Source: an uncultured Bacteroidota bacterium
Lineage (GTDB): Bacteria > Bacteroidota > Bacteroidia > Chitinophagales > Chitinophagaceae
Length of the DNA: 64,000 nt
Assembly: GCA_903858475.1 (NCBI GenBank)
Contig: CAIOIZ010000138.1
Span: 1 to 64,000, forward strand
Direction of reading: 5' to 3'
This document shows, piece after piece, positions 1 through 64,000 of this stretch. How positions within the stretch are numbered: the stretch's first letter is position 1; each line of letters starts with the position of its first letter. The position numbers were made by a program, and so were the translations under genes. The notes beneath the pieces were generated by a model, which saw only the letters and a list, made by a program, of their open reading frames with translations, made no database searches and was not told the origin of the DNA.

Positions 1-1
1 A

Positions 2-703
2 TTAAGCATCCGTAAATTTATAACCTACTCCTCTTACGCTGTGGAAATATTTAGGGTTGCGGCTATCTGCTTCAAAATACCTCCTGAAGCTTAGTACAAA
101 GTTGTCGATTGTTCTTGTGGTAGGATATACATTGTAACCCCAAACAGTGTGGAGTATTTTTTCGCGGGCAACGGTTTCATTTTTATTTTCAATCAATAAT
201 TTCAACAACATCAATTCTTTCTTCGTAAGTGAAAACTTATTTCCATCTTTATCGAATCCTTCTGATGCGTTAAAATCGATTTTGTTTTTACCAAATACAT
301 ATACATCAGGAACGGGCGTTTTGCTTCCTAATTTTTCGCTTTTTTTAATCAGCTTGTTTACCCTTAATAATAGTTCCTCTAAATTAAAAGGCTTAGTTAG
401 GTAATCGTCAGCGCCTTTTTTTAAGCCAAGAATTCTATCTGCACTTGTATTTTTAGCACTTAAAATTAAGATGGGTATATCGGGGTTGCTAAGTCTGATG
501 GTTTCGCATACAGTAATGCCATCAACTTCTGGTAACATTACATCTAGTACAATTAAATCGAAATGTTCGGATACAAAAGCCTTCAAAGCTTCCGCGCCAT
601 CATATGCACTGGTTACTTCATAGTTCTCCAGTTCAAGATTTAGCTTCAAGGCCTCCTGTAGATTTTCTTCATCCTCTACTAGTAAAATAGATTTTTTGCT
701 CAT
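2..703 (-). CDS. OmpR/PhoB-family response regulator (receiver + winged-helix DNA-binding domain)
   Basis: ORF 233 aa; N-terminal ILLVEDEENL, LDVMLP phospho-acceptor region, KPFNLEELLLRV, C-terminal wHTH ending RGVGYKF. Confidence 0.93.
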   Translation of the reverse strand: MSKKSILLVEDEENLQEALKLNLELENYEVTSAYDGAEALKAFVSEHFDLIVLDVMLPEVDGITVCETIRLSNPDIPILILSAKNTSADRILGLKKGADDYLTKPFNLEELLLRVNKLIKKSEKLGSKTPVPDVYVFGKNKIDFNASEGFDKDGNKFSLTKKELMLLKLLIENKNETVAREKILHTVWGYNVYPTTRTIDNFVLSFRRYFEADSRNPKYFHSVRGVGYKFTDA

Positions 704-1683
704 GATGCGTTGGCTGTATTTAATTGGATGGCAAAAATACTTCCCTTTGGTTGGTTGTCGGTTAAATAGATTTTTCCCTTATGTTGTGCAACAATCTTCT
801 TGGTTAAATATAGGCCAAGTCCTGTTCCCTTAGCTGATTTGGTAGAGGCGTTGCCTATTCTATAGAATTTATGAAATACCTTGGCCTTCTCTTCTGCTGC
901 AATTCCTTTGCCTTCGTCTATAACTGACAAAGAAATTTTTCCATGTACTTCGGATAGATGAATGGCAATGGGCAAATCTTTTGGAGCATATTTTAATGCA
1001 TTGTCAATTAAATTATTTATTGCCATTTGTAATAAAAGCAAATCTCCCATTACATACACTTCTTTTTGTATAGTAGCTTGAATAATCCTTTGAGGAAACC
1101 GTACGATAAAATCATGAATGCATTGGTTGACTAACTCACTAAAATCCGTTTCCTCCATATTAAGTTTATAACCTCCAGCTTCCATTTGAGAGGAAAGCAA
1201 TAGATTGTTGCAAAGGGCATTTAAACGGTTGGCTTCTTGTAAGGTATTTTGTATTAATTTTTTCTGTTGTTCTTCATCCAACTTTCTTTTCTGCAGCGTT
1301 TCCAAATTTAATTTGGCAACAGCAATGGGTGTTTTTAATTCATGCGTAATGGCCATCATGAAATGCTGTTGATTCTGACTTTGTTTGAGTTGATTTCGTA
1401 CAGCTCCAAAAATAAATACTGCTCCAGCCATGATTAACAGAAAGAAGATAGATCCTTCACCTAGGTATTGTGTTGTTTTTCTTTTTTCAGCGTCCATGAT
1501 TTTGCTTGCATAATCTTCGTATTGTGCACTGTTAGGATTCAATTCATTGAGTTTGTAATTGGCCATTTGGTGATTTTGGTTATTCAGTGCAATGAACCAC
1601 CAGGTAAGGGCTGCGAGAATATAAGCTAGTAAAAACCAGTAAAAAAAGTAAATGTATCGAAGATGTTTGGCCTGTAATTGCAT
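700..1683 (-). CDS. Sensor histidine kinase (two TM, HisKA + HATPase_c)
   Basis: ORF 327 aa; H-box AITHELKTPIAVAK, N-box NNLIDNALKYAP, G-boxes DEGKGIA and GTGLGLYL; overlaps the response regulator by 4 bp. Confidence 0.93.
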   Translation of the reverse strand: MQLQAKHLRYIYFFYWFLLAYILAALTWWFIALNNQNHQMANYKLNELNPNSAQYEDYASKIMDAEKRKTTQYLGEGSIFFLLIMAGAVFIFGAVRNQLKQSQNQQHFMMAITHELKTPIAVAKLNLETLQKRKLDEEQQKKLIQNTLQEANRLNALCNNLLLSSQMEAGGYKLNMEETDFSELVNQCIHDFIVRFPQRIIQATIQKEVYVMGDLLLLQMAINNLIDNALKYAPKDLPIAIHLSEVHGKISLSVIDEGKGIAAEEKAKVFHKFYRIGNASTKSAKGTGLGLYLTKKIVAQHKGKIYLTDNQPKGSIFAIQLNTANAS

Positions 1684-1717
1684 GTTGCCTGTTGATTAAT
1701 CTAGAAAATTGCGTACA

Positions 1718-2596
1718 TTAATTTCTTTTATCCAAACCCCAGCTCAGTTTATTACGGAGTGTTTGCAAAAAATTATTTTCATTCAGGCGAATAAGGTTTA
1801 TTCCAAAACTTTCTTTCTTAACTGCCAATTGAATTTCTTTGGTTACAATCTCTCTGCGGCTGTCTAAAGTGCAGAGAAAGCCATCTGTTCTACCCTCAAT
1901 TTCAAATGAGATGATATTACTATCGGGTACTACAATGGGACGAATGTTTAAATTATGTGGCGAAACTGGGGTAATAACAAAGCATTCATTGTCGGGAAAA
2001 ATAACGGGTCCTTGACAGCTCAATGAATATCCTGTACTACCAGTAGGTGTTGCCACAATAAGACCATCGGCCCAATAAGAATTCAGGAACTCGCCATTCA
2101 GGTAAGTATGAATTTTAATCATGGGTGATGAATCCTTTTTATGAATTGAAAATTCATTCAAAGCGTAGGGCGTTTCGCCGAATAAAGACATATTGGCATC
2201 TAAGTGTATCAATGATCTTTTGTCTGTTACAAAAGTTCTGTTGACGAGTGCGCTGATTGCATTTCTCAATTCCTCCTTACCAATACTGGCCAAGAATCCA
2301 AGTCTTCCATAATTGATGCCCAGTACAGGAGTACCTTTGTCTCTTACTAGTGTAACTGTATCCAGTAAGGTGCCATCGCCTCCTAAACTGATAATACTAT
2401 CAATGCTTTCATCAAGGTCTTCGTAAGCATTAAAAGTGGAATATTTTTGTGTAATATCAAATGCTGAATAGAATTGATTGAAGAAGTCTTGGTAAAAAAC
2501 AGGTTCAATCTTATGCGCAGCCAGTTCCTCCAACAATAATTGCATGTCGTTCTGCTGGTTGTTTTCAATGCCCCTGCTATAAATGGCAATTTTCAT
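1718..2596 (-). CDS. nadK: NAD kinase
   Basis: ORF 292 aa; SLGGDGTLLDT and TPTGSTGYSLSCQGP motifs. Confidence 0.95.
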   Translation of the reverse strand: MKIAIYSRGIENNQQNDMQLLLEELAAHKIEPVFYQDFFNQFYSAFDITQKYSTFNAYEDLDESIDSIISLGGDGTLLDTVTLVRDKGTPVLGINYGRLGFLASIGKEELRNAISALVNRTFVTDKRSLIHLDANMSLFGETPYALNEFSIHKKDSSPMIKIHTYLNGEFLNSYWADGLIVATPTGSTGYSLSCQGPVIFPDNECFVITPVSPHNLNIRPIVVPDSNIISFEIEGRTDGFLCTLDSRREIVTKEIQLAVKKESFGINLIRLNENNFLQTLRNKLSWGLDKRN

Positions 2597-2629
2597 AAAG
2601 CACTTTCATTTATGCTAACTGTAATAAAT

Positions 2630-4078
2630 TTAAAATCCGCCCTGTGTATGTAAAAATAAACCCTTTTCTCCTAATTGGTTAAAACTGTATTCAAACCTAA
2701 GATTTACATCGTATAAAGTAAGTAAGTCGATGCCAATTCCACCAGCGTATAGTAATTTATTATTAAGAGACGCCTTGAATTCATTTTTATTGAAGCAATA
2801 GCCTATATCTCCAAAGGTTTTGGCAAAAAAGGTAAAGGGAATATAGGGGTGTGATTTCGATTTAAAGGGGAAAGGAACTTTAAATGCTAGCAATTTATAT
2901 TTCAATGTTGTTTTGGCCAATCCAGTGGCAATGCCATCAATTACATAATATTCCAATCCCCTCAGGTAGGTGTCGCCATAACCAAGTCCACGTTGATTGA
3001 TATAGGCTTGGTGAAAAGGAAGTTTTACCATGCCTGATAGTTGAATGCTACTGTACCAAGATTTGCCAAGGTCGTAAAACTTACTAAAATTGCCATTTAG
3101 AGTCAGTGAGTTGATGCCTCCAGTAAGCCGTAAGCCTCTTTTTGAAATGCCATATCCCAGGGCAGTTCCTTTTAAGGGGTAGGCCACATTATTTACGTTC
3201 AGGTATTGGTATGAATAGGAAAGATCTATAAATCCTTTAGCATTGGTAGGTTCATTAAAATAATTGGGATTGAATTTATTGGTTACAATGGAATCATATA
3301 CTTTCAAATAATTGTAGGTCAAATAAAAGTTATGCTTTCTGTAATAGCCTCTTCTAATAGAATAGGCAGCGTTGATGTTGAGGCCATTTCTTACAAAATC
3401 ACCTACTTCTTTTCTAATGGAATCAACCGGATAAAATAGCACTTTGTTATTATAACTCGTCTTGTAGGAAATCTCTCTGTTTTGCGTGTATCCTGCTCCG
3501 ATAGTAAATCCTTCCGTGAGTGCCGAATTGCTATAGGGGGCAGTATAATTGAATGAGAAATTGCGGCTATAGCCATTCAATAGGTAGATGCGCAATTGGT
3601 CTCTTCTGCCACTTAAATTGTAGTGAACAAATTTTAACCCATAGTTTACCCTGGTCAGGCTGGCATTAAATGTTTTTACCCAATCATTCAGATTGCGATC
3701 AATCAATTGAAATTGTGGTACTGGGAAGATATACCAGCGTTCCTTGACTTCTACTACAAGGTCAATGTCGTAGGCGGTAACAACACTTACATCCACTTTT
3801 ACTTCGGTGAAGAGGGTGGTGTTATAGATAAGTTGTTTCGCTAGTTTTAAGGCGTCCTCTAGTTTACTCACTGGGATGGAGTCGTTTCTTTTCAGTTGCA
3901 TTTCACGCTCAATCAAGTAAGGCTTTGTGTTTTTATTTCCTTTGATGATTACATTGCGTATATGCAAATGGCTATTAAGTGTAAGACTGTCAGTAGAATA
4001 AGTATTTTGTGAGAAGCCTGTAATACAAAAAAACAGTAAACAGTAAAAGCTAAATATTTTCTTTATGAACATCATCAA
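2630..4078 (-). CDS. BamA/Omp85-like outer membrane protein with POTRA region
   Basis: ORF 482 aa; signal peptide, POTRA-like N-terminus, beta-barrel-like C-terminus. Confidence 0.75.
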   Translation of the reverse strand: MMMFIKKIFSFYCLLFFCITGFSQNTYSTDSLTLNSHLHIRNVIIKGNKNTKPYLIEREMQLKRNDSIPVSKLEDALKLAKQLIYNTTLFTEVKVDVSVVTAYDIDLVVEVKERWYIFPVPQFQLIDRNLNDWVKTFNASLTRVNYGLKFVHYNLSGRRDQLRIYLLNGYSRNFSFNYTAPYSNSALTEGFTIGAGYTQNREISYKTSYNNKVLFYPVDSIRKEVGDFVRNGLNINAAYSIRRGYYRKHNFYLTYNYLKVYDSIVTNKFNPNYFNEPTNAKGFIDLSYSYQYLNVNNVAYPLKGTALGYGISKRGLRLTGGINSLTLNGNFSKFYDLGKSWYSSIQLSGMVKLPFHQAYINQRGLGYGDTYLRGLEYYVIDGIATGLAKTTLKYKLLAFKVPFPFKSKSHPYIPFTFFAKTFGDIGYCFNKNEFKASLNNKLLYAGGIGIDLLTLYDVNLRFEYSFNQLGEKGLFLHTQGGF

Positions 4079-4159
4079 ATCAACGCTTTATTTCAATAGG
4101 AGCGCTTGTAAAAATAACTGATATAAAGCATACTGGGGCAGGAGTAGGTGAATTCACTG

Positions 4160-4822
4160 TTAAATATCCAAATAATTCATAAGGTGCCTATAATTGCTAT
4201 GAATTTCGTTCTCAAATTGCTCGTTTCCGAAAAAGTAAATCACATCATAATCATAGCGTTCAAAAGTGGCCACTGTACTGGCTATTTCCTTTTTATTGAG
4301 GTGAATGGTTACTGTAAGCATCCCTGTTTCGGGATGTACAATGGTATTGAGGTGAAGGATGGTGGCATCATTACTTTCGGTAATTCGACTGATTTCGCTG
4401 ATAGTAAACTTGCTTCTTTCCATTTCCAATACAATCAGTCCGCCTATTTCCTTGGCGCCATTGAACTCCCCAATAATCTTCAAAAGATCGGTGGAAGTAA
4501 TAACACCCATCAATTCGTTTTCTTCTCCTACTACAGGTACAATGCTAGTTGTAAACTCATTGCAAAGATGTATCGCTTTTAAAAAATGTTCGTTTTCGTG
4601 TACTGCTACCTTTAAAAAAGTATCCTGTAATATTTGAATGGGTAATTTGGAATCTTCTGCATCCAATAAGTCATCTTCACTTACAAGGCCAAGGAATTTA
4701 TCATCCGATACCACGGGTAGGTGTGTCACCCTGAAATCATTAATCAGCTGCAGCGCTTTTTTAACACTGTCTTGCAATTGTATTTGTGGAATACTTTGAT
4801 TGATGAGTTCTACTGTTAACAT
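4160..4822 (-). CDS. CBS-domain protein (two CBS domains, C-terminal ACT-like region)
   Basis: ORF 220 aa; THLPVVSDDKFLGLVSEDDLL and VPVVGEENELMGVITSTDLL. Confidence 0.85.
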   Translation of the reverse strand: MLTVELINQSIPQIQLQDSVKKALQLINDFRVTHLPVVSDDKFLGLVSEDDLLDAEDSKLPIQILQDTFLKVAVHENEHFLKAIHLCNEFTTSIVPVVGEENELMGVITSTDLLKIIGEFNGAKEIGGLIVLEMERSKFTISEISRITESNDATILHLNTIVHPETGMLTVTIHLNKKEIASTVATFERYDYDVIYFFGNEQFENEIHSNYRHLMNYLDI

Positions 4823-4903
4823 TACTGCTGAATCCTTTTAAGGGTCAATGTTTAAACTGATAACGGATAAATTCGCTATTAAGTATTAAGACAAAAAAAA
4901 TTA

Positions 4904-5680
4904 TCAAATTGTTGCAGCGGGCGTCTTTAATTTTTGTAAAAACCCTTCCAAAATTGCATTGAAGGCTTCAGGTACTTCCAGCATTGGTGCATGCCCACAT
5001 TTTTCAATAAAATGCAATTCACTATTAGGAATTAAGCGATTGAATTCTTTTCCAACAAAAGGTGGAGTGATGGTATCGCTGGTGCCCCAGATCAAACAAG
5101 TGGGTTGTTGAATTTTTCTAAGATCTTCACCTAAATTATTACGAATAGCACTTTTAGCCAGGGCAATAATTTTTATAACTTTCAGTCTGTTATTGGTGAT
5201 TTCAAATACTTCATTAACTAATTCATCTGTGGCAATTGCAGGGTCGTAAAAAGTAAGGCTTGTTTTCTGTCTGATATATTCTTTATCTCCACGTTTGGGA
5301 TAACTGTCTCCCATGCCATTTTCATACAAACCACTACTGCCAGCCAGAATCAGGGATTTGATTCTTTCGGGGTGTTTTAAGATATGAACTAAAGCCACAT
5401 GGCCACCCAATGAATTGCCCATTAGATGTATATTATTCAGATTTCGGTGTTCTATGAAACGCAACAAAAATTTTTGTAGACCACCAACAGATGTGTGCAA
5501 AAGATCAAGTTCTAACAGTGGTAGTATGGGTACAATAACTTTGTAGGTTTTACTAAAATGGGTTATTACTGCATCAAAATTACTGATGGCTCCAAATAAG
5601 CCATGTAATAGCATCAAGGGTTCACCCTGACCCACTTCAATAAATTTGAATTTCCCGTCTTGTTGTATTTCGTAACTCAT
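4904..5680 (-). CDS. Alpha/beta hydrolase
   Basis: ORF; GNSLGGH nucleophile elbow, LLHGLFG, CGHAPMLEVPEAF; start moved to the internal Met (MSYEIQQDGK). Confidence 0.88.
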   Translation of the reverse strand: MSYEIQQDGKFKFIEVGQGEPLMLLHGLFGAISNFDAVITHFSKTYKVIVPILPLLELDLLHTSVGGLQKFLLRFIEHRNLNNIHLMGNSLGGHVALVHILKHPERIKSLILAGSSGLYENGMGDSYPKRGDKEYIRQKTSLTFYDPAIATDELVNEVFEITNNRLKVIKIIALAKSAIRNNLGEDLRKIQQPTCLIWGTSDTITPPFVGKEFNRLIPNSELHFIEKCGHAPMLEVPEAFNAILEGFLQKLKTPAATI

Positions 5681-5886
5681 TTGATAGTAATGGTATAGCA
5701 ATGATTTCAGCTGCAAAATAAATTATTTGCGCCAATTAATGAAGTTTACCTCACAGCTTGCCTTGTAAAGATACAAGGTTTGTGTCAAGGGAATGGCAGT
5801 GATTTCAGGTTGTTTGGGGATAGCTTGACAACCAATGCAATTTTTCATTATCCAGCGGAAGCAGACAGTAAGCTGAGCGCTGGGTA

Positions 5887-6414
5887 TTATTTGGCCATTT
5901 TACCAAAAAATGATTCTAGTTCTCCAAACATATCCTTGAAAAAGGGAATCACATTTCCTATGCTGTTCATAATAGTTGGGCCCCATGGGCGTATGAAAAG
6001 ATAGCTAACAGAAGACTGGGTGGTACTGGTTTCTATAAAGTGTAATTGTACCGCATAAAACAATACAATACTGAAGACAATGGCATAAAGGACCAAATAC
6101 AATAGTATCCCTCCCATTCTATTGACCCAGCCGAGCAATAAGGTTTCCACGGTTTTTTGAATTATCCGACCGGCTAAATTGACCAGGATAACGACTATAA
6201 GAAATACCAGCGCAAATGATACAAAGGGGATCCATTTAGCAGAAACACTGCCATTAGCTGATATCCATCCTGCAACCAAAATCGATAACTTAAGTGCAGC
6301 AGCTAGTCCAATGATAAAGGCTATAATAGAAAAAAGGGCCAATATAAAGCCCTTGTTATATCCTTTGATGATGGCAAAAACAAGTAATACAAAAAAGCAA
6401 ATATCAATTAGCAT
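5887..6414 (-). CDS. CvpA family membrane protein
   Basis: ORF; MLIDICFFVLLVFAIIKGYNKGFI N-terminus and hydrophobic segments; start moved to the internal Met. Confidence 0.8.
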   Translation of the reverse strand: MLIDICFFVLLVFAIIKGYNKGFILALFSIIAFIIGLAAALKLSILVAGWISANGSVSAKWIPFVSFALVFLIVVILVNLAGRIIQKTVETLLLGWVNRMGGILLYLVLYAIVFSIVLFYAVQLHFIETSTTQSSVSYLFIRPWGPTIMNSIGNVIPFFKDMFGELESFFGKMAK

Positions 6415-6470
6415 ACTGTGATTTTTGTTTTTGCAATGATACATTGCAAGTGATGATTAATCTGAACTAC

Positions 6471-6923
6471 TTATTTCGCTAATAATTCCTTTACAATGGC
6501 ACTAATTGTTTTTCCATCGGCTTGCCCTGCTAGTTCTTTGCTGGCTGCACCCATTACTTTTCCCATATCTGCTGGACTAGCAGCGCCAGTTGCAGCAATT
6601 ATTTTAGATACAACTTCTTTGATGGCCTCTTCAGTTAATTGTTTGGGCAAAAATCTTTCAATCACTTCCATTTCTTCTTTTTCCTTGGTAGCCAAATCAG
6701 CCCTGCCCTGTTGCTGATAAATTTCATAGGAATCCTTTCTTTGCTTCATCATTTTTTGCAGGAATTTTTGCTCAATGCCCTCATCAATAACACCCCCTGC
6801 ACCTGGATCGGTTTTGGCTTTTATTATTTCTGCTTTAATAGCACGCAAACTTCTTAACACAGCCTCGTTTTTGGTTTTCATGGCTGTTTTCATTTCTTCC
6901 ATGATTTGTTGCTCTAATCCCAT
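6471..6923 (-). CDS. GatB/YqeY domain-containing protein
   Basis: ORF 150 aa; MKTKNEAVLRSLRAIKAEI, FLPKQLTEEAI, MGKVMGAASKELAGQADG. Confidence 0.92.
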   Translation of the reverse strand: MGLEQQIMEEMKTAMKTKNEAVLRSLRAIKAEIIKAKTDPGAGGVIDEGIEQKFLQKMMKQRKDSYEIYQQQGRADLATKEKEEMEVIERFLPKQLTEEAIKEVVSKIIAATGAASPADMGKVMGAASKELAGQADGKTISAIVKELLAK

Positions 6924-6962
6924 ATAATTATATTTTAATTTGTATAATTGTTTAAGTGTATC

Positions 6963-7310
6963 CTATTTCGATTGTTCCTGAATTTGCTTTTCCCTGAATT
7001 TTTCAAAAAAAGCTTTAGCAAATTTTTTCATATCATCACTCATATCCTGGTATTGGGTAGCGCGGTGAAAAGTGTCGGCCATGGTCATTAATATCTGATA
7101 ATAAAAATCGGCCATTTCATCCACCATCATATCCTTGCTCCATAAGTCAATACTGAGTGCAGTTTTATCGGTTCCATCCCAAAATGCAACGGACATGGCT
7201 TTGGCAATATGTGCCATATCAGCATTTTTATCACTGGCTTTCCAGCTTATTTTTTCTGGAATTTTATTGACATCCAGAAATACATCAATGGTGATAGTAG
7301 ATTTATTCAT
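6963..7310 (-). CDS. gldC: Gliding motility protein GldC
   Basis: ORF 115 aa; STITIDVFLDVNKIPEKISWKASD typical of Bacteroidota GldC. Confidence 0.85.
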   Translation of the reverse strand: MNKSTITIDVFLDVNKIPEKISWKASDKNADMAHIAKAMSVAFWDGTDKTALSIDLWSKDMMVDEMADFYYQILMTMADTFHRATQYQDMSDDMKKFAKAFFEKFREKQIQEQSK

Positions 7311-7404
7311 ATACTTAAAAAGTCTTTTTTTTAATAATGGGCAAAGTTACTCAATTTGATTTTTAGCAGCCCTATTTTTATAGAATGGAAGATCAATGTT
7401 GGCT

Positions 7405-8538
7405 TTATTTTTTGGTTTCAACGGCTTGTAAAATAGACTCCCATAGCAGATCAGCGGTTTTGTCCCAACTAAATTTATTTGATTGCTCAAAGCCTTTTTG
7501 GATGAGTTCATTTCTAAGAGATTCGTCCTTAAAGATGCGCATCATTTGCTCCGCTAAATCCGAAATGGAATGCGGGTCTGCCAACAAAGCTGCCGAGCCA
7601 GCAATTTCGGGCATGCTACTGGTATTACTTGTAATTACTGGCACCCCCGATTGCATGGCTTCTACAATTGGCACACCAAATCCTTCAAAAAAACTGGGGT
7701 ATACCAAGGCGTAGGCAGCAGCCGTTATACTTGCTAATTGGTCTTGGGGCAAGTATCCTAGTAATTGAACATCCTGTCTGTATTTATAAGTTTTCAGACT
7801 TTCTGAAAATTGTTCATAGTCCCATGCTAGCCTTCCTGCAATTAATAATTGCATATTGCTTTTCTGCCTTTTTTTAAAAAGCGAAAATGCTTTCAGCAAA
7901 TTCATCAGGTTTTTTCTAGGATGAATTGCTCCTATATATAAAAAATATTCTTTACCTGCAGTATAATTGGATTTGATGCTTTCTTTATCAGCCCAATTGA
8001 ATGGTTGAAATGCGGAAGCAATGCCGTTGTATACTACATTTATTTTGGAAGCTGGAATGGCATATTGTTGAATCAAATCATTTTTCGAAAATTCCGATAC
8101 TGTTGCAATGCTTGCTGCTTTACTTGCAAATAAGGGCGTGTTTTTTTTATAATAACGAAGATGGCTTTTTTTAATAAAAGCGGGATGATGCAAGAACGCG
8201 AGATCATGTATTACTAGGCATTGTGGTATGCGAGTACGGAGTGAACAAAATCCATCAGGGCTTAACAAAACGTCTGCTTTATATTTCCTTACTAGAGCTG
8301 GTAATTTGTAATTGTACCAATATTGCCACAGTATAGGGTGTCGGGCCTCGGGTCCAATTATTACAGGGGTAATATTGCCTGCTGTAATGATAGTAGGGTC
8401 AAAGGCTCTATCGAATATATAAAGGAATTGATGTTCGGGATGCTTTTTTGCTAAGCGGCCACAGGTTTCAAAAATAAAATTGCCATAACCCTCCAGGTAG
8501 TCCTTCAATAAAAAACGGGCATTCACGGCAATAATCAT
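7405..8538 (-). CDS. Glycosyltransferase family 1/4 protein
   Basis: ORF 377 aa; YIGAIHPRKNL and PSFFEGFGVPIVEAMQSGVPV. Confidence 0.9.
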   Translation of the reverse strand: MIIAVNARFLLKDYLEGYGNFIFETCGRLAKKHPEHQFLYIFDRAFDPTIITAGNITPVIIGPEARHPILWQYWYNYKLPALVRKYKADVLLSPDGFCSLRTRIPQCLVIHDLAFLHHPAFIKKSHLRYYKKNTPLFASKAASIATVSEFSKNDLIQQYAIPASKINVVYNGIASAFQPFNWADKESIKSNYTAGKEYFLYIGAIHPRKNLMNLLKAFSLFKKRQKSNMQLLIAGRLAWDYEQFSESLKTYKYRQDVQLLGYLPQDQLASITAAAYALVYPSFFEGFGVPIVEAMQSGVPVITSNTSSMPEIAGSAALLADPHSISDLAEQMMRIFKDESLRNELIQKGFEQSNKFSWDKTADLLWESILQAVETKK

Positions 8539-8595
8539 AATAATATAATTAGGCTATAGTTGAAGGGGCGCAAACTAATGGGCAAGTAACTTGCA

Positions 8596-9867
8596 TTATT
8601 TAAGAATTTTTATCTTAACTGTTTCAATTCTAGTGTCGCTTACATGCAGTACTACGAATTCATAATTTCCAATAATAATGCTTTGATTTTCCTTGGGGAT
8701 TTCTCCATTGTTTTCAATAATATATCCGCTGAGGGTTTCCGCATTTTCTTCTCCTGGAAAAAACAATTTAAATTTTTCTGTGATATAATCCAATTCGATG
8801 CGGCCACTGAAGATGAATTCATTGCTTGCTAATTGTTTCTCAACAAATTCTTCTGTATCGTATTCATCTTTAATATCACCGAATATTTCTTCTAAAATAT
8901 CTTCCATTGTAACAATGCCGGCAGTGCCGCCAAATTCATCTATCACCCAAGCAATGCTTTTTCTTTCTTTGCTGAATTTGTTCATCAGATCGGTAGCGCT
9001 CATGCTTTCTGGTACTGTTGGAATGGGAAGTAATATTTCTTTTAAACTGGATGGGTTTTTAAATAAATCGAGTTGGTGTATATACCCTACAATCGAATCG
9101 ATATTGTTTTCATATACAACCAGTTTGCTGAGCTGAGTATGAATGAATTTCTGGCGAACATCTTCTACTGAGGTGTCAATTTGCACAGATTCAATTTCTC
9201 TTCTCGGAATGAGGCATTCCCTGAGTTTGATTTCACTGAGTGAAAGTGCATTTTCAAAAAGCTCTTTATTGATTTCCTTATTTTCTTCCTCTTCCCCATT
9301 ATTTTTGTTTTGCATCAAGTAATATTCTAAATCCATTTTTGAAAATACTTCCTTTCTTTCAGTGAGGTTTACATTGAAGAAGTATTTTAATATCCATTCA
9401 GCGATGCTTACAAATAAAGTAGCGATTCCAGCAAATAAGTAAAAGAAAAAAGCAACGATATACGTTAGGAATCCATTGCTTAAGATTGCATTGTTTCTGG
9501 CTTTAAAAAAGGCTTTGAAAATAAATTCAAAAACCAATAAGATAAAAGTTGATGCAAGGGTTTCTATAATGAGGTGTAAATAGGGATTGTCGATCTGCCA
9601 AAATTTATTGTACCAAATACCTTCCATGAAACTACTCCAAAGTAATCCATATACGACCAGTATTACATTGAATCCAATTAAAGTGGTGCCAATAAATCTT
9701 GCTGGGGTATCGGCAAAACTGCCCCAAGTTTTACCTGTATATGTCCCTTGCTTTCTATTGAGTTCAATGGATAATTTATTCGCCGATACAAATGCTAGCT
9801 CGATGCCTGCAAAAAAACCAATCAAGAGTAGGGAAGTAATAATTGCTAAAAGCGCCATCCAGTCCAT
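8596..9867 (-). CDS. Hemolysin/CorC-type membrane protein (CNNM + CBS + CorC domains)
   Basis: ORF 423 aa; TM N-terminus, CBS region, DEFGGTAGIVTMEDILEEIFGDIKDEYD. Confidence 0.9.
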   Translation of the reverse strand: MDWMALLAIITSLLLIGFFAGIELAFVSANKLSIELNRKQGTYTGKTWGSFADTPARFIGTTLIGFNVILVVYGLLWSSFMEGIWYNKFWQIDNPYLHLIIETLASTFILLVFEFIFKAFFKARNNAILSNGFLTYIVAFFFYLFAGIATLFVSIAEWILKYFFNVNLTERKEVFSKMDLEYYLMQNKNNGEEEENKEINKELFENALSLSEIKLRECLIPRREIESVQIDTSVEDVRQKFIHTQLSKLVVYENNIDSIVGYIHQLDLFKNPSSLKEILLPIPTVPESMSATDLMNKFSKERKSIAWVIDEFGGTAGIVTMEDILEEIFGDIKDEYDTEEFVEKQLASNEFIFSGRIELDYITEKFKLFFPGEENAETLSGYIIENNGEIPKENQSIIIGNYEFVVLHVSDTRIETVKIKILK

Positions 9868-9918
9868 GCTATAAAAGTAAGAAAGATTTTATTAATGCCT
9901 TTTGGCTTGTTTGCCTTA

Positions 9919-10497
9919 CTAATCTTGTAAAAAGTCTCCAACAATTTTTGTTGCTTCTGCATAGGCTTTCTCCAATTGATCGTTGATAATAACCTCGTTG
10001 AAATGCTGCTTGAAGGAAAGCTCATAAGCAGCTTTATTGAGTCTAGCTTGAAGCGATTCTTCAGATTCTGTTCCCCTGCCCATTAATCTTTTTTTGAGTT
10101 CCTCAACAGAAGGGGGTTGTATGAAAAGGGATAGACTAGTACTTGGAAATTGTTGTTGTACATGAATGGCACCTTTTACATCAATATCCAACACTGGAAT
10201 TTTGTTTTGAAGCCAAATGCGTTCCAGCTCGGTTTTCAGTGTGCCATAATATTTTCCTTCATAAACCATTTCCCATTCTATAAAGGCTTCTTCCCTAATT
10301 TTTTGTTTAAAATCTTCTTCTGAAATAAAATGATAATCTACTCCATCCACTTCTTTTCCTCTGGCAGCACGGGTAGCAGCGGATACCGAAAAGGCCAATT
10401 GCGGAAAATGTTGCATCAAGTGTTTTGTGATGCTGGTCTTGCCGGAACCTGATGGAGCCGTAATGATGATGAGTTTATGCGGGAAAGCCATTTGCAA
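9919..10497 (-). CDS. gmk: Guanylate kinase
   Basis: ORF 192 aa; ITAPSGSGKTSI P-loop, FSVSAATRAARGKEVDGVDYHF. Confidence 0.96.
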   Translation of the reverse strand: MQMAFPHKLIIITAPSGSGKTSITKHLMQHFPQLAFSVSAATRAARGKEVDGVDYHFISEEDFKQKIREEAFIEWEMVYEGKYYGTLKTELERIWLQNKIPVLDIDVKGAIHVQQQFPSTSLSLFIQPPSVEELKKRLMGRGTESEESLQARLNKAAYELSFKQHFNEVIINDQLEKAYAEATKIVGDFLQD

Positions 10498-10537
10498 AGA
10501 AAGAAATAAAAAACGAATTTGAAAGCAGTGCCCCTAA

Positions 10538-11839
10538 CTATATTCTTTTAATATCGGCCCCTAGGGCTCGTAATCTTCCATCTATGTCCTGATACCCACG
10601 ATCTATTTGTTCGATATTTTGAATGGTACTCTTTCCTTTGGCACTCAATGCGGCAATCAGCAGGGCTACACCAGCTCGAATATCTGGACTACTCATGGTA
10701 ATTCCTCTTAAATGCTGTGCCCTTTCCAGTCCAATTACCACAGCGCGATGCGGATCGCAAAGAATAATCTGGGCGCCCATTTCAATAAGCTTATCGGTAA
10801 AGAACAGACGGCTTTCAAACATTTTTTGATGAATCAATACACTGCCATGTGCTTGAATGGCAGTTACCAAAATAATGCTGAGTAAATCTGGTGTAAAGCC
10901 TGGCCACGGATGATCATAAATAGTAAGCACGCCGCCATCCATGTATTTCTGTATTTCATATCGGTCTTGTGCGGGAATGAAAATATCATCTCCCCTGAAT
11001 TCCATTTCAATGCCCAATAATTTAAATTTATCGGGAATAATTCCGAGGTGTTCAATGCCTGCATTTTTAATGGTAATGGCACTTTGTGTCATGGCTGCCA
11101 ACCCAATAAAACTACCCACTTCAATCATATCAGGCAAAATGGTATGTTCGGTGCCTTTTAGTGATTTTACCCCTTCGATAATTAAGAGGTTGCTGCCTAT
11201 TCCTTCAATCTGAGCGCCCATTCTATTCAGCATGCGACAGAGTTGTTGTAAATAGGGTTCACAGGCCGCATTGTAAATTTGGGTTGTTCCATTGGCCAAT
11301 ACGGCCGCCATTAAAATATTGGCAGTACCCGTTACGCTGGGTTCGTCGAGTAAAATATTAGTTCCTTTGAGTTCGTTGGCTGTCAAATGAAAAAAGCCAT
11401 CTTCATTATAAGCATAGTGGGCGCCTAATTTTTCAAAACCAATGATATGGGTATCGAGTCTTCTTCTTCCTATTTTATCGCCCCCAGGTTTGGGAATAAA
11501 TGCCTTTTTAAACCTTGATAACAAAGGACCTGCTAACATAACGGAACCGCGTAGGCGACCACTTTTTTTATGGTAGCCTTCACTCTGCAGGTAGTCTACT
11601 GCAACATCATCGGCCTGAAAACTGCAGGTATTGCGATCGATGCGCTCAATTTTCACATTCATATCCGACAGCAATTCAATCAGTAGGTTGACATCAATAA
11701 TATCGGGAATATTGTGAATGGTTATTTTTTCGGAACTTAATAATACTGCAGAAATGATTTGCAGCGCTTCATTTTTAGCACCTTGTGGGCTAATATTACC
11801 TGATAAAATATTGCCTCCTCTTACTTCAAATGAGCCCAT
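10538..11839 (-). CDS. murA: UDP-N-acetylglucosamine 1-carboxyvinyltransferase
   Basis: ORF; GGNILSGNISPQGAKNEALQIISA, RPDIRAG-like SSPDIRAGVALL; start moved to MGSFEVRGG. Confidence 0.95.
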   Translation of the reverse strand: MGSFEVRGGNILSGNISPQGAKNEALQIISAVLLSSEKITIHNIPDIIDVNLLIELLSDMNVKIERIDRNTCSFQADDVAVDYLQSEGYHKKSGRLRGSVMLAGPLLSRFKKAFIPKPGGDKIGRRRLDTHIIGFEKLGAHYAYNEDGFFHLTANELKGTNILLDEPSVTGTANILMAAVLANGTTQIYNAACEPYLQQLCRMLNRMGAQIEGIGSNLLIIEGVKSLKGTEHTILPDMIEVGSFIGLAAMTQSAITIKNAGIEHLGIIPDKFKLLGIEMEFRGDDIFIPAQDRYEIQKYMDGGVLTIYDHPWPGFTPDLLSIILVTAIQAHGSVLIHQKMFESRLFFTDKLIEMGAQIILCDPHRAVVIGLERAQHLRGITMSSPDIRAGVALLIAALSAKGKSTIQNIEQIDRGYQDIDGRLRALGADIKRI

Positions 11840-11883
11840 GTTATTAAATTGTATGGTGTATAAACTACTCGCAAGGTAAAAAC

Positions 11884-11913
11884 AAAAAGGTTGAAACAAA
11901 TTTCAACCTTTTT
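11884..11913 (-). terminator. Near-perfect hairpin AAAAAGGTTGAAA/TTTCAACCTTTTT
   Basis: 13-bp perfect stem with T-tract, downstream of the minus-strand DUF4290 gene. Confidence 0.8.
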
Positions 11914-11933
11914 CAATTATATATAATATGCAG

Positions 11934-12692
11934 TTAATATCTTTTCTTGAAACTACGGTTGTTGTTTCGGTTGTCTCTGCCACCACCTCTATTGTCTCTA
12001 CCACCACCACGATTGTCTCTGCCGCCACCTGCATTGTCACGGCTACCTCCACCATTATTGCGACCGCTAAAATTCTTTCTGAAATTATTTCTTCCGTTGT
12101 TACTGGCATAATCATCCCTTTCTGGACGATTATCGGCACGGTGTTTTACAAAAGGACGGTTATTGAATTCCAGTTCGCCATCTGTGATACTTTGTAATTC
12201 AGCCTGTATGTTTTCGTCATGCACCAATTCCTTGTGCCAATTGCTATACGTTAGTTTCATGTAGTAAGCAACTGCATTGGCAAACCCTTGTTTCTTTTCT
12301 GGATTTTCTTCCTGCAATGCTTTGTCGATAACGATTTCAATATTCTTGCCCAGGTGATTAAACTTGGGATATCTTTTCGGATAACGAAGCGGCTCAGGCC
12401 TGGCTTTTAAAGTTTCTCTGGTAGGAATGGGATAGGGGCTTTCTACATCAAGTGTAAACTCACTGATTAAGAAAAGATGATCCCATAATTTATGTCGGAA
12501 ATCCTCCACATTTTTAAGGTGAGGATTTAAAAAGCCCATCAGTTCAATGACTGCGTAAGCATTTTTTTGTCTTTCTTCTTTGTTTTCTAATGAAAGTAAA
12601 TACTCAACCATTTTTTGGATATGGCGACCATATTCCTTCATACTTAAATGATTTCTGGTTGTATTGTATTCCATGTTTTCGACATTCTCCAT
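11934..12692 (-). CDS. DUF4290-family protein with C-terminal Gly/Arg/Asn-rich (RGG-like) tail
   Basis: ORF 252 aa; conserved-looking N-terminal domain, C-terminus GGGSRDNAGGGRDNRGGGRDNRGGGRDNR. Confidence 0.8.
   Translation of the reverse strand: MENVENMEYNTTRNHLSMKEYGRHIQKMVEYLLSLENKEERQKNAYAVIELMGFLNPHLKNVEDFRHKLWDHLFLISEFTLDVESPYPIPTRETLKARPEPLRYPKRYPKFNHLGKNIEIVIDKALQEENPEKKQGFANAVAYYMKLTYSNWHKELVHDENIQAELQSITDGELEFNNRPFVKHRADNRPERDDYASNNGRNNFRKNFSGRNNGGGSRDNAGGGRDNRGGGRDNRGGGRDNRNNNRSFKKRY
11963..12055. repeat. 21-bp tandem repeat encoding GGGRDNR heptads
   Basis: Repeated units such as CGATTGTCTCTGCCGCCACCT / CTATTGTCTCTACCACCACCA. Confidence 0.8.
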
Positions 12693-12707
12693 ACTACAAA
12701 TGTAAGG

Positions 12708-13112
12708 TTATTTTAAAAATTGCTTTGCGGACACCCAAAGTGCTAAAAAAGCACCGATACTATCGGCGGCAAAATCCAGTAAGTCGAAACTGCGCCCCGG
12801 TACAAAATATTTTTGAATGAATTCGGTAGCGAGTCCCCAAATAGCCACGGCGAGGGCTATTTTTATGAAGAAATTACGTAATTCATAGCCTTTTAGGGCT
12901 GTTTTGCTTAAAGGTTGCATGAACAAATAGGCCAATAAAGCAAAAATACCGACATGAATAAGCTTGTCACCATAAATGAGGGTAAACCAATTGTCTATTT
13001 TGGGCAAATCCTCGCCGGGCAAACATATTAATACCAGAATAATAAAAAACCAGGCGATGCCTGGTATAAATCGACGCATCTGTCCTCTTAAAGGAGCATT
13101 GATATCGCTCAT
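12708..13112 (-). CDS. VanZ-like family protein
   Basis: ORF 134 aa; DKLIHVGIFALLAYLF and EFIQKYFVPGRSFDLLDFAADSIGA. Confidence 0.85.
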   Translation of the reverse strand: MSDINAPLRGQMRRFIPGIAWFFIILVLICLPGEDLPKIDNWFTLIYGDKLIHVGIFALLAYLFMQPLSKTALKGYELRNFFIKIALAVAIWGLATEFIQKYFVPGRSFDLLDFAADSIGAFLALWVSAKQFLK

Positions 13113-13118
13113 ATTATT

Positions 13119-13496
13119 TTAACCTACTAGTTGGCTATAAGCTGCAGCATCCATTAGTCCGTCGATATCAGCAGGATTGGCAACGGTCATTTTAACCATC
13201 CAACCTTTACCATATGGGTCGCTGTTTACCAACTCGGGCTGTGATTCCAATATTGGATTTACTTCGTTAATGGTACCTGCAATGGGTAGAAACAAATCAC
13301 TCACTGTTTTAACTGCTTCTACACTTCCGAAAATATCTTCCGCTTTCAGTATTTTACCTACACCACTTATATCTACATATACAATATCACCTAGTTCTCT
13401 TTGTGCAAAATCGGTGATTCCTACGGTAGCAGTATTGCCTTCCAAAGCAACCCATTCGTGGTCCTTGGTATACTTTACATTGTCAGGGTAGTTCAT
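13119..13496 (-). CDS. gcvH: Glycine cleavage system H protein
   Basis: ORF 125 aa; [28 protein letters not shown] lipoyl-lysine motif. Confidence 0.96.
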
Positions 13497-13584
13497 ACTT
13501 CTTAGTTGTGATTTGTGATAAATTAATTTGACTGCAATTTACAAATTTTTACTCATCTCCGATTGAATTACTCCATTTGGAGCA

Positions 13585-14310
13585 TTACTGTTTGATGATT
13601 TCCATTTTCATTCTTACATCTCCCAATGGTCGGTCAAATTGATTTTTGGGTACGGTTGCAATTTTATCAACGACTTCCAGTCCTTTTTCTACTTCTCCGA
13701 ATACAGTATAGTTCATATCCAAAAATGGCGTTCCACCTTTTTCTTTGTATACCATCCTTTGAATTCTGGAGAATTTACGGCCGATTTGCATTTCTACTTG
13801 GTTCAATTCAGCGTCGGTATATTTTTTTCCTTGTACAATATAAAATTGACAGCCACTGCTGGATTTTTCAGGGTTGTTGTTTCTTGCTGCAGCAAGGGCT
13901 CCTTTTTTGTGGTAAAGCGTGGTATCAAACTCAGCCGGAATCATATAGCCCACATCGCCGCCACCAAGCATCATTTCATAACTGGCATTTTTACTGCCGG
14001 GATCACCACCTTGAATCATGAATTCATTAATCACCCGATGAAAAATCAAGCTATCGTAAAAATGTTCACCTACTAATTTGATGAAATTGGCTTTGTGTTG
14101 TGGTGTTTTATCATACAATCTAACAATGATAATACCACTGTCTGTAGTAATTTTAATTCTAGTGCCAGCAACGGGTTTTACAGCGGGAGTCTTAAGGACA
14201 GGTTTTGCTTTTACTGTAGTTGGCTTTTTGGGAACGATGGCTTTTTTTACCTGGGCAAAGCCGGTAACAGTTAACACACTTAATACAATTGGAATCAATA
14301 CACGTTTCAT
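13585..14310 (-). CDS. Cyclophilin-type peptidylprolyl isomerase, secreted
   Basis: ORF 241 aa; signal peptide, FHRVINEFMIQGGDP, SSGCQFYIVQG. Confidence 0.93.
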   Translation of the reverse strand: MKRVLIPIVLSVLTVTGFAQVKKAIVPKKPTTVKAKPVLKTPAVKPVAGTRIKITTDSGIIIVRLYDKTPQHKANFIKLVGEHFYDSLIFHRVINEFMIQGGDPGSKNASYEMMLGGGDVGYMIPAEFDTTLYHKKGALAAARNNNPEKSSSGCQFYIVQGKKYTDAELNQVEMQIGRKFSRIQRMVYKEKGGTPFLDMNYTVFGEVEKGLEVVDKIATVPKNQFDRPLGDVRMKMEIIKQ

Positions 14311-14321
14311 TGTTCTTCTAT

Positions 14322-14675
14322 TTAATCAATAAATTTTTGTTGTTGAAAATAAAGCAAGATATGGTCTTTTAAAAAATTTTCCTGGTCTATTAATTGGTAG
14401 TCTGGCAAAGCTTTTAATTGCTTAAAATGTGGCCATCCCTCCTCATCCCTTCCTTCAATGCTATAATAACCGCTGGAGGATAAAATCGAACAAACTGCAA
14501 TATGCATAAGGTCCTGCTTTTGTTCTTTAGTGAAAGTTTGGGGCCCGGCACCCAGTTCTTGCACCCCAATCAGCAATAAAATGCCATCCATGTCTGGCTT
14601 GATGCCAAATCTTTCCTTTAATAGGATGCGTAATTTGAGCCAACGAATAGTAATATCTTCCAGCGCATGATGCAT
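14322..14675 (-). CDS. Hypothetical protein
   Basis: ORF 117 aa fitting between PPIase and serS; family not recognised with certainty. Confidence 0.7.
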   Translation of the reverse strand: MHHALEDITIRWLKLRILLKERFGIKPDMDGILLLIGVQELGAGPQTFTKEQKQDLMHIAVCSILSSSGYYSIEGRDEEGWPHFKQLKALPDYQLIDQENFLKDHILLYFQQQKFID

Positions 14676-14748
14676 ATGGCCGCAAAGATAGGGGGCTCTG
14701 TCTTTCTGAAAAATTGTATTCCTGATAAAAATGCGTTCATCAAAGCAG

Positions 14749-14756
14749 TATCTTTG
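14749..14756 (+). promoter_or_regulatory. Candidate -7 box TATCTTTG upstream of serS
   Basis: Matches Bacteroidota TAnnTTTG; no clear -33 TTG. Confidence 0.4.
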
Positions 14757-14777
14757 GCGAAATTTTTTAGAAAATAG

Positions 14778-16049
14778 ATGTTACAGATTAATTATATCAG
14801 GCAGCATGCCGATTTGGTAAAAACGAAATTAAGTAAAAAGCATTTTGCCGACCTCGGTTTAGTGGATCAGGTGATTGCCCTTGATGAGCAATTGCGCAAA
14901 TTGAAAAATGAAACAGAGAGTCTTCAGTCTGCAGTCAATGCAGCCAGTAAGGAGATTGGGGTATTGATGGCCAAAAAAGAATTAGAAGCCGCTGAAGCCA
15001 AGAAATTGGAAGTAGCCCAACATAAAACCAGTTTACAGCAACTGAATCAGCAACTGGCGGATACCGAAAAGCGCTTACTGGATGATATTATTAAGTTGCC
15101 AAATTTGCCCAACGATGACGTGCCTGATGGAAAAACACCAGCCGAAAATGTAGTGGTAAGAACTGGTGGAGAAATGCCAACACTTTACGATGGCGCTACC
15201 CCACATTGGGATTTGATAAAAAAATACGACCTAGTTGATTTTGAAACCGGCGTAAAACTTACTGGAAGTGGCTTTCCATTATACAAAGGCAAGGGCGCAA
15301 AATTGCAAAGGGCACTGATACAATATTTCCTTGACTTCAATACAACCGCAGGTTATACAGAATACCTTCCGCCTTTAATGGTAAACGAAGCAACTGCTTA
15401 TGGAACCGGACAGTTGCCTGATAAGGAAGGACAGATGTATCATGTAACAGAAGACAAATTTTATTTGATACCAACTGCAGAAGTACCTGTTACCAATATT
15501 TATCGCGATGAAATTGTAAAGGAAACAGATTTGCCTATAAAGATGACAGCCTATACGCCTTGTTTTAGAAGAGAAGCAGGTAGTTTTGGTAGTGATGTTA
15601 GGGGTTTAAACCGGGTGCATCAATTCGATAAAATTGAAATTGTACAATTGGTTCATCCAGAAACAAGTTATAGTACCTTGGATGAGATGGTGGCGCATGT
15701 TGAAAAATTATTACAAAGTTTGGAATTGCCTTATCGCATTTTAAGATTGTGCGGTGGAGATATGAGTTTTGCTAGTGCTATTACGTACGATTTTGAAGTA
15801 TTCAGTGCAGCCCAACAAAAATGGCTAGAAGTAAGCTCCGTAAGTAATTTCGAAGCTTTTCAAACCAATCGGATGAAAATACGATTGAAGGATGCCAGCG
15901 GAAAAACGCAATTATTGCATTCGTTGAATGGCTCTTCTTTGGCCTTGCCTCGAATTGTTGCAGGTCTTCTCGAAAATAAACAAACAGCCGAGGGTATTGT
16001 ATTGCCCAAGGTATTGCATTCCTATTTTGGGGCAGCTATTATCATGTAA
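14778..16049 (+). CDS. serS: Seryl-tRNA synthetase
   Basis: ORF 423 aa; coiled-coil N-terminus, TPCFRREAGSFGSDVRGLNRVHQFDKIE, NGSSLALPRIVAGLLEN. Confidence 0.97.
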   Translation: MLQINYIRQHADLVKTKLSKKHFADLGLVDQVIALDEQLRKLKNETESLQSAVNAASKEIGVLMAKKELEAAEAKKLEVAQHKTSLQQLNQQLADTEKRLLDDIIKLPNLPNDDVPDGKTPAENVVVRTGGEMPTLYDGATPHWDLIKKYDLVDFETGVKLTGSGFPLYKGKGAKLQRALIQYFLDFNTTAGYTEYLPPLMVNEATAYGTGQLPDKEGQMYHVTEDKFYLIPTAEVPVTNIYRDEIVKETDLPIKMTAYTPCFRREAGSFGSDVRGLNRVHQFDKIEIVQLVHPETSYSTLDEMVAHVEKLLQSLELPYRILRLCGGDMSFASAITYDFEVFSAAQQKWLEVSSVSNFEAFQTNRMKIRLKDASGKTQLLHSLNGSSLALPRIVAGLLENKQTAEGIVLPKVLHSYFGAAIIM

Positions 16050-16094
16050 TCATATTAACTAAATACATTCCTACACATTTTCAAACCTACAATT

Positions 16095-16466
16095 ATGAAA
16101 AAAATGATGGTCATTGTTGCAATGACAGTTTTTGTGGCCAGTTGTTCTCCAAAGTTGAAGCCAGCTGCTACCACTACTATCCCAAAGACAGAAGTGAGTC
16201 CTGTTGCTGAAGTAAATCCAGTGGCAGTGCAAATACCTGTACAAACAGAAGTAAAAGCCGATATTCCTGCCAGTCCAACCGCTTTAGCTGATGGAAAAAT
16301 TACTTACGAAGCAAAATGTGGTCGTTGTCATGCATTGAAAAATACTACTGATTTTGATGCAACCCGTTGGGTGAAATTGGTGAATTGGATGGCTCCTAAA
16401 GCAATGTTAAACGAAACGGAAAAAATCAATGTGTTGGCATACTTACAAGCCAATGCTAAGCAATAA
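16095..16466 (+). CDS. Lipoprotein with c-type cytochrome heme motif
   Basis: ORF 123 aa; lipobox FVASC, heme motif CGRCH. Confidence 0.75.
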   Translation: MKKMMVIVAMTVFVASCSPKLKPAATTTIPKTEVSPVAEVNPVAVQIPVQTEVKADIPASPTALADGKITYEAKCGRCHALKNTTDFDATRWVKLVNWMAPKAMLNETEKINVLAYLQANAKQ

Positions 16467-16487
16467 TTTGTTAAAACTTTATAAGTG

Positions 16488-16512
16488 GGCAGGGTTAACC
16501 CTGCCTTTTTTT
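16488..16512 (+). terminator. Intrinsic terminator GGCAGGG-TTAA-CCCTGCC-TTTTTTT
   Basis: 7-bp perfect stem followed by T7. Confidence 0.9.
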
Positions 16513-16676
16513 ATGCCTATATGAGTGTTTTATGTAGAAAGGCTAGCAGAAAACGAATTTATTTTTACTATTCTATGAGAATTATGTAAGCGAACTGAAA
16601 AGTTGAATAATACTTTGCAGCAATCAACTTTACCTATTAATTATTCAAGTTTGCTGCTATATCAAGACGTATTTAG

Positions 16677-17729
16677 TTAGTCATTGGTTTGTTCAAGCAA
16701 CTTAACTTTCTTATTCATAACATAAAACCATGCAGGCGGAATTAAAGCCAGTATCATACTGCCAGGATACCCTGTTGGTAACTGCGGAGCATCGGCATGG
16801 TGTTGTAATAGCTGGTATTTTCTACTGGCCAAATAATGATGATCACTGTGGCGACTTAATTCAAATAACATCAATCGGCCCAATGGATGGCTACTGTTCC
16901 AACTATGCCTGGCCAGCGTTCTTTCATATTGGCCAGGAGCCGTTTCCTTTCTTTGTAAGCCATAGTGCTCAATATAATTTACTGTCTCTAATAAGGTGAT
17001 GCCAATAGCAGCAGCAGCTAAAAAGTATAATCCAACCAGTCCGCCAAAATGCCAAAAAATTAAACCCGTAAAAGCAATTTGTATCAGGTGCGCCAGTATC
17101 ATTTCGTTACTGAAATGCCAGATTGATCGACCCTTTTTCCTTTGTTCTGCATTGGCTATTTTCCAAGCTGATAAATAGGCGAAAATGATTGTTCTAAAAT
17201 AAAATAGATATACTACTTCATTGTACCTGGCACTACTGGGGTCCAATGGGGTGGCTACATTTTTGTGATGTCCTTTATTGTGTTCAATAAAAAAATGCTG
17301 ATATAGTGATGTAGTCAATAATGCTTTTGCTAACCATTGTTCCATCTTATTAACCCGATGCCCCAATTCATGACCAACATTAATTCCAAAAGTGCCGCAT
17401 AATAAACCCATTGTCCAAACTCTTCCACCAATCTCCCACCATTGCAAGTCGGTTTGTGTAATACCCGATAAGAATATATACAGTGCTACAAATTGAAATG
17501 GAACGATGATATATAAGAGGTAATCATACAGGCGGTCTTTCTTTGCCATTTCCTCTTCTGCCGCATTCATATTTTTAGTATCTGAGGGAATGAGTAGTTC
17601 CAGTAGCGGAACCAAAACCCAGGTATACAATAAGGGGCTCCAGGTTAACAATCCATGTTGGGTAAAAGCCAATAAGGCCATCACGTAAATGGAAAGGGGG
17701 CTTAGGTATTTTATTGCTTTAAATCGCAT
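16677..17729 (-). CDS. alkB: Alkane 1-monooxygenase (AlkB-type, fatty-acid-desaturase superfamily)
   Basis: ORF 350 aa; His motifs HELGHR, EHNKGHH, NYIEHYGLQR, LSRHSDHHYLASRKYQ. Confidence 0.9.
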   Translation of the reverse strand: MRFKAIKYLSPLSIYVMALLAFTQHGLLTWSPLLYTWVLVPLLELLIPSDTKNMNAAEEEMAKKDRLYDYLLYIIVPFQFVALYIFLSGITQTDLQWWEIGGRVWTMGLLCGTFGINVGHELGHRVNKMEQWLAKALLTTSLYQHFFIEHNKGHHKNVATPLDPSSARYNEVVYLFYFRTIIFAYLSAWKIANAEQRKKGRSIWHFSNEMILAHLIQIAFTGLIFWHFGGLVGLYFLAAAAIGITLLETVNYIEHYGLQRKETAPGQYERTLARHSWNSSHPLGRLMLFELSRHSDHHYLASRKYQLLQHHADAPQLPTGYPGSMILALIPPAWFYVMNKKVKLLEQTND

Positions 17730-17908
17730 AAGAAAAATTCCTCAGCAAGGTACTGAAATGATTCATTTTGTTGGCTAGTTTGATATTTATATTACCCATT
17801 TTATTAGAAAGGGGGTATTTAATTTATAAATCTTAACAAAACAATGATTAAACTATCCGTAATTTAAGAGTCTAAAATCCATTGTGTATATCTACTAATA
17901 TTTTCAAT

Positions 17909-19351
17909 ATGTCAGTTTCCCCTCGATTAAAAAATCAGCACCTCCTATGGCGAGCAGCATTTGGCCCCATGGCTGAAAATATTGCTGACTTAGAAGGCAT
18001 CAACTCCAAAAAATTATGGGAGCTGCTGCTAAAAACCTCTGCCAAAAAACCCGATAAAATCGAAGTAGCACAAAATCTTGCGGATGGCTTATATAAGGGG
18101 GTACAGGATATTGCCAAAATGGAGGCAGCAGAAAGAAGAATAAATCAAAAAATTATTCAAGATCAATCGAGGGAAGATTTGAAAAATCTCAATATTCGCT
18201 GGCTGGATGAAATGATTAACAGTGAAGCCCAGTTAAGAGAAAAGATGAGTTTATTCTGGCATGGTCATTTTGCATGCAGGGTAGTGAATAGTTATTTTCA
18301 ACAAGAGTTATTGCAAGTGATACGAGAAAATGCGTTGGGGAATTTTGGAGATCTCTTAAGGGCAGTTAGCAAAAGTCCTGCAATGATTTCCTTTTTGAAC
18401 AATCAACAAAACAGGAAAAGGAAGCCCAACGAAAATTTTGCAAGGGAAGTGATGGAGTTGTTTACAATGGGTAGAGGGCATTATACCGAACAGGACATCA
18501 AAGAAGCTGCCCGTGCATTTACCGGTTGGGGTTTTAATGTGAGTGGTGAATTTGAATTCAGAATTAATCAACATGATGCAGATACTAAAACAGTATTGGG
18601 TAAAACCGGAAACTTTGATGGCGATGCAATACTCGATTTGTTATTAGCGCAAAAGCAAACTGCAAAATATATATGCAGTAAAATATATCGATTCTTTGTA
18701 AATGAGCAAATTGATGAAGTGAAAGTAAATTGGCTCGCCGACCGATTCTTTGTCAATAACTACGATATTAAAAAATTACTGGAAGATATCTTCTCCGCTA
18801 ATTGGTTTTATGAAGAAAAAAATATCGGCACACAAATTAAATCTCCCATTCAGCTATTGGTAGGCATAAGAAGGTTATTGCCCATGGAAATGGACAATGA
18901 TCAATCGCAATTATTGCTACAAAAAATATTAGGACAGATTTTATTTTTTCCGCCCAATGTAGCAGGCTGGCCAGGGGGTAGAAATTGGATTGATAGCAGT
19001 AGCCTAATGCTAAGGTTGCGTTTGCCACAGCTCATCACTGCCAATGAAATAGTAGAGCTGCGTCCCAAAGCAGATGACGATACACAAATGGGTATGATGG
19101 AAATGGCTAAAAAAATAAAGTCAGCGGTAAAGGGGGGCACCGCTACAATTGATTGGACATTATTGAATAAAACAGTAGCTACTGTACCCAGAGAGCAGCT
19201 GTTGAATAAATTAAAAGAAATGATTTTGCAAGCTAAAATGAGTGTCCCTAATTCCATCATCGAAAAATACCTCAATAAGGAGAGCCGGGAAAATTATATA
19301 AAAAGTACAGTGGTCAATCTGCTGTCTACACCTGAATATCAACTTTGTTAG
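17909..19351 (+). CDS. DUF1800 domain-containing protein
   Basis: ORF; LLWRAAFGP, FWHGHFACR, NENFAREVMELFTMGRGHYTEQDIKEAARAFTGW; start moved to MSVSPRLKNQ. Confidence 0.9.
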   Translation: MSVSPRLKNQHLLWRAAFGPMAENIADLEGINSKKLWELLLKTSAKKPDKIEVAQNLADGLYKGVQDIAKMEAAERRINQKIIQDQSREDLKNLNIRWLDEMINSEAQLREKMSLFWHGHFACRVVNSYFQQELLQVIRENALGNFGDLLRAVSKSPAMISFLNNQQNRKRKPNENFAREVMELFTMGRGHYTEQDIKEAARAFTGWGFNVSGEFEFRINQHDADTKTVLGKTGNFDGDAILDLLLAQKQTAKYICSKIYRFFVNEQIDEVKVNWLADRFFVNNYDIKKLLEDIFSANWFYEEKNIGTQIKSPIQLLVGIRRLLPMEMDNDQSQLLLQKILGQILFFPPNVAGWPGGRNWIDSSSLMLRLRLPQLITANEIVELRPKADDDTQMGMMEMAKKIKSAVKGGTATIDWTLLNKTVATVPREQLLNKLKEMILQAKMSVPNSIIEKYLNKESRENYIKSTVVNLLSTPEYQLC

Positions 19352-19384
19352 TCAACTTTATTATTCATCCATATTACTGAAATC

Positions 19385-20578
19385 ATGGTAATTAAACGAA
19401 GGGCATTTATACAAACAGGCGCATTGGCAACCGCCACCTTGATGCTCCCTAAATTTTTAAAAGCTTTTGAAAAACCCCAGATGGTTCCACCTGGCAATAA
19501 GGTGGTAGTAGTAATACAATTAAGTGGCGGCAATGATGGCCTTAATACGGTTATCCCTATACGAAATGATATCTATTATAAACAAAGGCCTAAGCTGGCC
19601 ATTGAAAAAGACAAAGCCGTTTTGTTAACCGATGAAGTGGGGTTAAATCCAGCCTTGGAAGGGTTCAAGCAATTATTTGATGAAGGTCAATTATCTATCC
19701 TCAATAATGTAGGATATCCCAATCCGGATCGATCCCATTTCAGAAGCATGGATATTTGGCATAGTGCCAGCGCCAGTAATCAATATGTAAATACGGGATG
19801 GATTGGTCGCTACCTAGATGCACAATGCAATGGATGTAGTAAGCCTACCCAGGCCATGGAAATTGATGATGTGTTGAGTTTGGCTTTAAAAGGAGAAAAT
19901 AATAAAGGACTTGCATTTACAGATCCCGCGAAATTATACAATGCCAGCAATGAAAAATATTATAAGGACATCAATGCAGCTCATCAAAGCGGTGAAGCAA
20001 CGGCAGATTATTTATATAAAACCATGAGTGAAACATTGAGTAGTGCCGATTATATCTATCAACAGAGTAGGCTACACCCTACGGGCGCTGTATATCCTTC
20101 CTCTGCATTGGGCCGCGATTTAAAAACCATTGCATCCCTCATTTTATCTGATATCAATACAAAAGTATACTATGTAAGCCTGGGTAGTTTTGATACCCAT
20201 GTTAATCAAGAAGCACAACAAAAAAGATTGTTTACCGAATTAAATGATGCGGTGAAAGCCTTTACAAACGATTTGAAAAAGAACAATCGTTTTGAAGATG
20301 TATTGATGATGACTTTTAGTGAGTTTGGAAGAAGGGTTGCACAAAATGCCAGTGGCGGTACAGATCACGGAACAGCCAATAATCTATTCTTACTGAGTGG
20401 TGGTTTGAAAAGAAAAGGCATCCTCAATGCACTTCCGAATCTTACTGATTTAATCGATGGTGATTTGAAGCATACGGTGGATTTCAAAAGCGTTTATGCC
20501 ACGGTGTTAAATAAATGGCTAAATGCTAATGATCAATCAATATTGGGACATCAGTTTGAATACCTTGATTTTATATAA
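19385..20578 (+). CDS. DUF1501 domain-containing protein with Tat-like N-terminus
   Basis: ORF 397 aa; KRRAFIQTG, VVVIQLSGGNDGLNTVIP, SEFGRRVAQNASGGTDHGTANN. Confidence 0.92.
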   Translation: MVIKRRAFIQTGALATATLMLPKFLKAFEKPQMVPPGNKVVVVIQLSGGNDGLNTVIPIRNDIYYKQRPKLAIEKDKAVLLTDEVGLNPALEGFKQLFDEGQLSILNNVGYPNPDRSHFRSMDIWHSASASNQYVNTGWIGRYLDAQCNGCSKPTQAMEIDDVLSLALKGENNKGLAFTDPAKLYNASNEKYYKDINAAHQSGEATADYLYKTMSETLSSADYIYQQSRLHPTGAVYPSSALGRDLKTIASLILSDINTKVYYVSLGSFDTHVNQEAQQKRLFTELNDAVKAFTNDLKKNNRFEDVLMMTFSEFGRRVAQNASGGTDHGTANNLFLLSGGLKRKGILNALPNLTDLIDGDLKHTVDFKSVYATVLNKWLNANDQSILGHQFEYLDFI

Positions 20579-20602
20579 TCGCTTAGCTATCGGCAGAAAA
20601 AA

Positions 20603-22084
20603 TTATTTTACTTCATGCATTAGCTTCTTAATGAAGGGTGAAATCAATAATAATACTGCCCCTCCAATTAAAGCATAAATAGCCAATTGTCGATACCCAT
20701 TTGTATAGGCAACAAGTTTCTCTGTTAGTGTTGCATTTTCGTTGGCAGTAGTCATGCCTGCTCCCAGAATGCCAGCAGCATATTGACCATAAGCACTGGC
20801 CAAAAACCACATACCCATCATAACACCCCACATCGGCTTGGGTGAAAGTTTTGTCATGAGCGACAAACCAATCGGCGATAAACAAAGTTCTCCAAAAGTG
20901 ATAACTAAGTAAGCGACAGTAAATACATTTAAAGATGTTTTGCCAGTGCCATCAGCGAAAAAACGAGTAAAATAAAATACATAAAACGCCCCCGCCAAAA
21001 ATAAAAAGCCAATTCCGAATTTGACTGCTGCATTGGGTTCAATTTTCTTTTTACTGAGCCAAAGCCAGAGAATACCTACTATTGGACTGAATACAATTAC
21101 AAAAAATGAATTAGAAGTATTGTTGATTACATTCGGATCGATGGTAAGTCCGGCTACATTGTCATGCAAATTATACAAAGCAAATAAACTCAGTGAACCA
21201 CCTGCTTGTTCAAAAAAAGCCCAAAACAAAACAGAAAACAATATAAATATCAATGCAGCAATTAATTTTTGTTTCTCCTGCTTTGAATATTTTCTCATTT
21301 CATAGAAAATATAAATAAGGGTTGCTGGACCAATTATGAACATGAACAAATCGGTATAGCTGGTATTGGTCACCAAAATTTTAATCAAAGGGATAGCGAG
21401 TAAGGAGCCTACAAATACGGCATATTCAATTAATCTTCTTTTAGACGCTTTCATCTCTTTCAGGGGAGAGAGTCCAATGGGCCCCATAAATTTCTGGGTA
21501 AAAACAAAAACACTTAATCCAATAATCATCACAAAGCCTGCCATAGAAAATGCTAAACTCCAAGAGTAGAATTTCCCTATATAAACGCAGACCAAGCCTC
21601 CAAGGGTGGCGCCGATATTGATGCCTGAATAGAATAATCCAAATCCTGCATCTCTTCTGGCATCCCCTTCTTTGTACAAGGCACCCACCATGGTAGAAAT
21701 ATTCGGTTTGAAAAAACCAGTACCAATGATGGAAATACAGGTGCCGATATAAAATAAATCTTTGGGGGCAATAGCAATAATAAAGCTACCTGCAATCATT
21801 AAGAGTCCACCCCAGAAAAGTGACTTTCTAAACCCTAATATTTTATCAGCAAACAATCCGCCAATGAAAGTAAAGGCATAAATAAATGCCTGAATGGCTC
21901 CATATTGTAGGTTAGCGGTTTTTTCAGCGAGGAATAATTGCGTTACCATGAAAACAGTCAACATGCCACGCATACCATAGAAACAAAATCGCTCCCACAT
22001 TTCTGATAGAAATAAATACCAAAGTTGTTTTGGATATTTGCCTTCAAAATTTTGAATTTCTTCTAGGGTAATTTGCTTTGCCAT
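20603..22084 (-). CDS. POT/PTR-family proton-dependent oligopeptide transporter (paralogue 1)
   Basis: ORF 493 aa; YLFLSEMWERFCFYGMRGML, FKPNISTMVGALY. Confidence 0.9.
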   Translation of the reverse strand: MAKQITLEEIQNFEGKYPKQLWYLFLSEMWERFCFYGMRGMLTVFMVTQLFLAEKTANLQYGAIQAFIYAFTFIGGLFADKILGFRKSLFWGGLLMIAGSFIIAIAPKDLFYIGTCISIIGTGFFKPNISTMVGALYKEGDARRDAGFGLFYSGINIGATLGGLVCVYIGKFYSWSLAFSMAGFVMIIGLSVFVFTQKFMGPIGLSPLKEMKASKRRLIEYAVFVGSLLAIPLIKILVTNTSYTDLFMFIIGPATLIYIFYEMRKYSKQEKQKLIAALIFILFSVLFWAFFEQAGGSLSLFALYNLHDNVAGLTIDPNVINNTSNSFFVIVFSPIVGILWLWLSKKKIEPNAAVKFGIGFLFLAGAFYVFYFTRFFADGTGKTSLNVFTVAYLVITFGELCLSPIGLSLMTKLSPKPMWGVMMGMWFLASAYGQYAAGILGAGMTTANENATLTEKLVAYTNGYRQLAIYALIGGAVLLLISPFIKKLMHEVK

Positions 22085-22168
22085 GGGGTATTTTTAGAAT
22101 TCAAGTGAAAGGTAATAAAAAAAGTCAAGGACCTTTTCAGTTGTAAATGCTATTAAACATTTGTTTTA

Positions 22169-23818
22169 TTAATTAATGCCTTTTTCTTTCATCACCTTGT
22201 TCAGCCATTTCAATAGTATAAAAAGAAATAGTGCAGCTGCTCCCAACAAAATAAAATTGAGCTCGAAATAATCAGCTTTATTATCATATTCATCCCATTT
22301 GCTAGCAAGGATGCCACTTAATTTGTTCCCAATGGAAGTAGATAAAAACCATCCTCCCATCATCAGGGAGGTGATTCTAACCGGACTTAATTTTGAAACC
22401 AAGGACAAACCCATAGGGCTTAAAAAAAGTTCACCAATAGTCACCACGCCATAGGTTCCCACCAGCCACCATACACTTACCTTTTCAGCTCCATTCTGTC
22501 CTGCTTTCACAGCTGCGATCATAACAAGAACCGATAAGGCAGAAATTAACAATCCTAATGCTATTTTGGTAGGAGTAGATGGTTCTTTGCCTTTTCTGCG
22601 GAGCCAGGAAAAAAATGCAACTACTAGTGGGGTGAAAAATATTACCCAAAAAGGATTGATGGATTGACTTAAACTTGGCAACCATGCTTTAATGGTTTCA
22701 CCCTCCTTTGGTTTTTTATCGGCTGTAATGTTTTTAAAATAGGAGGGGTAGTCCAATACTTTTACTTCCTTTCCATTTTCTTTTATTTTTCTAAACTGGT
22801 TGTCCAATTTTGTTACACTGTCTATTTTGTATGTTGTATTGACTGGCTTGTCTGTTTGTTTGAGCGCTTCTAAAATATTGCCAGTATTTGCACTTACTTG
22901 TCGATCGGTATACCTGCTTGCCCATGTATTAAGTGCCGAACCATTTTGTTTGAAAATTGCCCAAAATAAAATTACAACAGCAAATATAGAAAGCATGGCT
23001 CCCATGGCTGGCCTTTCTGCTTTATTGCTTTTAATAAATAGGGTGGCATAAAATACCAATACCGGAATACAAGCAAATATGAATGCATCTGTAGAGTTGG
23101 AATCAAATATATATCCTTCTGTTCCTTTAATAAACCACCCAATAATTCCAAATACAAATGAAGGAACAATTACCATTGCAATTATTTGCCAAAGCGGCAT
23201 GTCTCCTGGTTGCAATGGCTTTCTTACATCATAATCTTTGTAATATTTGGTGCCACTTATAAAAGTGATTACACCTATAAACATGCCTACACCAGCAGCA
23301 GCAAAGGCAGCACCCCATCCTACCATGATGTAAAGTGCAGCACCAAAAAAATTACAAACGAATGCACCAATATTGATGCCCATATAAAATATATTATAGC
23401 CCTCATCCTTTTGGTGGAGATATTGTGGTGTAGAATAAATATTCCCTAGTAAAGTAGAAATATTGGGTTTAAAGAAACCGTTTCCTACGATGACCATTGT
23501 CATAGAAAAATAAAGCATGGTTTCGTTGTGTATGCCCATACAGCAATAACCGATGCCCATTAATAAACCTCCGATGATAATTGATTTTCGATATCCCAAG
23601 TATCGGTCGGCCATTAGTCCACCCAAAAAAGGGGTAAAAAATACCAGTGCAATGAAAGTGCCATAAAGGCTTGCAGATTCTTTCTCATCCATATTGAAGC
23701 CATCCACGGCGTCTTTCAAGTAAAGCGTGAAAATGCCGATCATTAAATAATAACCAAATCGCTCCCACATTTCACTAAAAAAAAGAAAGGGCAAGGCCTT
23801 TGGATGCTTCTTCCACAT
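22169..23818 (-). CDS. POT/PTR-family transporter (paralogue 2)
   Basis: ORF 549 aa; FLFFSEMWERFGYYLMIGI, FKPNISTLLGNIY. Confidence 0.9.
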   Translation of the reverse strand: MWKKHPKALPFLFFSEMWERFGYYLMIGIFTLYLKDAVDGFNMDEKESASLYGTFIALVFFTPFLGGLMADRYLGYRKSIIIGGLLMGIGYCCMGIHNETMLYFSMTMVIVGNGFFKPNISTLLGNIYSTPQYLHQKDEGYNIFYMGINIGAFVCNFFGAALYIMVGWGAAFAAAGVGMFIGVITFISGTKYYKDYDVRKPLQPGDMPLWQIIAMVIVPSFVFGIIGWFIKGTEGYIFDSNSTDAFIFACIPVLVFYATLFIKSNKAERPAMGAMLSIFAVVILFWAIFKQNGSALNTWASRYTDRQVSANTGNILEALKQTDKPVNTTYKIDSVTKLDNQFRKIKENGKEVKVLDYPSYFKNITADKKPKEGETIKAWLPSLSQSINPFWVIFFTPLVVAFFSWLRRKGKEPSTPTKIALGLLISALSVLVMIAAVKAGQNGAEKVSVWWLVGTYGVVTIGELFLSPMGLSLVSKLSPVRITSLMMGGWFLSTSIGNKLSGILASKWDEYDNKADYFELNFILLGAAALFLFILLKWLNKVMKEKGIN

Positions 23819-23869
23819 AAAAAATAGATTTAAGCTAGTAAGTTAATAAAATCAGCCATAGGGTAATTA

Positions 23870-23897
23870 AAAAAGCTGGCCAATTGACCAGCTTTTT
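23870..23897 (-). terminator. Hairpin AAAAAGCTGG/CCAGCTTTTT between POT paralogues 2 and 3
   Basis: 10-bp perfect inverted repeat, bidirectional T-tracts. Confidence 0.8.
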
Positions 23898-23914
23898 AAA
23901 AATTAAAAGTTTAC

Positions 23915-25594
23915 TTATCCAAGTCCATGCATCATTTTCCTAAGCTTGGAGCTCAACAGGAATAAAATACCTGCTGCCAAGCCTGTCATGATAATGAAGA
24001 GCATGAAAAATTCGTAGAGATTGGTTATTTGGAACCCAAGGAAAGAAGGAATCTTAATAGGCTCTGTTGCTTTTGCAATATCATCCGCACTTGGTGGAAT
24101 TAATGCACTTAATGTGCCTGCAAATTTATTTGCAGCAGCATTGGCCAAAAACCAAGTTCCCATTAGTAAAGAAGAAAGGCGAATAGGAGCCAGTTTAGAT
24201 ACCATTGATAATCCAATGGGTGATAAACAAAGTTCACCCATGGTGTGAATGATATATAAGGCAAAAAGCCAAACCATGCTCACTTTGTCTGTGATGCCAA
24301 TGCCTTTTACAACAATTGCAATAACCAAATACCCCAAAGCAACGAGTGCAAGACCAATGGCCATCTTTTTAGGAGAATTAGGTTCTAGTTTACGTTGATA
24401 AAGGAAGCCCCAAATAATGGTAAAAATGGGTGCCAATAAAATAACGGCCAATGGGTTTACAGATTGAAACCAGCTGGCAGGGAATTCATCTTTATTGAAA
24501 TTGGGGATATAACCTGTTAAATAAAGACCAAGTAAAATCGCAGTTACCACTGCCGTAACAATTAAGCCTGTGTTTTTCTTCCAATCAAAAAACCAAGCAA
24601 GGCCCTTTGAAAGAAAATAACTGATGGCTACGCCTGTTGCAAGAATGAGCCAGCCAGGTATAAATATCTTAATATCTCTGTGTACTTGTCTGTCTGCAAA
24701 AAGAGTCAATGAAGCACCAGCTTGTTCAAAAGCGCCCCAGAAAAAAATAACAAAAAAGGCTAAAATGAAAACTACTATAATTCTGTCTCTTTCCTCTTTT
24801 GTAAGGCTTTTGTCGGTAAGTATAATCAAAGGCATAATCACCATGGCGCTATAAATAACATAGCCTATAATGTCAACATCTGTTTTGAACATGGTCTGGA
24901 AATTCAGCATAAAAAACACCAGCCCGATAGAGCCAATAATTAGTAGAATGTTTTTTAGATCAAGGGCTTTTACAGGCAAGCCAATTTCTTTTCCTTCCTC
25001 AGATACCAGGTATTTCTTTTGTAGCAGAACGAAGGAAACAAGGCCAATTAACATGCCGATACAAGCAGCGAGGAATCCCCATTTATAATCCATGCTTCCA
25101 CAAACCAGCGGCGAAAAGAAGGCACCTAAGTTGATGCCCATATAAAATATGGTGAAAGCGCTATCAATTCTACGATCTCCAACAGGGTAGAGTTGGCCTA
25201 CCATGGTGGAAATATTTGGCTTGAAAAAACCATTTCCAATGATCAGTGAAGTAAGCCCAATCCACATCAAAGGAATGCCACTCTCGCCGGCTGAGGCACT
25301 TAGAAACATAAAAAATTGACCCACAGCCATCAGAAATCCTCCAACGATAATGCTCCTTCTATTTCCTAAAAAACGATCGCATAAATAGCCACCTAATAAG
25401 GGGGTCAGATAAACTAGGCCGGTATAACTTCCATAGATAGTAGAAGCTTTTGAATCGGACATCAATAACACTTTTGTCATAAACAAAATGAAGATGGCCC
25501 TCATTCCATAATAACTAAATCTTTCCCACATTTCTGTGAAAAACAGAAAGTATAGCCCCTTGGGGTGTCCATTGGTTTTTACTTGATCATTCAT
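23915..25594 (-). CDS. POT/PTR-family transporter (paralogue 3)
   Basis: ORF; YFLFFTEMWERFSYYGMRAIF, FKPNISTMVGQLY; start moved to MNDQVKTNGHPKGL. Confidence 0.9.
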   Translation of the reverse strand: MNDQVKTNGHPKGLYFLFFTEMWERFSYYGMRAIFILFMTKVLLMSDSKASTIYGSYTGLVYLTPLLGGYLCDRFLGNRRSIIVGGFLMAVGQFFMFLSASAGESGIPLMWIGLTSLIIGNGFFKPNISTMVGQLYPVGDRRIDSAFTIFYMGINLGAFFSPLVCGSMDYKWGFLAACIGMLIGLVSFVLLQKKYLVSEEGKEIGLPVKALDLKNILLIIGSIGLVFFMLNFQTMFKTDVDIIGYVIYSAMVIMPLIILTDKSLTKEERDRIIVVFILAFFVIFFWGAFEQAGASLTLFADRQVHRDIKIFIPGWLILATGVAISYFLSKGLAWFFDWKKNTGLIVTAVVTAILLGLYLTGYIPNFNKDEFPASWFQSVNPLAVILLAPIFTIIWGFLYQRKLEPNSPKKMAIGLALVALGYLVIAIVVKGIGITDKVSMVWLFALYIIHTMGELCLSPIGLSMVSKLAPIRLSSLLMGTWFLANAAANKFAGTLSALIPPSADDIAKATEPIKIPSFLGFQITNLYEFFMLFIIMTGLAAGILFLLSSKLRKMMHGLG

Positions 25595-25776
25595 ACAGCT
25601 TGATTTTAGTCCTTTAAAATATTGATTATAAACACCAAAATACTGATTTTCTATTAAGTATTGATAAAATAGAGTCGCCAATTTGTTTTAAAGCCCCATT
25701 TTAAATTTCTGGCTAGGATAAATTATTCTTGCAGCCGATGCCTTAATTTTACCCTCATATAACTAACCCCATATAC

Positions 25777-27060
25777 ATGAATATTCTCATTATCGGTTCT
25801 GGAGGAAGAGAGCATGCATTCGCATGGAAATTAAAGCAAAGCCCTCGTTGCGGTCACCTTTTTATTGCGCCTGGTAATGCAGGAACAGCATTGTTGGGCA
25901 CCAATCTTCCAATCGGAGTTTCTGATTTTGAAAATCTGGCCCAAGCTTGTGTTGAACATCAAATAGCATTGGTACTAGTAGGCCCCGAAGAGCCATTGGT
26001 AAAGGGCATTTATGATTATTTTAAAAAGACTGATGCTGTAAAACACATACATGTGATTGGTCCAAGCCAAACAGCTGCTCAGTTGGAAGGTAGCAAGGCT
26101 TTTGCCAAAGGGTTCATGAAAAGGCATCAAATACCGACCGCGTCTTACAAAAAATTTACTGTTGATAATTATATCGAGGGAGCCGAATATATTAAGGCAC
26201 ACCCCCTTCCGATTGTGCTTAAAGTGGATGGATTGGCTGCTGGCAAAGGGGTGGTTATTTGTGAAAATGTTATTGAAGCATTGGCCGAGTTTGAATTGAT
26301 GCTTTTGCGCAGCAAATTTGGGGAGGCAGGCAAAAAAGTAGTAGTGGAGGAATTTTTGACAGGCATTGAAATAAGTGTATTTGCCCTGACAGATGGCAAA
26401 AATTATGTTTTATTGCCCGAAGCCAAGGATTATAAAAGAATTGGCGAAAAAGATATCGGATTGAATACAGGCGGCATGGGTGCTATCAGCCCTGTACCAT
26501 TTGCAGACGAGGCTTTCATGCAAAAAATTAAAGCCGAAATCATTGAGCCCACCATCCGAGGCCTACAAGCCGAGAAAATGGAGTACAAAGGATTTGTGTT
26601 CTTTGGCTTGATAAATGACAATGGCAATGCTAAAGTCATTGAATATAATTGCAGGATGGGCGACCCTGAAACGGAAGTAGTCATTCCCCGATTAAAAAAT
26701 GATTTCCTTGAATTGTTACTGGCTACTGCCGAACAAAGGCTAGATCAGGTGCAAATAGAAATCGACCCAAGGGTGGCGGCTACGGTAATGGCAGTCAGCG
26801 GAGGTTACCCAGGCGAATTCATGAAAGGCATACCCATCAAGGGTTTGGACGAAAAGGCAATTGAGGATAGTTTTGTTTTTCACTCCGGCACCATGGTAGA
26901 AGAAGACAGAGTGGTAACCAATGGGGGGAGGGTGCTAACAATAACCTCTTTGGGGGATACCATCAACGAAGCAGTCGAGCAATCCAATTACATGATGGAA
27001 CAAATATTTTTTGCCGGCATGTACAGTCGTGGTGATATTGGGTATGAATTCCGCAAATAA
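25777..27060 (+). CDS. purD: Phosphoribosylamine-glycine ligase
   Basis: ORF 427 aa; MNILIIGSGGREHAFAWKL, LKVDGLAAGKGVVI, NCRMGDPETEV. Confidence 0.96.
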   Translation: MNILIIGSGGREHAFAWKLKQSPRCGHLFIAPGNAGTALLGTNLPIGVSDFENLAQACVEHQIALVLVGPEEPLVKGIYDYFKKTDAVKHIHVIGPSQTAAQLEGSKAFAKGFMKRHQIPTASYKKFTVDNYIEGAEYIKAHPLPIVLKVDGLAAGKGVVICENVIEALAEFELMLLRSKFGEAGKKVVVEEFLTGIEISVFALTDGKNYVLLPEAKDYKRIGEKDIGLNTGGMGAISPVPFADEAFMQKIKAEIIEPTIRGLQAEKMEYKGFVFFGLINDNGNAKVIEYNCRMGDPETEVVIPRLKNDFLELLLATAEQRLDQVQIEIDPRVAATVMAVSGGYPGEFMKGIPIKGLDEKAIEDSFVFHSGTMVEEDRVVTNGGRVLTITSLGDTINEAVEQSNYMMEQIFFAGMYSRGDIGYEFRK

Positions 27061-27197
27061 CGCTTCAAAATCCGCCTAGCCCAATAATAAAAATATTTGG
27101 TAAAACCCTTAAAAATAAAGGGATTGGCGTTGTTATTTCAAATATTTTACATCAACTTTGCTGCATTATTTACTAGATACTTTTTTCACTCAACACA

Positions 27198-28223
27198 ATG
27201 GGACTTTTTAATTTTTTCACACAGGAAATTGCGATTGACCTGGGTACTGCTAATACCCTTATTATACACAACGACGAAGTGGTGGTGAATGAACCATCCA
27301 TTGTAGCGTTGGATCGAAACAATCCAAAAAATATTTTAGCCGTAGGCAAGAAGGCATTGATGATGCACGAGAAGACGCATGAAAGTATTCGTACCGTTCG
27401 TCCATTGAAGGATGGTGTGATTGCAGATTTTAATGCGGCTGAATTAATGATTCGTGAATTAATCAAATTGGTGTATCCCAAAAAACCATTGTTTTCTCCT
27501 AGTTGGCGAATGATGATTTGTATTCCTTCTTCTATCACTGAAGTTGAAAAGCGTGCGGTGCGGGATAGTGCAGAACAGGCAGGTGCAAAAGAAGTTTATT
27601 TGATTCATGAACCCATGGCCGCTGCATTGGGTATTGGTATCGATGTAGAAGAGCCCGTTGGTAATATGATTATCGATATCGGTGGTGGTACTACTGGTAT
27701 CACCGTGATTGCATTAGCTGGAATTGTTTGCGATCAAAGTATTCGTATTGCAGGAGATGAGTTTACAGCAGACATCATGGAAGCATTGCGTCGTTATCAT
27801 AGTTTATTAATTGGTGAACGTACAGCGGAACAAATAAAAATTCAAGTAGGTGCTGCTATGAAGGACCTTGATAATCCTCCTGAAGATATTCCTGTAAATG
27901 GTCGTGACTTGGTAACGGGTATACCCAAACAAGTTATGGTTAGTTATCAAGAAGTGGCAGAAGCATTGGATAAAAGTATTTTTAAAATAGAAGAAGCTAT
28001 TCTAAAAGCTTTGGAAGTAACGCCGCCTGAATTGGCTTCTGATATTTATCGCAGAGGCTTGTATTTAACTGGTGGTGGTGCTTTGCTTAGAGGGTTGGAT
28101 AAAAGAATTGGTGCTAAAATAAAATTACCTGTACATGTGGCCGATGATCCATTGAAGAGTGTAGTACGCGGAACAGGTATTGCATTAAAGCATTACGATC
28201 GTTATCCTTTTGTGATGAGGTAG
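27198..28223 (+). CDS. mreB: Rod shape-determining protein MreB
   Basis: ORF 341 aa; IAIDLGTANTLI, DIGGGTTGITVIAL, LTGGGALLRGLD. Confidence 0.97.
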   Translation: MGLFNFFTQEIAIDLGTANTLIIHNDEVVVNEPSIVALDRNNPKNILAVGKKALMMHEKTHESIRTVRPLKDGVIADFNAAELMIRELIKLVYPKKPLFSPSWRMMICIPSSITEVEKRAVRDSAEQAGAKEVYLIHEPMAAALGIGIDVEEPVGNMIIDIGGGTTGITVIALAGIVCDQSIRIAGDEFTADIMEALRRYHSLLIGERTAEQIKIQVGAAMKDLDNPPEDIPVNGRDLVTGIPKQVMVSYQEVAEALDKSIFKIEEAILKALEVTPPELASDIYRRGLYLTGGGALLRGLDKRIGAKIKLPVHVADDPLKSVVRGTGIALKHYDRYPFVMR

Positions 28224-28336
28224 TTTATTTAAGTCAGACTTACTACTTAAAACTGATTGGTGGAAAGTGGTAACTATTAATGTAGGAATTTTAAATTGGT
28301 ACTTAGCATTCACAATCGTATTTAAACGTCTCCACC

Positions 28337-29197
28337 TTGCGTAACGTTTTCTTTTTCATCAGAAAGTATTTTACATTTTTTTTCTTCCTGTTTTTACAGG
28401 GGTTATCTGTCTATTTAATTGTTCGGTACAGTAATTATCACAATGCCATGTTTAGCAAAACAGCGTTGGAAGTAACTGGCAATATCAGCAGCAGATACAA
28501 TAGAGTACAATACTATTTCTTGTTGGATAAAACCAACGATGAATTGTTGAAGGCCAACGAAAGATTACTCAATCAACAAAAACAAAACTTCAGTCAGCCC
28601 GATACGGGCAATTTGCTATCGGCAGGTCCCGGTATAAATGATACACTTTCTGCTAATCGCAAGTGGTTATACCATGCAGCCAAAGTGGTTCAACAAAGTA
28701 TTATCCAACAAAATAATTATGTAATTATTCATCGCGGAAGTAATCAGCAATTAAGAAATGACTTAGGCGTGGTGGACATTAATAATGGGGTTGTGGGTAA
28801 GATTGTTGAAACAAGTGAAAATTTTTCGGCGATCATGAGTCTTTTGCACAAAGACAGTAAGGTGAGTGCCAAACTTTTTAAATATCCTGATGTGGCGGGT
28901 ACCATTTTCTGGGATGGAAAGACACCCAATATAGTAGAGTTGATTGGCATACCTAAAAGCCTCAAGGTCGCTAAAGGCGATTCTGTTATTACCAGTGGCT
29001 TGACTGCTACTTATCCGGCTGGTTATATGATTGGACAGGTTGCGGAAGTATCACCCGATAAAAGTTCTAGTAATTATCAGATAAAAATAAAAACCACCGT
29101 TAATTTTTATAATGTTCAGATGGTATATGCCATTGACAACTTAGAACAGGATGAAATTAAGGCGCTAGAGAAAAAATTAGAAAAGAAAAATCATTGA
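28337..29197 (+). CDS. mreC: Rod shape-determining protein MreC
   Basis: ORF 286 aa, TTG start; N-terminal TM, NGVVGKIVE, GDSVITSGLTATYPAGYMIGQV. Confidence 0.92.
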   Translation: MRNVFFFIRKYFTFFFFLFLQGLSVYLIVRYSNYHNAMFSKTALEVTGNISSRYNRVQYYFLLDKTNDELLKANERLLNQQKQNFSQPDTGNLLSAGPGINDTLSANRKWLYHAAKVVQQSIIQQNNYVIIHRGSNQQLRNDLGVVDINNGVVGKIVETSENFSAIMSLLHKDSKVSAKLFKYPDVAGTIFWDGKTPNIVELIGIPKSLKVAKGDSVITSGLTATYPAGYMIGQVAEVSPDKSSSNYQIKIKTTVNFYNVQMVYAIDNLEQDEIKALEKKLEKKNH

Positions 29198-29727
29198 GCC
29201 CGTTAATTAAAAATATTATCCGATTTGCGCTATTTGTGCTGATACAAGTATTTGTATTAGACCGTATTCATTTACATCAATTGGTAACACCCTATCTATA
29301 TTTCTTGTTTATTTTATGGATGCCCTTTAAAATGAATCGTTCTTGGCAAATGGTCATTGCTTTTTTATTGGGAATTACCCTCGATGCATTTCATCACCAT
29401 CCAGGTTTTCATGCTGCGGCCTGTGTGCTGATCGCCTTTATTCGACCCTATCTTATCAACCTCTTTATTCCTCAAGAAGGAGCAGAAAGTAATTACAATG
29501 AACCTTCCGTTAAAAGTATGGGAGGCTATTTGCCCTATTTTATTTTTGTTACAGTGCTTACTATTATTCATCATGCCTGGTTGTTTTTATTAGAAGCTTG
29601 GCAATTTGGTAACCTTTGGTATTTTTTTGGTAACACTTTGTTTTCAACTGCTATTAGCTTACTGTTGATTATCATCACGGAATTATTATTTGTACGTAAG
29701 CAAAAATTTAAAACGAATACGATATAA
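29194..29727 (+). CDS. mreD: Rod shape-determining protein MreD
   Basis: ORF 177 aa, TTG start overlapping the mreC stop; hydrophobic, position in mre operon. Confidence 0.88.
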   Translation: MSPLIKNIIRFALFVLIQVFVLDRIHLHQLVTPYLYFLFILWMPFKMNRSWQMVIAFLLGITLDAFHHHPGFHAAACVLIAFIRPYLINLFIPQEGAESNYNEPSVKSMGGYLPYFIFVTVLTIIHHAWLFLLEAWQFGNLWYFFGNTLFSTAISLLLIIITELLFVRKQKFKTNTI

Positions 29728-29758
29728 CAGGATTTTTAATCATTGAATCTATCATCAA

Positions 29759-31900
29759 GTGTCTGTCTTTAATCAATCCAGGAAAAATGTAATCAGGCTA
29801 ATTTTTGTAGTCCTCTTCCTTGTTATCATAGGCAGGCTTTTTACTTTACAATTATTCTCCTCCAAATATCGAATTCAAGCCGATGACCAGGGTACTTTTC
29901 GTAAGGTGGTTTATCCCGATAGAGGAATTATTTATGACCGAAAGGGAAAGGCTATTTTAGAAAACACTACGATTTATGATCTGATGGTGATTCCTGGAAA
30001 GATTAAGGGAACTGATACCTTGGCACTTTGCAATGTATTGGGTATCGATACCGCCGAATTCCATCAACGAATCATTTCAGCAATTCTCAAAAACAAAAGC
30101 TATCGGCCATCAATATTCGAAGCTATGCTGACCAGTGAAAAGCTGGCTAAGCTGAATGAAAGCATGTATAAGTTCGAGCCTGGTTATTATTTGCAGGAAC
30201 GCCCTGTTCGTAGTTACCCTTTTGATGCAGCAGGTAATATATTGGGCTATTTGTCTGAAGTTGATTCTGGTTTTTTGAAAAACCATAAAACAGAAGGTTA
30301 CCAAATGGGTGATTATGCTGGTAAAGTGGGATTGGAAAAAAATTATGAAAAAGTATTGATGGGACAAAGAGGTATAGAGTTTTGGAAAAGAGATAAGATG
30401 AATCGCCTTACTGATCGTTTGGAAAATGGACGCTTTGATACCATGGCCATTGCTGGACAGAATATGTATAGTGCCCTAGATGTTGAATTACAATTATTGG
30501 GTGAAAAATTAATGGAAAACAAATTGGGCTCCATTGTAGCAATTGATCCCAAATCTGGCGGTATTATTTGTATGGTGAGTAGCCCCAACTTCAAACCGAA
30601 ATTATTAACAGGGGCCGATCGAAAAAAACATATTACAGAATTACTATTGAATCCAGCACTTCCTTTATACAATCGTGCGGTGAGTGCCACTTATTCGCCT
30701 GGTTCCACTTTTAAAACATTGCAAGCATTGGTTGCATTACATGAAGGTGTTATTACCACACAAACGCAGGTAAGCTGCAACGGTGCTTTTTATGGTTGTG
30801 GTACTGGCAAGCCGATGAAATGCCTTGATTATGGAACATTTAGCATGCAATCGGCTATTACCAAATCGGATAATACCTATTTTGCTACCGTCATGCAAAA
30901 AATTATTAATAATCCAAAATATCCAAACATTGATAGTAGTCTAGCTAATTGGGATCGTTACATGTATGCGTTCGGGTTAGGGCATAAATTAGGTGTGGAT
31001 GTGCCATCAGAAACGAAAGGCAATATTCCTACGCCGGAATATTTTAATAAACCTAAAATATTTGGCCCAGGCAAATGGAATTACTGCAGCTTTAGATCGG
31101 TAAGTATTGGCCAAGGCGAAGTGAATGTAACTCCCTTACAAGTGGCCAACGAAATGGCTTATATCGCTAATAAGGGTTGGTATAAAATTCCTCACATGAT
31201 TGACTCTATTGAAGGAGGTGATAAATTTGATATGCTCACCAAATTCAAAGTAAGACAAAATGCAATTGATATTCCTGATAGTATTTTTGAAGTAGTACAC
31301 AATGGTATGCAAGGGGTGGTTGATGCTGGTACCGGCACCGGTGCAAAAGTGCCTGGTATTAATATTTGTGGCAAAACTGGTACCGTTGAAAACTATGAGC
31401 ATGGTGTAAAGCAACCCAATCACTCATTTTTCTGTGCATTTGCACCACGTGAAAATCCGAAAATTGCCATCATGTGTGTGGTTGAAAACAGCGGCCGATT
31501 TGGCGGCACCTATGCAGCACCTATTGTAGGCTTAATGATTGAAAAATATTTGAAAGATTCTATTACTGATAAAGGAAGACTAGCCAAAATAGAAAGCCTA
31601 TCTAATTTGAATTTGATTCCTGCTAGAATTTATCGAGAAATACGCCGACAGGATTCTTTGTTACATTCAAAAGATGCTGATTATTTATCAGAAAAAGGGA
31701 TTATCAGAAAAGCCAAAGATACATTGGGCATTGAAGTGGATGATGAGGATAAAGAATCGCTGGATAAAAATAAAAAAGATACTATCAACAATGGAACAAT
31801 TCCTACTAAAAATAAGGAAGTAAAATTACCTTTGAAAACAGCGGCAATCCTTCCTGACCAAAAAAAGAAACCAATTCAAAAAGATTCCATTCAACCATAG
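29759..31900 (+). CDS. mrdA: Penicillin-binding protein 2
   Basis: ORF 713 aa, GTG start; YPDRGIIYDRKGKAIL, YSPGSTFKTLQALVAL, GKTGTVEN. Confidence 0.95.
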   Translation: MSVFNQSRKNVIRLIFVVLFLVIIGRLFTLQLFSSKYRIQADDQGTFRKVVYPDRGIIYDRKGKAILENTTIYDLMVIPGKIKGTDTLALCNVLGIDTAEFHQRIISAILKNKSYRPSIFEAMLTSEKLAKLNESMYKFEPGYYLQERPVRSYPFDAAGNILGYLSEVDSGFLKNHKTEGYQMGDYAGKVGLEKNYEKVLMGQRGIEFWKRDKMNRLTDRLENGRFDTMAIAGQNMYSALDVELQLLGEKLMENKLGSIVAIDPKSGGIICMVSSPNFKPKLLTGADRKKHITELLLNPALPLYNRAVSATYSPGSTFKTLQALVALHEGVITTQTQVSCNGAFYGCGTGKPMKCLDYGTFSMQSAITKSDNTYFATVMQKIINNPKYPNIDSSLANWDRYMYAFGLGHKLGVDVPSETKGNIPTPEYFNKPKIFGPGKWNYCSFRSVSIGQGEVNVTPLQVANEMAYIANKGWYKIPHMIDSIEGGDKFDMLTKFKVRQNAIDIPDSIFEVVHNGMQGVVDAGTGTGAKVPGINICGKTGTVENYEHGVKQPNHSFFCAFAPRENPKIAIMCVVENSGRFGGTYAAPIVGLMIEKYLKDSITDKGRLAKIESLSNLNLIPARIYREIRRQDSLLHSKDADYLSEKGIIRKAKDTLGIEVDDEDKESLDKNKKDTINNGTIPTKNKEVKLPLKTAAILPDQKKKPIQKDSIQP

Positions 31901-31927
31901 TTAAATAAAGTTTAGAAGTTACCGCAT

Positions 31928-33277
31928 ATGTATCAACAGAATAATCCAACCATTTCAAAAGGCGTCGATTGGCTGATTATTTGGCTGTATGCCGCCCTTT
32001 GTATTATTGGATTGATTTGTATATTTTCTGTTGAATATAGAAGCCCTGACAGTGTTTTACAAAGTTTTCTTGGGTTCAAAAAAAATTACAGCAAGCAGCT
32101 TTTTTATTTTGCAGCCTGTATTCTTATTGCCATTTTTATTTTGCTCACCGATAGTAAATTATTTACAGCCACAGCAAATCTTTCTTATCTATTGGGTATT
32201 GTTTTGATATTGGCCACATTTGTATTTGGTAAAGAAATAAAAGGATCTAAAAGCTGGATTCCGTTAGGATTTATGAACCTTCAAGCTGTTGAACTTTGTA
32301 AAATATTCACTGCCCTGGCATTGTCAAAATATTTGTCAATGCAGGAAACAGATTTCCGAAAAAGACAATCTCAACTTATTGCTGCAGCAATTGCATTTGC
32401 ACCGGCTGCATTTTCCATATTACAAGGCGAAACTGGACTAGCACTCGTTTATTTTGCATTCCTCATTCCAATGTATCGCGAAGGGCTACCTGCTTTTTAC
32501 CTCATATTTGGCGCAGCCATGGCGGTATTATTAATTGTTTCATTATTATTTTCTACCAAGTCGTTGTTGATTAGTTTCGCTGTTATGGCTTTCTTGCTAA
32601 TCTATTTCAATCGACGTTTAATCAAAAGAAATAAGAATATCTTCTTAAGTATAGTTGCTGTATGGATATTTTGTTCTGCCTTTGTAGGTGTTGTCGTGCC
32701 CTTTGTTTTCAAACACGTGCTCAAAGGGTATCAGTCTGATCGAATTTTTAGCATGGTAGGGGTGGATAACCCGTATACCGATAAAACGGCAGTGCTAACA
32801 GATACAGAAGAAAAAGAAAAGAAAAAAGAAAAAGACAAGCAGAATTACAACGTAAAACAATCTATTATCGCCATCGGGTCGGGTGGATTTGCAGGAAAGG
32901 GTTTTATGAAAGGCACTCAAACCCAAGGCGATTTTGTACCCGAGCAGCATACCGATTTTATCTTTACTTCAGTGGGCGAAAACTTTGGTTTTTGGGGAAG
33001 TGCACTTCTTATGTTGATTTATCTTGGGTTATTATTAAGAATTGTAAGTATTGCTGAAAGACAAAGAAGTACATTCAGTAGGGTATATGCTTATAGTGTT
33101 GCCGGAATTATTTTCTTTCATGTGGCAGTTAATATTTGTGTAACCATCGGATTGGCTCCGGTAATTGGTATTACACTTCCATTAATGAGTTATGGGGGGT
33201 CCTCGATGCTGACATTCACAATTTTAATTTTTATATTGGTGAAACTAGATGCCGATCGCCAGATGGTATTAAGATAG
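31928..33277 (+). CDS. rodA: Rod shape-determining protein RodA (SEDS family)
   Basis: ORF 449 aa; multiple TM, EQHTDFIFTSVGENFGFWG, LPLMSYGGSSMLT. Confidence 0.95.
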   Translation: MYQQNNPTISKGVDWLIIWLYAALCIIGLICIFSVEYRSPDSVLQSFLGFKKNYSKQLFYFAACILIAIFILLTDSKLFTATANLSYLLGIVLILATFVFGKEIKGSKSWIPLGFMNLQAVELCKIFTALALSKYLSMQETDFRKRQSQLIAAAIAFAPAAFSILQGETGLALVYFAFLIPMYREGLPAFYLIFGAAMAVLLIVSLLFSTKSLLISFAVMAFLLIYFNRRLIKRNKNIFLSIVAVWIFCSAFVGVVVPFVFKHVLKGYQSDRIFSMVGVDNPYTDKTAVLTDTEEKEKKKEKDKQNYNVKQSIIAIGSGGFAGKGFMKGTQTQGDFVPEQHTDFIFTSVGENFGFWGSALLMLIYLGLLLRIVSIAERQRSTFSRVYAYSVAGIIFFHVAVNICVTIGLAPVIGITLPLMSYGGSSMLTFTILIFILVKLDADRQMVLR

Positions 33278-33302
33278 TTGTTCGAATTATTTAAAGTAAG
33301 CA

Positions 33303-34049
33303 ATGAAAATTATCCCACTCAGCGAAGGTGCTTTTACAATTGATGCCAGTAAAAAATTCATTCCTTTTAACAAAGAAAAGGACGATCTTCAAACGAGGCC
33401 CATAGGTAGTTTGTTAGTGGAAATTCAACCATTTTGTATTATTACCAACAATGATATTATTCTAATTGATACTGGCCTCGGGTTTACAAATGAAAAGGGC
33501 GTTTTACAAATACATCAAAATTTATTGGATCATGATATCAATCCAATGGATATTACCAAAGTACTAGTGAGTCATTTACACAAAGATCATAGCGGTGGTA
33601 TTGGCAAGCAAGATGCATTATTACAGCAAGATTTTTTTAGCTTTCCCAATGCTACTTACTATGTAAATAAAGAGGAGTTGTCTTATGCATTGCAAAAAGC
33701 TACACCCTCCTATAGCATAGAAGATTTTCAATTATTACTTGATTCAGATAAAGTGGTATTGCTCGACGGAAACGGTATGCTGGATGGATATATTCAGTAT
33801 TGGGTAAGTGGAGCTCATTCTCCTTTTCATCAGGTTTTTTTATTGGAGGAAAATGAGGAAAAAGTATTTTTTGGTGGGGATGTAGCACCCCAATTACAAC
33901 AAATGAAAAGTCGGTTTATAGCAAAATACGACTTTGATGGAAAGCGTTGTATGGAATTAAGGAAATTATGGTGGGAGCAGGGGAAAAAAGAGCATTGGAC
34001 TTTTCTCTTTTATCACGATATTAAAACACCTGTTTTTAGCTTTAAATAA
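33303..34049 (+). CDS. Metallo-beta-lactamase fold hydrolase
   Basis: ORF 248 aa; VSHLHKDHSGGIG, VSGAHSPFHQ. Confidence 0.88.
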   Translation: MKIIPLSEGAFTIDASKKFIPFNKEKDDLQTRPIGSLLVEIQPFCIITNNDIILIDTGLGFTNEKGVLQIHQNLLDHDINPMDITKVLVSHLHKDHSGGIGKQDALLQQDFFSFPNATYYVNKEELSYALQKATPSYSIEDFQLLLDSDKVVLLDGNGMLDGYIQYWVSGAHSPFHQVFLLEENEEKVFFGGDVAPQLQQMKSRFIAKYDFDGKRCMELRKLWWEQGKKEHWTFLFYHDIKTPVFSFK

Positions 34050-34069
34050 GCAATTTATAAGGTAGGGAT

Positions 34070-34101
34070 AAAAAAAAGGCCTGCCCTAGAAAGGGCTGGC
34101 C
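34070..34101 (-). terminator. Intrinsic terminator GGCCAGCCCT-TTCT-AGGGCAGGCC-TTTTTTT (minus strand)
   Basis: 10-bp stem with one mismatch and T8 on the minus strand; no minus-strand ORF leads into it. Confidence 0.85.
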
Positions 34102-34124
34102 GTTGCTAACCTATGAAAAACACC
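34070..34124 (-). ncRNA. Candidate small RNA, about 55 nt, promoter to terminator
   Basis: Minus-strand promoter TTG-N19-TAAATTTG immediately upstream and strong intrinsic terminator; no annotated gene between them. Confidence 0.5.
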
Positions 34125-34129
34125 TACCG

Positions 34130-34159
34130 CAAATTTAGAGTAAATAATTAAATTATCAA
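34130..34159 (-). promoter_or_regulatory. Consensus Bacteroidota promoter TTG-N19-TAAATTTG
   Basis: Minus strand TTGATAATTTAATTATTTACTCTAAATTTG. Confidence 0.6.
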
Positions 34160-34210
34160 GCAATTTTGCATTTTTCTTTCAATCTGTTTTATTAGGGCAT
34201 ATATGCCAAT

Positions 34211-34240
34211 AAAAAACCCTCTTTTATAGATAAGAGGGTT
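34211..34240 (-). terminator. Intrinsic terminator of the Spy-like gene (AACCCTCTT/AAGAGGGTT)
   Basis: 9-bp perfect stem, T-tract on minus strand, just past the stop of 34266..34676. Confidence 0.85.
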
Positions 34241-34265
34241 ATAAATATTAGGTGGTGAGTAAGTT

Positions 34266-34676
34266 TTATACTCTTCTTATTGGTTGTCTGAGCCTGTTTT
34301 GATTTGGCCTATTTTTTATTCTATCGATCAATTTCCTTCTAAATTCACCATGTAATTTGTAAAATCTTTCTACTCTTTTGGGATTGTGTAATACTTTGTT
34401 GAACCGAGGCTCAAATCTCTTTTTAATATCTAAAATTCTTTGTTCTTTTTCCAGTTCGGGCAACTGATGGTCTACCCCCCTTACTTCCTTTTCAAACTCA
34501 TTATGAATAGGCCAAAATGCTTGGGCCTCCTCAGTAGTTAGTTCAAGCTTTTGGGTAATATAGGCAGTATATACCGCTTCCAGTTGTTCTTTCTTAGGTT
34601 GATTGTCATCTGGCACTTGTGCATAGGTAAATTGCAATCCAATGACAAAGGCGATGAGTATTAATATCTTTTTCAT
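34266..34676 (-). CDS. Small secreted Spy/CpxP-like helical protein
   Basis: ORF 136 aa; signal peptide, charged helical sequence with LTTEEAQAFWPIHNEF and basic C-terminus. Confidence 0.65.
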   Translation of the reverse strand: MKKILILIAFVIGLQFTYAQVPDDNQPKKEQLEAVYTAYITQKLELTTEEAQAFWPIHNEFEKEVRGVDHQLPELEKEQRILDIKKRFEPRFNKVLHNPKRVERFYKLHGEFRRKLIDRIKNRPNQNRLRQPIRRV

Positions 34677-34776
34677 TTATTAAAAATTAATTTTATTTGC
34701 TGTCACAGAGTATGGCCTTTATTATTATGTTCGGTTAGTTGTAACAGATTTTTATGGCTATTTACAATTAGAAAAT

Positions 34777-35649
34777 TTAATTCATGCTTTTCGTTTCGTC
34801 TAGTTGATTCAGTAATTCATCTATTTCATTACTTTCTGCATCACTCGACATGCTCACATTAATACGATCGTTATCTTGAACAGCAGCAAATGTAAGCGCA
34901 GCCTCTACATCAACGCCATCCTTAGTTAAAAAACCAATAATTTCTTCATCTGAAACCTTGGCCAATTCCTCTTCTAATCTATTTTCCTTGGCCATTTGTA
35001 ATCCCTGTAATTGCGCTGCAGTTAAAGAGGTATTAGCTACACTTGTTAAAGGTATAAATTTAAAAACACCCAAGGCCATGAACCCGGTAAATAGGGCTGC
35101 TACAGCATATCGCATCCAAACTTTACTTGATTGTATGCTAATCAATTTTGCAGCAGGTGCAGGTTGTATTTGATGCTGTAAGTCAGTAGCAAGCGAGTCG
35201 AAATATCCATTGGGTACTTCATATACCCTTTCATTTTGAATACTATATAGCATCGGTGACAAGCTTCTTAATTCATCAGCAGCACTAGGTACTTCAATAT
35301 TTGCAAGAATATTGTCTGAAAGCTTATCAAAATAGCCAATTGGCGTTTGATATACAGCAATGTCTTTTAATGACTGAAGGGTTGATGATAAGTCATCCTC
35401 CTTACTATCCGCTGCTTTTATTTTTACTAAAATAGAATCAGCCAGTTGATCAAAATAGCCTGCTGGTAAAGCATGAGTAGGAAGTTCGATGGCTACCCGA
35501 TTTTCTTCGTCTTTTGCCTGCGATAATAACATCGCTGGTAATGAATCAAAGTAACCCTGGGGCACCACATATAAATGGCCAAAAGGGATAGTCGCTAAAA
35601 CGGGACTTATTTCCTTTATTTCATTCAATATGGGAATTCTATTTTTCAT
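34777..35649 (-). CDS. Putative anti-sigma-like membrane protein with four GYFD repeats
   Basis: ORF 290 aa directly downstream of the ECF sigma gene; repeats PQGYFDSL, PAGYFDQL, PIGYFDKL, PNGYFDSL; one central TM. Confidence 0.7.
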   Translation of the reverse strand: MKNRIPILNEIKEISPVLATIPFGHLYVVPQGYFDSLPAMLLSQAKDEENRVAIELPTHALPAGYFDQLADSILVKIKAADSKEDDLSSTLQSLKDIAVYQTPIGYFDKLSDNILANIEVPSAADELRSLSPMLYSIQNERVYEVPNGYFDSLATDLQHQIQPAPAAKLISIQSSKVWMRYAVAALFTGFMALGVFKFIPLTSVANTSLTAAQLQGLQMAKENRLEEELAKVSDEEIIGFLTKDGVDVEAALTFAAVQDNDRINVSMSSDAESNEIDELLNQLDETKSMN

Positions 35650-35682
35650 TGCTGTATTAAGACGGGAAATGAGGGCAAAAGT

Positions 35683-36234
35683 TTAACGATTTAGTATAAA
35701 ATCTTCAATTTTTTTTACTGCATGGTGATAACTGGCTTTCAAAGCTCCCTGACTGGTTTCCAAAACCCTACTCATTTCATCGTAAGGCATTTCATCATAA
35801 TACCTCAAATTGAATACAGCCCTTTGTTTTTCAGGCAGTTGCTGTATAGCAATCTGTAGTTTCCATTCTAATTTATTGGCGTCAAAATGCTCACTGGCCC
35901 TTACCTTATTGGCAAGGCCATTGTCCTCATCACTTATAGATATTGACGATCTTTTCTTTCTTTGTTCCAGAAAACTAAGGCTTTCATTAGTCGCAATTCG
36001 ATATAGCCAGGTATACAACTGACTATCCTCTCTGAAATTTTCTAACCCCTTCCAAACTTTGATAAACATATTCTGCAATACATCATTGGCATCCTCATGC
36101 TCTACCACCATCCTTCGAATATGCCAATATAGTTTTTCCTGGTATTTTTTGATAATGCGGGTATAGCCTCGCTCTTTAGTGGTAGGGTCTTTAAATTCAG
36201 AAAGCAGTTCCTTATCATCCAAGTGCTCGGCCAT
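35683..36234 (-). CDS. ECF-type RNA polymerase sigma factor
   Basis: ORF 183 aa; DANDVLQNMFIKVWKGLENF, TWLYRIATNESLSFLE, LPEKQRAVFNLRYYDEMPYDEMSRVL. Confidence 0.93.
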   Translation of the reverse strand: MAEHLDDKELLSEFKDPTTKERGYTRIIKKYQEKLYWHIRRMVVEHEDANDVLQNMFIKVWKGLENFREDSQLYTWLYRIATNESLSFLEQRKKRSSISISDEDNGLANKVRASEHFDANKLEWKLQIAIQQLPEKQRAVFNLRYYDEMPYDEMSRVLETSQGALKASYHHAVKKIEDFILNR

Positions 36235-36262
36235 ATATTAAAGTTGTATGTATAAATTTAAA

Positions 36263-36288
36263 AAAACCAATCGGTAAGATTGGTTTTT
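36263..36288 (-). terminator. Hairpin AAAACCAATC/GATTGGTTTT
   Basis: 10-bp perfect stem downstream of the minus-strand transketolase subunit. Confidence 0.8.
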
Positions 36289-36308
36289 ATTCTTAAGGTT
36301 TAATGCGA

Positions 36309-37262
36309 TTATTTTCTTTTTATTACTTTTTCGGCTGCCATTACAATATCCTCCGCATCCAATCCGTATTTTTTCAATAGTTCAGTAGGAGTGCCACTTT
36401 CACCAAAAGTGTCTTTTGTACCTACATATTCAATAGGGATGGGCAAGTGTTTGGCTGCTACCTGGGCAATACTATCACCCAAACCACCAATGATATTGTG
36501 TTCCTCAGCTGTAACAGCACATTTCGTTTTTTTAATAGAGGCAATAATGGCTGCTTCGTCCAAAGGTTTAATAGTATGAATATTGATAACTTCCACACTG
36601 ATACCTTTCTCTTCTAAAATTCTTCCTGCTTCAATCGCTTTCCATACCAAATGACCACAGGCAAAAATGCTCACATCGGTGCCTTCAGAAAATTGTTGTG
36701 CTTTGCCAATAACAAAATCTGTTTCCTTGGTAAAAATGGGCCAAACAGGTCGGCCAAATCTTAAGTAAACAGGACCTTCGTAATCTGCAATTGCTTCAGT
36801 AGCGGCCTTGGTTTGGTTATAATCAGCAGGCACTATTACAGTCATTCCTGGCAACATTTTCATTAGTCCTATGTCTTCCAATATTTGGTGAGTAGCGCCA
36901 TCTTCACCTAAAGTAAGGCCTGCATGACTAGCACAAATTTTTACATTTTTTCCGCTGTATGCAATGCTTTGCCGTATTTGATCATACACTCTTCCTGTAC
37001 TGAAATTGGCAAATGTAGTGGTATAAGGAATTTTGCCGCCAATGGTAAGTCCTGCTGCAACACCCATCATGTTCGCTTCAGCAATACCACATTGAATATA
37101 TCTTTCGGGAAAGGCCTTCATAAAACCGCCTAACTTTAAAGAGCCCGCCAAATCAGCAGTTAAAGCTACAATTTGGTCATTTTTTTTGGCTGCTGCTAAA
37201 ATGCCATCACCAAAACCACTTCGGGTGTCCTTGTTTCCGGTTACTTCTATATTCTTTAGCAT
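36309..37262 (-). CDS. Transketolase C-terminal subunit
   Basis: ORF 317 aa; DLAGSLKLGGFMKAFPERYIQCGIAEANMMGVAAGL, SHAGLTLGEDGATHQ. Confidence 0.92.
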   Translation of the reverse strand: MLKNIEVTGNKDTRSGFGDGILAAAKKNDQIVALTADLAGSLKLGGFMKAFPERYIQCGIAEANMMGVAAGLTIGGKIPYTTTFANFSTGRVYDQIRQSIAYSGKNVKICASHAGLTLGEDGATHQILEDIGLMKMLPGMTVIVPADYNQTKAATEAIADYEGPVYLRFGRPVWPIFTKETDFVIGKAQQFSEGTDVSIFACGHLVWKAIEAGRILEEKGISVEVINIHTIKPLDEAAIIASIKKTKCAVTAEEHNIIGGLGDSIAQVAAKHLPIPIEYVGTKDTFGESGTPTELLKKYGLDAEDIVMAAEKVIKRK

Positions 37263-37402
37263 AAAATAATTTATACTGCAAAGTAAAAGAAAGATTTGAT
37301 TAAGGCATTGGCAAAGTTGCTCACAATAGCTGTGAATATTTATTCATCTCTCTGTATACAAAATCCAGTAAGAAGTAAAGCAGGCTATCGGTACGAAAAA
37401 AT

Positions 37403-38458
37403 CTAATTCAAATCTGGGTTTTGTGCCTCAAAGATTTGTTCCTCTGCCTTTATTTTTAATTCCCATTTCCAGGCAGTTTCCATCATCTGTAATAAACTGT
37501 ATTGGGGCTTCCACAATAATTGCGATTTTGCTTTTTCATTGTTGGCATAAATGGCTACAACATCTCCCGCACGGCGAGGTCCAATTTCATAATTTAAAGC
37601 AATGCCACTAACCTGTTCAAATGCTTTAATGGCTTCCAGTACTGTGCAACCATCTCCTGTGCCCAAATTAAAAACGGTACATGCTTGTTCGGTTTTGTTG
37701 TCAACTAAAAAATTCAATGCAAGCGTATGTGCATGTGCGATATCAACTACGTGAATATAATCTCTAAGACAACTTCCATCTCTTGTATCATAATCCGTAC
37801 CATATACTTGCATGGTGGGTAATTTGCCGATAGCTGTTTGTGTAATAGCGGGAACCAAATTAGCCGGCCTTCCTAAAGGCAATTCACCAATTAAAATGGA
37901 AGGATGTGCACCAACAGGATTAAAGTAACGGAGCAGAATAGCTTTACTGCTTAGTTCCTTAAAGGCATCTTGAATAATTTGCTCTCCCATTTGTTTAGTG
38001 GCACCATAGGGAGATGCTGCAGGTTTTTGTGGGGTTTCCTCAGTAACAGGTATTTTATCAGGGTTGCCATATACGGTGCAAGAAGAGGAAAATACAAAAT
38101 GCGGAATTTTAAATGCAGCAACGCATTTTAAAATATTGAACAGGGAGTTGAGATTGTTATCATAATACATCAAGGGTTTTTCAACCGATTCTCCCACCGA
38201 TTTATAGGCAGCAAAATGAATGATACCAATGATGTCGGGGTTTTCCTGAAAAATAGCATAGGTATCATCCAATACACATAAATCAATTTTATAGTTTTTT
38301 ATTTTCTTACCAGTAATTTTTTCAACCCCCAGTAATATATTTTCATTGCTACGCGAATTGTTGTCGGCACAGATTACTTCATAACCATTCTCCACCAAGT
38401 CTACAATGGTGTGTGATCCAATGTATCCGCATCCTCCAGTTACTAGTATCTTTTTCAT
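37403..38458 (-). CDS. galE: UDP-glucose 4-epimerase
   Basis: ORF; ILVTGGCGYIGSHT, SSSCTVYG, SPYGATKQ; start moved to MKKILVTGG. Confidence 0.94.
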   Translation of the reverse strand: MKKILVTGGCGYIGSHTIVDLVENGYEVICADNNSRSNENILLGVEKITGKKIKNYKIDLCVLDDTYAIFQENPDIIGIIHFAAYKSVGESVEKPLMYYDNNLNSLFNILKCVAAFKIPHFVFSSSCTVYGNPDKIPVTEETPQKPAASPYGATKQMGEQIIQDAFKELSSKAILLRYFNPVGAHPSILIGELPLGRPANLVPAITQTAIGKLPTMQVYGTDYDTRDGSCLRDYIHVVDIAHAHTLALNFLVDNKTEQACTVFNLGTGDGCTVLEAIKAFEQVSGIALNYEIGPRRAGDVVAIYANNEKAKSQLLWKPQYSLLQMMETAWKWELKIKAEEQIFEAQNPDLN

Positions 38459-38544
38459 AAACTTTTTTTTAATCCAACTCAAGTATCCTATCCAACTTAA
38501 AAAGCCAGTAGGAATGAATTGGTTGAATATTTCTACTGCAAAGA

Positions 38545-38576
38545 AAACAAAAAATCACCCATTTTCAGGGTGATTT
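38545..38576 (-). terminator. Hairpin AAATCACCC/GGGTGATTT
   Basis: 9-bp perfect stem with T-rich tract on the minus strand, downstream of the Pit transporter. Confidence 0.75.
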
Positions 38577-38599
38577 CGCAGATTAAACTTGGAATCAAG

Positions 38600-40312
38600 T
38601 TATTTGGAAAATAAAGTTGTAATATAATAGACAAGTGCGGCTAATAGTCCACTTACAGGAATGGTTAAAATCCAAGCCCATAAAAGGTTAATAGTTACTC
38701 CCCATCTTACTGCACTAAGTCTTTTGGTGGCGCCTACTCCAATAATACTACCAGTGATGGTATGTGTTGTAGATACAGGAATACCCATTTGACCGGTAAA
38801 GAAAAGAGTAAAAGCGCCGGCTGTTTCTGCTGCTACACCTTCTAGTGGAGTAACTTTGGTAATCTTGGTGCCCATGGTTTTTACAATTTTCCATCCACCA
38901 CTCATTGTTCCCAAGCCAATTGCCAGATAACAGGAAATTGGCACCCAGTTAGGCAGGTCAGAGAAATTTTGAATATTACCACTGGCAATTAAAGCCGCTC
39001 CAATAATACCCATTACTTTTTGAGCGTCATTTCCACCATGGCCAATACTAAATGCAGCAGAACTAAATAACTGTAATTTTTTAAACATGTTCGCTACTTT
39101 ATAGGCCGTGGGGGTTCTGATTTTTTCTACATAGAGATATACTAAACAGAATAATAAGGCGGTGAAAACAATTCCCCATACAATGGTACTATTATCGGCT
39201 TTTTCAATGTCTTTCTCAAATGCTTTTTCTATGCTGAAATCGGTAATCTTTTTTAAAACCTTGGCTTTATTTTCAGGGGCAACTGGATATATATTATTAA
39301 TTAACACCAAGAGGCTATCCGCATTGATTTCTTTTTTGCAAAATAATTTTATTGGCTCTTTGTATTTTTCTGTGATATCCTTTGCTTTGGAGTAAATTGT
39401 TTTGACAGAATCATTTTCTACAGAACCAGCTTCCAGTATTAAAAATCCATTCGAATTGCGTACATCGTCTTTTAAACGGCTGGCTTCAATATCTTTCAAC
39501 CATCCTTGTGCATAGGTTTGTTTGGCAATAGCAGTTGCACCCAAGTTATCATAGTCATCAATCAATGGCTTTATCTTTTCATAATTGGGCAATGCTTTTG
39601 TTAATTTTTCATTGGCAATAGCAGCTGCTTTTTGAAGCGTAGTGTCATTGGGAGCAACGGCTAATTTTTCTTTAGTGTCGTTTACCTCTTTTTTGTATTT
39701 GTCAATTTTTAAAAACTTTTGAAGATTCTCTGTCATCTTATTGCTTTCAAAGCGATCAAATACAAAAAAAGTAAGGACGGTGGCAGCTGCAATAATGGCC
39801 ATCCTCGCCCATACATTTCGCATGATGGTTACTATACTGATGAATATCGAAATGCCCATTCCTATAATAGGGGCTAAAAATATAAATAGTACTGTGCTAA
39901 GAATGATATCCGATTCTACTACTTTTCCCCACGAAATATTTACACCCTTTGTCATCATTGCGTGGGCGATGGCGGCACCTGCAAATCCTCCGATTAAAGT
40001 ATGGGAGGAGGAGGAAGGAATTCCATACCACCAGGTAAGCAGGTTCCAAAAAATAGCAGCTATCAAACCCGATAATATTACGGGCAAGGTGATAAATTCC
40101 TTGTTGACAGTTTTGCTTATGGTATTGGCAACTGCATGATCTTTGAAAATGAAAAAAGCCACACAGTTGAAGAAAGCTGCCCATACTACCGCCTGAAAGG
40201 GAGTTAGTACTTTTGTTGAAACCACCGTGGCAATAGAGTTGGCGGCATCATGAAAGCCATTGATATAATCGAATATTAGTGCTAGCGCAATAATGATAAT
40301 TACTAAAGTCAT
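38600..40312 (-). CDS. Inorganic phosphate transporter, PiT family, with long central soluble insertion
   Basis: ORF 570 aa; DYINGFHDAANSIATVV, GGNDAQKVMGII, GIPVSTTHTITGSIIGVG. Confidence 0.93.
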   Translation of the reverse strand: MTLVIIIIALALIFDYINGFHDAANSIATVVSTKVLTPFQAVVWAAFFNCVAFFIFKDHAVANTISKTVNKEFITLPVILSGLIAAIFWNLLTWWYGIPSSSSHTLIGGFAGAAIAHAMMTKGVNISWGKVVESDIILSTVLFIFLAPIIGMGISIFISIVTIMRNVWARMAIIAAATVLTFFVFDRFESNKMTENLQKFLKIDKYKKEVNDTKEKLAVAPNDTTLQKAAAIANEKLTKALPNYEKIKPLIDDYDNLGATAIAKQTYAQGWLKDIEASRLKDDVRNSNGFLILEAGSVENDSVKTIYSKAKDITEKYKEPIKLFCKKEINADSLLVLINNIYPVAPENKAKVLKKITDFSIEKAFEKDIEKADNSTIVWGIVFTALLFCLVYLYVEKIRTPTAYKVANMFKKLQLFSSAAFSIGHGGNDAQKVMGIIGAALIASGNIQNFSDLPNWVPISCYLAIGLGTMSGGWKIVKTMGTKITKVTPLEGVAAETAGAFTLFFTGQMGIPVSTTHTITGSIIGVGATKRLSAVRWGVTINLLWAWILTIPVSGLLAALVYYITTLFSK

Positions 40313-40372
40313 GTCTTTTTGGTTGTTGGTTCATGCCGAATGATGCAGGGCTTCATTCAACAGGGTAAGCGA

Positions 40373-41023
40373 TTAAGCATATTTCACTATGATGCTTTCA
40401 ATTACATTGGCAGCATCTTCACACTTGTCAGTAACGATCTCCATTACCTGATAAATTTCTCTCTTCTTAATAACTTCTTTCGCATCTGGCTCTTCAGCAA
40501 ACAAGCGCTCGATACTCATATCAAAAATATCATCAGCCTGGTTTTCGATACTATTGATAGCTACCAATGCATCGGTGATCTGACGCATATTTTTCATATT
40601 GCGCAATTCTACTACAGCCTTGTGAACTGCTACACAACCCTGCGCAATTACATCTGCCATTTTCTGAATGCCTATATCATTGGGATTAACTCGGTAGAAA
40701 TTTATTTTTTTAGCAGAAGCCTGAATATAATCTGCAATATCATCTAGTGCTGTAGCTAAATAGTGAATGTCTTCTCTGTCGAATGGAGTAATAAAATTTT
40801 TACCCAGTTCAGTAAATATCTGGTGGGTATAATCATCATTTACATGTTCCATATCTTCTACTTCTTTGATGAGTTTTGCTCTTTCATCAAAATCGGGTTC
40901 ATTTACTACTTCTTTAAGTTTTTCACCCATTTTTACCAATACATCGGCAACATTTTCAAATAATTGGAAAAATACCCTGTCTTTGGGTAAAAAGATTTTT
41001 AAAATTGAGTTGAGGCCTGCCAT
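40373..41023 (-). CDS. DUF47/PhoU-like phosphate transport regulator
   Basis: ORF; MAGLNSILKIFLPKDRVFFQLFENVAD, DREDIHYLATALDDIADYI; adjacent to the Pit gene. Confidence 0.9.
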   Translation of the reverse strand: MAGLNSILKIFLPKDRVFFQLFENVADVLVKMGEKLKEVVNEPDFDERAKLIKEVEDMEHVNDDYTHQIFTELGKNFITPFDREDIHYLATALDDIADYIQASAKKINFYRVNPNDIGIQKMADVIAQGCVAVHKAVVELRNMKNMRQITDALVAINSIENQADDIFDMSIERLFAEEPDAKEVIKKREIYQVMEIVTDKCEDAANVIESIIVKYA

Positions 41024-41082
41024 AATATACTTTTTTTGCAAAAGTAGATTATACTAGTTTGACTGCTTTAAATTTGCGAATG

Positions 41083-41115
41083 GTAATGATTTCTTAACAT
41101 AAGAGTAGTCATTTT
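41083..41115 (+). promoter_or_regulatory. Weak 11-bp-phased repeat cluster upstream of the porin gene
   Basis: GTAATGATTTC TTAACATAAGA GTAGTCATTTT. Confidence 0.3.
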
Positions 41116-41143
41116 TTTTATTATTATTCTTCAATTTCTTTAT

Positions 41144-42445
41144 ATGTACAAGAAATACTTGATTGTACTCTTTATGATTACAATGTTTTCTACAGTCAAA
41201 GCTCAATTTTTGATGGATTTGGTGGATACATCTACTGATATTGGTAAAGGGATGCTTGCTATTTATAAAAAATTTGACAATATCAAAATTGGTGGATACA
41301 TCCAGCCTCAGTTTCAGGCTATTCAATTAAAAGGGGGTAAAAGTTTTAATGGCGGAGATTTTGCAATTAATCAAAATAATCGATTTATGCTTCGCAGAGG
41401 CAGGATTCGCTTTGATTATATACATTTTGCGGAAATAAAGGGCCCCTCTGTTCAATTTGTATTTCAATTCGATGGTACAGAGCGGGGTGTTTTTATTAGG
41501 GACTTTTGGGGGAGGATATTAGAAAATAAATACAAAGTATTTGCCTTAACTGCAGGAATGTTTGCCCGCCCTTTCAGCTATGAATTAAATTTATCGAGTA
41601 GCGATAGAGAGAGCCCAGAAAGGGGACGAATGAGTCAAATATTAATGAAAACAGAAAGGGATATGGGTGCCATGATTAGCTTTGAACCTCGCTTCAAATC
41701 ACATCCACTACGTTACCTTAAAATGGATGCTGGTTTATTCAATGGACAAGGACTGGCCGCTACTGCCGATTTTGATAGCCACAAAGATTTTATCAGTCGT
41801 ATCGCCCTGAAACCTTATCCAATTGGAAAGAAGATTCAATTGAGTATGGGAGCTTCCTATCTTAATGGAGGAATGCTTCAAAATACCAAGTATGTATATA
41901 CCAACACTACCAATAGTGCAGGAAAAACCTTTGTTGTAGATTCTTCCAGTGCCAACCTCGGCAAAATAGCTCCTCGAAAATATTATGGAATAGATGCTCA
42001 ATTGAAATTTAAAACAAAAGCAGGATTCACTGAACTAAGGGCAGAGTTAATGTCGGGTAAACAAACGGCAACAGCCGGATCCTCTGAAACACCAGGAGCT
42101 TTATTAACTGGCCAAGAAGGCTACTACGTTAGAAAATTCAATGGCGCCTATTTTTACTTGTTGCACAATATCTTTTCCCGTCATCATCAATTGGGAATAA
42201 AATATGACTGGTACGATCCAAATACCAATGTAAAAGGTTTAGATATTGGGAAGTCAGGCACATCAATAAATGCCACTAATATCAAATATAATACCCTAGG
42301 CTTTGGTTATATAAATTATATAAACGATAACCTGAAATTGGTTTTGTGGTACGAAAAAATTACCAATGAAAAAACGCAAATAGCTGGATTTACGCAAGAT
42401 GTAAAGGATGATGTATTTACTTGTCGCCTTCAATTCAGGTTTTAA
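41144..42445 (+). CDS. Phosphate-selective porin O/P-like outer membrane protein
   Basis: ORF 433 aa; signal peptide, GGYIQPQFQ, FMLRRGRIRFDY, barrel-like C-terminus ending RLQFRF. Confidence 0.8.
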   Translation: MYKKYLIVLFMITMFSTVKAQFLMDLVDTSTDIGKGMLAIYKKFDNIKIGGYIQPQFQAIQLKGGKSFNGGDFAINQNNRFMLRRGRIRFDYIHFAEIKGPSVQFVFQFDGTERGVFIRDFWGRILENKYKVFALTAGMFARPFSYELNLSSSDRESPERGRMSQILMKTERDMGAMISFEPRFKSHPLRYLKMDAGLFNGQGLAATADFDSHKDFISRIALKPYPIGKKIQLSMGASYLNGGMLQNTKYVYTNTTNSAGKTFVVDSSSANLGKIAPRKYYGIDAQLKFKTKAGFTELRAELMSGKQTATAGSSETPGALLTGQEGYYVRKFNGAYFYLLHNIFSRHHQLGIKYDWYDPNTNVKGLDIGKSGTSINATNIKYNTLGFGYINYINDNLKLVLWYEKITNEKTQIAGFTQDVKDDVFTCRLQFRF

Positions 42446-42531
42446 GCAAACTTTCTAAATTCGCTTTAGTTTATAAAAATTTCTTGATTCTTTTATTAAT
42501 GAATTGTTATGAATCATCATTGATTCATTTC

Positions 42532-42598
42532 TTAACTTTTTCTTTGCCTTTACTTAACATAGTGGAAATTATTCCTTAATACTGCGCTTCTACTTTTG
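42532..42598 (+). promoter_or_regulatory. Candidate promoter of the SusC locus: TTAAC/T units at 22-bp spacing plus -7 box TACTTTTG
   Basis: TTAACT at 42532, TTAACA at 42554, TTAATA at 42576, TACTTTTG at 42591-42598. Confidence 0.4.
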
Positions 42599-42623
42599 TT
42601 GCTCAAAATTAAAAAAAGCATTT

Positions 42624-45600
42624 ATGAAGCAATTAAAGTACAAAACCATTCGGGATTTTGTTTTAACTTTTTTCATATTGATTTTTCCAGTTGCATTATT
42701 TGCACAATCCAATTTGCAAGTAAAGGGTAAGGTTTCAGATGCAATTACGAATAAATCGTTGGAAGGGGTAAGTATTAATATTAAAAAATCGCAGACAGGC
42801 ACAGTTACTAATTCTACCGGAGAGTTTAAAATTAGTCTTCCAAAAGGGGAAAAGATTATTGTGAGTTTGAGTGGATACCAAGAAGTACGACTTACAGTTA
42901 CTGAAGAGAATGTAGATATTAAATTATCGCCCCTTGCAAAACAAATGGAAGATGTGGTCGTAACGGCGTTGGGTGTACGAAAAGAAAAGAAAATAATTGG
43001 ATATTCCTCACAGGATATCAAGGGGTCTGATCTTGTTAAGGCCCGTGAACCAAACGCAATTAATTCATTGGTGGGCAAAGTAGCTGGATTAACAGTAGGC
43101 TCCTCGGCAGAATTATTGGGGAACCCTCAGGTTTTATTGCGTGGTGGTAATATTAATTTATATGTAATTGACGGAGTACCTATCAATTCCGATACCTGGA
43201 ATCTAAGTCCCGATGATATTGAAACTTACACAGTGTTGAAAGGGCCTGTGGCATCTGCACTATATGGATACCGTGGTCAGAACGGGGCTATTATCATTAC
43301 AACAAAGAAAGGAACCAAGGATAAGCGTGGTTTCTCCGTGGAGTTCAATAGTAGCAATATGATTAGCAAAGGATTTATTGCACTTCCAAAAACCCAGGAT
43401 CTCTACGGGCCTGGTGATCATGGTCAATATAAATTTGTAGATGGAAAGGGTGCTGGCGTAAATGATAATGACTATGATATCTGGGGGCCACGATTTGATG
43501 GACAGTTAATAGAGCAATATGATAGTCCAGTTGATCCAATAACCGGCATTCGTTCAAAAACGCCATGGACAGCTCGTGGTAAGGACAATTTGAAGCGGTT
43601 TATTCAAGCTGGTATTTTGTCTACCAATAATATTGCTGTTTCCTCCAGTGGCGAAAAATATGATTTGAGATTTTCGGTAGGACAAACCTATCAGCGCGGA
43701 TTAGTACCCAATACTAAATTAAATACCACCAATTTCAATTTGGCCTCCACTTTGAAATTCAGTAAAAAATTATCATTGGATGCTAATATTAATTTTAATA
43801 AACAGTATACAGATAATATTCCTGATGTCAATTACGGACCAAACAGTGTTATTTATAATATAACTATTTGGGGTGGTGCAGATTGGAGTATGGATGATAT
43901 GCATAATTATTGGCAGCCTGGTAAGGAAGGTATTCAAAGTAATTATGCCGAATATCAACGCTATCATAACCCTTATTTTATGAGTTATGAATGGTTAAGA
44001 GGGCATCATAAAAATGATATTTATGGGTATGCTAGCTTAAACTACAAGTTTAATAATAATATAGAAATAATTGGCAGAAGTTCTATTACTACTTATGATA
44101 TGATTCGCACAGAAAAAATGCCATTCTCTGCTCATCCCTATGGAAGAGAAGGTGGATTGGGTGATTATCGGGAAGATAAAAGGTCTTTGTTTGAAAACAA
44201 TACAGAGCTGATGGTAAAATTCAAATCACCAAAAATTGCGAATTTCCTTGGTATTAATGGTTTTGCAGGTGCCAATATGCGCAACTTTAGTTATGCTTCT
44301 AGTTTTGTTACAACTGATTATTTAAATGTTCCCAACGTTTACTCATTTGCAAACAGTTTAAATCCTGTAAAAGCATACAGTTTTAATTCAGACATGCGAG
44401 TGCCGAGTGCTTTTTATTCATTGGATTTTTCTTTGGGAAAATATGCCAATATTAATACTACAGGACGAGTAGATAAATTATCTGCATTGATGACTGCTAA
44501 TAATACTTTTTTCTACCCATCTGTTAATCTGAGTACAGTAGTTTCAGACTATGTAAAATTACCATCCTTAGTTTCCTTCTTGAAATTCCGTGGGTCTTTT
44601 GCTCAGGTACGTGGGGGTGGTGCATTTGTTTCAAATTCAATTGGAGCAACACCTGGTAATAGTTATCCATTGGGTTATGGCACGGAGTATACATCGAGCT
44701 ATGGTGGGCCTAGTTATACGTTTAACAATGTATACAGCACTGGTATAGGGTACAATAATTCAACTGAAGCAAGGTTTACAAGTAATTTGGTAGATGAAAA
44801 CATAAAACCTGATAATAGAACCAGTACAGAAATTGGCATGGATATGAAATTCCTGAAAAATAGATTTGGACTGGATATAGCCTACTTTAATTATACAGAT
44901 GGCCCTCAGATTTTTAACAAACAAATTTCGGCTGCAAGTGGTTATTCTAATTATACCATTAATGCTACAAAAACTAAAAAATCAGGCCTTGAAATATCAC
45001 TTTCAGGCAACCCGGTAAAACTAAATAATGGATTTAGTTGGGATGTTCTACTAAACTGGTCAACCTTTAAAGAAAAGTATTCAGAATTGCCTCCAGGTGT
45101 TGCAACAATTGGCACTTTTTATAAAGTTGGTAGTAGGGTGGATGAAGTTTATATTAGAAAATTTGCACGAACTCCAGATGGACAAATTATTAACGATGGA
45201 GGTGGACGTCCAATAGTATTACCAGTTGCACAGTTTGCAGGATATGCTAATCCAAAATGGGTTTGGGGCTTTAATAACAAATTCAACTATAAAAACATTT
45301 CACTCAGTTTTCAATTTGATGGCCGTGTAGGTGGTGTAATGGAAGATTATGTTCGTAAGAAGACCTTTCAAGGTGGACGTCATATTGAAACAGTTGAAGG
45401 AGCGTTTGGTACTTCTAGGTATGATGATACCAAAGGTGTTAAATCCTATTTAGGTGAAGGTGTTCAGGTTTCAAATGGTACTCCTATCAGTTATGATCCG
45501 GTTTCAGGTGTAATTACCAATTACAATAATTTACAGTTCACTCAAAATGCAACTAAAACCTATGTGCAAGATTATATCAGCAGGGTGCATGGAATACCTG

Positions 45601-45857
45601 AACCTAATATGATGAGTAAAAGTTATTTAAAATTGAGAGAAATTGTCTTGACATATAATTTATCTGACAAAATTTTGAGCAAAACATTTATCAAAAGCGC
45701 CAATATCTCCTTTGTGGCAAGAAATGTTTTATACTTTATGAAGGATAAAAAATTCAAAGATGTTGATATCGATCAGTTTGCGGGAAGTCAATCAAGTACC
45801 AACTTACAAACACCTACCACCAGAAACTATGGAATTAATTTAAACATCGTTTTTTAG
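42624..45857 (+). CDS. SusC/RagA-family TonB-linked outer membrane protein
   Basis: ORF 1077 aa; carboxypeptidase-regulatory-like N-terminal domain, VVVTALGVRKEKKIIGYSSQ, plug and barrel, LKGPVASALYGYRGQNGAIIITTKKG. Confidence 0.96.
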   Translation: MKQLKYKTIRDFVLTFFILIFPVALFAQSNLQVKGKVSDAITNKSLEGVSINIKKSQTGTVTNSTGEFKISLPKGEKIIVSLSGYQEVRLTVTEENVDIKLSPLAKQMEDVVVTALGVRKEKKIIGYSSQDIKGSDLVKAREPNAINSLVGKVAGLTVGSSAELLGNPQVLLRGGNINLYVIDGVPINSDTWNLSPDDIETYTVLKGPVASALYGYRGQNGAIIITTKKGTKDKRGFSVEFNSSNMISKGFIALPKTQDLYGPGDHGQYKFVDGKGAGVNDNDYDIWGPRFDGQLIEQYDSPVDPITGIRSKTPWTARGKDNLKRFIQAGILSTNNIAVSSSGEKYDLRFSVGQTYQRGLVPNTKLNTTNFNLASTLKFSKKLSLDANINFNKQYTDNIPDVNYGPNSVIYNITIWGGADWSMDDMHNYWQPGKEGIQSNYAEYQRYHNPYFMSYEWLRGHHKNDIYGYASLNYKFNNNIEIIGRSSITTYDMIRTEKMPFSAHPYGREGGLGDYREDKRSLFENNTELMVKFKSPKIANFLGINGFAGANMRNFSYASSFVTTDYLNVPNVYSFANSLNPVKAYSFNSDMRVPSAFYSLDFSLGKYANINTTGRVDKLSALMTANNTFFYPSVNLSTVVSDYVKLPSLVSFLKFRGSFAQVRGGGAFVSNSIGATPGNSYPLGYGTEYTSSYGGPSYTFNNVYSTGIGYNNSTEARFTSNLVDENIKPDNRTSTEIGMDMKFLKNRFGLDIAYFNYTDGPQIFNKQISAASGYSNYTINATKTKKSGLEISLSGNPVKLNNGFSWDVLLNWSTFKEKYSELPPGVATIGTFYKVGSRVDEVYIRKFARTPDGQIINDGGGRPIVLPVAQFAGYANPKWVWGFNNKFNYKNISLSFQFDGRVGGVMEDYVRKKTFQGGRHIETVEGAFGTSRYDDTKGVKSYLGEGVQVSNGTPISYDPVSGVITNYNNLQFTQNATKTYVQDYISRVHGIPEPNMMSKSYLKLREIVLTYNLSDKILSKTFIKSANISFVARNVLYFMKDKKFKDVDIDQFAGSQSSTNLQTPTTRNYGINLNIVF

Positions 45858-45878
45858 TCAACTTATAAATATAAACTA

Positions 45879-47435
45879 ATGAAAAATTTATTTGCAATCA
45901 TATCATTAAGTGCTTTAGTACTTATTGCATCTTGCACAAAAAAATTCGATAATTTACAAATAGATCCAAATCGTACAACCAGTGTTCCAGCAAACCTAGT
46001 GCTGAATAGTGTTTTGTCTGATATTTATCAAAGTCCGTTTAGTCCAACTCAGCGGTGGAACCAGTTTTACGCATGTAACTATGCTTATTATGGTGATCAG
46101 CAGTATACCTGGTCGGGAATTTCTTTCGGCACTTTTAATACACTTAAAAATGTAATTAAAATGGAAGAAGAAGCTGCTAAATCTATTCCTGCTCCCAATG
46201 CTTACAGCGCATTAGGTAAATTTTTGAGAGCCTATTTATTTTACAATTTGACAATGCAAACTGGCGATATTCCTTTGTCAGAAGCATTAAAGTCTTTAAA
46301 CAATATCGCACCTAAATACGATACTCAAAAAGAAGTGTTTAAGCAAATTCTTACTTGGTTGGAAGAAGCTAATACTGATATGACTGGACTAATTACTAAA
46401 GGGGGCTATATCTTATCAAGCGATTTTTATTATGCTAATAATCTTTCAAAGTGGAGAAAAGCAGTAAATGCTTTTAAACTTCGTGTATTGATTCAGTTAA
46501 GTAAGCAAGACGCTGATGTGGATTTAAATATTAAGCAAAAGTTTGCTGAAATTTTTAATAATCCTTCAAAGTATCCTTTATTTGCTGACATGACAGAAAA
46601 CATGGAATACACTTATAATACACAGTATAATAAGTACCCAACTAACCCCGAAAGTTTTGGTTTTGATGCAGCCAGGTATAATATGACTTCCACCTATTTA
46701 AATACATTAGTTGGAATCAGTGATCCCCGTACATTTTATGTGGCTGAACCCGCTGCGGCTTTGGTTGCTGGTGGTGCTGCTTCAAATAGCTTTGCAGCCT
46801 TTGCAGGAGCTGGCAGTGGCGAAGATTTGGCTACTATGAGCGCAAATGCAGGCTTAGGCAAATATTCATTTATCAATAGAAAAAGATATTATAGCACATT
46901 CACTGCTGAAAAGACTATACAAATTGGTTACCCAGAAATGTGTTTCAATATTTCAGAAGCTGCTAACAGAGGATGGATTAGTGCAGATGCAGAAGATTGG
47001 TATAAAAAAGGTATACAAGCAAGTATTGGGTTTTATGGAATAGTGAATGGTAATAATGCAGTTAATTTTCAAAAAATCGGTGGTACCTTGAATGAGTATA
47101 ACACTTATTCAATTAATTACGATTTTACAACTTATTATAATCAATTGTCTGTTAAATACAATGGCAATAATTCAACAGGCTTACAGCAAATATTAACACA
47201 AAAATACCTTGCTTTCTATCAAAATAGCGGATGGGAAGCATATTATAATTGGCGGAGAACTGGTATTCCAACATTTCATACGGGTCCTGGAAATGGAAAC
47301 AGTAATCGAGTAGCTTTACGTTTTCAATATCCAAGTTCGGAGAAGTCAATTAATCAGGCAAATGTAAATGCCGCTATTCAAAGTCAATATGGTGGGCAGG
47401 ATGATATTAATGCAAAAATGTGGATTGTAAAATAA
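45879..47435 (+). CDS. SusD/RagB-family outer membrane lipoprotein
   Basis: ORF 518 aa; lipobox LIASC, YLFYNLTMQTGDIPLSEAL, downstream of SusC. Confidence 0.93.
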   Translation: MKNLFAIISLSALVLIASCTKKFDNLQIDPNRTTSVPANLVLNSVLSDIYQSPFSPTQRWNQFYACNYAYYGDQQYTWSGISFGTFNTLKNVIKMEEEAAKSIPAPNAYSALGKFLRAYLFYNLTMQTGDIPLSEALKSLNNIAPKYDTQKEVFKQILTWLEEANTDMTGLITKGGYILSSDFYYANNLSKWRKAVNAFKLRVLIQLSKQDADVDLNIKQKFAEIFNNPSKYPLFADMTENMEYTYNTQYNKYPTNPESFGFDAARYNMTSTYLNTLVGISDPRTFYVAEPAAALVAGGAASNSFAAFAGAGSGEDLATMSANAGLGKYSFINRKRYYSTFTAEKTIQIGYPEMCFNISEAANRGWISADAEDWYKKGIQASIGFYGIVNGNNAVNFQKIGGTLNEYNTYSINYDFTTYYNQLSVKYNGNNSTGLQQILTQKYLAFYQNSGWEAYYNWRRTGIPTFHTGPGNGNSNRVALRFQYPSSEKSINQANVNAAIQSQYGGQDDINAKMWIVK

Positions 47436-47464
47436 GTTTTAAACCTTACCATTGAACCTTAAGT

Positions 47465-47488
47465 GATGGGGCCTTTAGGGGCTCCATC
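47465..47488 (+). other. Intercistronic hairpin between susD and the first phosphoesterase gene
   Basis: GATGGGGCCT...GGGCTCCATC stem (about 10 bp, two G-U wobbles) without a T-tract. Confidence 0.6.
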
Positions 47489-47506
47489 CACTATTTAAAA
47501 TAATGT

Positions 47507-50290
47507 ATGTTCAAACTATTTAAAAATATTGTTCTAACCTTTTTATTTTTCACTTTAGCGAATAATGTGCTTTCACAAAAGCTACAATATTTTACAACTT
47601 TACAAGTACCTGGTAAGGATAGTTTTTGTAAAATCAATACTACTGGAGTCTCTATTTTACCAAGCGGTAGATTCGTACAGCCTGCTGGTTCAGTTATTCG
47701 AATAACCAACGATCCGTTTGGAATGGCCATTGCACCCAATGGACAAAAAGCAGTGACATTGCATAATGGCGTTTTTACAATTATAGATTTAGTAACCATG
47801 CAAGCTGTTAGGGTGCCCGATTATTCCGGCAAAACTAATTCGCCATTAGCACATTTTCCAATCACTGATTCAATTTCATATACAGATAGCATAAATGCTG
47901 TTGGTGCAAAATCGCCTTTATCAAAGGGTTCTTTTTTAGGTGTTGCTTTTGCACCTGATTCCAAAAAAATCTATTTAAGTGGTGGAGATAATGGAGCTGT
48001 AATAGTTTTTGATATTGAAAAAATGCTTCGAATAGACTCCATTTCTTTAAATGGTAAAATGGGAAACGATTATTTTGATGATAGCTTCACATCGGATTTA
48101 TTATTACTTGACAATGAATTATTGATTTTAGATCGAGCTAATTTTCGGATGGTTCGATATGATATTGTGGCAAAAAAAATGATTGCTTCAATCCCTGCTG
48201 GCCGACAGCCCTTTGGATTAGCCATTAGTCCGGATAAAAACACTGCCTTTGTAGCCAATGTCGGAATGTACGCCTACCCTTTAATTACTGGCATGGATTC
48301 ATCCAATTATAATGAAATGATGATAAGCCATCATCCCTATGGAAATAATACAAAGGAATCTCGAGAAGGAACTACTATTGATGGTAAAAAAATTCCTGGT
48401 CTTGGTAGCCCTAATGCACCTGAAGCAATGAGTGTTTTCAGTATCGATTTGATAAAAAATAGGGTTAGTCATATTTATAAAACGGGATATCAAATTGGAG
48501 AAATGGTGGAAGGTGTTGAAGTTGTGGGAGGTGCAAGCCCCAATTCAATTGCTGTTGGTAAATCATATGCTTATGTATCTAATGCCACCAATGATAATAT
48601 TGCTGTTATTGATTATAGGCAACAAAAAATTATTGCGCACATACCTATCAAAGTGGATAAGGAGTTGGATAAGTATCGTGGTTTACTACCTTTTGGTCTT
48701 ACGCTCTCCAAGGATGAAACAAAACTTTATGTTGCATTACTGGGCTTTAATGCAATTGCTGTTATTGACCTCAATTCCAATAGAACAATTGGATTAATAC
48801 CAACAGGTTGGGGTCCAACTAGGGTAAAATTATCAAATGATGATAGTGAAATCTACGTCGTTTCATGCAGAGGACTTGGTGCAGGACCAAACGGCGGGCT
48901 CGGATTTATTGCACCTCCTCAAGGCACTTATATTGGAGATATTCAATTGGGCAGTTTTCAAAAATTAAAAATGCCTACGGCCAGTCAACTAACATCTTTT
49001 ACTCAAGTAGTTATTAATAATACCTATACCAAAATACAAGTACAACAGCCATTAGCCAATCCTTTACCAGTATTGCCGGGTGTATCAAAATCACCCATAA
49101 AATATATTGTGTATATAACAAAAGAGAACAGAACATACGATGAAGTATTTGGCCAATTGAAAAATGCAAATGGAGATAGCAGCCTTGCTAGGTTTGGTGT
49201 TGACTGTGAATATGTATTGCCCGATAGTATCAAACCCCATTTTCCACAATTAAAAATCACACCAAATCATCATAAAGCTGCAAAGCAATTTGCATTTAGT
49301 GATAATTTTTACTGTGATAGTGATGCCTCCATACATGGACACCATTGGATGATGGGAGTTATACCAAACGAATGGGTGGAAGCAAATTCCAGTGTAGATA
49401 AGACGGCTGCCTATTTTTCAAAAGCCCCTGGCCGTCGGTTTCCAGGTTCAACTGGAAGCATGGATCCTGAAGATTATGCTGAAAAAGGCGGACTATGGGA
49501 AGCTTTAGAAAGGAAAAAATTAAATTTTTACAATTTTGGAGAAGCAAATGAAACCGCACATGTAAGAGAAGAATGGAGTGATACAGCTACCGGTGCTGCA
49601 CATGCAGTAATGGTGCCAATGCAAAAGGCATTGTTTACTAGAACGAGCAGAGAATATGCGGGATATAATACAAATATTCCCGATCAATTTAGAATGAATC
49701 AGTTTGAAAATGTATTTACCAATAAATGGATTAAGGGGAAAGAAAAAATGCCTTCTTTAATTACTGTTCAAATACCTAATGATCATACAGCCGGACCAAG
49801 ACCTGAAGATGGTTACTTTACCAGGAGCTCGTATGTTGCTGATAATGATCTAGCGGTTGGTAGGATTTTACATTTCTTATCAAGAACAGCTTATTGGAAG
49901 AATATGCTGGTTATTATTACAGAAGATGATCCACAAGGAGGCGTTGATCATATTGACGCTCATAGAAGTATCCTCATGATGGCAGGTCCTTATGTTAAAA
50001 AGAGGTATATTAGTCATACACATGCCAACTTTGGATCAATTTTGAAAGTAATTTATAATATATTAAACGTGCCATATGTTAATCAATATGATGCGACCGC
50101 TTCACTTTTGCAGGATTTTTTTACCAATCAACCAGACTTTACTCCATACAGCTTAGAAAAGCATGATACTAGAGTTTTTGATATCGATAAAGCGATGAAA
50201 AAATATCATCAATCTATTGATTGGCGTAAAATTATGCAAGGGCCCGCAATGGATAATCCAACTGATATGAAAAAAACATTTCTTCAATAA
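47507..50290 (+). CDS. Secreted YncE-like beta-propeller / phosphoesterase (phospholipase C-like, PF04185-type) protein 1
   Basis: ORF 927 aa; signal peptide, propeller repeats, KENRTYDEVFGQL, NDHTAGPRPEDG, ITEDDPQGGVDHIDAHRS. Confidence 0.88.
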   Translation: MFKLFKNIVLTFLFFTLANNVLSQKLQYFTTLQVPGKDSFCKINTTGVSILPSGRFVQPAGSVIRITNDPFGMAIAPNGQKAVTLHNGVFTIIDLVTMQAVRVPDYSGKTNSPLAHFPITDSISYTDSINAVGAKSPLSKGSFLGVAFAPDSKKIYLSGGDNGAVIVFDIEKMLRIDSISLNGKMGNDYFDDSFTSDLLLLDNELLILDRANFRMVRYDIVAKKMIASIPAGRQPFGLAISPDKNTAFVANVGMYAYPLITGMDSSNYNEMMISHHPYGNNTKESREGTTIDGKKIPGLGSPNAPEAMSVFSIDLIKNRVSHIYKTGYQIGEMVEGVEVVGGASPNSIAVGKSYAYVSNATNDNIAVIDYRQQKIIAHIPIKVDKELDKYRGLLPFGLTLSKDETKLYVALLGFNAIAVIDLNSNRTIGLIPTGWGPTRVKLSNDDSEIYVVSCRGLGAGPNGGLGFIAPPQGTYIGDIQLGSFQKLKMPTASQLTSFTQVVINNTYTKIQVQQPLANPLPVLPGVSKSPIKYIVYITKENRTYDEVFGQLKNANGDSSLARFGVDCEYVLPDSIKPHFPQLKITPNHHKAAKQFAFSDNFYCDSDASIHGHHWMMGVIPNEWVEANSSVDKTAAYFSKAPGRRFPGSTGSMDPEDYAEKGGLWEALERKKLNFYNFGEANETAHVREEWSDTATGAAHAVMVPMQKALFTRTSREYAGYNTNIPDQFRMNQFENVFTNKWIKGKEKMPSLITVQIPNDHTAGPRPEDGYFTRSSYVADNDLAVGRILHFLSRTAYWKNMLVIITEDDPQGGVDHIDAHRSILMMAGPYVKKRYISHTHANFGSILKVIYNILNVPYVNQYDATASLLQDFFTNQPDFTPYSLEKHDTRVFDIDKAMKKYHQSIDWRKIMQGPAMDNPTDMKKTFLQ

Positions 50291-50301
50291 ATACCTATCA
50301 A

Positions 50302-52719
50302 ATGACTAACAGTGCTGGAAAATGGCTTTGCCTTATTTTATTAATTAGTTCGACAACTGTATTTGCTCAGTCAACTAAAGAGAAAAAATTACTACCAAAC
50401 GGTTGGATATTGTCTCCTGCAGGCCGCAATTTGTCTTTAGGGGATTTGCCCTTAAATATGGCATTAAGCAATTCCGGAAAATTACTGGCAGTTACCAATA
50501 ATGGACAAAGTGTTCAAAGTATTCAGTTAATTGATCCAGTACAGGAAAAAATACTGGACAATATCGTGGTGGCAAAATCCTGGTATGGATTGAAATTTTC
50601 GGCCGATGAAAAATATTTATATGCGAGTGGCGGCAATGATAATTGGATATTGAAATATGCAGTAAAGGACAAAAAATTAGTGTTGGCGGATTCAATTGTT
50701 CTTGGAAAAAAATGGCCCAACAAAATATCTGTGGCAGGTATTGATATCGATGACCAATCCAATACTTTATTTGTTGTTACTAAAGAAAATAATTCATTAT
50801 ACTTAATTGATTTAATCAGCAAAGCAATCCTGTTTAAGGATACCCTAAATGAACCTGCCTATGCCTGTAAGCTATCGTTCAATAAAAAGGAACTGTATAT
50901 ATCATTGTGGGGTGGAAAAAAAGTGCTGGTCTTTGATATTGCATCCAAAAAAATGGTCTATAGTTTTGAAGTAGGCGAAAATCCCAATGAATTATTATTG
51001 TCTTCAAATGGTCGTATACTATATGTAGCCTGTGCAGGAGATAATGCCGTTTATGTAATGGACACCAAAAAACGAAAGGTACTGGAAGTGCTGAATACTG
51101 CATTGTACCCCAATGCACCAACGGGCTCTGCTGCAAATGGACTAGCCCTAAATAAGCAAGAAAATACTTTGTATGTAGCCAATGCCGATAATAATTGTTT
51201 GGCAGTATTTGATGTATCAAAACCTGGCAATAGTTTATCCAAAGGCTATATACCTACTGGTTGGTATCCTACCAATATTAAAGTGGTCGGTAAAAAAATA
51301 TTTGTTACCAATGGCAAAGGTTTTTCCTCCTTTCCAAATGCAAAAGGCCCCGACCCCAGTAGTGCCAATCAGGAAGTAACCTATCAACAAGGTGATTATA
51401 AAAAACAACAAAGCAAAATTCAATACATCGGCGGATTGATGAAAGGAAATATGAGCATCATTGATATTCCCTCTCCAAAACTACTGGGTTTATATTCCAA
51501 GCAAGTATATGAGAATACACCATACACAAAAGAAAGAGAATTATTATCAAAGGGTGAAATGGGCAATCCAATTCCAATGAAGCTGGGGGATAAATCGCCC
51601 ATTAAATATGTGTTTTATATAGTAAAAGAAAATCGTACCTACGACCAAGTATTGGGTGATATACCAGAAGGGAATGGGGATACTAGTTTGGTCTTGTTTG
51701 GAGAAAACATCACACCCAATCAACATAAATTAGCCAGGGAATTTGTATTGCTCGATAATTTTTATGTTGATGGTGAAGTTAGTGCCGACGGACATAACTG
51801 GAGTTTGGCTGCTAATGCCAACGACTATTTAGAAAAAACCTGGCCTAGTAGTTATGGTGGAAGAGGTGGTAATTATGATGCAGAAGGCAATCGGGAAGTA
51901 TCGAATCCTGATAGAGGTTTTATTTGGGATTATTGTAAAAGGGCAGGCATTAGTTATCGGACTTATGGCGAATTTGCAGATGGCTATAAGCCCAATATAC
52001 CGGTTCTAAAAAATCATTTTTGTCCCTATTATACAAGCTGGGATGAAAAAGTAAGAGACACTACCCGTTTTTATCAGTGGAAAAGAGAATTTGATTCTTT
52101 GCTCTCTCAAAATGCAGTACCCCAATTTAATTCTCTTCGTTTTATTAACGATCATACTGAAGGTGCAAAAATTGGCCGTCCTACTCCATTTGCCCATGTG
52201 GCAGACAATGATTGGGCAGTAGGTCTTTTTGTAGAATATTTGAGCAAGAGCCCCATCTGGAAAGAAACGGCCATTTTTATTGTGGAGGACGATGCGCAAA
52301 ACGGTCCCGACCATGTGGATGCACATCGTACAACTGCCTATGTTGCGGGTGGTTTTGTTAAAAGAAAATTTGTTGACCATAATATGTACTCCACTTCTTC
52401 GATGCTGCGCACGATTGAATTAATTCTTGGTTTGTCTCCTATGAGTCAGTATGATGCAGCAGCAGAACCAATGTGGAGGTGCTTCCAAACCAATCCTGAT
52501 TTGCAACCATTTCTTTCTGTACCTGCCATGGTTGACATTACTGAAAAAAATACAAAACATACTTCAAGTGCAGTAATCAGTAGTCAGTTTGATTTAAGTA
52601 AGGAAGATCAAATACCTGATTTAGAATTCAGTCAGGTAATTTGGAAAACTGTAAAGGGGGAACACAGTATTATGCCGGCACCTAGAAGAAGTGCATTTGT
52701 AAATACCAGTAATAAGTAA
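50302..52719 (+). CDS. Secreted YncE-like beta-propeller / phosphoesterase protein 2 (paralogue)
   Basis: ORF 805 aa; signal peptide, KENRTYDQVLGDI, NDHTEGAKIGRPTP, VEDDAQNGPDHVDAHRT. Confidence 0.88.
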   Translation: MTNSAGKWLCLILLISSTTVFAQSTKEKKLLPNGWILSPAGRNLSLGDLPLNMALSNSGKLLAVTNNGQSVQSIQLIDPVQEKILDNIVVAKSWYGLKFSADEKYLYASGGNDNWILKYAVKDKKLVLADSIVLGKKWPNKISVAGIDIDDQSNTLFVVTKENNSLYLIDLISKAILFKDTLNEPAYACKLSFNKKELYISLWGGKKVLVFDIASKKMVYSFEVGENPNELLLSSNGRILYVACAGDNAVYVMDTKKRKVLEVLNTALYPNAPTGSAANGLALNKQENTLYVANADNNCLAVFDVSKPGNSLSKGYIPTGWYPTNIKVVGKKIFVTNGKGFSSFPNAKGPDPSSANQEVTYQQGDYKKQQSKIQYIGGLMKGNMSIIDIPSPKLLGLYSKQVYENTPYTKERELLSKGEMGNPIPMKLGDKSPIKYVFYIVKENRTYDQVLGDIPEGNGDTSLVLFGENITPNQHKLAREFVLLDNFYVDGEVSADGHNWSLAANANDYLEKTWPSSYGGRGGNYDAEGNREVSNPDRGFIWDYCKRAGISYRTYGEFADGYKPNIPVLKNHFCPYYTSWDEKVRDTTRFYQWKREFDSLLSQNAVPQFNSLRFINDHTEGAKIGRPTPFAHVADNDWAVGLFVEYLSKSPIWKETAIFIVEDDAQNGPDHVDAHRTTAYVAGGFVKRKFVDHNMYSTSSMLRTIELILGLSPMSQYDAAAEPMWRCFQTNPDLQPFLSVPAMVDITEKNTKHTSSAVISSQFDLSKEDQIPDLEFSQVIWKTVKGEHSIMPAPRRSAFVNTSNK

Positions 52720-52735
52720 AACAATAGTCAAGTTT

Positions 52736-54769
52736 GTGAGAAGTTTTTTTATTATTTCTTTATTGCTTGTTTTGCCTTTGTTTATATTGTCTCAAGAGCA
52801 GCGACAATATCCTAAGGATTCTCTACAAAACCTGGATGAATTAGTGGTGATTGCGCAAAAACAAATACGCAATAAATTACTTGTACCCTATAATGTAAAT
52901 TCAATTGGCATTAAGGAAATGAATGCTCATCAGTTTAGAACGGTTCCAGAGGCATTGTCAGGAATAAATGGCGTTTTTCTTCAAAAAACAAATCATGGTG
53001 GAGGTGCACCCATTATAAATGGAATGATGGGAAACCAAATATTGGTATTGGTTGACGGTATACGATTGAACAATTCAACTTTTCGATATGGGCCTAATCA
53101 ATATAGCAATACTATTGATGTTTTTACAGTACAAAAAATTGAAGTAGCAAAGGGTACAGGCGCTGTTCAATATGGAACGGATGCCATGGGTGGCGTAATT
53201 AATATTGTAACTAAAGATCCCACTTTCAGTACTTCTAAACCTATTTTTTCTGGATCTGCCATTGCAAAAATTGTTTCCTCAGCTATGGAACAATCGCTAA
53301 GAACTGAGGCTGGCTGGGCAAATCAAAAAATTGCGCTTTCAGCTGGTTTTACCAAAAGAAATTTTGGCGATTTAATTGGAGGTGCCAACACAGGCAAACA
53401 ATCGCCTACAGGATATAAAGAATGGGCAACAGATTTTAAAGCAAAGGTTTTATTAAAGCAAAATATTGTTTTAACCTTTAGTCATAATTATCTACAGCAA
53501 CAAAATGTTCCCGTTTATCATAAAGTGCAATTGGAAAATTATTTTATCAACGAAATGAATCCCCAGCAGCATAGTTTGACATTTTTGCGCTTTGTTGCAA
53601 ATAGCAATAATAAATGGATTAAGGAAAAATCAATTACGTTATCCTATCAAAAAGCAGTGGAAGGGCGTTCTAGTATAAAAAATGGTAGTACAATTTTTAG
53701 AAATGAAAGAGATGAGGTTAAGACGGTAGGGCTGACTACAGATTTTTTTACAGGTTGGGGTAAGGTTTGGACGGCTAATTCGGGTATCGAAGCATATTGG
53801 GATAAAGTATTTAGTACAAGAGAAGATATCAATTCGATCAGCCACGAGTCAATTTCAAAAAGAGGTCTTTATCCTGACCAATCAAAATATAATAATTATT
53901 CTATATATAGCTTGCATCACTTTAATGTTCGAAATTGGATATTTGATGCAGGGTTAAGATTTAATAAATTTAATGCTGTAATTAAGGATTCATTATTAGG
54001 TAAACTTAATTATCATCCCAGTGCATTTGTTGCAAATTTTGCCATTTTAAAGAAAATTGGTAAAAATCAATCCGTTTATGTTTCATTTAGTAACGGTTTT
54101 AGAGCGCCCAATATTGATGATATGGGAAGTCTTGGAATAGTAGATTTTCGCTATGAAACACCTGCATTTAATCTTCGGCCAGAAAAATCACGCAATGTTG
54201 AATTGGGATACAAATTGCAAAGCAAAAAAATTGCTGCAACCATTTCAATTTACCATTTGCAATTACTCGACCTGGTTACCAGAATCAAATTGGAAGGGCA
54301 AATTATGAATGGGTATCCGGTATATAAAAAGGAAAATACGTCCTCAGCTTATGTAAATGGATTGGAGACTTCTATCAACTGGGTGATTAATAAAAACATC
54401 ACTTGTAATTCCATGCTTGCCTATACATATGGTCAAAATATTACCTTAAAGGAACCGCTTCGAAGAATCCCACCATTAAATGGAAAAATATCGAGTGCTT
54501 ATAATAAAAATATTTGGAGTGTAGGAGCTGTATTCCAATTTGCTTCAAGGCAAACAAGGTTGGCACAAGGAGATAAAGAAGATAATCGAATTGGGCCAAA
54601 TGGTACTGCAGGCTGGAAATCATTAAATCTGTTTGGTACGGCTACGTATAAACAAATTCAAATAGCAGCAAGTTTAAATAATTTATTTAACGAAAACTAT
54701 CGGACTCATGGTAGCGGTATTAATGAAATGGGAAGGAGCTTATCTGTAACCGTTGGAATTAAATTATAA
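52736..54769 (+). CDS. TonB-dependent outer membrane receptor
   Basis: ORF 677 aa, GTG start; signal peptide, MGNQILVLVDGIRLNNSTF, VEVAKGTGAVQYGTDAMGGVINIVTK-like plug. Confidence 0.92.
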   Translation: MRSFFIISLLLVLPLFILSQEQRQYPKDSLQNLDELVVIAQKQIRNKLLVPYNVNSIGIKEMNAHQFRTVPEALSGINGVFLQKTNHGGGAPIINGMMGNQILVLVDGIRLNNSTFRYGPNQYSNTIDVFTVQKIEVAKGTGAVQYGTDAMGGVINIVTKDPTFSTSKPIFSGSAIAKIVSSAMEQSLRTEAGWANQKIALSAGFTKRNFGDLIGGANTGKQSPTGYKEWATDFKAKVLLKQNIVLTFSHNYLQQQNVPVYHKVQLENYFINEMNPQQHSLTFLRFVANSNNKWIKEKSITLSYQKAVEGRSSIKNGSTIFRNERDEVKTVGLTTDFFTGWGKVWTANSGIEAYWDKVFSTREDINSISHESISKRGLYPDQSKYNNYSIYSLHHFNVRNWIFDAGLRFNKFNAVIKDSLLGKLNYHPSAFVANFAILKKIGKNQSVYVSFSNGFRAPNIDDMGSLGIVDFRYETPAFNLRPEKSRNVELGYKLQSKKIAATISIYHLQLLDLVTRIKLEGQIMNGYPVYKKENTSSAYVNGLETSINWVINKNITCNSMLAYTYGQNITLKEPLRRIPPLNGKISSAYNKNIWSVGAVFQFASRQTRLAQGDKEDNRIGPNGTAGWKSLNLFGTATYKQIQIAASLNNLFNENYRTHGSGINEMGRSLSVTVGIKL

Positions 54770-54771
54770 AA

Positions 54772-55359
54772 ATGAATAAGCAATCCATAAGTCAAATTGT
54801 TGACGAAATTCTTCAATTATATCAAAAATTTGGCAATCAAGATTATATTGGCGAAAGCATATCTCAAATTGAGCATATGTCGCAGTGTGCACAACTTGCT
54901 GAGGCAGCAGGAGCTGATGACGAGATAATACTTGCTGCTTTTTTCCATGACATTGGCCATTTGTGTGAGTTTGCCTTTCCCGAAAAATCATTTCAGCACA
55001 TGGATAGTTGCGGTATAGTAGATCATGAAAAATTGGGTGCTGCGTATTTAATAAGTAAAGGGTTCTCCGCTCACATAGCCAATCTGGTACAAAGTCATGT
55101 TGATGCTAAACGTTATTTAACTTATTGCGATCCTACCTACTATCAATTATTATCTGAAGCCAGTAAGAAAACCCTTTCTTTCCAAGGCGGCCCTATGAAT
55201 TCTGAAGAAGCCAAAATGTTTAAGGAAAATAATTTATTTAATCAAATGTTGGCAATTCGACATTGGGATGATCAGGCGAAATGTACAAATGTTCCACTGC
55301 CGGATATGCAAAAATATTCAACAATGATGGCGAAGCATTTATCAACTCAAGCGCAATAG
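54772..55359 (+). CDS. PhnZ-like HD-domain oxygenase (phosphonate-degradation-associated HDIG protein)
   Basis: ORF 195 aa; YIGESISQIEHMSQCA, FFHDIGHLCEF, DHEKLGAAYL, VQSHVDAKRYL. Confidence 0.85.
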   Translation: MNKQSISQIVDEILQLYQKFGNQDYIGESISQIEHMSQCAQLAEAAGADDEIILAAFFHDIGHLCEFAFPEKSFQHMDSCGIVDHEKLGAAYLISKGFSAHIANLVQSHVDAKRYLTYCDPTYYQLLSEASKKTLSFQGGPMNSEEAKMFKENNLFNQMLAIRHWDDQAKCTNVPLPDMQKYSTMMAKHLSTQAQ

Positions 55360-55360
55360 A

Positions 55361-56035
55361 ATGGATATCAAACTGGTTGTTTTGGATATAGCAGGTACAA
55401 CTGTCGACGAAAATAATATTGTCTATAAAACTTTACAGAAAGTAATTAATAATGCTGGGTATAAAGTGCAACTAGACGAAGTGTTAATGAAAGGCGCTGG
55501 GAAGGAAAAGTACAATGCTATTATTGATATAATTAAGAATGAAGAATATCCAGTTAATAGCATGGATGCCAAACGAATCCATAGTGATTTCAAAATTGCA
55601 CTCGCTGAGGCATATACTTCATTTTTGATAAAGCCACAGCCTGGTGTGATGGATTTGTTTCACTATTTTAAAAAGAATAATATAAAAGCTGTTTTGAATA
55701 CTGGTTATGACAGGCAGACTGCCATTTCTATAATAAATAAATTGAATTGGGTTATCGGTGAAACCTTCGACGGATTGGTAACAGCATCTGATGTAAATAG
55801 AAATCGACCATTTCCAGATATGATTTTTCTTGCTATGCAACAGTTTGGAATTACTGATCCAAATAAATTAGTTAAAGTAGGGGATTCCTGCATCGATATT
55901 GAAGAAGGAAAAAATGCAGGATGTGCTTTAAGTGTAGGTATTACTACGGGAGCACAAACAGCCCCACAGCTTTTAAAAGCAAATCCTGATGCAATCATTA
56001 CTCATTTAAATGAACTGTTACCACTCATTCAATAA
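55361..56035 (+). CDS. Phosphonatase-like HAD hydrolase (PhnX relative)
   Basis: ORF 224 aa; LDIAGTTVDEN, cap KGAGKEKYNAI, NTGYDRQT, RPFPDM, VGDSCIDIEEGKNAG. Confidence 0.87.
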   Translation: MDIKLVVLDIAGTTVDENNIVYKTLQKVINNAGYKVQLDEVLMKGAGKEKYNAIIDIIKNEEYPVNSMDAKRIHSDFKIALAEAYTSFLIKPQPGVMDLFHYFKKNNIKAVLNTGYDRQTAISIINKLNWVIGETFDGLVTASDVNRNRPFPDMIFLAMQQFGITDPNKLVKVGDSCIDIEEGKNAGCALSVGITTGAQTAPQLLKANPDAIITHLNELLPLIQ

Positions 56036-56037
56036 GT

Positions 56038-57354
56038 ATGACAACTTCATTTGCTGTTAAAAATGAGCGCAAAAACAATCTTCGCCTTAAGAACTCACCA
56101 CTCTTAATTGTTATTTATATTTCAGTTTGTGCTTTTGTGATTTATAGTTCAATGTATGGATTTCGAAAACCTTATACTGTTGGGGAATATGGAACCCTGC
56201 ATTTTTTTGGAATTTCTTATAAAGTATGTTTAGTAATCGCCCAGGTATTGGGCTATATGTGTAGTAAATTTTTAGGGATACGCTTTATTTCTTCTATGAA
56301 GCCTGAAAATCGCCTAAAATATATTTTGTTATTTATAGGCATTGCATGGCTGGCATTATTGTTATTCGCTTTAATACCGGCGCCGCTTAATATACTTTGT
56401 ATGTTTATCAATGGACTTCCACTAGGGATGGTTTTTGGATTGGTTTTCGGATTTTTAGAGGGTAGGAAGACTACAGAAATAATGGGAGCTATACTAGTTA
56501 CTAGTTTTATTTTTGCTGCAGGAGTAGCCAAATCTTTAGGTAAGTGGTTATTGCTTGACTGTAATATCAATGGCAATTGGATGCCATTTGTAGCGGGTGC
56601 ATTTTTTATAATACCCTTACTTGTTGCAGTGGGGCTTTTGCAGTTTGCTCCTGCCCCAAATCAAGAAGATATTGCCCTGAGAACAGTTAGGAATCCGATG
56701 ACTGCCACTGAGCGGAAAGCATTTATTCGAACCTTTGGTTTTACCCTGATTCCTGTGGTCCTATCTTATGCTATTTTTACCATCACCAGAGATTTTTGCG
56801 AGGATTTTGTTAATGAACTTTGGGCTGAAACTGGATTTAAGAATAACGCTTCCATTTTTACACAATCAAGTAGTATTATTTCCTGTATTGTATTGGTAGT
56901 GATAGCTGTTTTTTTTCTTATTAAAAATAATTTACTCGCATTTAGGTTAACCCATTTTTTAGTAATGATTGGAATTTCCATTTCCGCAATTTCAACCTTT
57001 CTTTTTAATGCAAATTTTATTGGCCCTTTTAGCTGGATTTTATTTGCAATTTCCGGCTTGTACCTTGCCTATCTGCCCTTTAATTGTTTATATTTTGAAA
57101 GAATGCTTGCCTTACATAAGATTAAAGGCAATGTTGGTTTTGTTATGTATATCGCTGATGCATTTGGGTATCTTGGTACTGTCAGCGTATTACTAATAAA
57201 AGAGTTTATTCCCCTTCAATATAACTGGGTAAACTTCTTTTCATTTTTATTTTATACAGCTGCAATTTTGGGTTTACTATTGATGGTGCTTACATTGAAA
57301 CTACACAATAATCTAATTTTAAAATTATGGAAAAAAGAACAGCCATTGTTATAG
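56038..57354 (+). CDS. DUF5690-type / MFS-like multi-TM membrane protein, putative phosphonate transporter
   Basis: ORF 438 aa; about 12 hydrophobic segments, N-terminal YGFRKPYTVGEY resembling organophosphate:phosphate antiporters; within the operon. Confidence 0.7.
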   Translation: MTTSFAVKNERKNNLRLKNSPLLIVIYISVCAFVIYSSMYGFRKPYTVGEYGTLHFFGISYKVCLVIAQVLGYMCSKFLGIRFISSMKPENRLKYILLFIGIAWLALLLFALIPAPLNILCMFINGLPLGMVFGLVFGFLEGRKTTEIMGAILVTSFIFAAGVAKSLGKWLLLDCNINGNWMPFVAGAFFIIPLLVAVGLLQFAPAPNQEDIALRTVRNPMTATERKAFIRTFGFTLIPVVLSYAIFTITRDFCEDFVNELWAETGFKNNASIFTQSSSIISCIVLVVIAVFFLIKNNLLAFRLTHFLVMIGISISAISTFLFNANFIGPFSWILFAISGLYLAYLPFNCLYFERMLALHKIKGNVGFVMYIADAFGYLGTVSVLLIKEFIPLQYNWVNFFSFLFYTAAILGLLLMVLTLKLHNNLILKLWKKEQPLL

Positions 57355-58466
57355 GCGCTGGAATAGTTGGACTTGCAACTGCAAGGGCCTTAGGTCAAGC
57401 TGGATTTTCAGTTAAAGTATTTGAGCGGAATGCTAAAGCTATTGGGGCCTCTATAAGAAATTTTGGTATGGTCTGGCCAATTGGTCAGCCAATGGGGAAA
57501 TTATATAAACGGGCTATGCGTAGTCGCGAAATATGGATGCAAATTTCTAAGATAACAGGAATTTGGTCGCATGCATGCGGAAGCTTACACTTGGCTTATT
57601 CTTTGGAAGAATGGCAGGTGTTAAAAGAGTTAGCAGAAATATTTAAATTGGAGGGGCGGGATGTTCAATTATATTCAGCAGAAAAAATTCAAGCTGAGTA
57701 CGAATATGTGCAATTAAATAACTTATACGGAGGATTGTTTAGTGCCGATGAATTACTTGTTGACCCTAGAGAAGCACTGAATCAAATTCCAAACTACCTC
57801 AGTGAACAATTCGGGATTGAATTTTATTGGAATAACTGTGTAAATAAAATTGAAGACAAAGTTGTATACATTGGCAACAAAGCAGCATATAGTGCAGAAA
57901 TAATTGTTGTTTGTAGTGGCATGGATTTTGAAACACTTTACCCTGAGGTATTTGAAAGTGCAACAATAACAAAGTGTAAACTTCAAATGTTAAGATCAGT
58001 TATACAGCCCAACGATTTTAAACTTCGTACGGCTATTTGCGGTGGACTTTCACTTCTTCACTATACAAGTTTTAAAGCAGCCCCTTCTTTAGCAACACTA
58101 CATAAAAAATTAAAAACTGAAATGGACATTTATCTTTCAAATGGCATACATGTGATGGCTGCACAAAATGGCATTAATCAAATAACTATTGGCGACTCTC
58201 ATGAATATGGGCAATCCTTTGACCCTTTTGACAAATCTTATATCAACCAATTAATATTAGATTATCTACAAGGAATATTGAAGATTCCGAATCAGGCAAT
58301 CGAAGAAACCTGGCATGGCATATATCCTAAAATGACCAATGGAGATACGGAAATGTGTCTTTCACCTGAGCCTGGCGTATTTATCATTAATGGATTGGGG
58401 GGGGCGGGGATGACCCTATCTTTCGGATTGGCTGAAGAATTGATTGGAGAAATCATTGGGAAGTGA
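57327..58466 (+). CDS. FAD-dependent oxidoreductase of the phosphonate-associated (TIGR03364-like) clade
   Basis: ORF 379 aa; AIVIGAGIVGLATARAL dinucleotide-binding motif, GASIRNFGMVWPIGQP, INGLGGAGMTLSFGLAEE; 28-bp overlap with the upstream gene. Confidence 0.82.
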   Translation: MEKRTAIVIGAGIVGLATARALGQAGFSVKVFERNAKAIGASIRNFGMVWPIGQPMGKLYKRAMRSREIWMQISKITGIWSHACGSLHLAYSLEEWQVLKELAEIFKLEGRDVQLYSAEKIQAEYEYVQLNNLYGGLFSADELLVDPREALNQIPNYLSEQFGIEFYWNNCVNKIEDKVVYIGNKAAYSAEIIVVCSGMDFETLYPEVFESATITKCKLQMLRSVIQPNDFKLRTAICGGLSLLHYTSFKAAPSLATLHKKLKTEMDIYLSNGIHVMAAQNGINQITIGDSHEYGQSFDPFDKSYINQLILDYLQGILKIPNQAIEETWHGIYPKMTNGDTEMCLSPEPGVFIINGLGGAGMTLSFGLAEELIGEIIGK

Positions 58467-58540
58467 TTGTCATCGGTTTAAAATATTTTTTAAGCCATAC
58501 TTAAAGCTCCCTTGAATTTATTTTTGAAAAACCCGGCGGC

Positions 58541-58618
58541 TTAACATTCCCGTAACATACAGGTAACATTAGCGTAACCTTTCATTCATCTTCTCGTAAC
58601 ATACAAGGCTTCTCTTTG
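58541..58618 (+). promoter_or_regulatory. 11-bp-phased direct repeats (Pho-box-like) plus -7-like TCTCTTTG
   Basis: TTAACATTCCC GTAACATACAG GTAACATTAGC GTAACCTTTCA TTCATCTTCTC GTAACATACAA; -7-like box at 58611. Confidence 0.75.
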
Positions 58619-58633
58619 CACAAATATTATTGC

Positions 58634-61408
58634 ATGAGATTCCTATTAATAGTTACCAGTTTATTCCTTTCCATTTCAGCAATGGCTCAGAAAGGAAGGA
58701 TGGAAGGTAAAATCACTGATTCCAAAACCGGAAGCCCATTGGCAGGCATATCGGTTATCATAAAAGAAACAAACAATGGGGTTGCTACTGATGTGAGCGG
58801 AAGATTTAGTTTCAATATTGAAATTGGTAAGAAATACACATTGAAGATTAGTGCGACCAATTATATAGGAAAAGAAGTAAACGAAATTGAAACAGGAACA
58901 GATGGGATTGCACATGTAGACATTGTATTAGAATTGAAATCTAAAACCAACGAAGAAGTAGTAGTTCGTTCTAGCTCTTTTAGAAAAGAAACAGTCAACG
59001 CCTTGTTGGGCTTTCAAAAAAATACCAATACAGTTGCTTCCGTAATTTCATCAGAAGCTATTCGCAGAAGTCCAGATAAAAATACCGGCGAAATTTTAAA
59101 GCGTACTCCAGGCGCCAGCGTTCAAGAAGGTAAATTCATTGTTATTAGAGGGTTGGCCGATCGTTATAACCAGGCTATGTTAAATGGCATCTTATTAACT
59201 AGTACAGAGCCTGACCGCAAAACTTTTTCGTTTGATATGATTCCTGCCGCCATGGTAGATAATATCATTATCAATAAAGCCTTTGTTCCTGAATATCCTG
59301 GCGAGTGGGCGGGCGGATTAATTCAAGTAAATACAAAAGACATTCCTGCTAAAGGTTTTTTTAATATTCAATTAGGAACGGGGTTTAATACCCAAACTAT
59401 TGGTAATAAATTTTATAAGGACCAGGGTGGTAAATTGGATTGGTTGGGCATAGATGATGGGGCCAGAAATTTGCCAGCTGATTATACTAGAAAAGCCGAG
59501 TTTGATATTTTATCCCCAGCTGCTAAAACTGCTATTGGAAAAAAAATGAGAAATGCTTGGAGTCCTATTGAAACAGATGCTCCATTAAATGCCTCCTTTC
59601 AGGCAAACGGTGGTTTTTCCACCAAGCTTTTTGGAAAGAAATTCGGTGGTATTTTTGGAATAACCTATAGCAAAGCAAGTAAAAACTTGGAATTGTTGAA
59701 CAGGTCTAATGCAATTGATGAAATCACCAATGTAGTAAGTGTTGTTTCCGATTTTAATGACAGACGATATCAAAAGGATGTTACAGTAGGTGCATTGGGT
59801 AGTTTTAGTTTACAATTTAATCCGCGCAATAAAATAGCTGTAAAGACAATCGTGAATGTTAACTCAGCTAATTCTGTTTCTCAACGTAATGGGGTTGATT
59901 TCTCTAGAACTGATCAGCTAAAGGGCAATGAATTTACTTTTAAAGAAAATACTTTCTTTACCGTACAGGCTTCAGGCGAACATAGCCTTCTTAAGCCATT
60001 GAAATTAAAATGGTATGGTGCCTTTAATATTTTGGATGGATATATTCCTGATCAAAGGAGAATTTTATATTCTAGAAACAATGGAACACAAGATCCATAC
60101 AGACTGATTATCTCCAATACGCTTTCTCAACAAAGCGGGAGCAGGATTTATCAAACATTGAATGATTATATCTACACAGGTGGCGGCGATTTATCTTATA
60201 ATTTCAAGTGGTTGAATCTTTCTCAAACCATCAAGGCTGGTTATATGTTGCAAATAAAAGACCGTTTGTTCGATGCACAGCTATTTGCCAACTACTTGCC
60301 ACTAGATAATCCTACACTTCGTTTGGCACAGCCTACCGTAGTATTTGCCAGTGCAAATTTTGGCAATGGCACAGGAGGCAATATAGCTTTTGATGCCATT
60401 AAAGGAAATACATTCCGCTATATGGCCAATACCATTTTGAATGCTGGCTTTTTACAATTGGACAACCAGTTTACAGAAAAATTAAGAATTGTATGGGGAC
60501 TGAGAGTTGAAAACTATGATCAATTAGTAGGCAGTGTTAAAAAATGGGACCCTCGTCATACTTATTCAAAGCTGACTGATTTTTTACCCGGTATCAATGT
60601 GACTTACAAATTGAATAATAATAGCAATTTGCGTTTGTCAGGATCTCAAACAGTTATTCGCCCCGAATTGCGTGAATTGGCTTCTCTGAACTTATATGAT
60701 TTTGAGTTGAATGCTTCTGTACAAGGAAATCCTACTTTGAAAAGAACTAAGGTATCGAACCTTGATTTGCGATATGAAATTTATCCTAGAGCTGGCGAAG
60801 TATTAACGGCAGGGGTATTTTATAAAGACTTTTCGAATCCAATCGAGCAATTATTTAATGGACAGGGTGGCGGCTCCAGTACTTTCACTTATGCGAATGC
60901 AAAAAAAGCAAACTCATATGGCGCTGAATTGGAATTTCGCAAAAAACTTGATTTCAATAGTCGGTTAAAGAATTTCACTTTCCAAGCAAATGCTGCCTTG
61001 ATTAAAAGTCGTGTAAAGGATGAAACATTCAAATTAGACAGAACCTTGCAAGGCCAATCTCCCTATATTTTAAATCTAGGCTTATTGTACGATCACGAAA
61101 AATCAGGATTTAATGCCACTTTATTATTCAACCAAATTGGACAACGTATCTATTTAGTAGGAGATATTCAAGGTGGTGCGCCTGATATTTATGAAGCACC
61201 TCGCCCAGTATTGGACCTTCAATTAGCAAAAAAATTATTGGATAAAAAGGCAGAGATTAAATTAAATATATCGGACCTCTTTAACCATGTCCAATATTTT
61301 TATCAGAATCCGGGAGGCAAACTGACATTTCAAAAAGGAACGGATGCCTATCGATTCACAAGAAAATATGGCACCAATTTTAACCTTTCTTTCAACTATT
61401 CATTTTAA
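58634..61408 (+). CDS. TonB-dependent receptor with carboxypeptidase-regulatory-like N-terminal domain
   Basis: ORF; signal peptide, GKITDSKTGSPLAGISVIIKETNNG, FVIRGLADRYNQAMLNG-like plug, barrel; start moved to ATG at 58634. Confidence 0.92.
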   Translation: MRFLLIVTSLFLSISAMAQKGRMEGKITDSKTGSPLAGISVIIKETNNGVATDVSGRFSFNIEIGKKYTLKISATNYIGKEVNEIETGTDGIAHVDIVLELKSKTNEEVVVRSSSFRKETVNALLGFQKNTNTVASVISSEAIRRSPDKNTGEILKRTPGASVQEGKFIVIRGLADRYNQAMLNGILLTSTEPDRKTFSFDMIPAAMVDNIIINKAFVPEYPGEWAGGLIQVNTKDIPAKGFFNIQLGTGFNTQTIGNKFYKDQGGKLDWLGIDDGARNLPADYTRKAEFDILSPAAKTAIGKKMRNAWSPIETDAPLNASFQANGGFSTKLFGKKFGGIFGITYSKASKNLELLNRSNAIDEITNVVSVVSDFNDRRYQKDVTVGALGSFSLQFNPRNKIAVKTIVNVNSANSVSQRNGVDFSRTDQLKGNEFTFKENTFFTVQASGEHSLLKPLKLKWYGAFNILDGYIPDQRRILYSRNNGTQDPYRLIISNTLSQQSGSRIYQTLNDYIYTGGGDLSYNFKWLNLSQTIKAGYMLQIKDRLFDAQLFANYLPLDNPTLRLAQPTVVFASANFGNGTGGNIAFDAIKGNTFRYMANTILNAGFLQLDNQFTEKLRIVWGLRVENYDQLVGSVKKWDPRHTYSKLTDFLPGINVTYKLNNNSNLRLSGSQTVIRPELRELASLNLYDFELNASVQGNPTLKRTKVSNLDLRYEIYPRAGEVLTAGVFYKDFSNPIEQLFNGQGGGSSTFTYANAKKANSYGAELEFRKKLDFNSRLKNFTFQANAALIKSRVKDETFKLDRTLQGQSPYILNLGLLYDHEKSGFNATLLFNQIGQRIYLVGDIQGGAPDIYEAPRPVLDLQLAKKLLDKKAEIKLNISDLFNHVQYFYQNPGGKLTFQKGTDAYRFTRKYGTNFNLSFNYSF

Positions 61409-61432
61409 TAATATAAAAATCAAAACTAGGAT

Positions 61433-62893
61433 ATGAAAAAGTACATTTTATTCGCTGCTGTTGCTCTCATGGCAATCTCTATTTCCAGCTGTCGGAAAAT
61501 TGAAACAGATGGTGAGATTCAGGTAGTAGTAGTAAATGGTGGAGGAACACCCACTACTGGTGGCCAAACCATTACATTACAAGGACGTATCAATGCTGAT
61601 ACATTATTGCGTAAGACCAACACCTATATCCTTAAAGGATTGGTTTATATGGTCGGTAATCATACCATTACCATTGAAGCAGGAACAGTTATCAAGGGTT
61701 CATTCAGTGGATCTGATGTGGCTGCTTTGATCATTACGCGTGGTTCAAAAATCATTGCTCAAGGTACCCCCACTGAACCCATTATTTTCACTTCTGCTTC
61801 ACCTAATCCTCAGTCAGGTGATTGGGCTGGTATAGTGCTTTGCGGCAAGGCTGGCTATAATTTAAGTTATAATGGTATCAATGGATTGTTTCAAGTTGAA
61901 GGAGGTATCGACAATTCATTTGGAGATGGTATAGCTGGTTCTGGCGATGCTGTAGCAGCTACTCCTGTTGACAATGATAATTCTGGAATTCTGCAATACG
62001 TTCGTATTGAATATGCTGGCTATGCTTTTCAACCAGATAAAGAAGTTAATAGCTTGACCATGGCATGTGTAGGAAACGGAACTACCATTGATCATATTCA
62101 AACAGTTTATGCAAAAGATGACGCCTACGAGTGGTTTGGCGGCAGTGTAAATTGTAAATACCTGATTGCTTATAAAACACAGGATGATGATTTTGATACA
62201 GATAATGGCTTTAGTGGTAAAGTACAGTTTGGTTTAATTATTCGTGATTCTGTTATTGCAGATATCTCTACTTCTGAAGCTTTCGAAAGTGATAATAATG
62301 CAACTGGCACAACAGCAAGTCCTAAAACGAAGGCGATTTTTACAAATATTACTGCCATTGGCCCAAGAGCTACTTTAAATAATTTTGGTAATACATTATT
62401 TCGTGCGGGTGCTCAGATCAGAAGAAATTCAGCCATCTGTATTTTCAATTCAATCATCATGGGATGGCCTCAAGGTATTTTAATTGATGCTACTACGGGT
62501 ACTTCTACTGCTTTAAATATCGAGGATAGTAGTTTGAGACTAAGAAATGTAACCTTGGCTGGTAATACCATCAATATGAAGTTTTCTGGTACTGCAGGAG
62601 CCACTATTAATTCTGATGCAGCATTGACTAGTTGGTTTACCAATAGCTATTATAATAATGATATTCTTACCAATACATCGGATGCAAAATTGATTCAACC
62701 ATTTAATTATTCAGCTCCTGATCCTACCCCTTTTGGTGGTTCAAACGGAAACCAGAAAATTATCAACGGTGGTGATTTTTCTGATCCAAAATTCGCTGGG
62801 GATACTTTTTTAGATAAAACAGTAACATTCCGGGGCGGTATAGCTCCAGCAGGTCCTTTGGCTAGCTGGTGGAAAGGATGGACTAAATTCTAA
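61433..62893 (+). CDS. Secreted lipoprotein with beta-helix-like repeats, function unknown
   Basis: ORF 486 aa; lipobox ISSC, GNHTITIEAGTVIKGSFSG, AQGTPTEPIIFTSASPNPQSGDWAGIVL; paired with TonB receptor. Confidence 0.75.
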   Translation: MKKYILFAAVALMAISISSCRKIETDGEIQVVVVNGGGTPTTGGQTITLQGRINADTLLRKTNTYILKGLVYMVGNHTITIEAGTVIKGSFSGSDVAALIITRGSKIIAQGTPTEPIIFTSASPNPQSGDWAGIVLCGKAGYNLSYNGINGLFQVEGGIDNSFGDGIAGSGDAVAATPVDNDNSGILQYVRIEYAGYAFQPDKEVNSLTMACVGNGTTIDHIQTVYAKDDAYEWFGGSVNCKYLIAYKTQDDDFDTDNGFSGKVQFGLIIRDSVIADISTSEAFESDNNATGTTASPKTKAIFTNITAIGPRATLNNFGNTLFRAGAQIRRNSAICIFNSIIMGWPQGILIDATTGTSTALNIEDSSLRLRNVTLAGNTINMKFSGTAGATINSDAALTSWFTNSYYNNDILTNTSDAKLIQPFNYSAPDPTPFGGSNGNQKIINGGDFSDPKFAGDTFLDKTVTFRGGIAPAGPLASWWKGWTKF

Positions 62894-62912
62894 TAACCAT
62901 AAACCTTATCTT

Positions 62913-62946
62913 AAAGGCATTCAGTATTTACTGAATGCCTTTTAAT
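62913..62946 (+). terminator. Hairpin AAAGGCATTCAGTA/TACTGAATGCCTTT
   Basis: 14-bp perfect inverted repeat followed by a short T/A tract. Confidence 0.8.
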
Positions 62947-62960
62947 TTAATTGATATTGT

Positions 62961-63440
62961 ATGAAAATAATTGCCTATTCACTTGTATTAATAATGATGT
63001 TGGAAGCTTGCCAACATAAGCAAAGGCCACTTGGAAAATTGGATAAACAATGGATTGATTCAATCATTCATGCCAGCGATAGCAATTTTTCAAAACCATA
63101 TTACAGAACAGACTTTGTAACGGCGATCTATTATTTAAATAAAAAAGATTCCACCATTTGTCAAATAATGAAGGACTCTTCTAACAATATTCGTCAGATT
63201 ACTGTCATGAATAAGGACCAAAGAACTTTCTTTGGACAATATTATAAAAACGGAAATATGCTGGCTGATATTCCACTTGATGCATATGGACAGTTTCATG
63301 GGAAAGCGCTTTATTATTATGAATCGGGTATAGTTCAGGCCCAGGGTCAATTTCTGCATGGGGTTAAAATAGGGGAATGGCAATATTTTACCCCTGCCGG
63401 AAAACCTGAAAAGAAAGAGTCATACGATAAGCCAGCATAA
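62961..63440 (+). CDS. Lipoprotein with MORN/YwqK-like repeats
   Basis: ORF 159 aa; lipobox LEAC, FFGQYYKNGNMLADIPLDAYGQFHGKALYYYESG. Confidence 0.65.
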   Translation: MKIIAYSLVLIMMLEACQHKQRPLGKLDKQWIDSIIHASDSNFSKPYYRTDFVTAIYYLNKKDSTICQIMKDSSNNIRQITVMNKDQRTFFGQYYKNGNMLADIPLDAYGQFHGKALYYYESGIVQAQGQFLHGVKIGEWQYFTPAGKPEKKESYDKPA

Positions 63441-63471
63441 TTATCACAATACGAAATGGTATATTTTAAAG

Positions 63472-63526
63472 ATAATGTTTACATAATCTTCAGATAATCA
63501 TAGGTTAACAATGTCTTCTGAATTTG
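63472..63526 (+). promoter_or_regulatory. Second clear 11-bp-phased repeat cluster plus -7-like TGAATTTG
   Basis: ATAATGTTTAC ATAATCTTCAG ATAATCATAGG TTAACAATGTC; TGAATTTG at 63519-63526. Confidence 0.55.
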
Positions 63527-63593
63527 CACTGTAATATTTGAACTATAACAAAAATTTCCTTAAGCAAAAGCAAGTTTTTCTCATGCTTGTATC

Positions 63594-63623
63594 CACCTGG
63601 TAGTCTTGCCGGGTGCTTTTTTT
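63594..63623 (+). terminator. Intrinsic terminator or attenuator CACCTGG-tagtcttg-CCGGGTG-cTTTTTTT
   Basis: 7-bp stem (one G-U) with T7, between the repeat cluster at 63.47 kb and the next gene. Confidence 0.8.
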
Positions 63624-63790
63624 AATGTTACCAAATTGTTACTATGCACATTTAAATCACATTCTTTTTCACAGCTAGTTAATAGGGGCTATAAGTATTA
63701 TTTTCACTAGCTATTATTAAAGGAACTACTTGTATTTTATAATGCTATTTTGTTTTAAATAAGTCAATTTAACTATATAAAAACATTCAT

Positions 63791-64000
63791 ATGAAATGGG
63801 TAAGCGTTAATAGCAATTCAACGAATGAAAATTTTGAATTGTGGAAACAAGATCAAAAGCTAGCTACTGTTTCCTTTAGTACCAAAACACATATTGTAAG
63901 GTTAGTGAGTAACTTGGGAAAGCGCTTATTTTTCTTTGAAAAACGCGGACTATTGAATCCACGTACTGTTATTGCTAACGAATATGGAATTCAGATTGGC
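63791..64000 (+). CDS. Hypothetical protein, truncated by window end
   Basis: ATG at 63791, open for 70 codons to the window edge (MKWVSVNSNSTNENFELWKQDQ...). Confidence 0.65.
   Translation, partial: MKWVSVNSNSTNENFELWKQDQKLATVSFSTKTHIVRLVSNLGKRLFFFEKRGLLNPRTVIANEYGIQIG

Follow-up and report, generated by a model that had tools for sequence, protein, structure and literature searches.

A SusCD importer linked to carbon-phosphorus bond-cleaving enzymes points to dedicated use of aminophosphonates in Bacteroidota

The SusCD type of importer normally serves sugars, yet in the genome of a Ferruginibacter (Bacteroidota) it is coupled to enzymes that break carbon-phosphorus bonds. Do importer and enzymes belong to one system, and what would that system bring into the cell? 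We analysed a 64,000 nucleotide stretch of DNA (the window), in which an ORF check found nine genes at 42624-58466, all on the + strand. These are the nine co-directional genes described by the initial annotation, and Pfam and NCBIfam profile searches agree with the gene types that it assigned.

42624..45857, +, SusC-like TonB-dependent outer-membrane channel (TIGR04056, 421 bits, over cut-off)
45879..47435, +, SusD-like surface lipoprotein (PF12771, 200 bits; lipobox IASC; clade linked to phosphonate genes)
47507..50290, +, PE1, beta-propeller and PF04185 phosphoesterase (YVTN propeller; Sec-like signal; no lipobox)
50302..52719, +, PE2, beta-propeller and PF04185 phosphoesterase (PF04185, 48 bits; YVTN propeller; Sec-like signal; no lipobox)
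52736..54769, +, accessory TonB-dependent receptor, TBDT (PF00593, PF07715)
54772..55359, +, PhnZ-type HD diiron oxygenase (TIGR03276, 209.3 bits; PhnZ 4mlm match)
55361..56035, +, PhnX-like phosphonatase, HAD (TIGR03351, 218.3 bits)
56038..57354, +, predicted DUF5690 MFS-fold inner-membrane transporter (PF18943, 487 bits)
57327..58466, +, PbfD-type FAD oxidoreductase of (N-methyl-)aminoethylphosphonate (TIGR03364, 405.6 bits)

The gaps are 21 bp (SusC-SusD), 71 bp (SusD-PE1), 11 bp (PE1-PE2) and 16 bp (PE2-TBDT) in the 5' half and 2 bp (TBDT-HD), 1 bp (HD-HAD), 2 bp (HAD-DUF5690) and -28 bp (DUF5690-FAD) in the 3' half, so that the four junctions among the last five genes do span the claimed -28 to +2 bp. 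A scan for sigma-70 promoters and terminators gave counts about equal to those of shuffled sequences, sigma-70 models being ill suited to Bacteroidota.

Conserved linkage of the SusCD pair to the phosphonate enzymes had been set beforehand as the test on which the proposal of a single locus could fail, but it passed. When the phylum was sampled evenly, a SusCD pair was found no more than about 10 kb away from 16 of the 17 full-length TIGR03276 (PhnZ-type) genes (binomial probability about 1e-10, for an assumed background of 20%). With only seven SusD genes in the 3.06 Mb of the Ferruginibacter genome, the expected number of SusD genes at 12 kb or less from the HD gene is about 0.05; given this figure and the 16/17 seen in the phylum, chance adjacency is rejected. 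Among 80 loci anchored on the HD gene, SusD is present in 62 at a median distance of 2.5 kb, co-directional with HD in 60 of the 62, and 52 of these SusD-bearing loci also carry the HAD, DUF5690 and FAD genes. HD loci that lack SusCD also exist (for example L081, L095, L105, L119 and L225). Among the carriers are cultured strains, such as Sediminibacterium soli WSJ-3 (L052), Hydrotalea sandarakina DSM 23241 (L055) and Mucilaginibacter gossypiicola (L118).

SusD served as an independent anchor. Across 148 relatives and the window genome there are 20 close homologues in 18 genomes, 16 of them beside phosphonate genes and four at a contig end in genomes that have such genes (co-occurrence counts 13/4/4/127, Fisher 3e-12, the genomes being related rather than independent samples). 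In the SusD tree the corresponding clade has 58 members, of which 54 are phosphonate-linked, four are at contig ends and none is from the background. In Mucilaginibacter and Pedobacter the SusCD and phosphonate genes are still together in a rearranged, divergent layout. Furthermore, in three loci (L160-L162) the same SusCD is found with PhnA, PhnY-type and PhnW genes in place of the PhnZ module, those of L160 exceeding the NCBIfam equivalog cut-offs, and in L165 it is found with PhnW and a TIGR03351 HAD instead. Since the SusCD is kept in these four genomes while the PhnZ module is swapped, the importer appears to follow aminoethylphosphonate-type substrates. Of seven PhnA loci from elsewhere in the phylum, only one has SusD. 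The SusCD pair and the phosphonate enzymes form one conserved unit across the phylum, as the initial annotation supposed. Its nine-gene unit stands in part: SusCD and the carbon-phosphorus enzymes are the core, whereas the propeller phosphoesterases and the TonB receptor, a type present in 10 of the 80 HD loci, are interchangeable accessories. The recurrence of this coupling in much of the phylum suggests that aminophosphonates are a nutrient for which these bacteria have a dedicated system.

The HD, HAD and FAD enzymes look catalytically intact for such substrates. The HD protein scores 209.3 bits against TIGR03276, just under the cut-off of 214.6 that several relatives exceed, and matches PhnZ (4mlm) with E 8e-49 and 169 bits. 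It retains the diiron ligands H..HD..H..H..D and the amine-binding YxxE loop that define the PhnZ type (PMC8177086), with Y25, E28, H35, H59, D60, H85, H109 and D166 invariant in 11 homologues. This active site is shared with the oxidative PhnY-PhnZ pathway of aminoethylphosphonate (AEP), but no PhnY-type hydroxylase gene lies beside the PhnZ-type gene in the locus. A PF05721 search of the genome returned just two remote PhyH proteins, which score 24 and 19 bits against a cut-off of 500 bits for PhnY (methylphosphonate hydroxylase). Where the locus has SusCD, the HD loci of Pseudomonas (L111, L116) have a neighbour that looks like an ABC importer.

The HAD protein scores 218.3 bits against TIGR03351, just under the cut-off of 218.9, which the L165 homologue passes with 233.3. 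Equivalents of the PhnX nucleophile D12, the Schiff-base K53 and D186 are invariant in 20 sequences; the His56 position is Ala in 19 of the 20, and Cys22 is not conserved. Numbering follows what we take to be the B. cereus PhnX reference sequence, which agrees with the stretch shown for the PDB chains. The FAD enzyme scores 405.6 bits against TIGR03364, above the cut-off of 285.1. PbfD1 belongs to this family, PbfD homologues oxidise AEP or its N-methyl form to phosphonoacetaldehyde, and PbfD genes are known in clusters with phnX but without phnW (PMC10590968). The locus therefore shares with the hydrolytic PhnX-PbfD pathway of the same paper a TIGR03364 enzyme and a phosphonatase-type HAD with Asp12, Lys53 and Asp186; it differs in the HAD subfamily (TIGR03351, with His56 replaced by Ala) and in the added PhnZ-type gene, SusCD and DUF5690. 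Hence not the single carbon-phosphorus cleavage route first proposed but two are encoded, a PhnZ-type oxidation and a PbfD/PhnX-like hydrolysis.

DUF5690 is predicted to be an MFS transporter. Its AlphaFold model (pLDDT 88.7) has the MFS fold, and the best fold match is G6PT/SLC37A4 with other MFS proteins close behind. It has this fold in common with the AepP/GlpT organophosphate:Pi antiporters, a family characterised by two phosphate-binding arginines, and its invariant Arg43 and Arg251 align with GlpT Arg45 and Arg269 in a weak, colinear profile match (probability 19%, pairwise E 0.0013 to GlpT-type proteins). Searches against PDB sequences and against GlpT alone gave no match, and a literature search on DUF5690 found no paper. 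GlpT-like transporters are present in PhnA loci that lack DUF5690. A relationship to the organophosphate:Pi antiporters is possible.

The initial annotation had the secreted phosphoesterases cleave the substrate at the cell surface, and this is disfavoured. A simple lipobox pattern was found in 0/17 PE2, 3/26 PE1, 1/58 PDE and 0/12 GDPD sequences, as against 59/78 for SusD, and an NCBIfam profile search found no T9SS tail on the phosphoesterases, whose N-termini are Sec-like as judged by eye. With neither lipobox nor known secretion tail, PE1 and PE2 are probably periplasmic, and import followed by periplasmic hydrolysis is the more likely order. E443, N444, D663, D664, H671 and H675 are invariant across PE1 and PE2, and PE2 has a profile match to AcpA (2d1g). 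The AlphaFold model of PE2 (pLDDT 70.5, pTM 0.60) matched only propellers among the 50 fold matches listed, and so is uninformative on the substrate of the esterase. In relatives the hydrolase slot holds PF01663-like PDE, GDPD, calcineurin-like or PTP-like enzymes. PE1 and PE2 also adjoin other SusCDs that lack phosphonate genes (L177, L180) and are therefore not phosphonate-specific.

The phosphorus-acquisition region extends beyond the locus on both sides.

38600..40312, -, Pit-type phosphate transporter (PF01384, 318 bits)
40373..41041, -, DUF47/PhoU_div protein, the usual partner of Pit (PF01865, 76 bits)
41144..42445, +, OprO/OprP-like porin, weak match (PF07396, 19.5 bits, cut-off 20.9)
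58616..61408, +, second TonB-dependent receptor (PF07715, PF14905)
61433..62893, +, lipoprotein paired with the second receptor (lipobox ISSC; no match in Pfam or NCBIfam profile searches)

The porin gene is also co-located in L031 and L032. Further downstream come genes for a metalloenzyme-superfamily phosphatase, a PAP2 protein and a calcineurin-like protein. A PhoB/PhoR-like pair lies downstream too; its presence on the same contig is only circumstantial evidence that the locus may be induced by phosphate depletion. An XRE-cupin regulator is frequent in relatives and was not found in the Ferruginibacter genome itself.

Adjacent SusC and SusD genes, co-directional enzymes and a variable hydrolase slot are features shared with polysaccharide utilisation loci (PULs). 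In contrast to a PUL, the locus has phosphoesterases and carbon-phosphorus enzymes in place of carbohydrate-active enzymes, no family of which was found among the nine genes in Pfam and NCBIfam, and hence it was not filed as one. More distant SusCDs in relatives (L178, L179) adjoin a laminarinase-like gene, so named from its sequence. The locus had been proposed as the phosphorus counterpart of a PUL, and that logic probably holds; the priority does not, since PUL-like 'phosphate utilisation systems' of Flavobacterium (PusCD, PUS I-IV) were published in 2020, with PusCD complexes also co-localising with unspecified phosphonate-degrading enzymes according to one sentence of that paper (PMC8115612). 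As described there, PUS combine a SusCD-like pair with phosphoester hydrolases, periplasmic as is predicted here, and the present locus likewise has a SusCD with phosphoester hydrolases and other phosphorus enzymes. However, PusD is polyphyletic there and the loci described are mostly for phosphodiesters and monoesters, induced by Pi depletion, whereas here one SusD clade is tied to PhnZ, PbfD, PhnX-like and DUF5690 genes in several families. No Flavobacterium title occurs among the best 80 HD matches, and a search for literature joining PhnZ, TonB and Bacteroidetes found no paper.

Taken together, the linkage, SusD anchor, enzyme replacement, active sites, phosphoesterase co-occurrence, and neighbouring phosphorus genes with their PhoBR-like pair lead us to favour, with a probability of roughly 0.7, a PUL-like system devoted to the uptake and breakdown of aminophosphonates that are probably esterified to a larger molecule. 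Counted against it are PE1/PE2 at other SusCDs, PhnA loci without SusD, HD loci without SusCD, the missing PhnY, the His56 to Ala change and the kinship of the genomes. We infer a large or esterified substrate, such as a phosphonolipid headgroup or a phosphonoglycan. Oligomers are the usual cargo of SusCD systems, and every SusD-bearing HD locus of at least 18 kb has a phosphoesterase-type gene. On these grounds we think it unlikely that the SusCD imports small free aminophosphonates directly while the phosphoesterases, grouped with it merely as phosphorus-scavenging genes, serve other phosphoesters, even though the unrelated enzymes in the hydrolase slot, the association of PE1/PE2 with other SusCDs and the reported lack of ABC transporters for small molecules in Bacteroidetes (PMC8812569) would suit such an arrangement.

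The surrounding Pit, DUF47, porin, receptor/lipoprotein, phosphatase and PhoBR-like genes would also fit a PHO-regulon island of independent, co-regulated scavenging modules, with a SusCD for general phosphodiesters and no special link to phosphonates. We regard this as improbable, because the exclusive linkage of the SusD clade to phosphonate genes is largely seen outside PHO regions as well, persists through the divergent layouts of Mucilaginibacter and Pedobacter, and survives enzyme replacement in L160-L165; a general phosphodiester SusCD is disfavoured by the tree and the replacement alike. The HD and HAD scores just under their cut-offs and the loss of His56 and Cys22 would allow the cytoplasmic enzymes to act on some other phosphonate aldehyde or hydroxyphosphonate, their PhnZ and PhnX-like names holding at family level only. 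The amine-binding loop, diiron ligands, phosphonatase Asp/Lys/Asp, above-cut-off PbfD and, in L165, the pairing of PhnW with a HAD of this family make this very improbable.

In the aminophosphonate system that we favour, SusD would bind the substrate on the outside of the cell, for import by SusC. Periplasmic phosphoesterases (PE1/PE2 here, other enzymes in relatives) would hydrolyse the P-O-C ester to free aminophosphonate, which DUF5690 would pass through the inner membrane. Phosphonoacetaldehyde would be formed in the cytoplasm through oxidation by PbfD, from either aminoethylphosphonate or the N-methyl derivative, and the PhnX-like HAD would split it into acetaldehyde and phosphate. Also in the cytoplasm, 1-hydroxy-2-aminoethylphosphonate may be cleaved to glycine and phosphate by the PhnZ-type oxygenase. 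We give an even chance to the broader proposal of a phylum-wide SusCD class for phosphonate-bearing macromolecules, in which the importer is fixed, the ester hydrolase and carbon-phosphorus chemistry are exchanged, and DUF5690 is a new phosphonate carrier.

Work on phosphonate degradation has mostly dealt with small, free compounds and with ABC importers. If our reading is true, Bacteroidota would possess an outer-membrane route devoted to phosphonates in bound form, many unassigned SusCD pairs would gain a substrate class and DUF5690 a likely role, and there would be a testable answer to the environmental turnover of phosphonolipids and phosphonoglycans.

Nine co-directional genes had been claimed in the initial annotation (42624-58466, forward strand: SusC, SusD, beta-propeller/PF04185 phosphoesterases PE1 and PE2, a TonB receptor, a PhnZ-type HD oxygenase, a PhnX-like HAD phosphonatase, a DUF5690 transporter and a PbfD-type FAD oxidoreductase). 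ORF calling and family profiles recovered all nine, in the same direction and of the types claimed, with intergenic gaps, in order, of 21, 71, 11, 16, 2, 1, 2 and -28 bp. The window covers positions 1-64000 of contig C138 in a genome of 3.06 Mb (165 contigs, 96% complete); other genomes of its genus match contigs titled Ferruginibacter (Chitinophagaceae). The surroundings are a phosphorus-acquisition region, with Pit, DUF47 and a weakly matching OprO/P-like porin upstream; downstream are a TonB receptor and lipoprotein, a metalloenzyme-superfamily phosphatase, PAP2 and a glycosyltransferase, then a calcineurin-like gene and a two-component pair (histidine kinase and response regulator). In F. 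johnsoniae, the low-phosphate phoBR cluster listed in PMC8115612 contains a TonB receptor and lipoprotein, a glycosyltransferase and PhoBR, a likeness to our downstream genes at family level that does not imply orthology. A 736 aa protein without a Pfam match (L023:12242-14452; C138:74242-76452) adjoins a PhoB-like regulator; close to several HD loci, homologues of it likewise flank this regulator pair.

SusD was present in 62 of 80 HD loci from named genomes (median distance 2.5 kb; 60 co-directional), and 52 of these 62 also held the HAD, DUF5690 and FAD genes; genera included Ferruginibacter, Sediminibacterium, Terrimonas, Mucilaginibacter, Pedobacter, Algoriphagus and Imperialibacter. These loci were picked through HD and query similarity and are thus a biased sample, an even phylum draw of 393 genomes being the better one. 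There, excluding the window's own genome, SusC and SusD lay within about 10 kb of full-length HD in 16 of 17 genomes (sole exception, locus L225), which bears out the proposed linkage of SusCD with phosphonate enzymes. Among 148 relatives, TIGR03276 gave 20 matches, one from the own genome, and was full-length in 17 relatives. A SusD-anchored search (above about 340 bits) found 20 genes, spread over the own genome and 17 relatives; 16 shared a stretch with phosphonate genes, one of them (G080 C83) depending on a PhnO-like acetyltransferase at only 92 bits in that comparison, and four stopped at contig ends in genomes holding such genes. Relatives carried both SusD and HD in 13 cases, SusD only in 4, HD only in 4 and neither in 127 (Fisher p 3e-12, a statistic that ignores shared ancestry). 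Pseudomonas TIGR03276 genes (L111, L116) adjoin an apparent ABC importer, not SusCD. An XRE-cupin protein of about 190 aa (L091:9138-9716, L028:16263-16838 and similar), a candidate substrate-responsive regulator, sits close to SusC or HD at 28 of the 80 loci; none was found in the genome of the window.

Of the 99 SusD rows in an IQ-TREE quick tree, 58 fell in one clade (SH-aLRT 99): 54 were phosphonate-linked, four were on truncated contigs and none belonged to the background set. For most of those 54, taken from HD-anchored loci, linkage is built into the selection; independent evidence comes from the search anchored on SusD. In a second, separate clade 17 of 19 were phosphonate-linked, and two such clades argue for repeated origin or transfer of the pairing. 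Background rows were taken from close genomes and include some very long branches of doubtful SusD identity; the deep branching order is uncertain.

HD scored 169 bits against PhnZ (4mlm) and 113.5 bits against TmpB, and its ligands and YxxE loop (PMC8177086) are invariant across 11 homologues. The best PDB matches of HAD are phosphonoacetaldehyde hydrolases; the counterparts of PhnX Asp12, Lys53 and Asp186 do not vary across 20 sequences, and that of His56 does. HD and HAD fell 5.3 and 0.6 bits, respectively, under curated cut-offs. The FAD enzyme belongs to TIGR03364, as does PbfD1, and PbfD enzymes convert N-methyl-AEP and AEP (2-aminoethylphosphonate) to phosphonoacetaldehyde (PMC10590968). 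DUF5690, a candidate inner-membrane carrier, is modelled confidently as an MFS fold, with the glucose-6-phosphate transporter G6PT giving the best PDB matches and other MFS proteins close behind. It aligns end-to-end but weakly with GlpT-type proteins, and in this weak alignment its invariant Arg43 and Arg251 pair with GlpT Arg45 and Arg269, a likeness that is a lead and not proof.

All HD loci that carry SusD and span 18 kb or more have one or more hydrolases of the PE1/PE2 (PF04185 plus propeller), PF01663-like phosphodiesterase, GDPD, calcineurin-like or PTP-like types. The periplasmic location of these enzymes is inferred, with signal peptides assessed visually and lipoboxes scored against a simple pattern. 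A secreted 434-447 aa protein without a Pfam match, bearing a metallo-beta-lactamase-like motif (THFHDDHFG), lies between SusD and the phosphodiesterase (L060:7558-8883, L059:7569-8873), its family occurring in 10 of the 80 HD loci. SusCD pairs adjoining PE1 or PE2 without phosphonate genes (L177, L180) may be variants of the system for phosphodiesters.

The four SusD-only genomes (G016, G058, G078, G074) all carry SusC-SusD-PE1, accompanied in L160, L161 and L162 by PhnA, a PhnY-type aldehyde dehydrogenase, PhnW and DUF5690, and in L165 by a PhnX-like HAD, PhnW and DUF5690. L160 PhnA, PhnY and PhnW and L165 PhnW passed NCBIfam equivalog cut-offs; L161 and L162 genes were typed through similarity only. 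HD occurs together with PhnWYA-type genes in G270 (L223) and L038/L035. Given that PhnW acts on AEP, the simplest reading is that the importer they share tracks a substrate of the AEP type. PhnA loci beyond this group mostly lack SusD; three from distant families (L235, L237, L240), without SusD or DUF5690, hold a secreted, alkaline-phosphatase-superfamily-like protein of 820-840 aa and a GlpT-type MFS. An HpnZ-like alcohol dehydrogenase (TIGR03366) is inserted in some HD/HAD loci (L075:11242-12357; L169:5390-6481, at 304.5 bits against a cut-off of 328.1).

SusCD loci for organic phosphorus have been proposed in Flavobacterium as phosphate utilisation systems, with one sentence on co-located phosphonate-degrading enzymes (PMC8115612). 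Among the open-access literature searched, what appears new is the fixed tie of a SusD clade to PhnZ, PhnX-like, PbfD and DUF5690 genes across several families, as do its persistence under enzyme replacement and the candidate inner-membrane carrier. With a function read from sequence and context only, the locus is catalytically plausible; it is real, conserved and testable.
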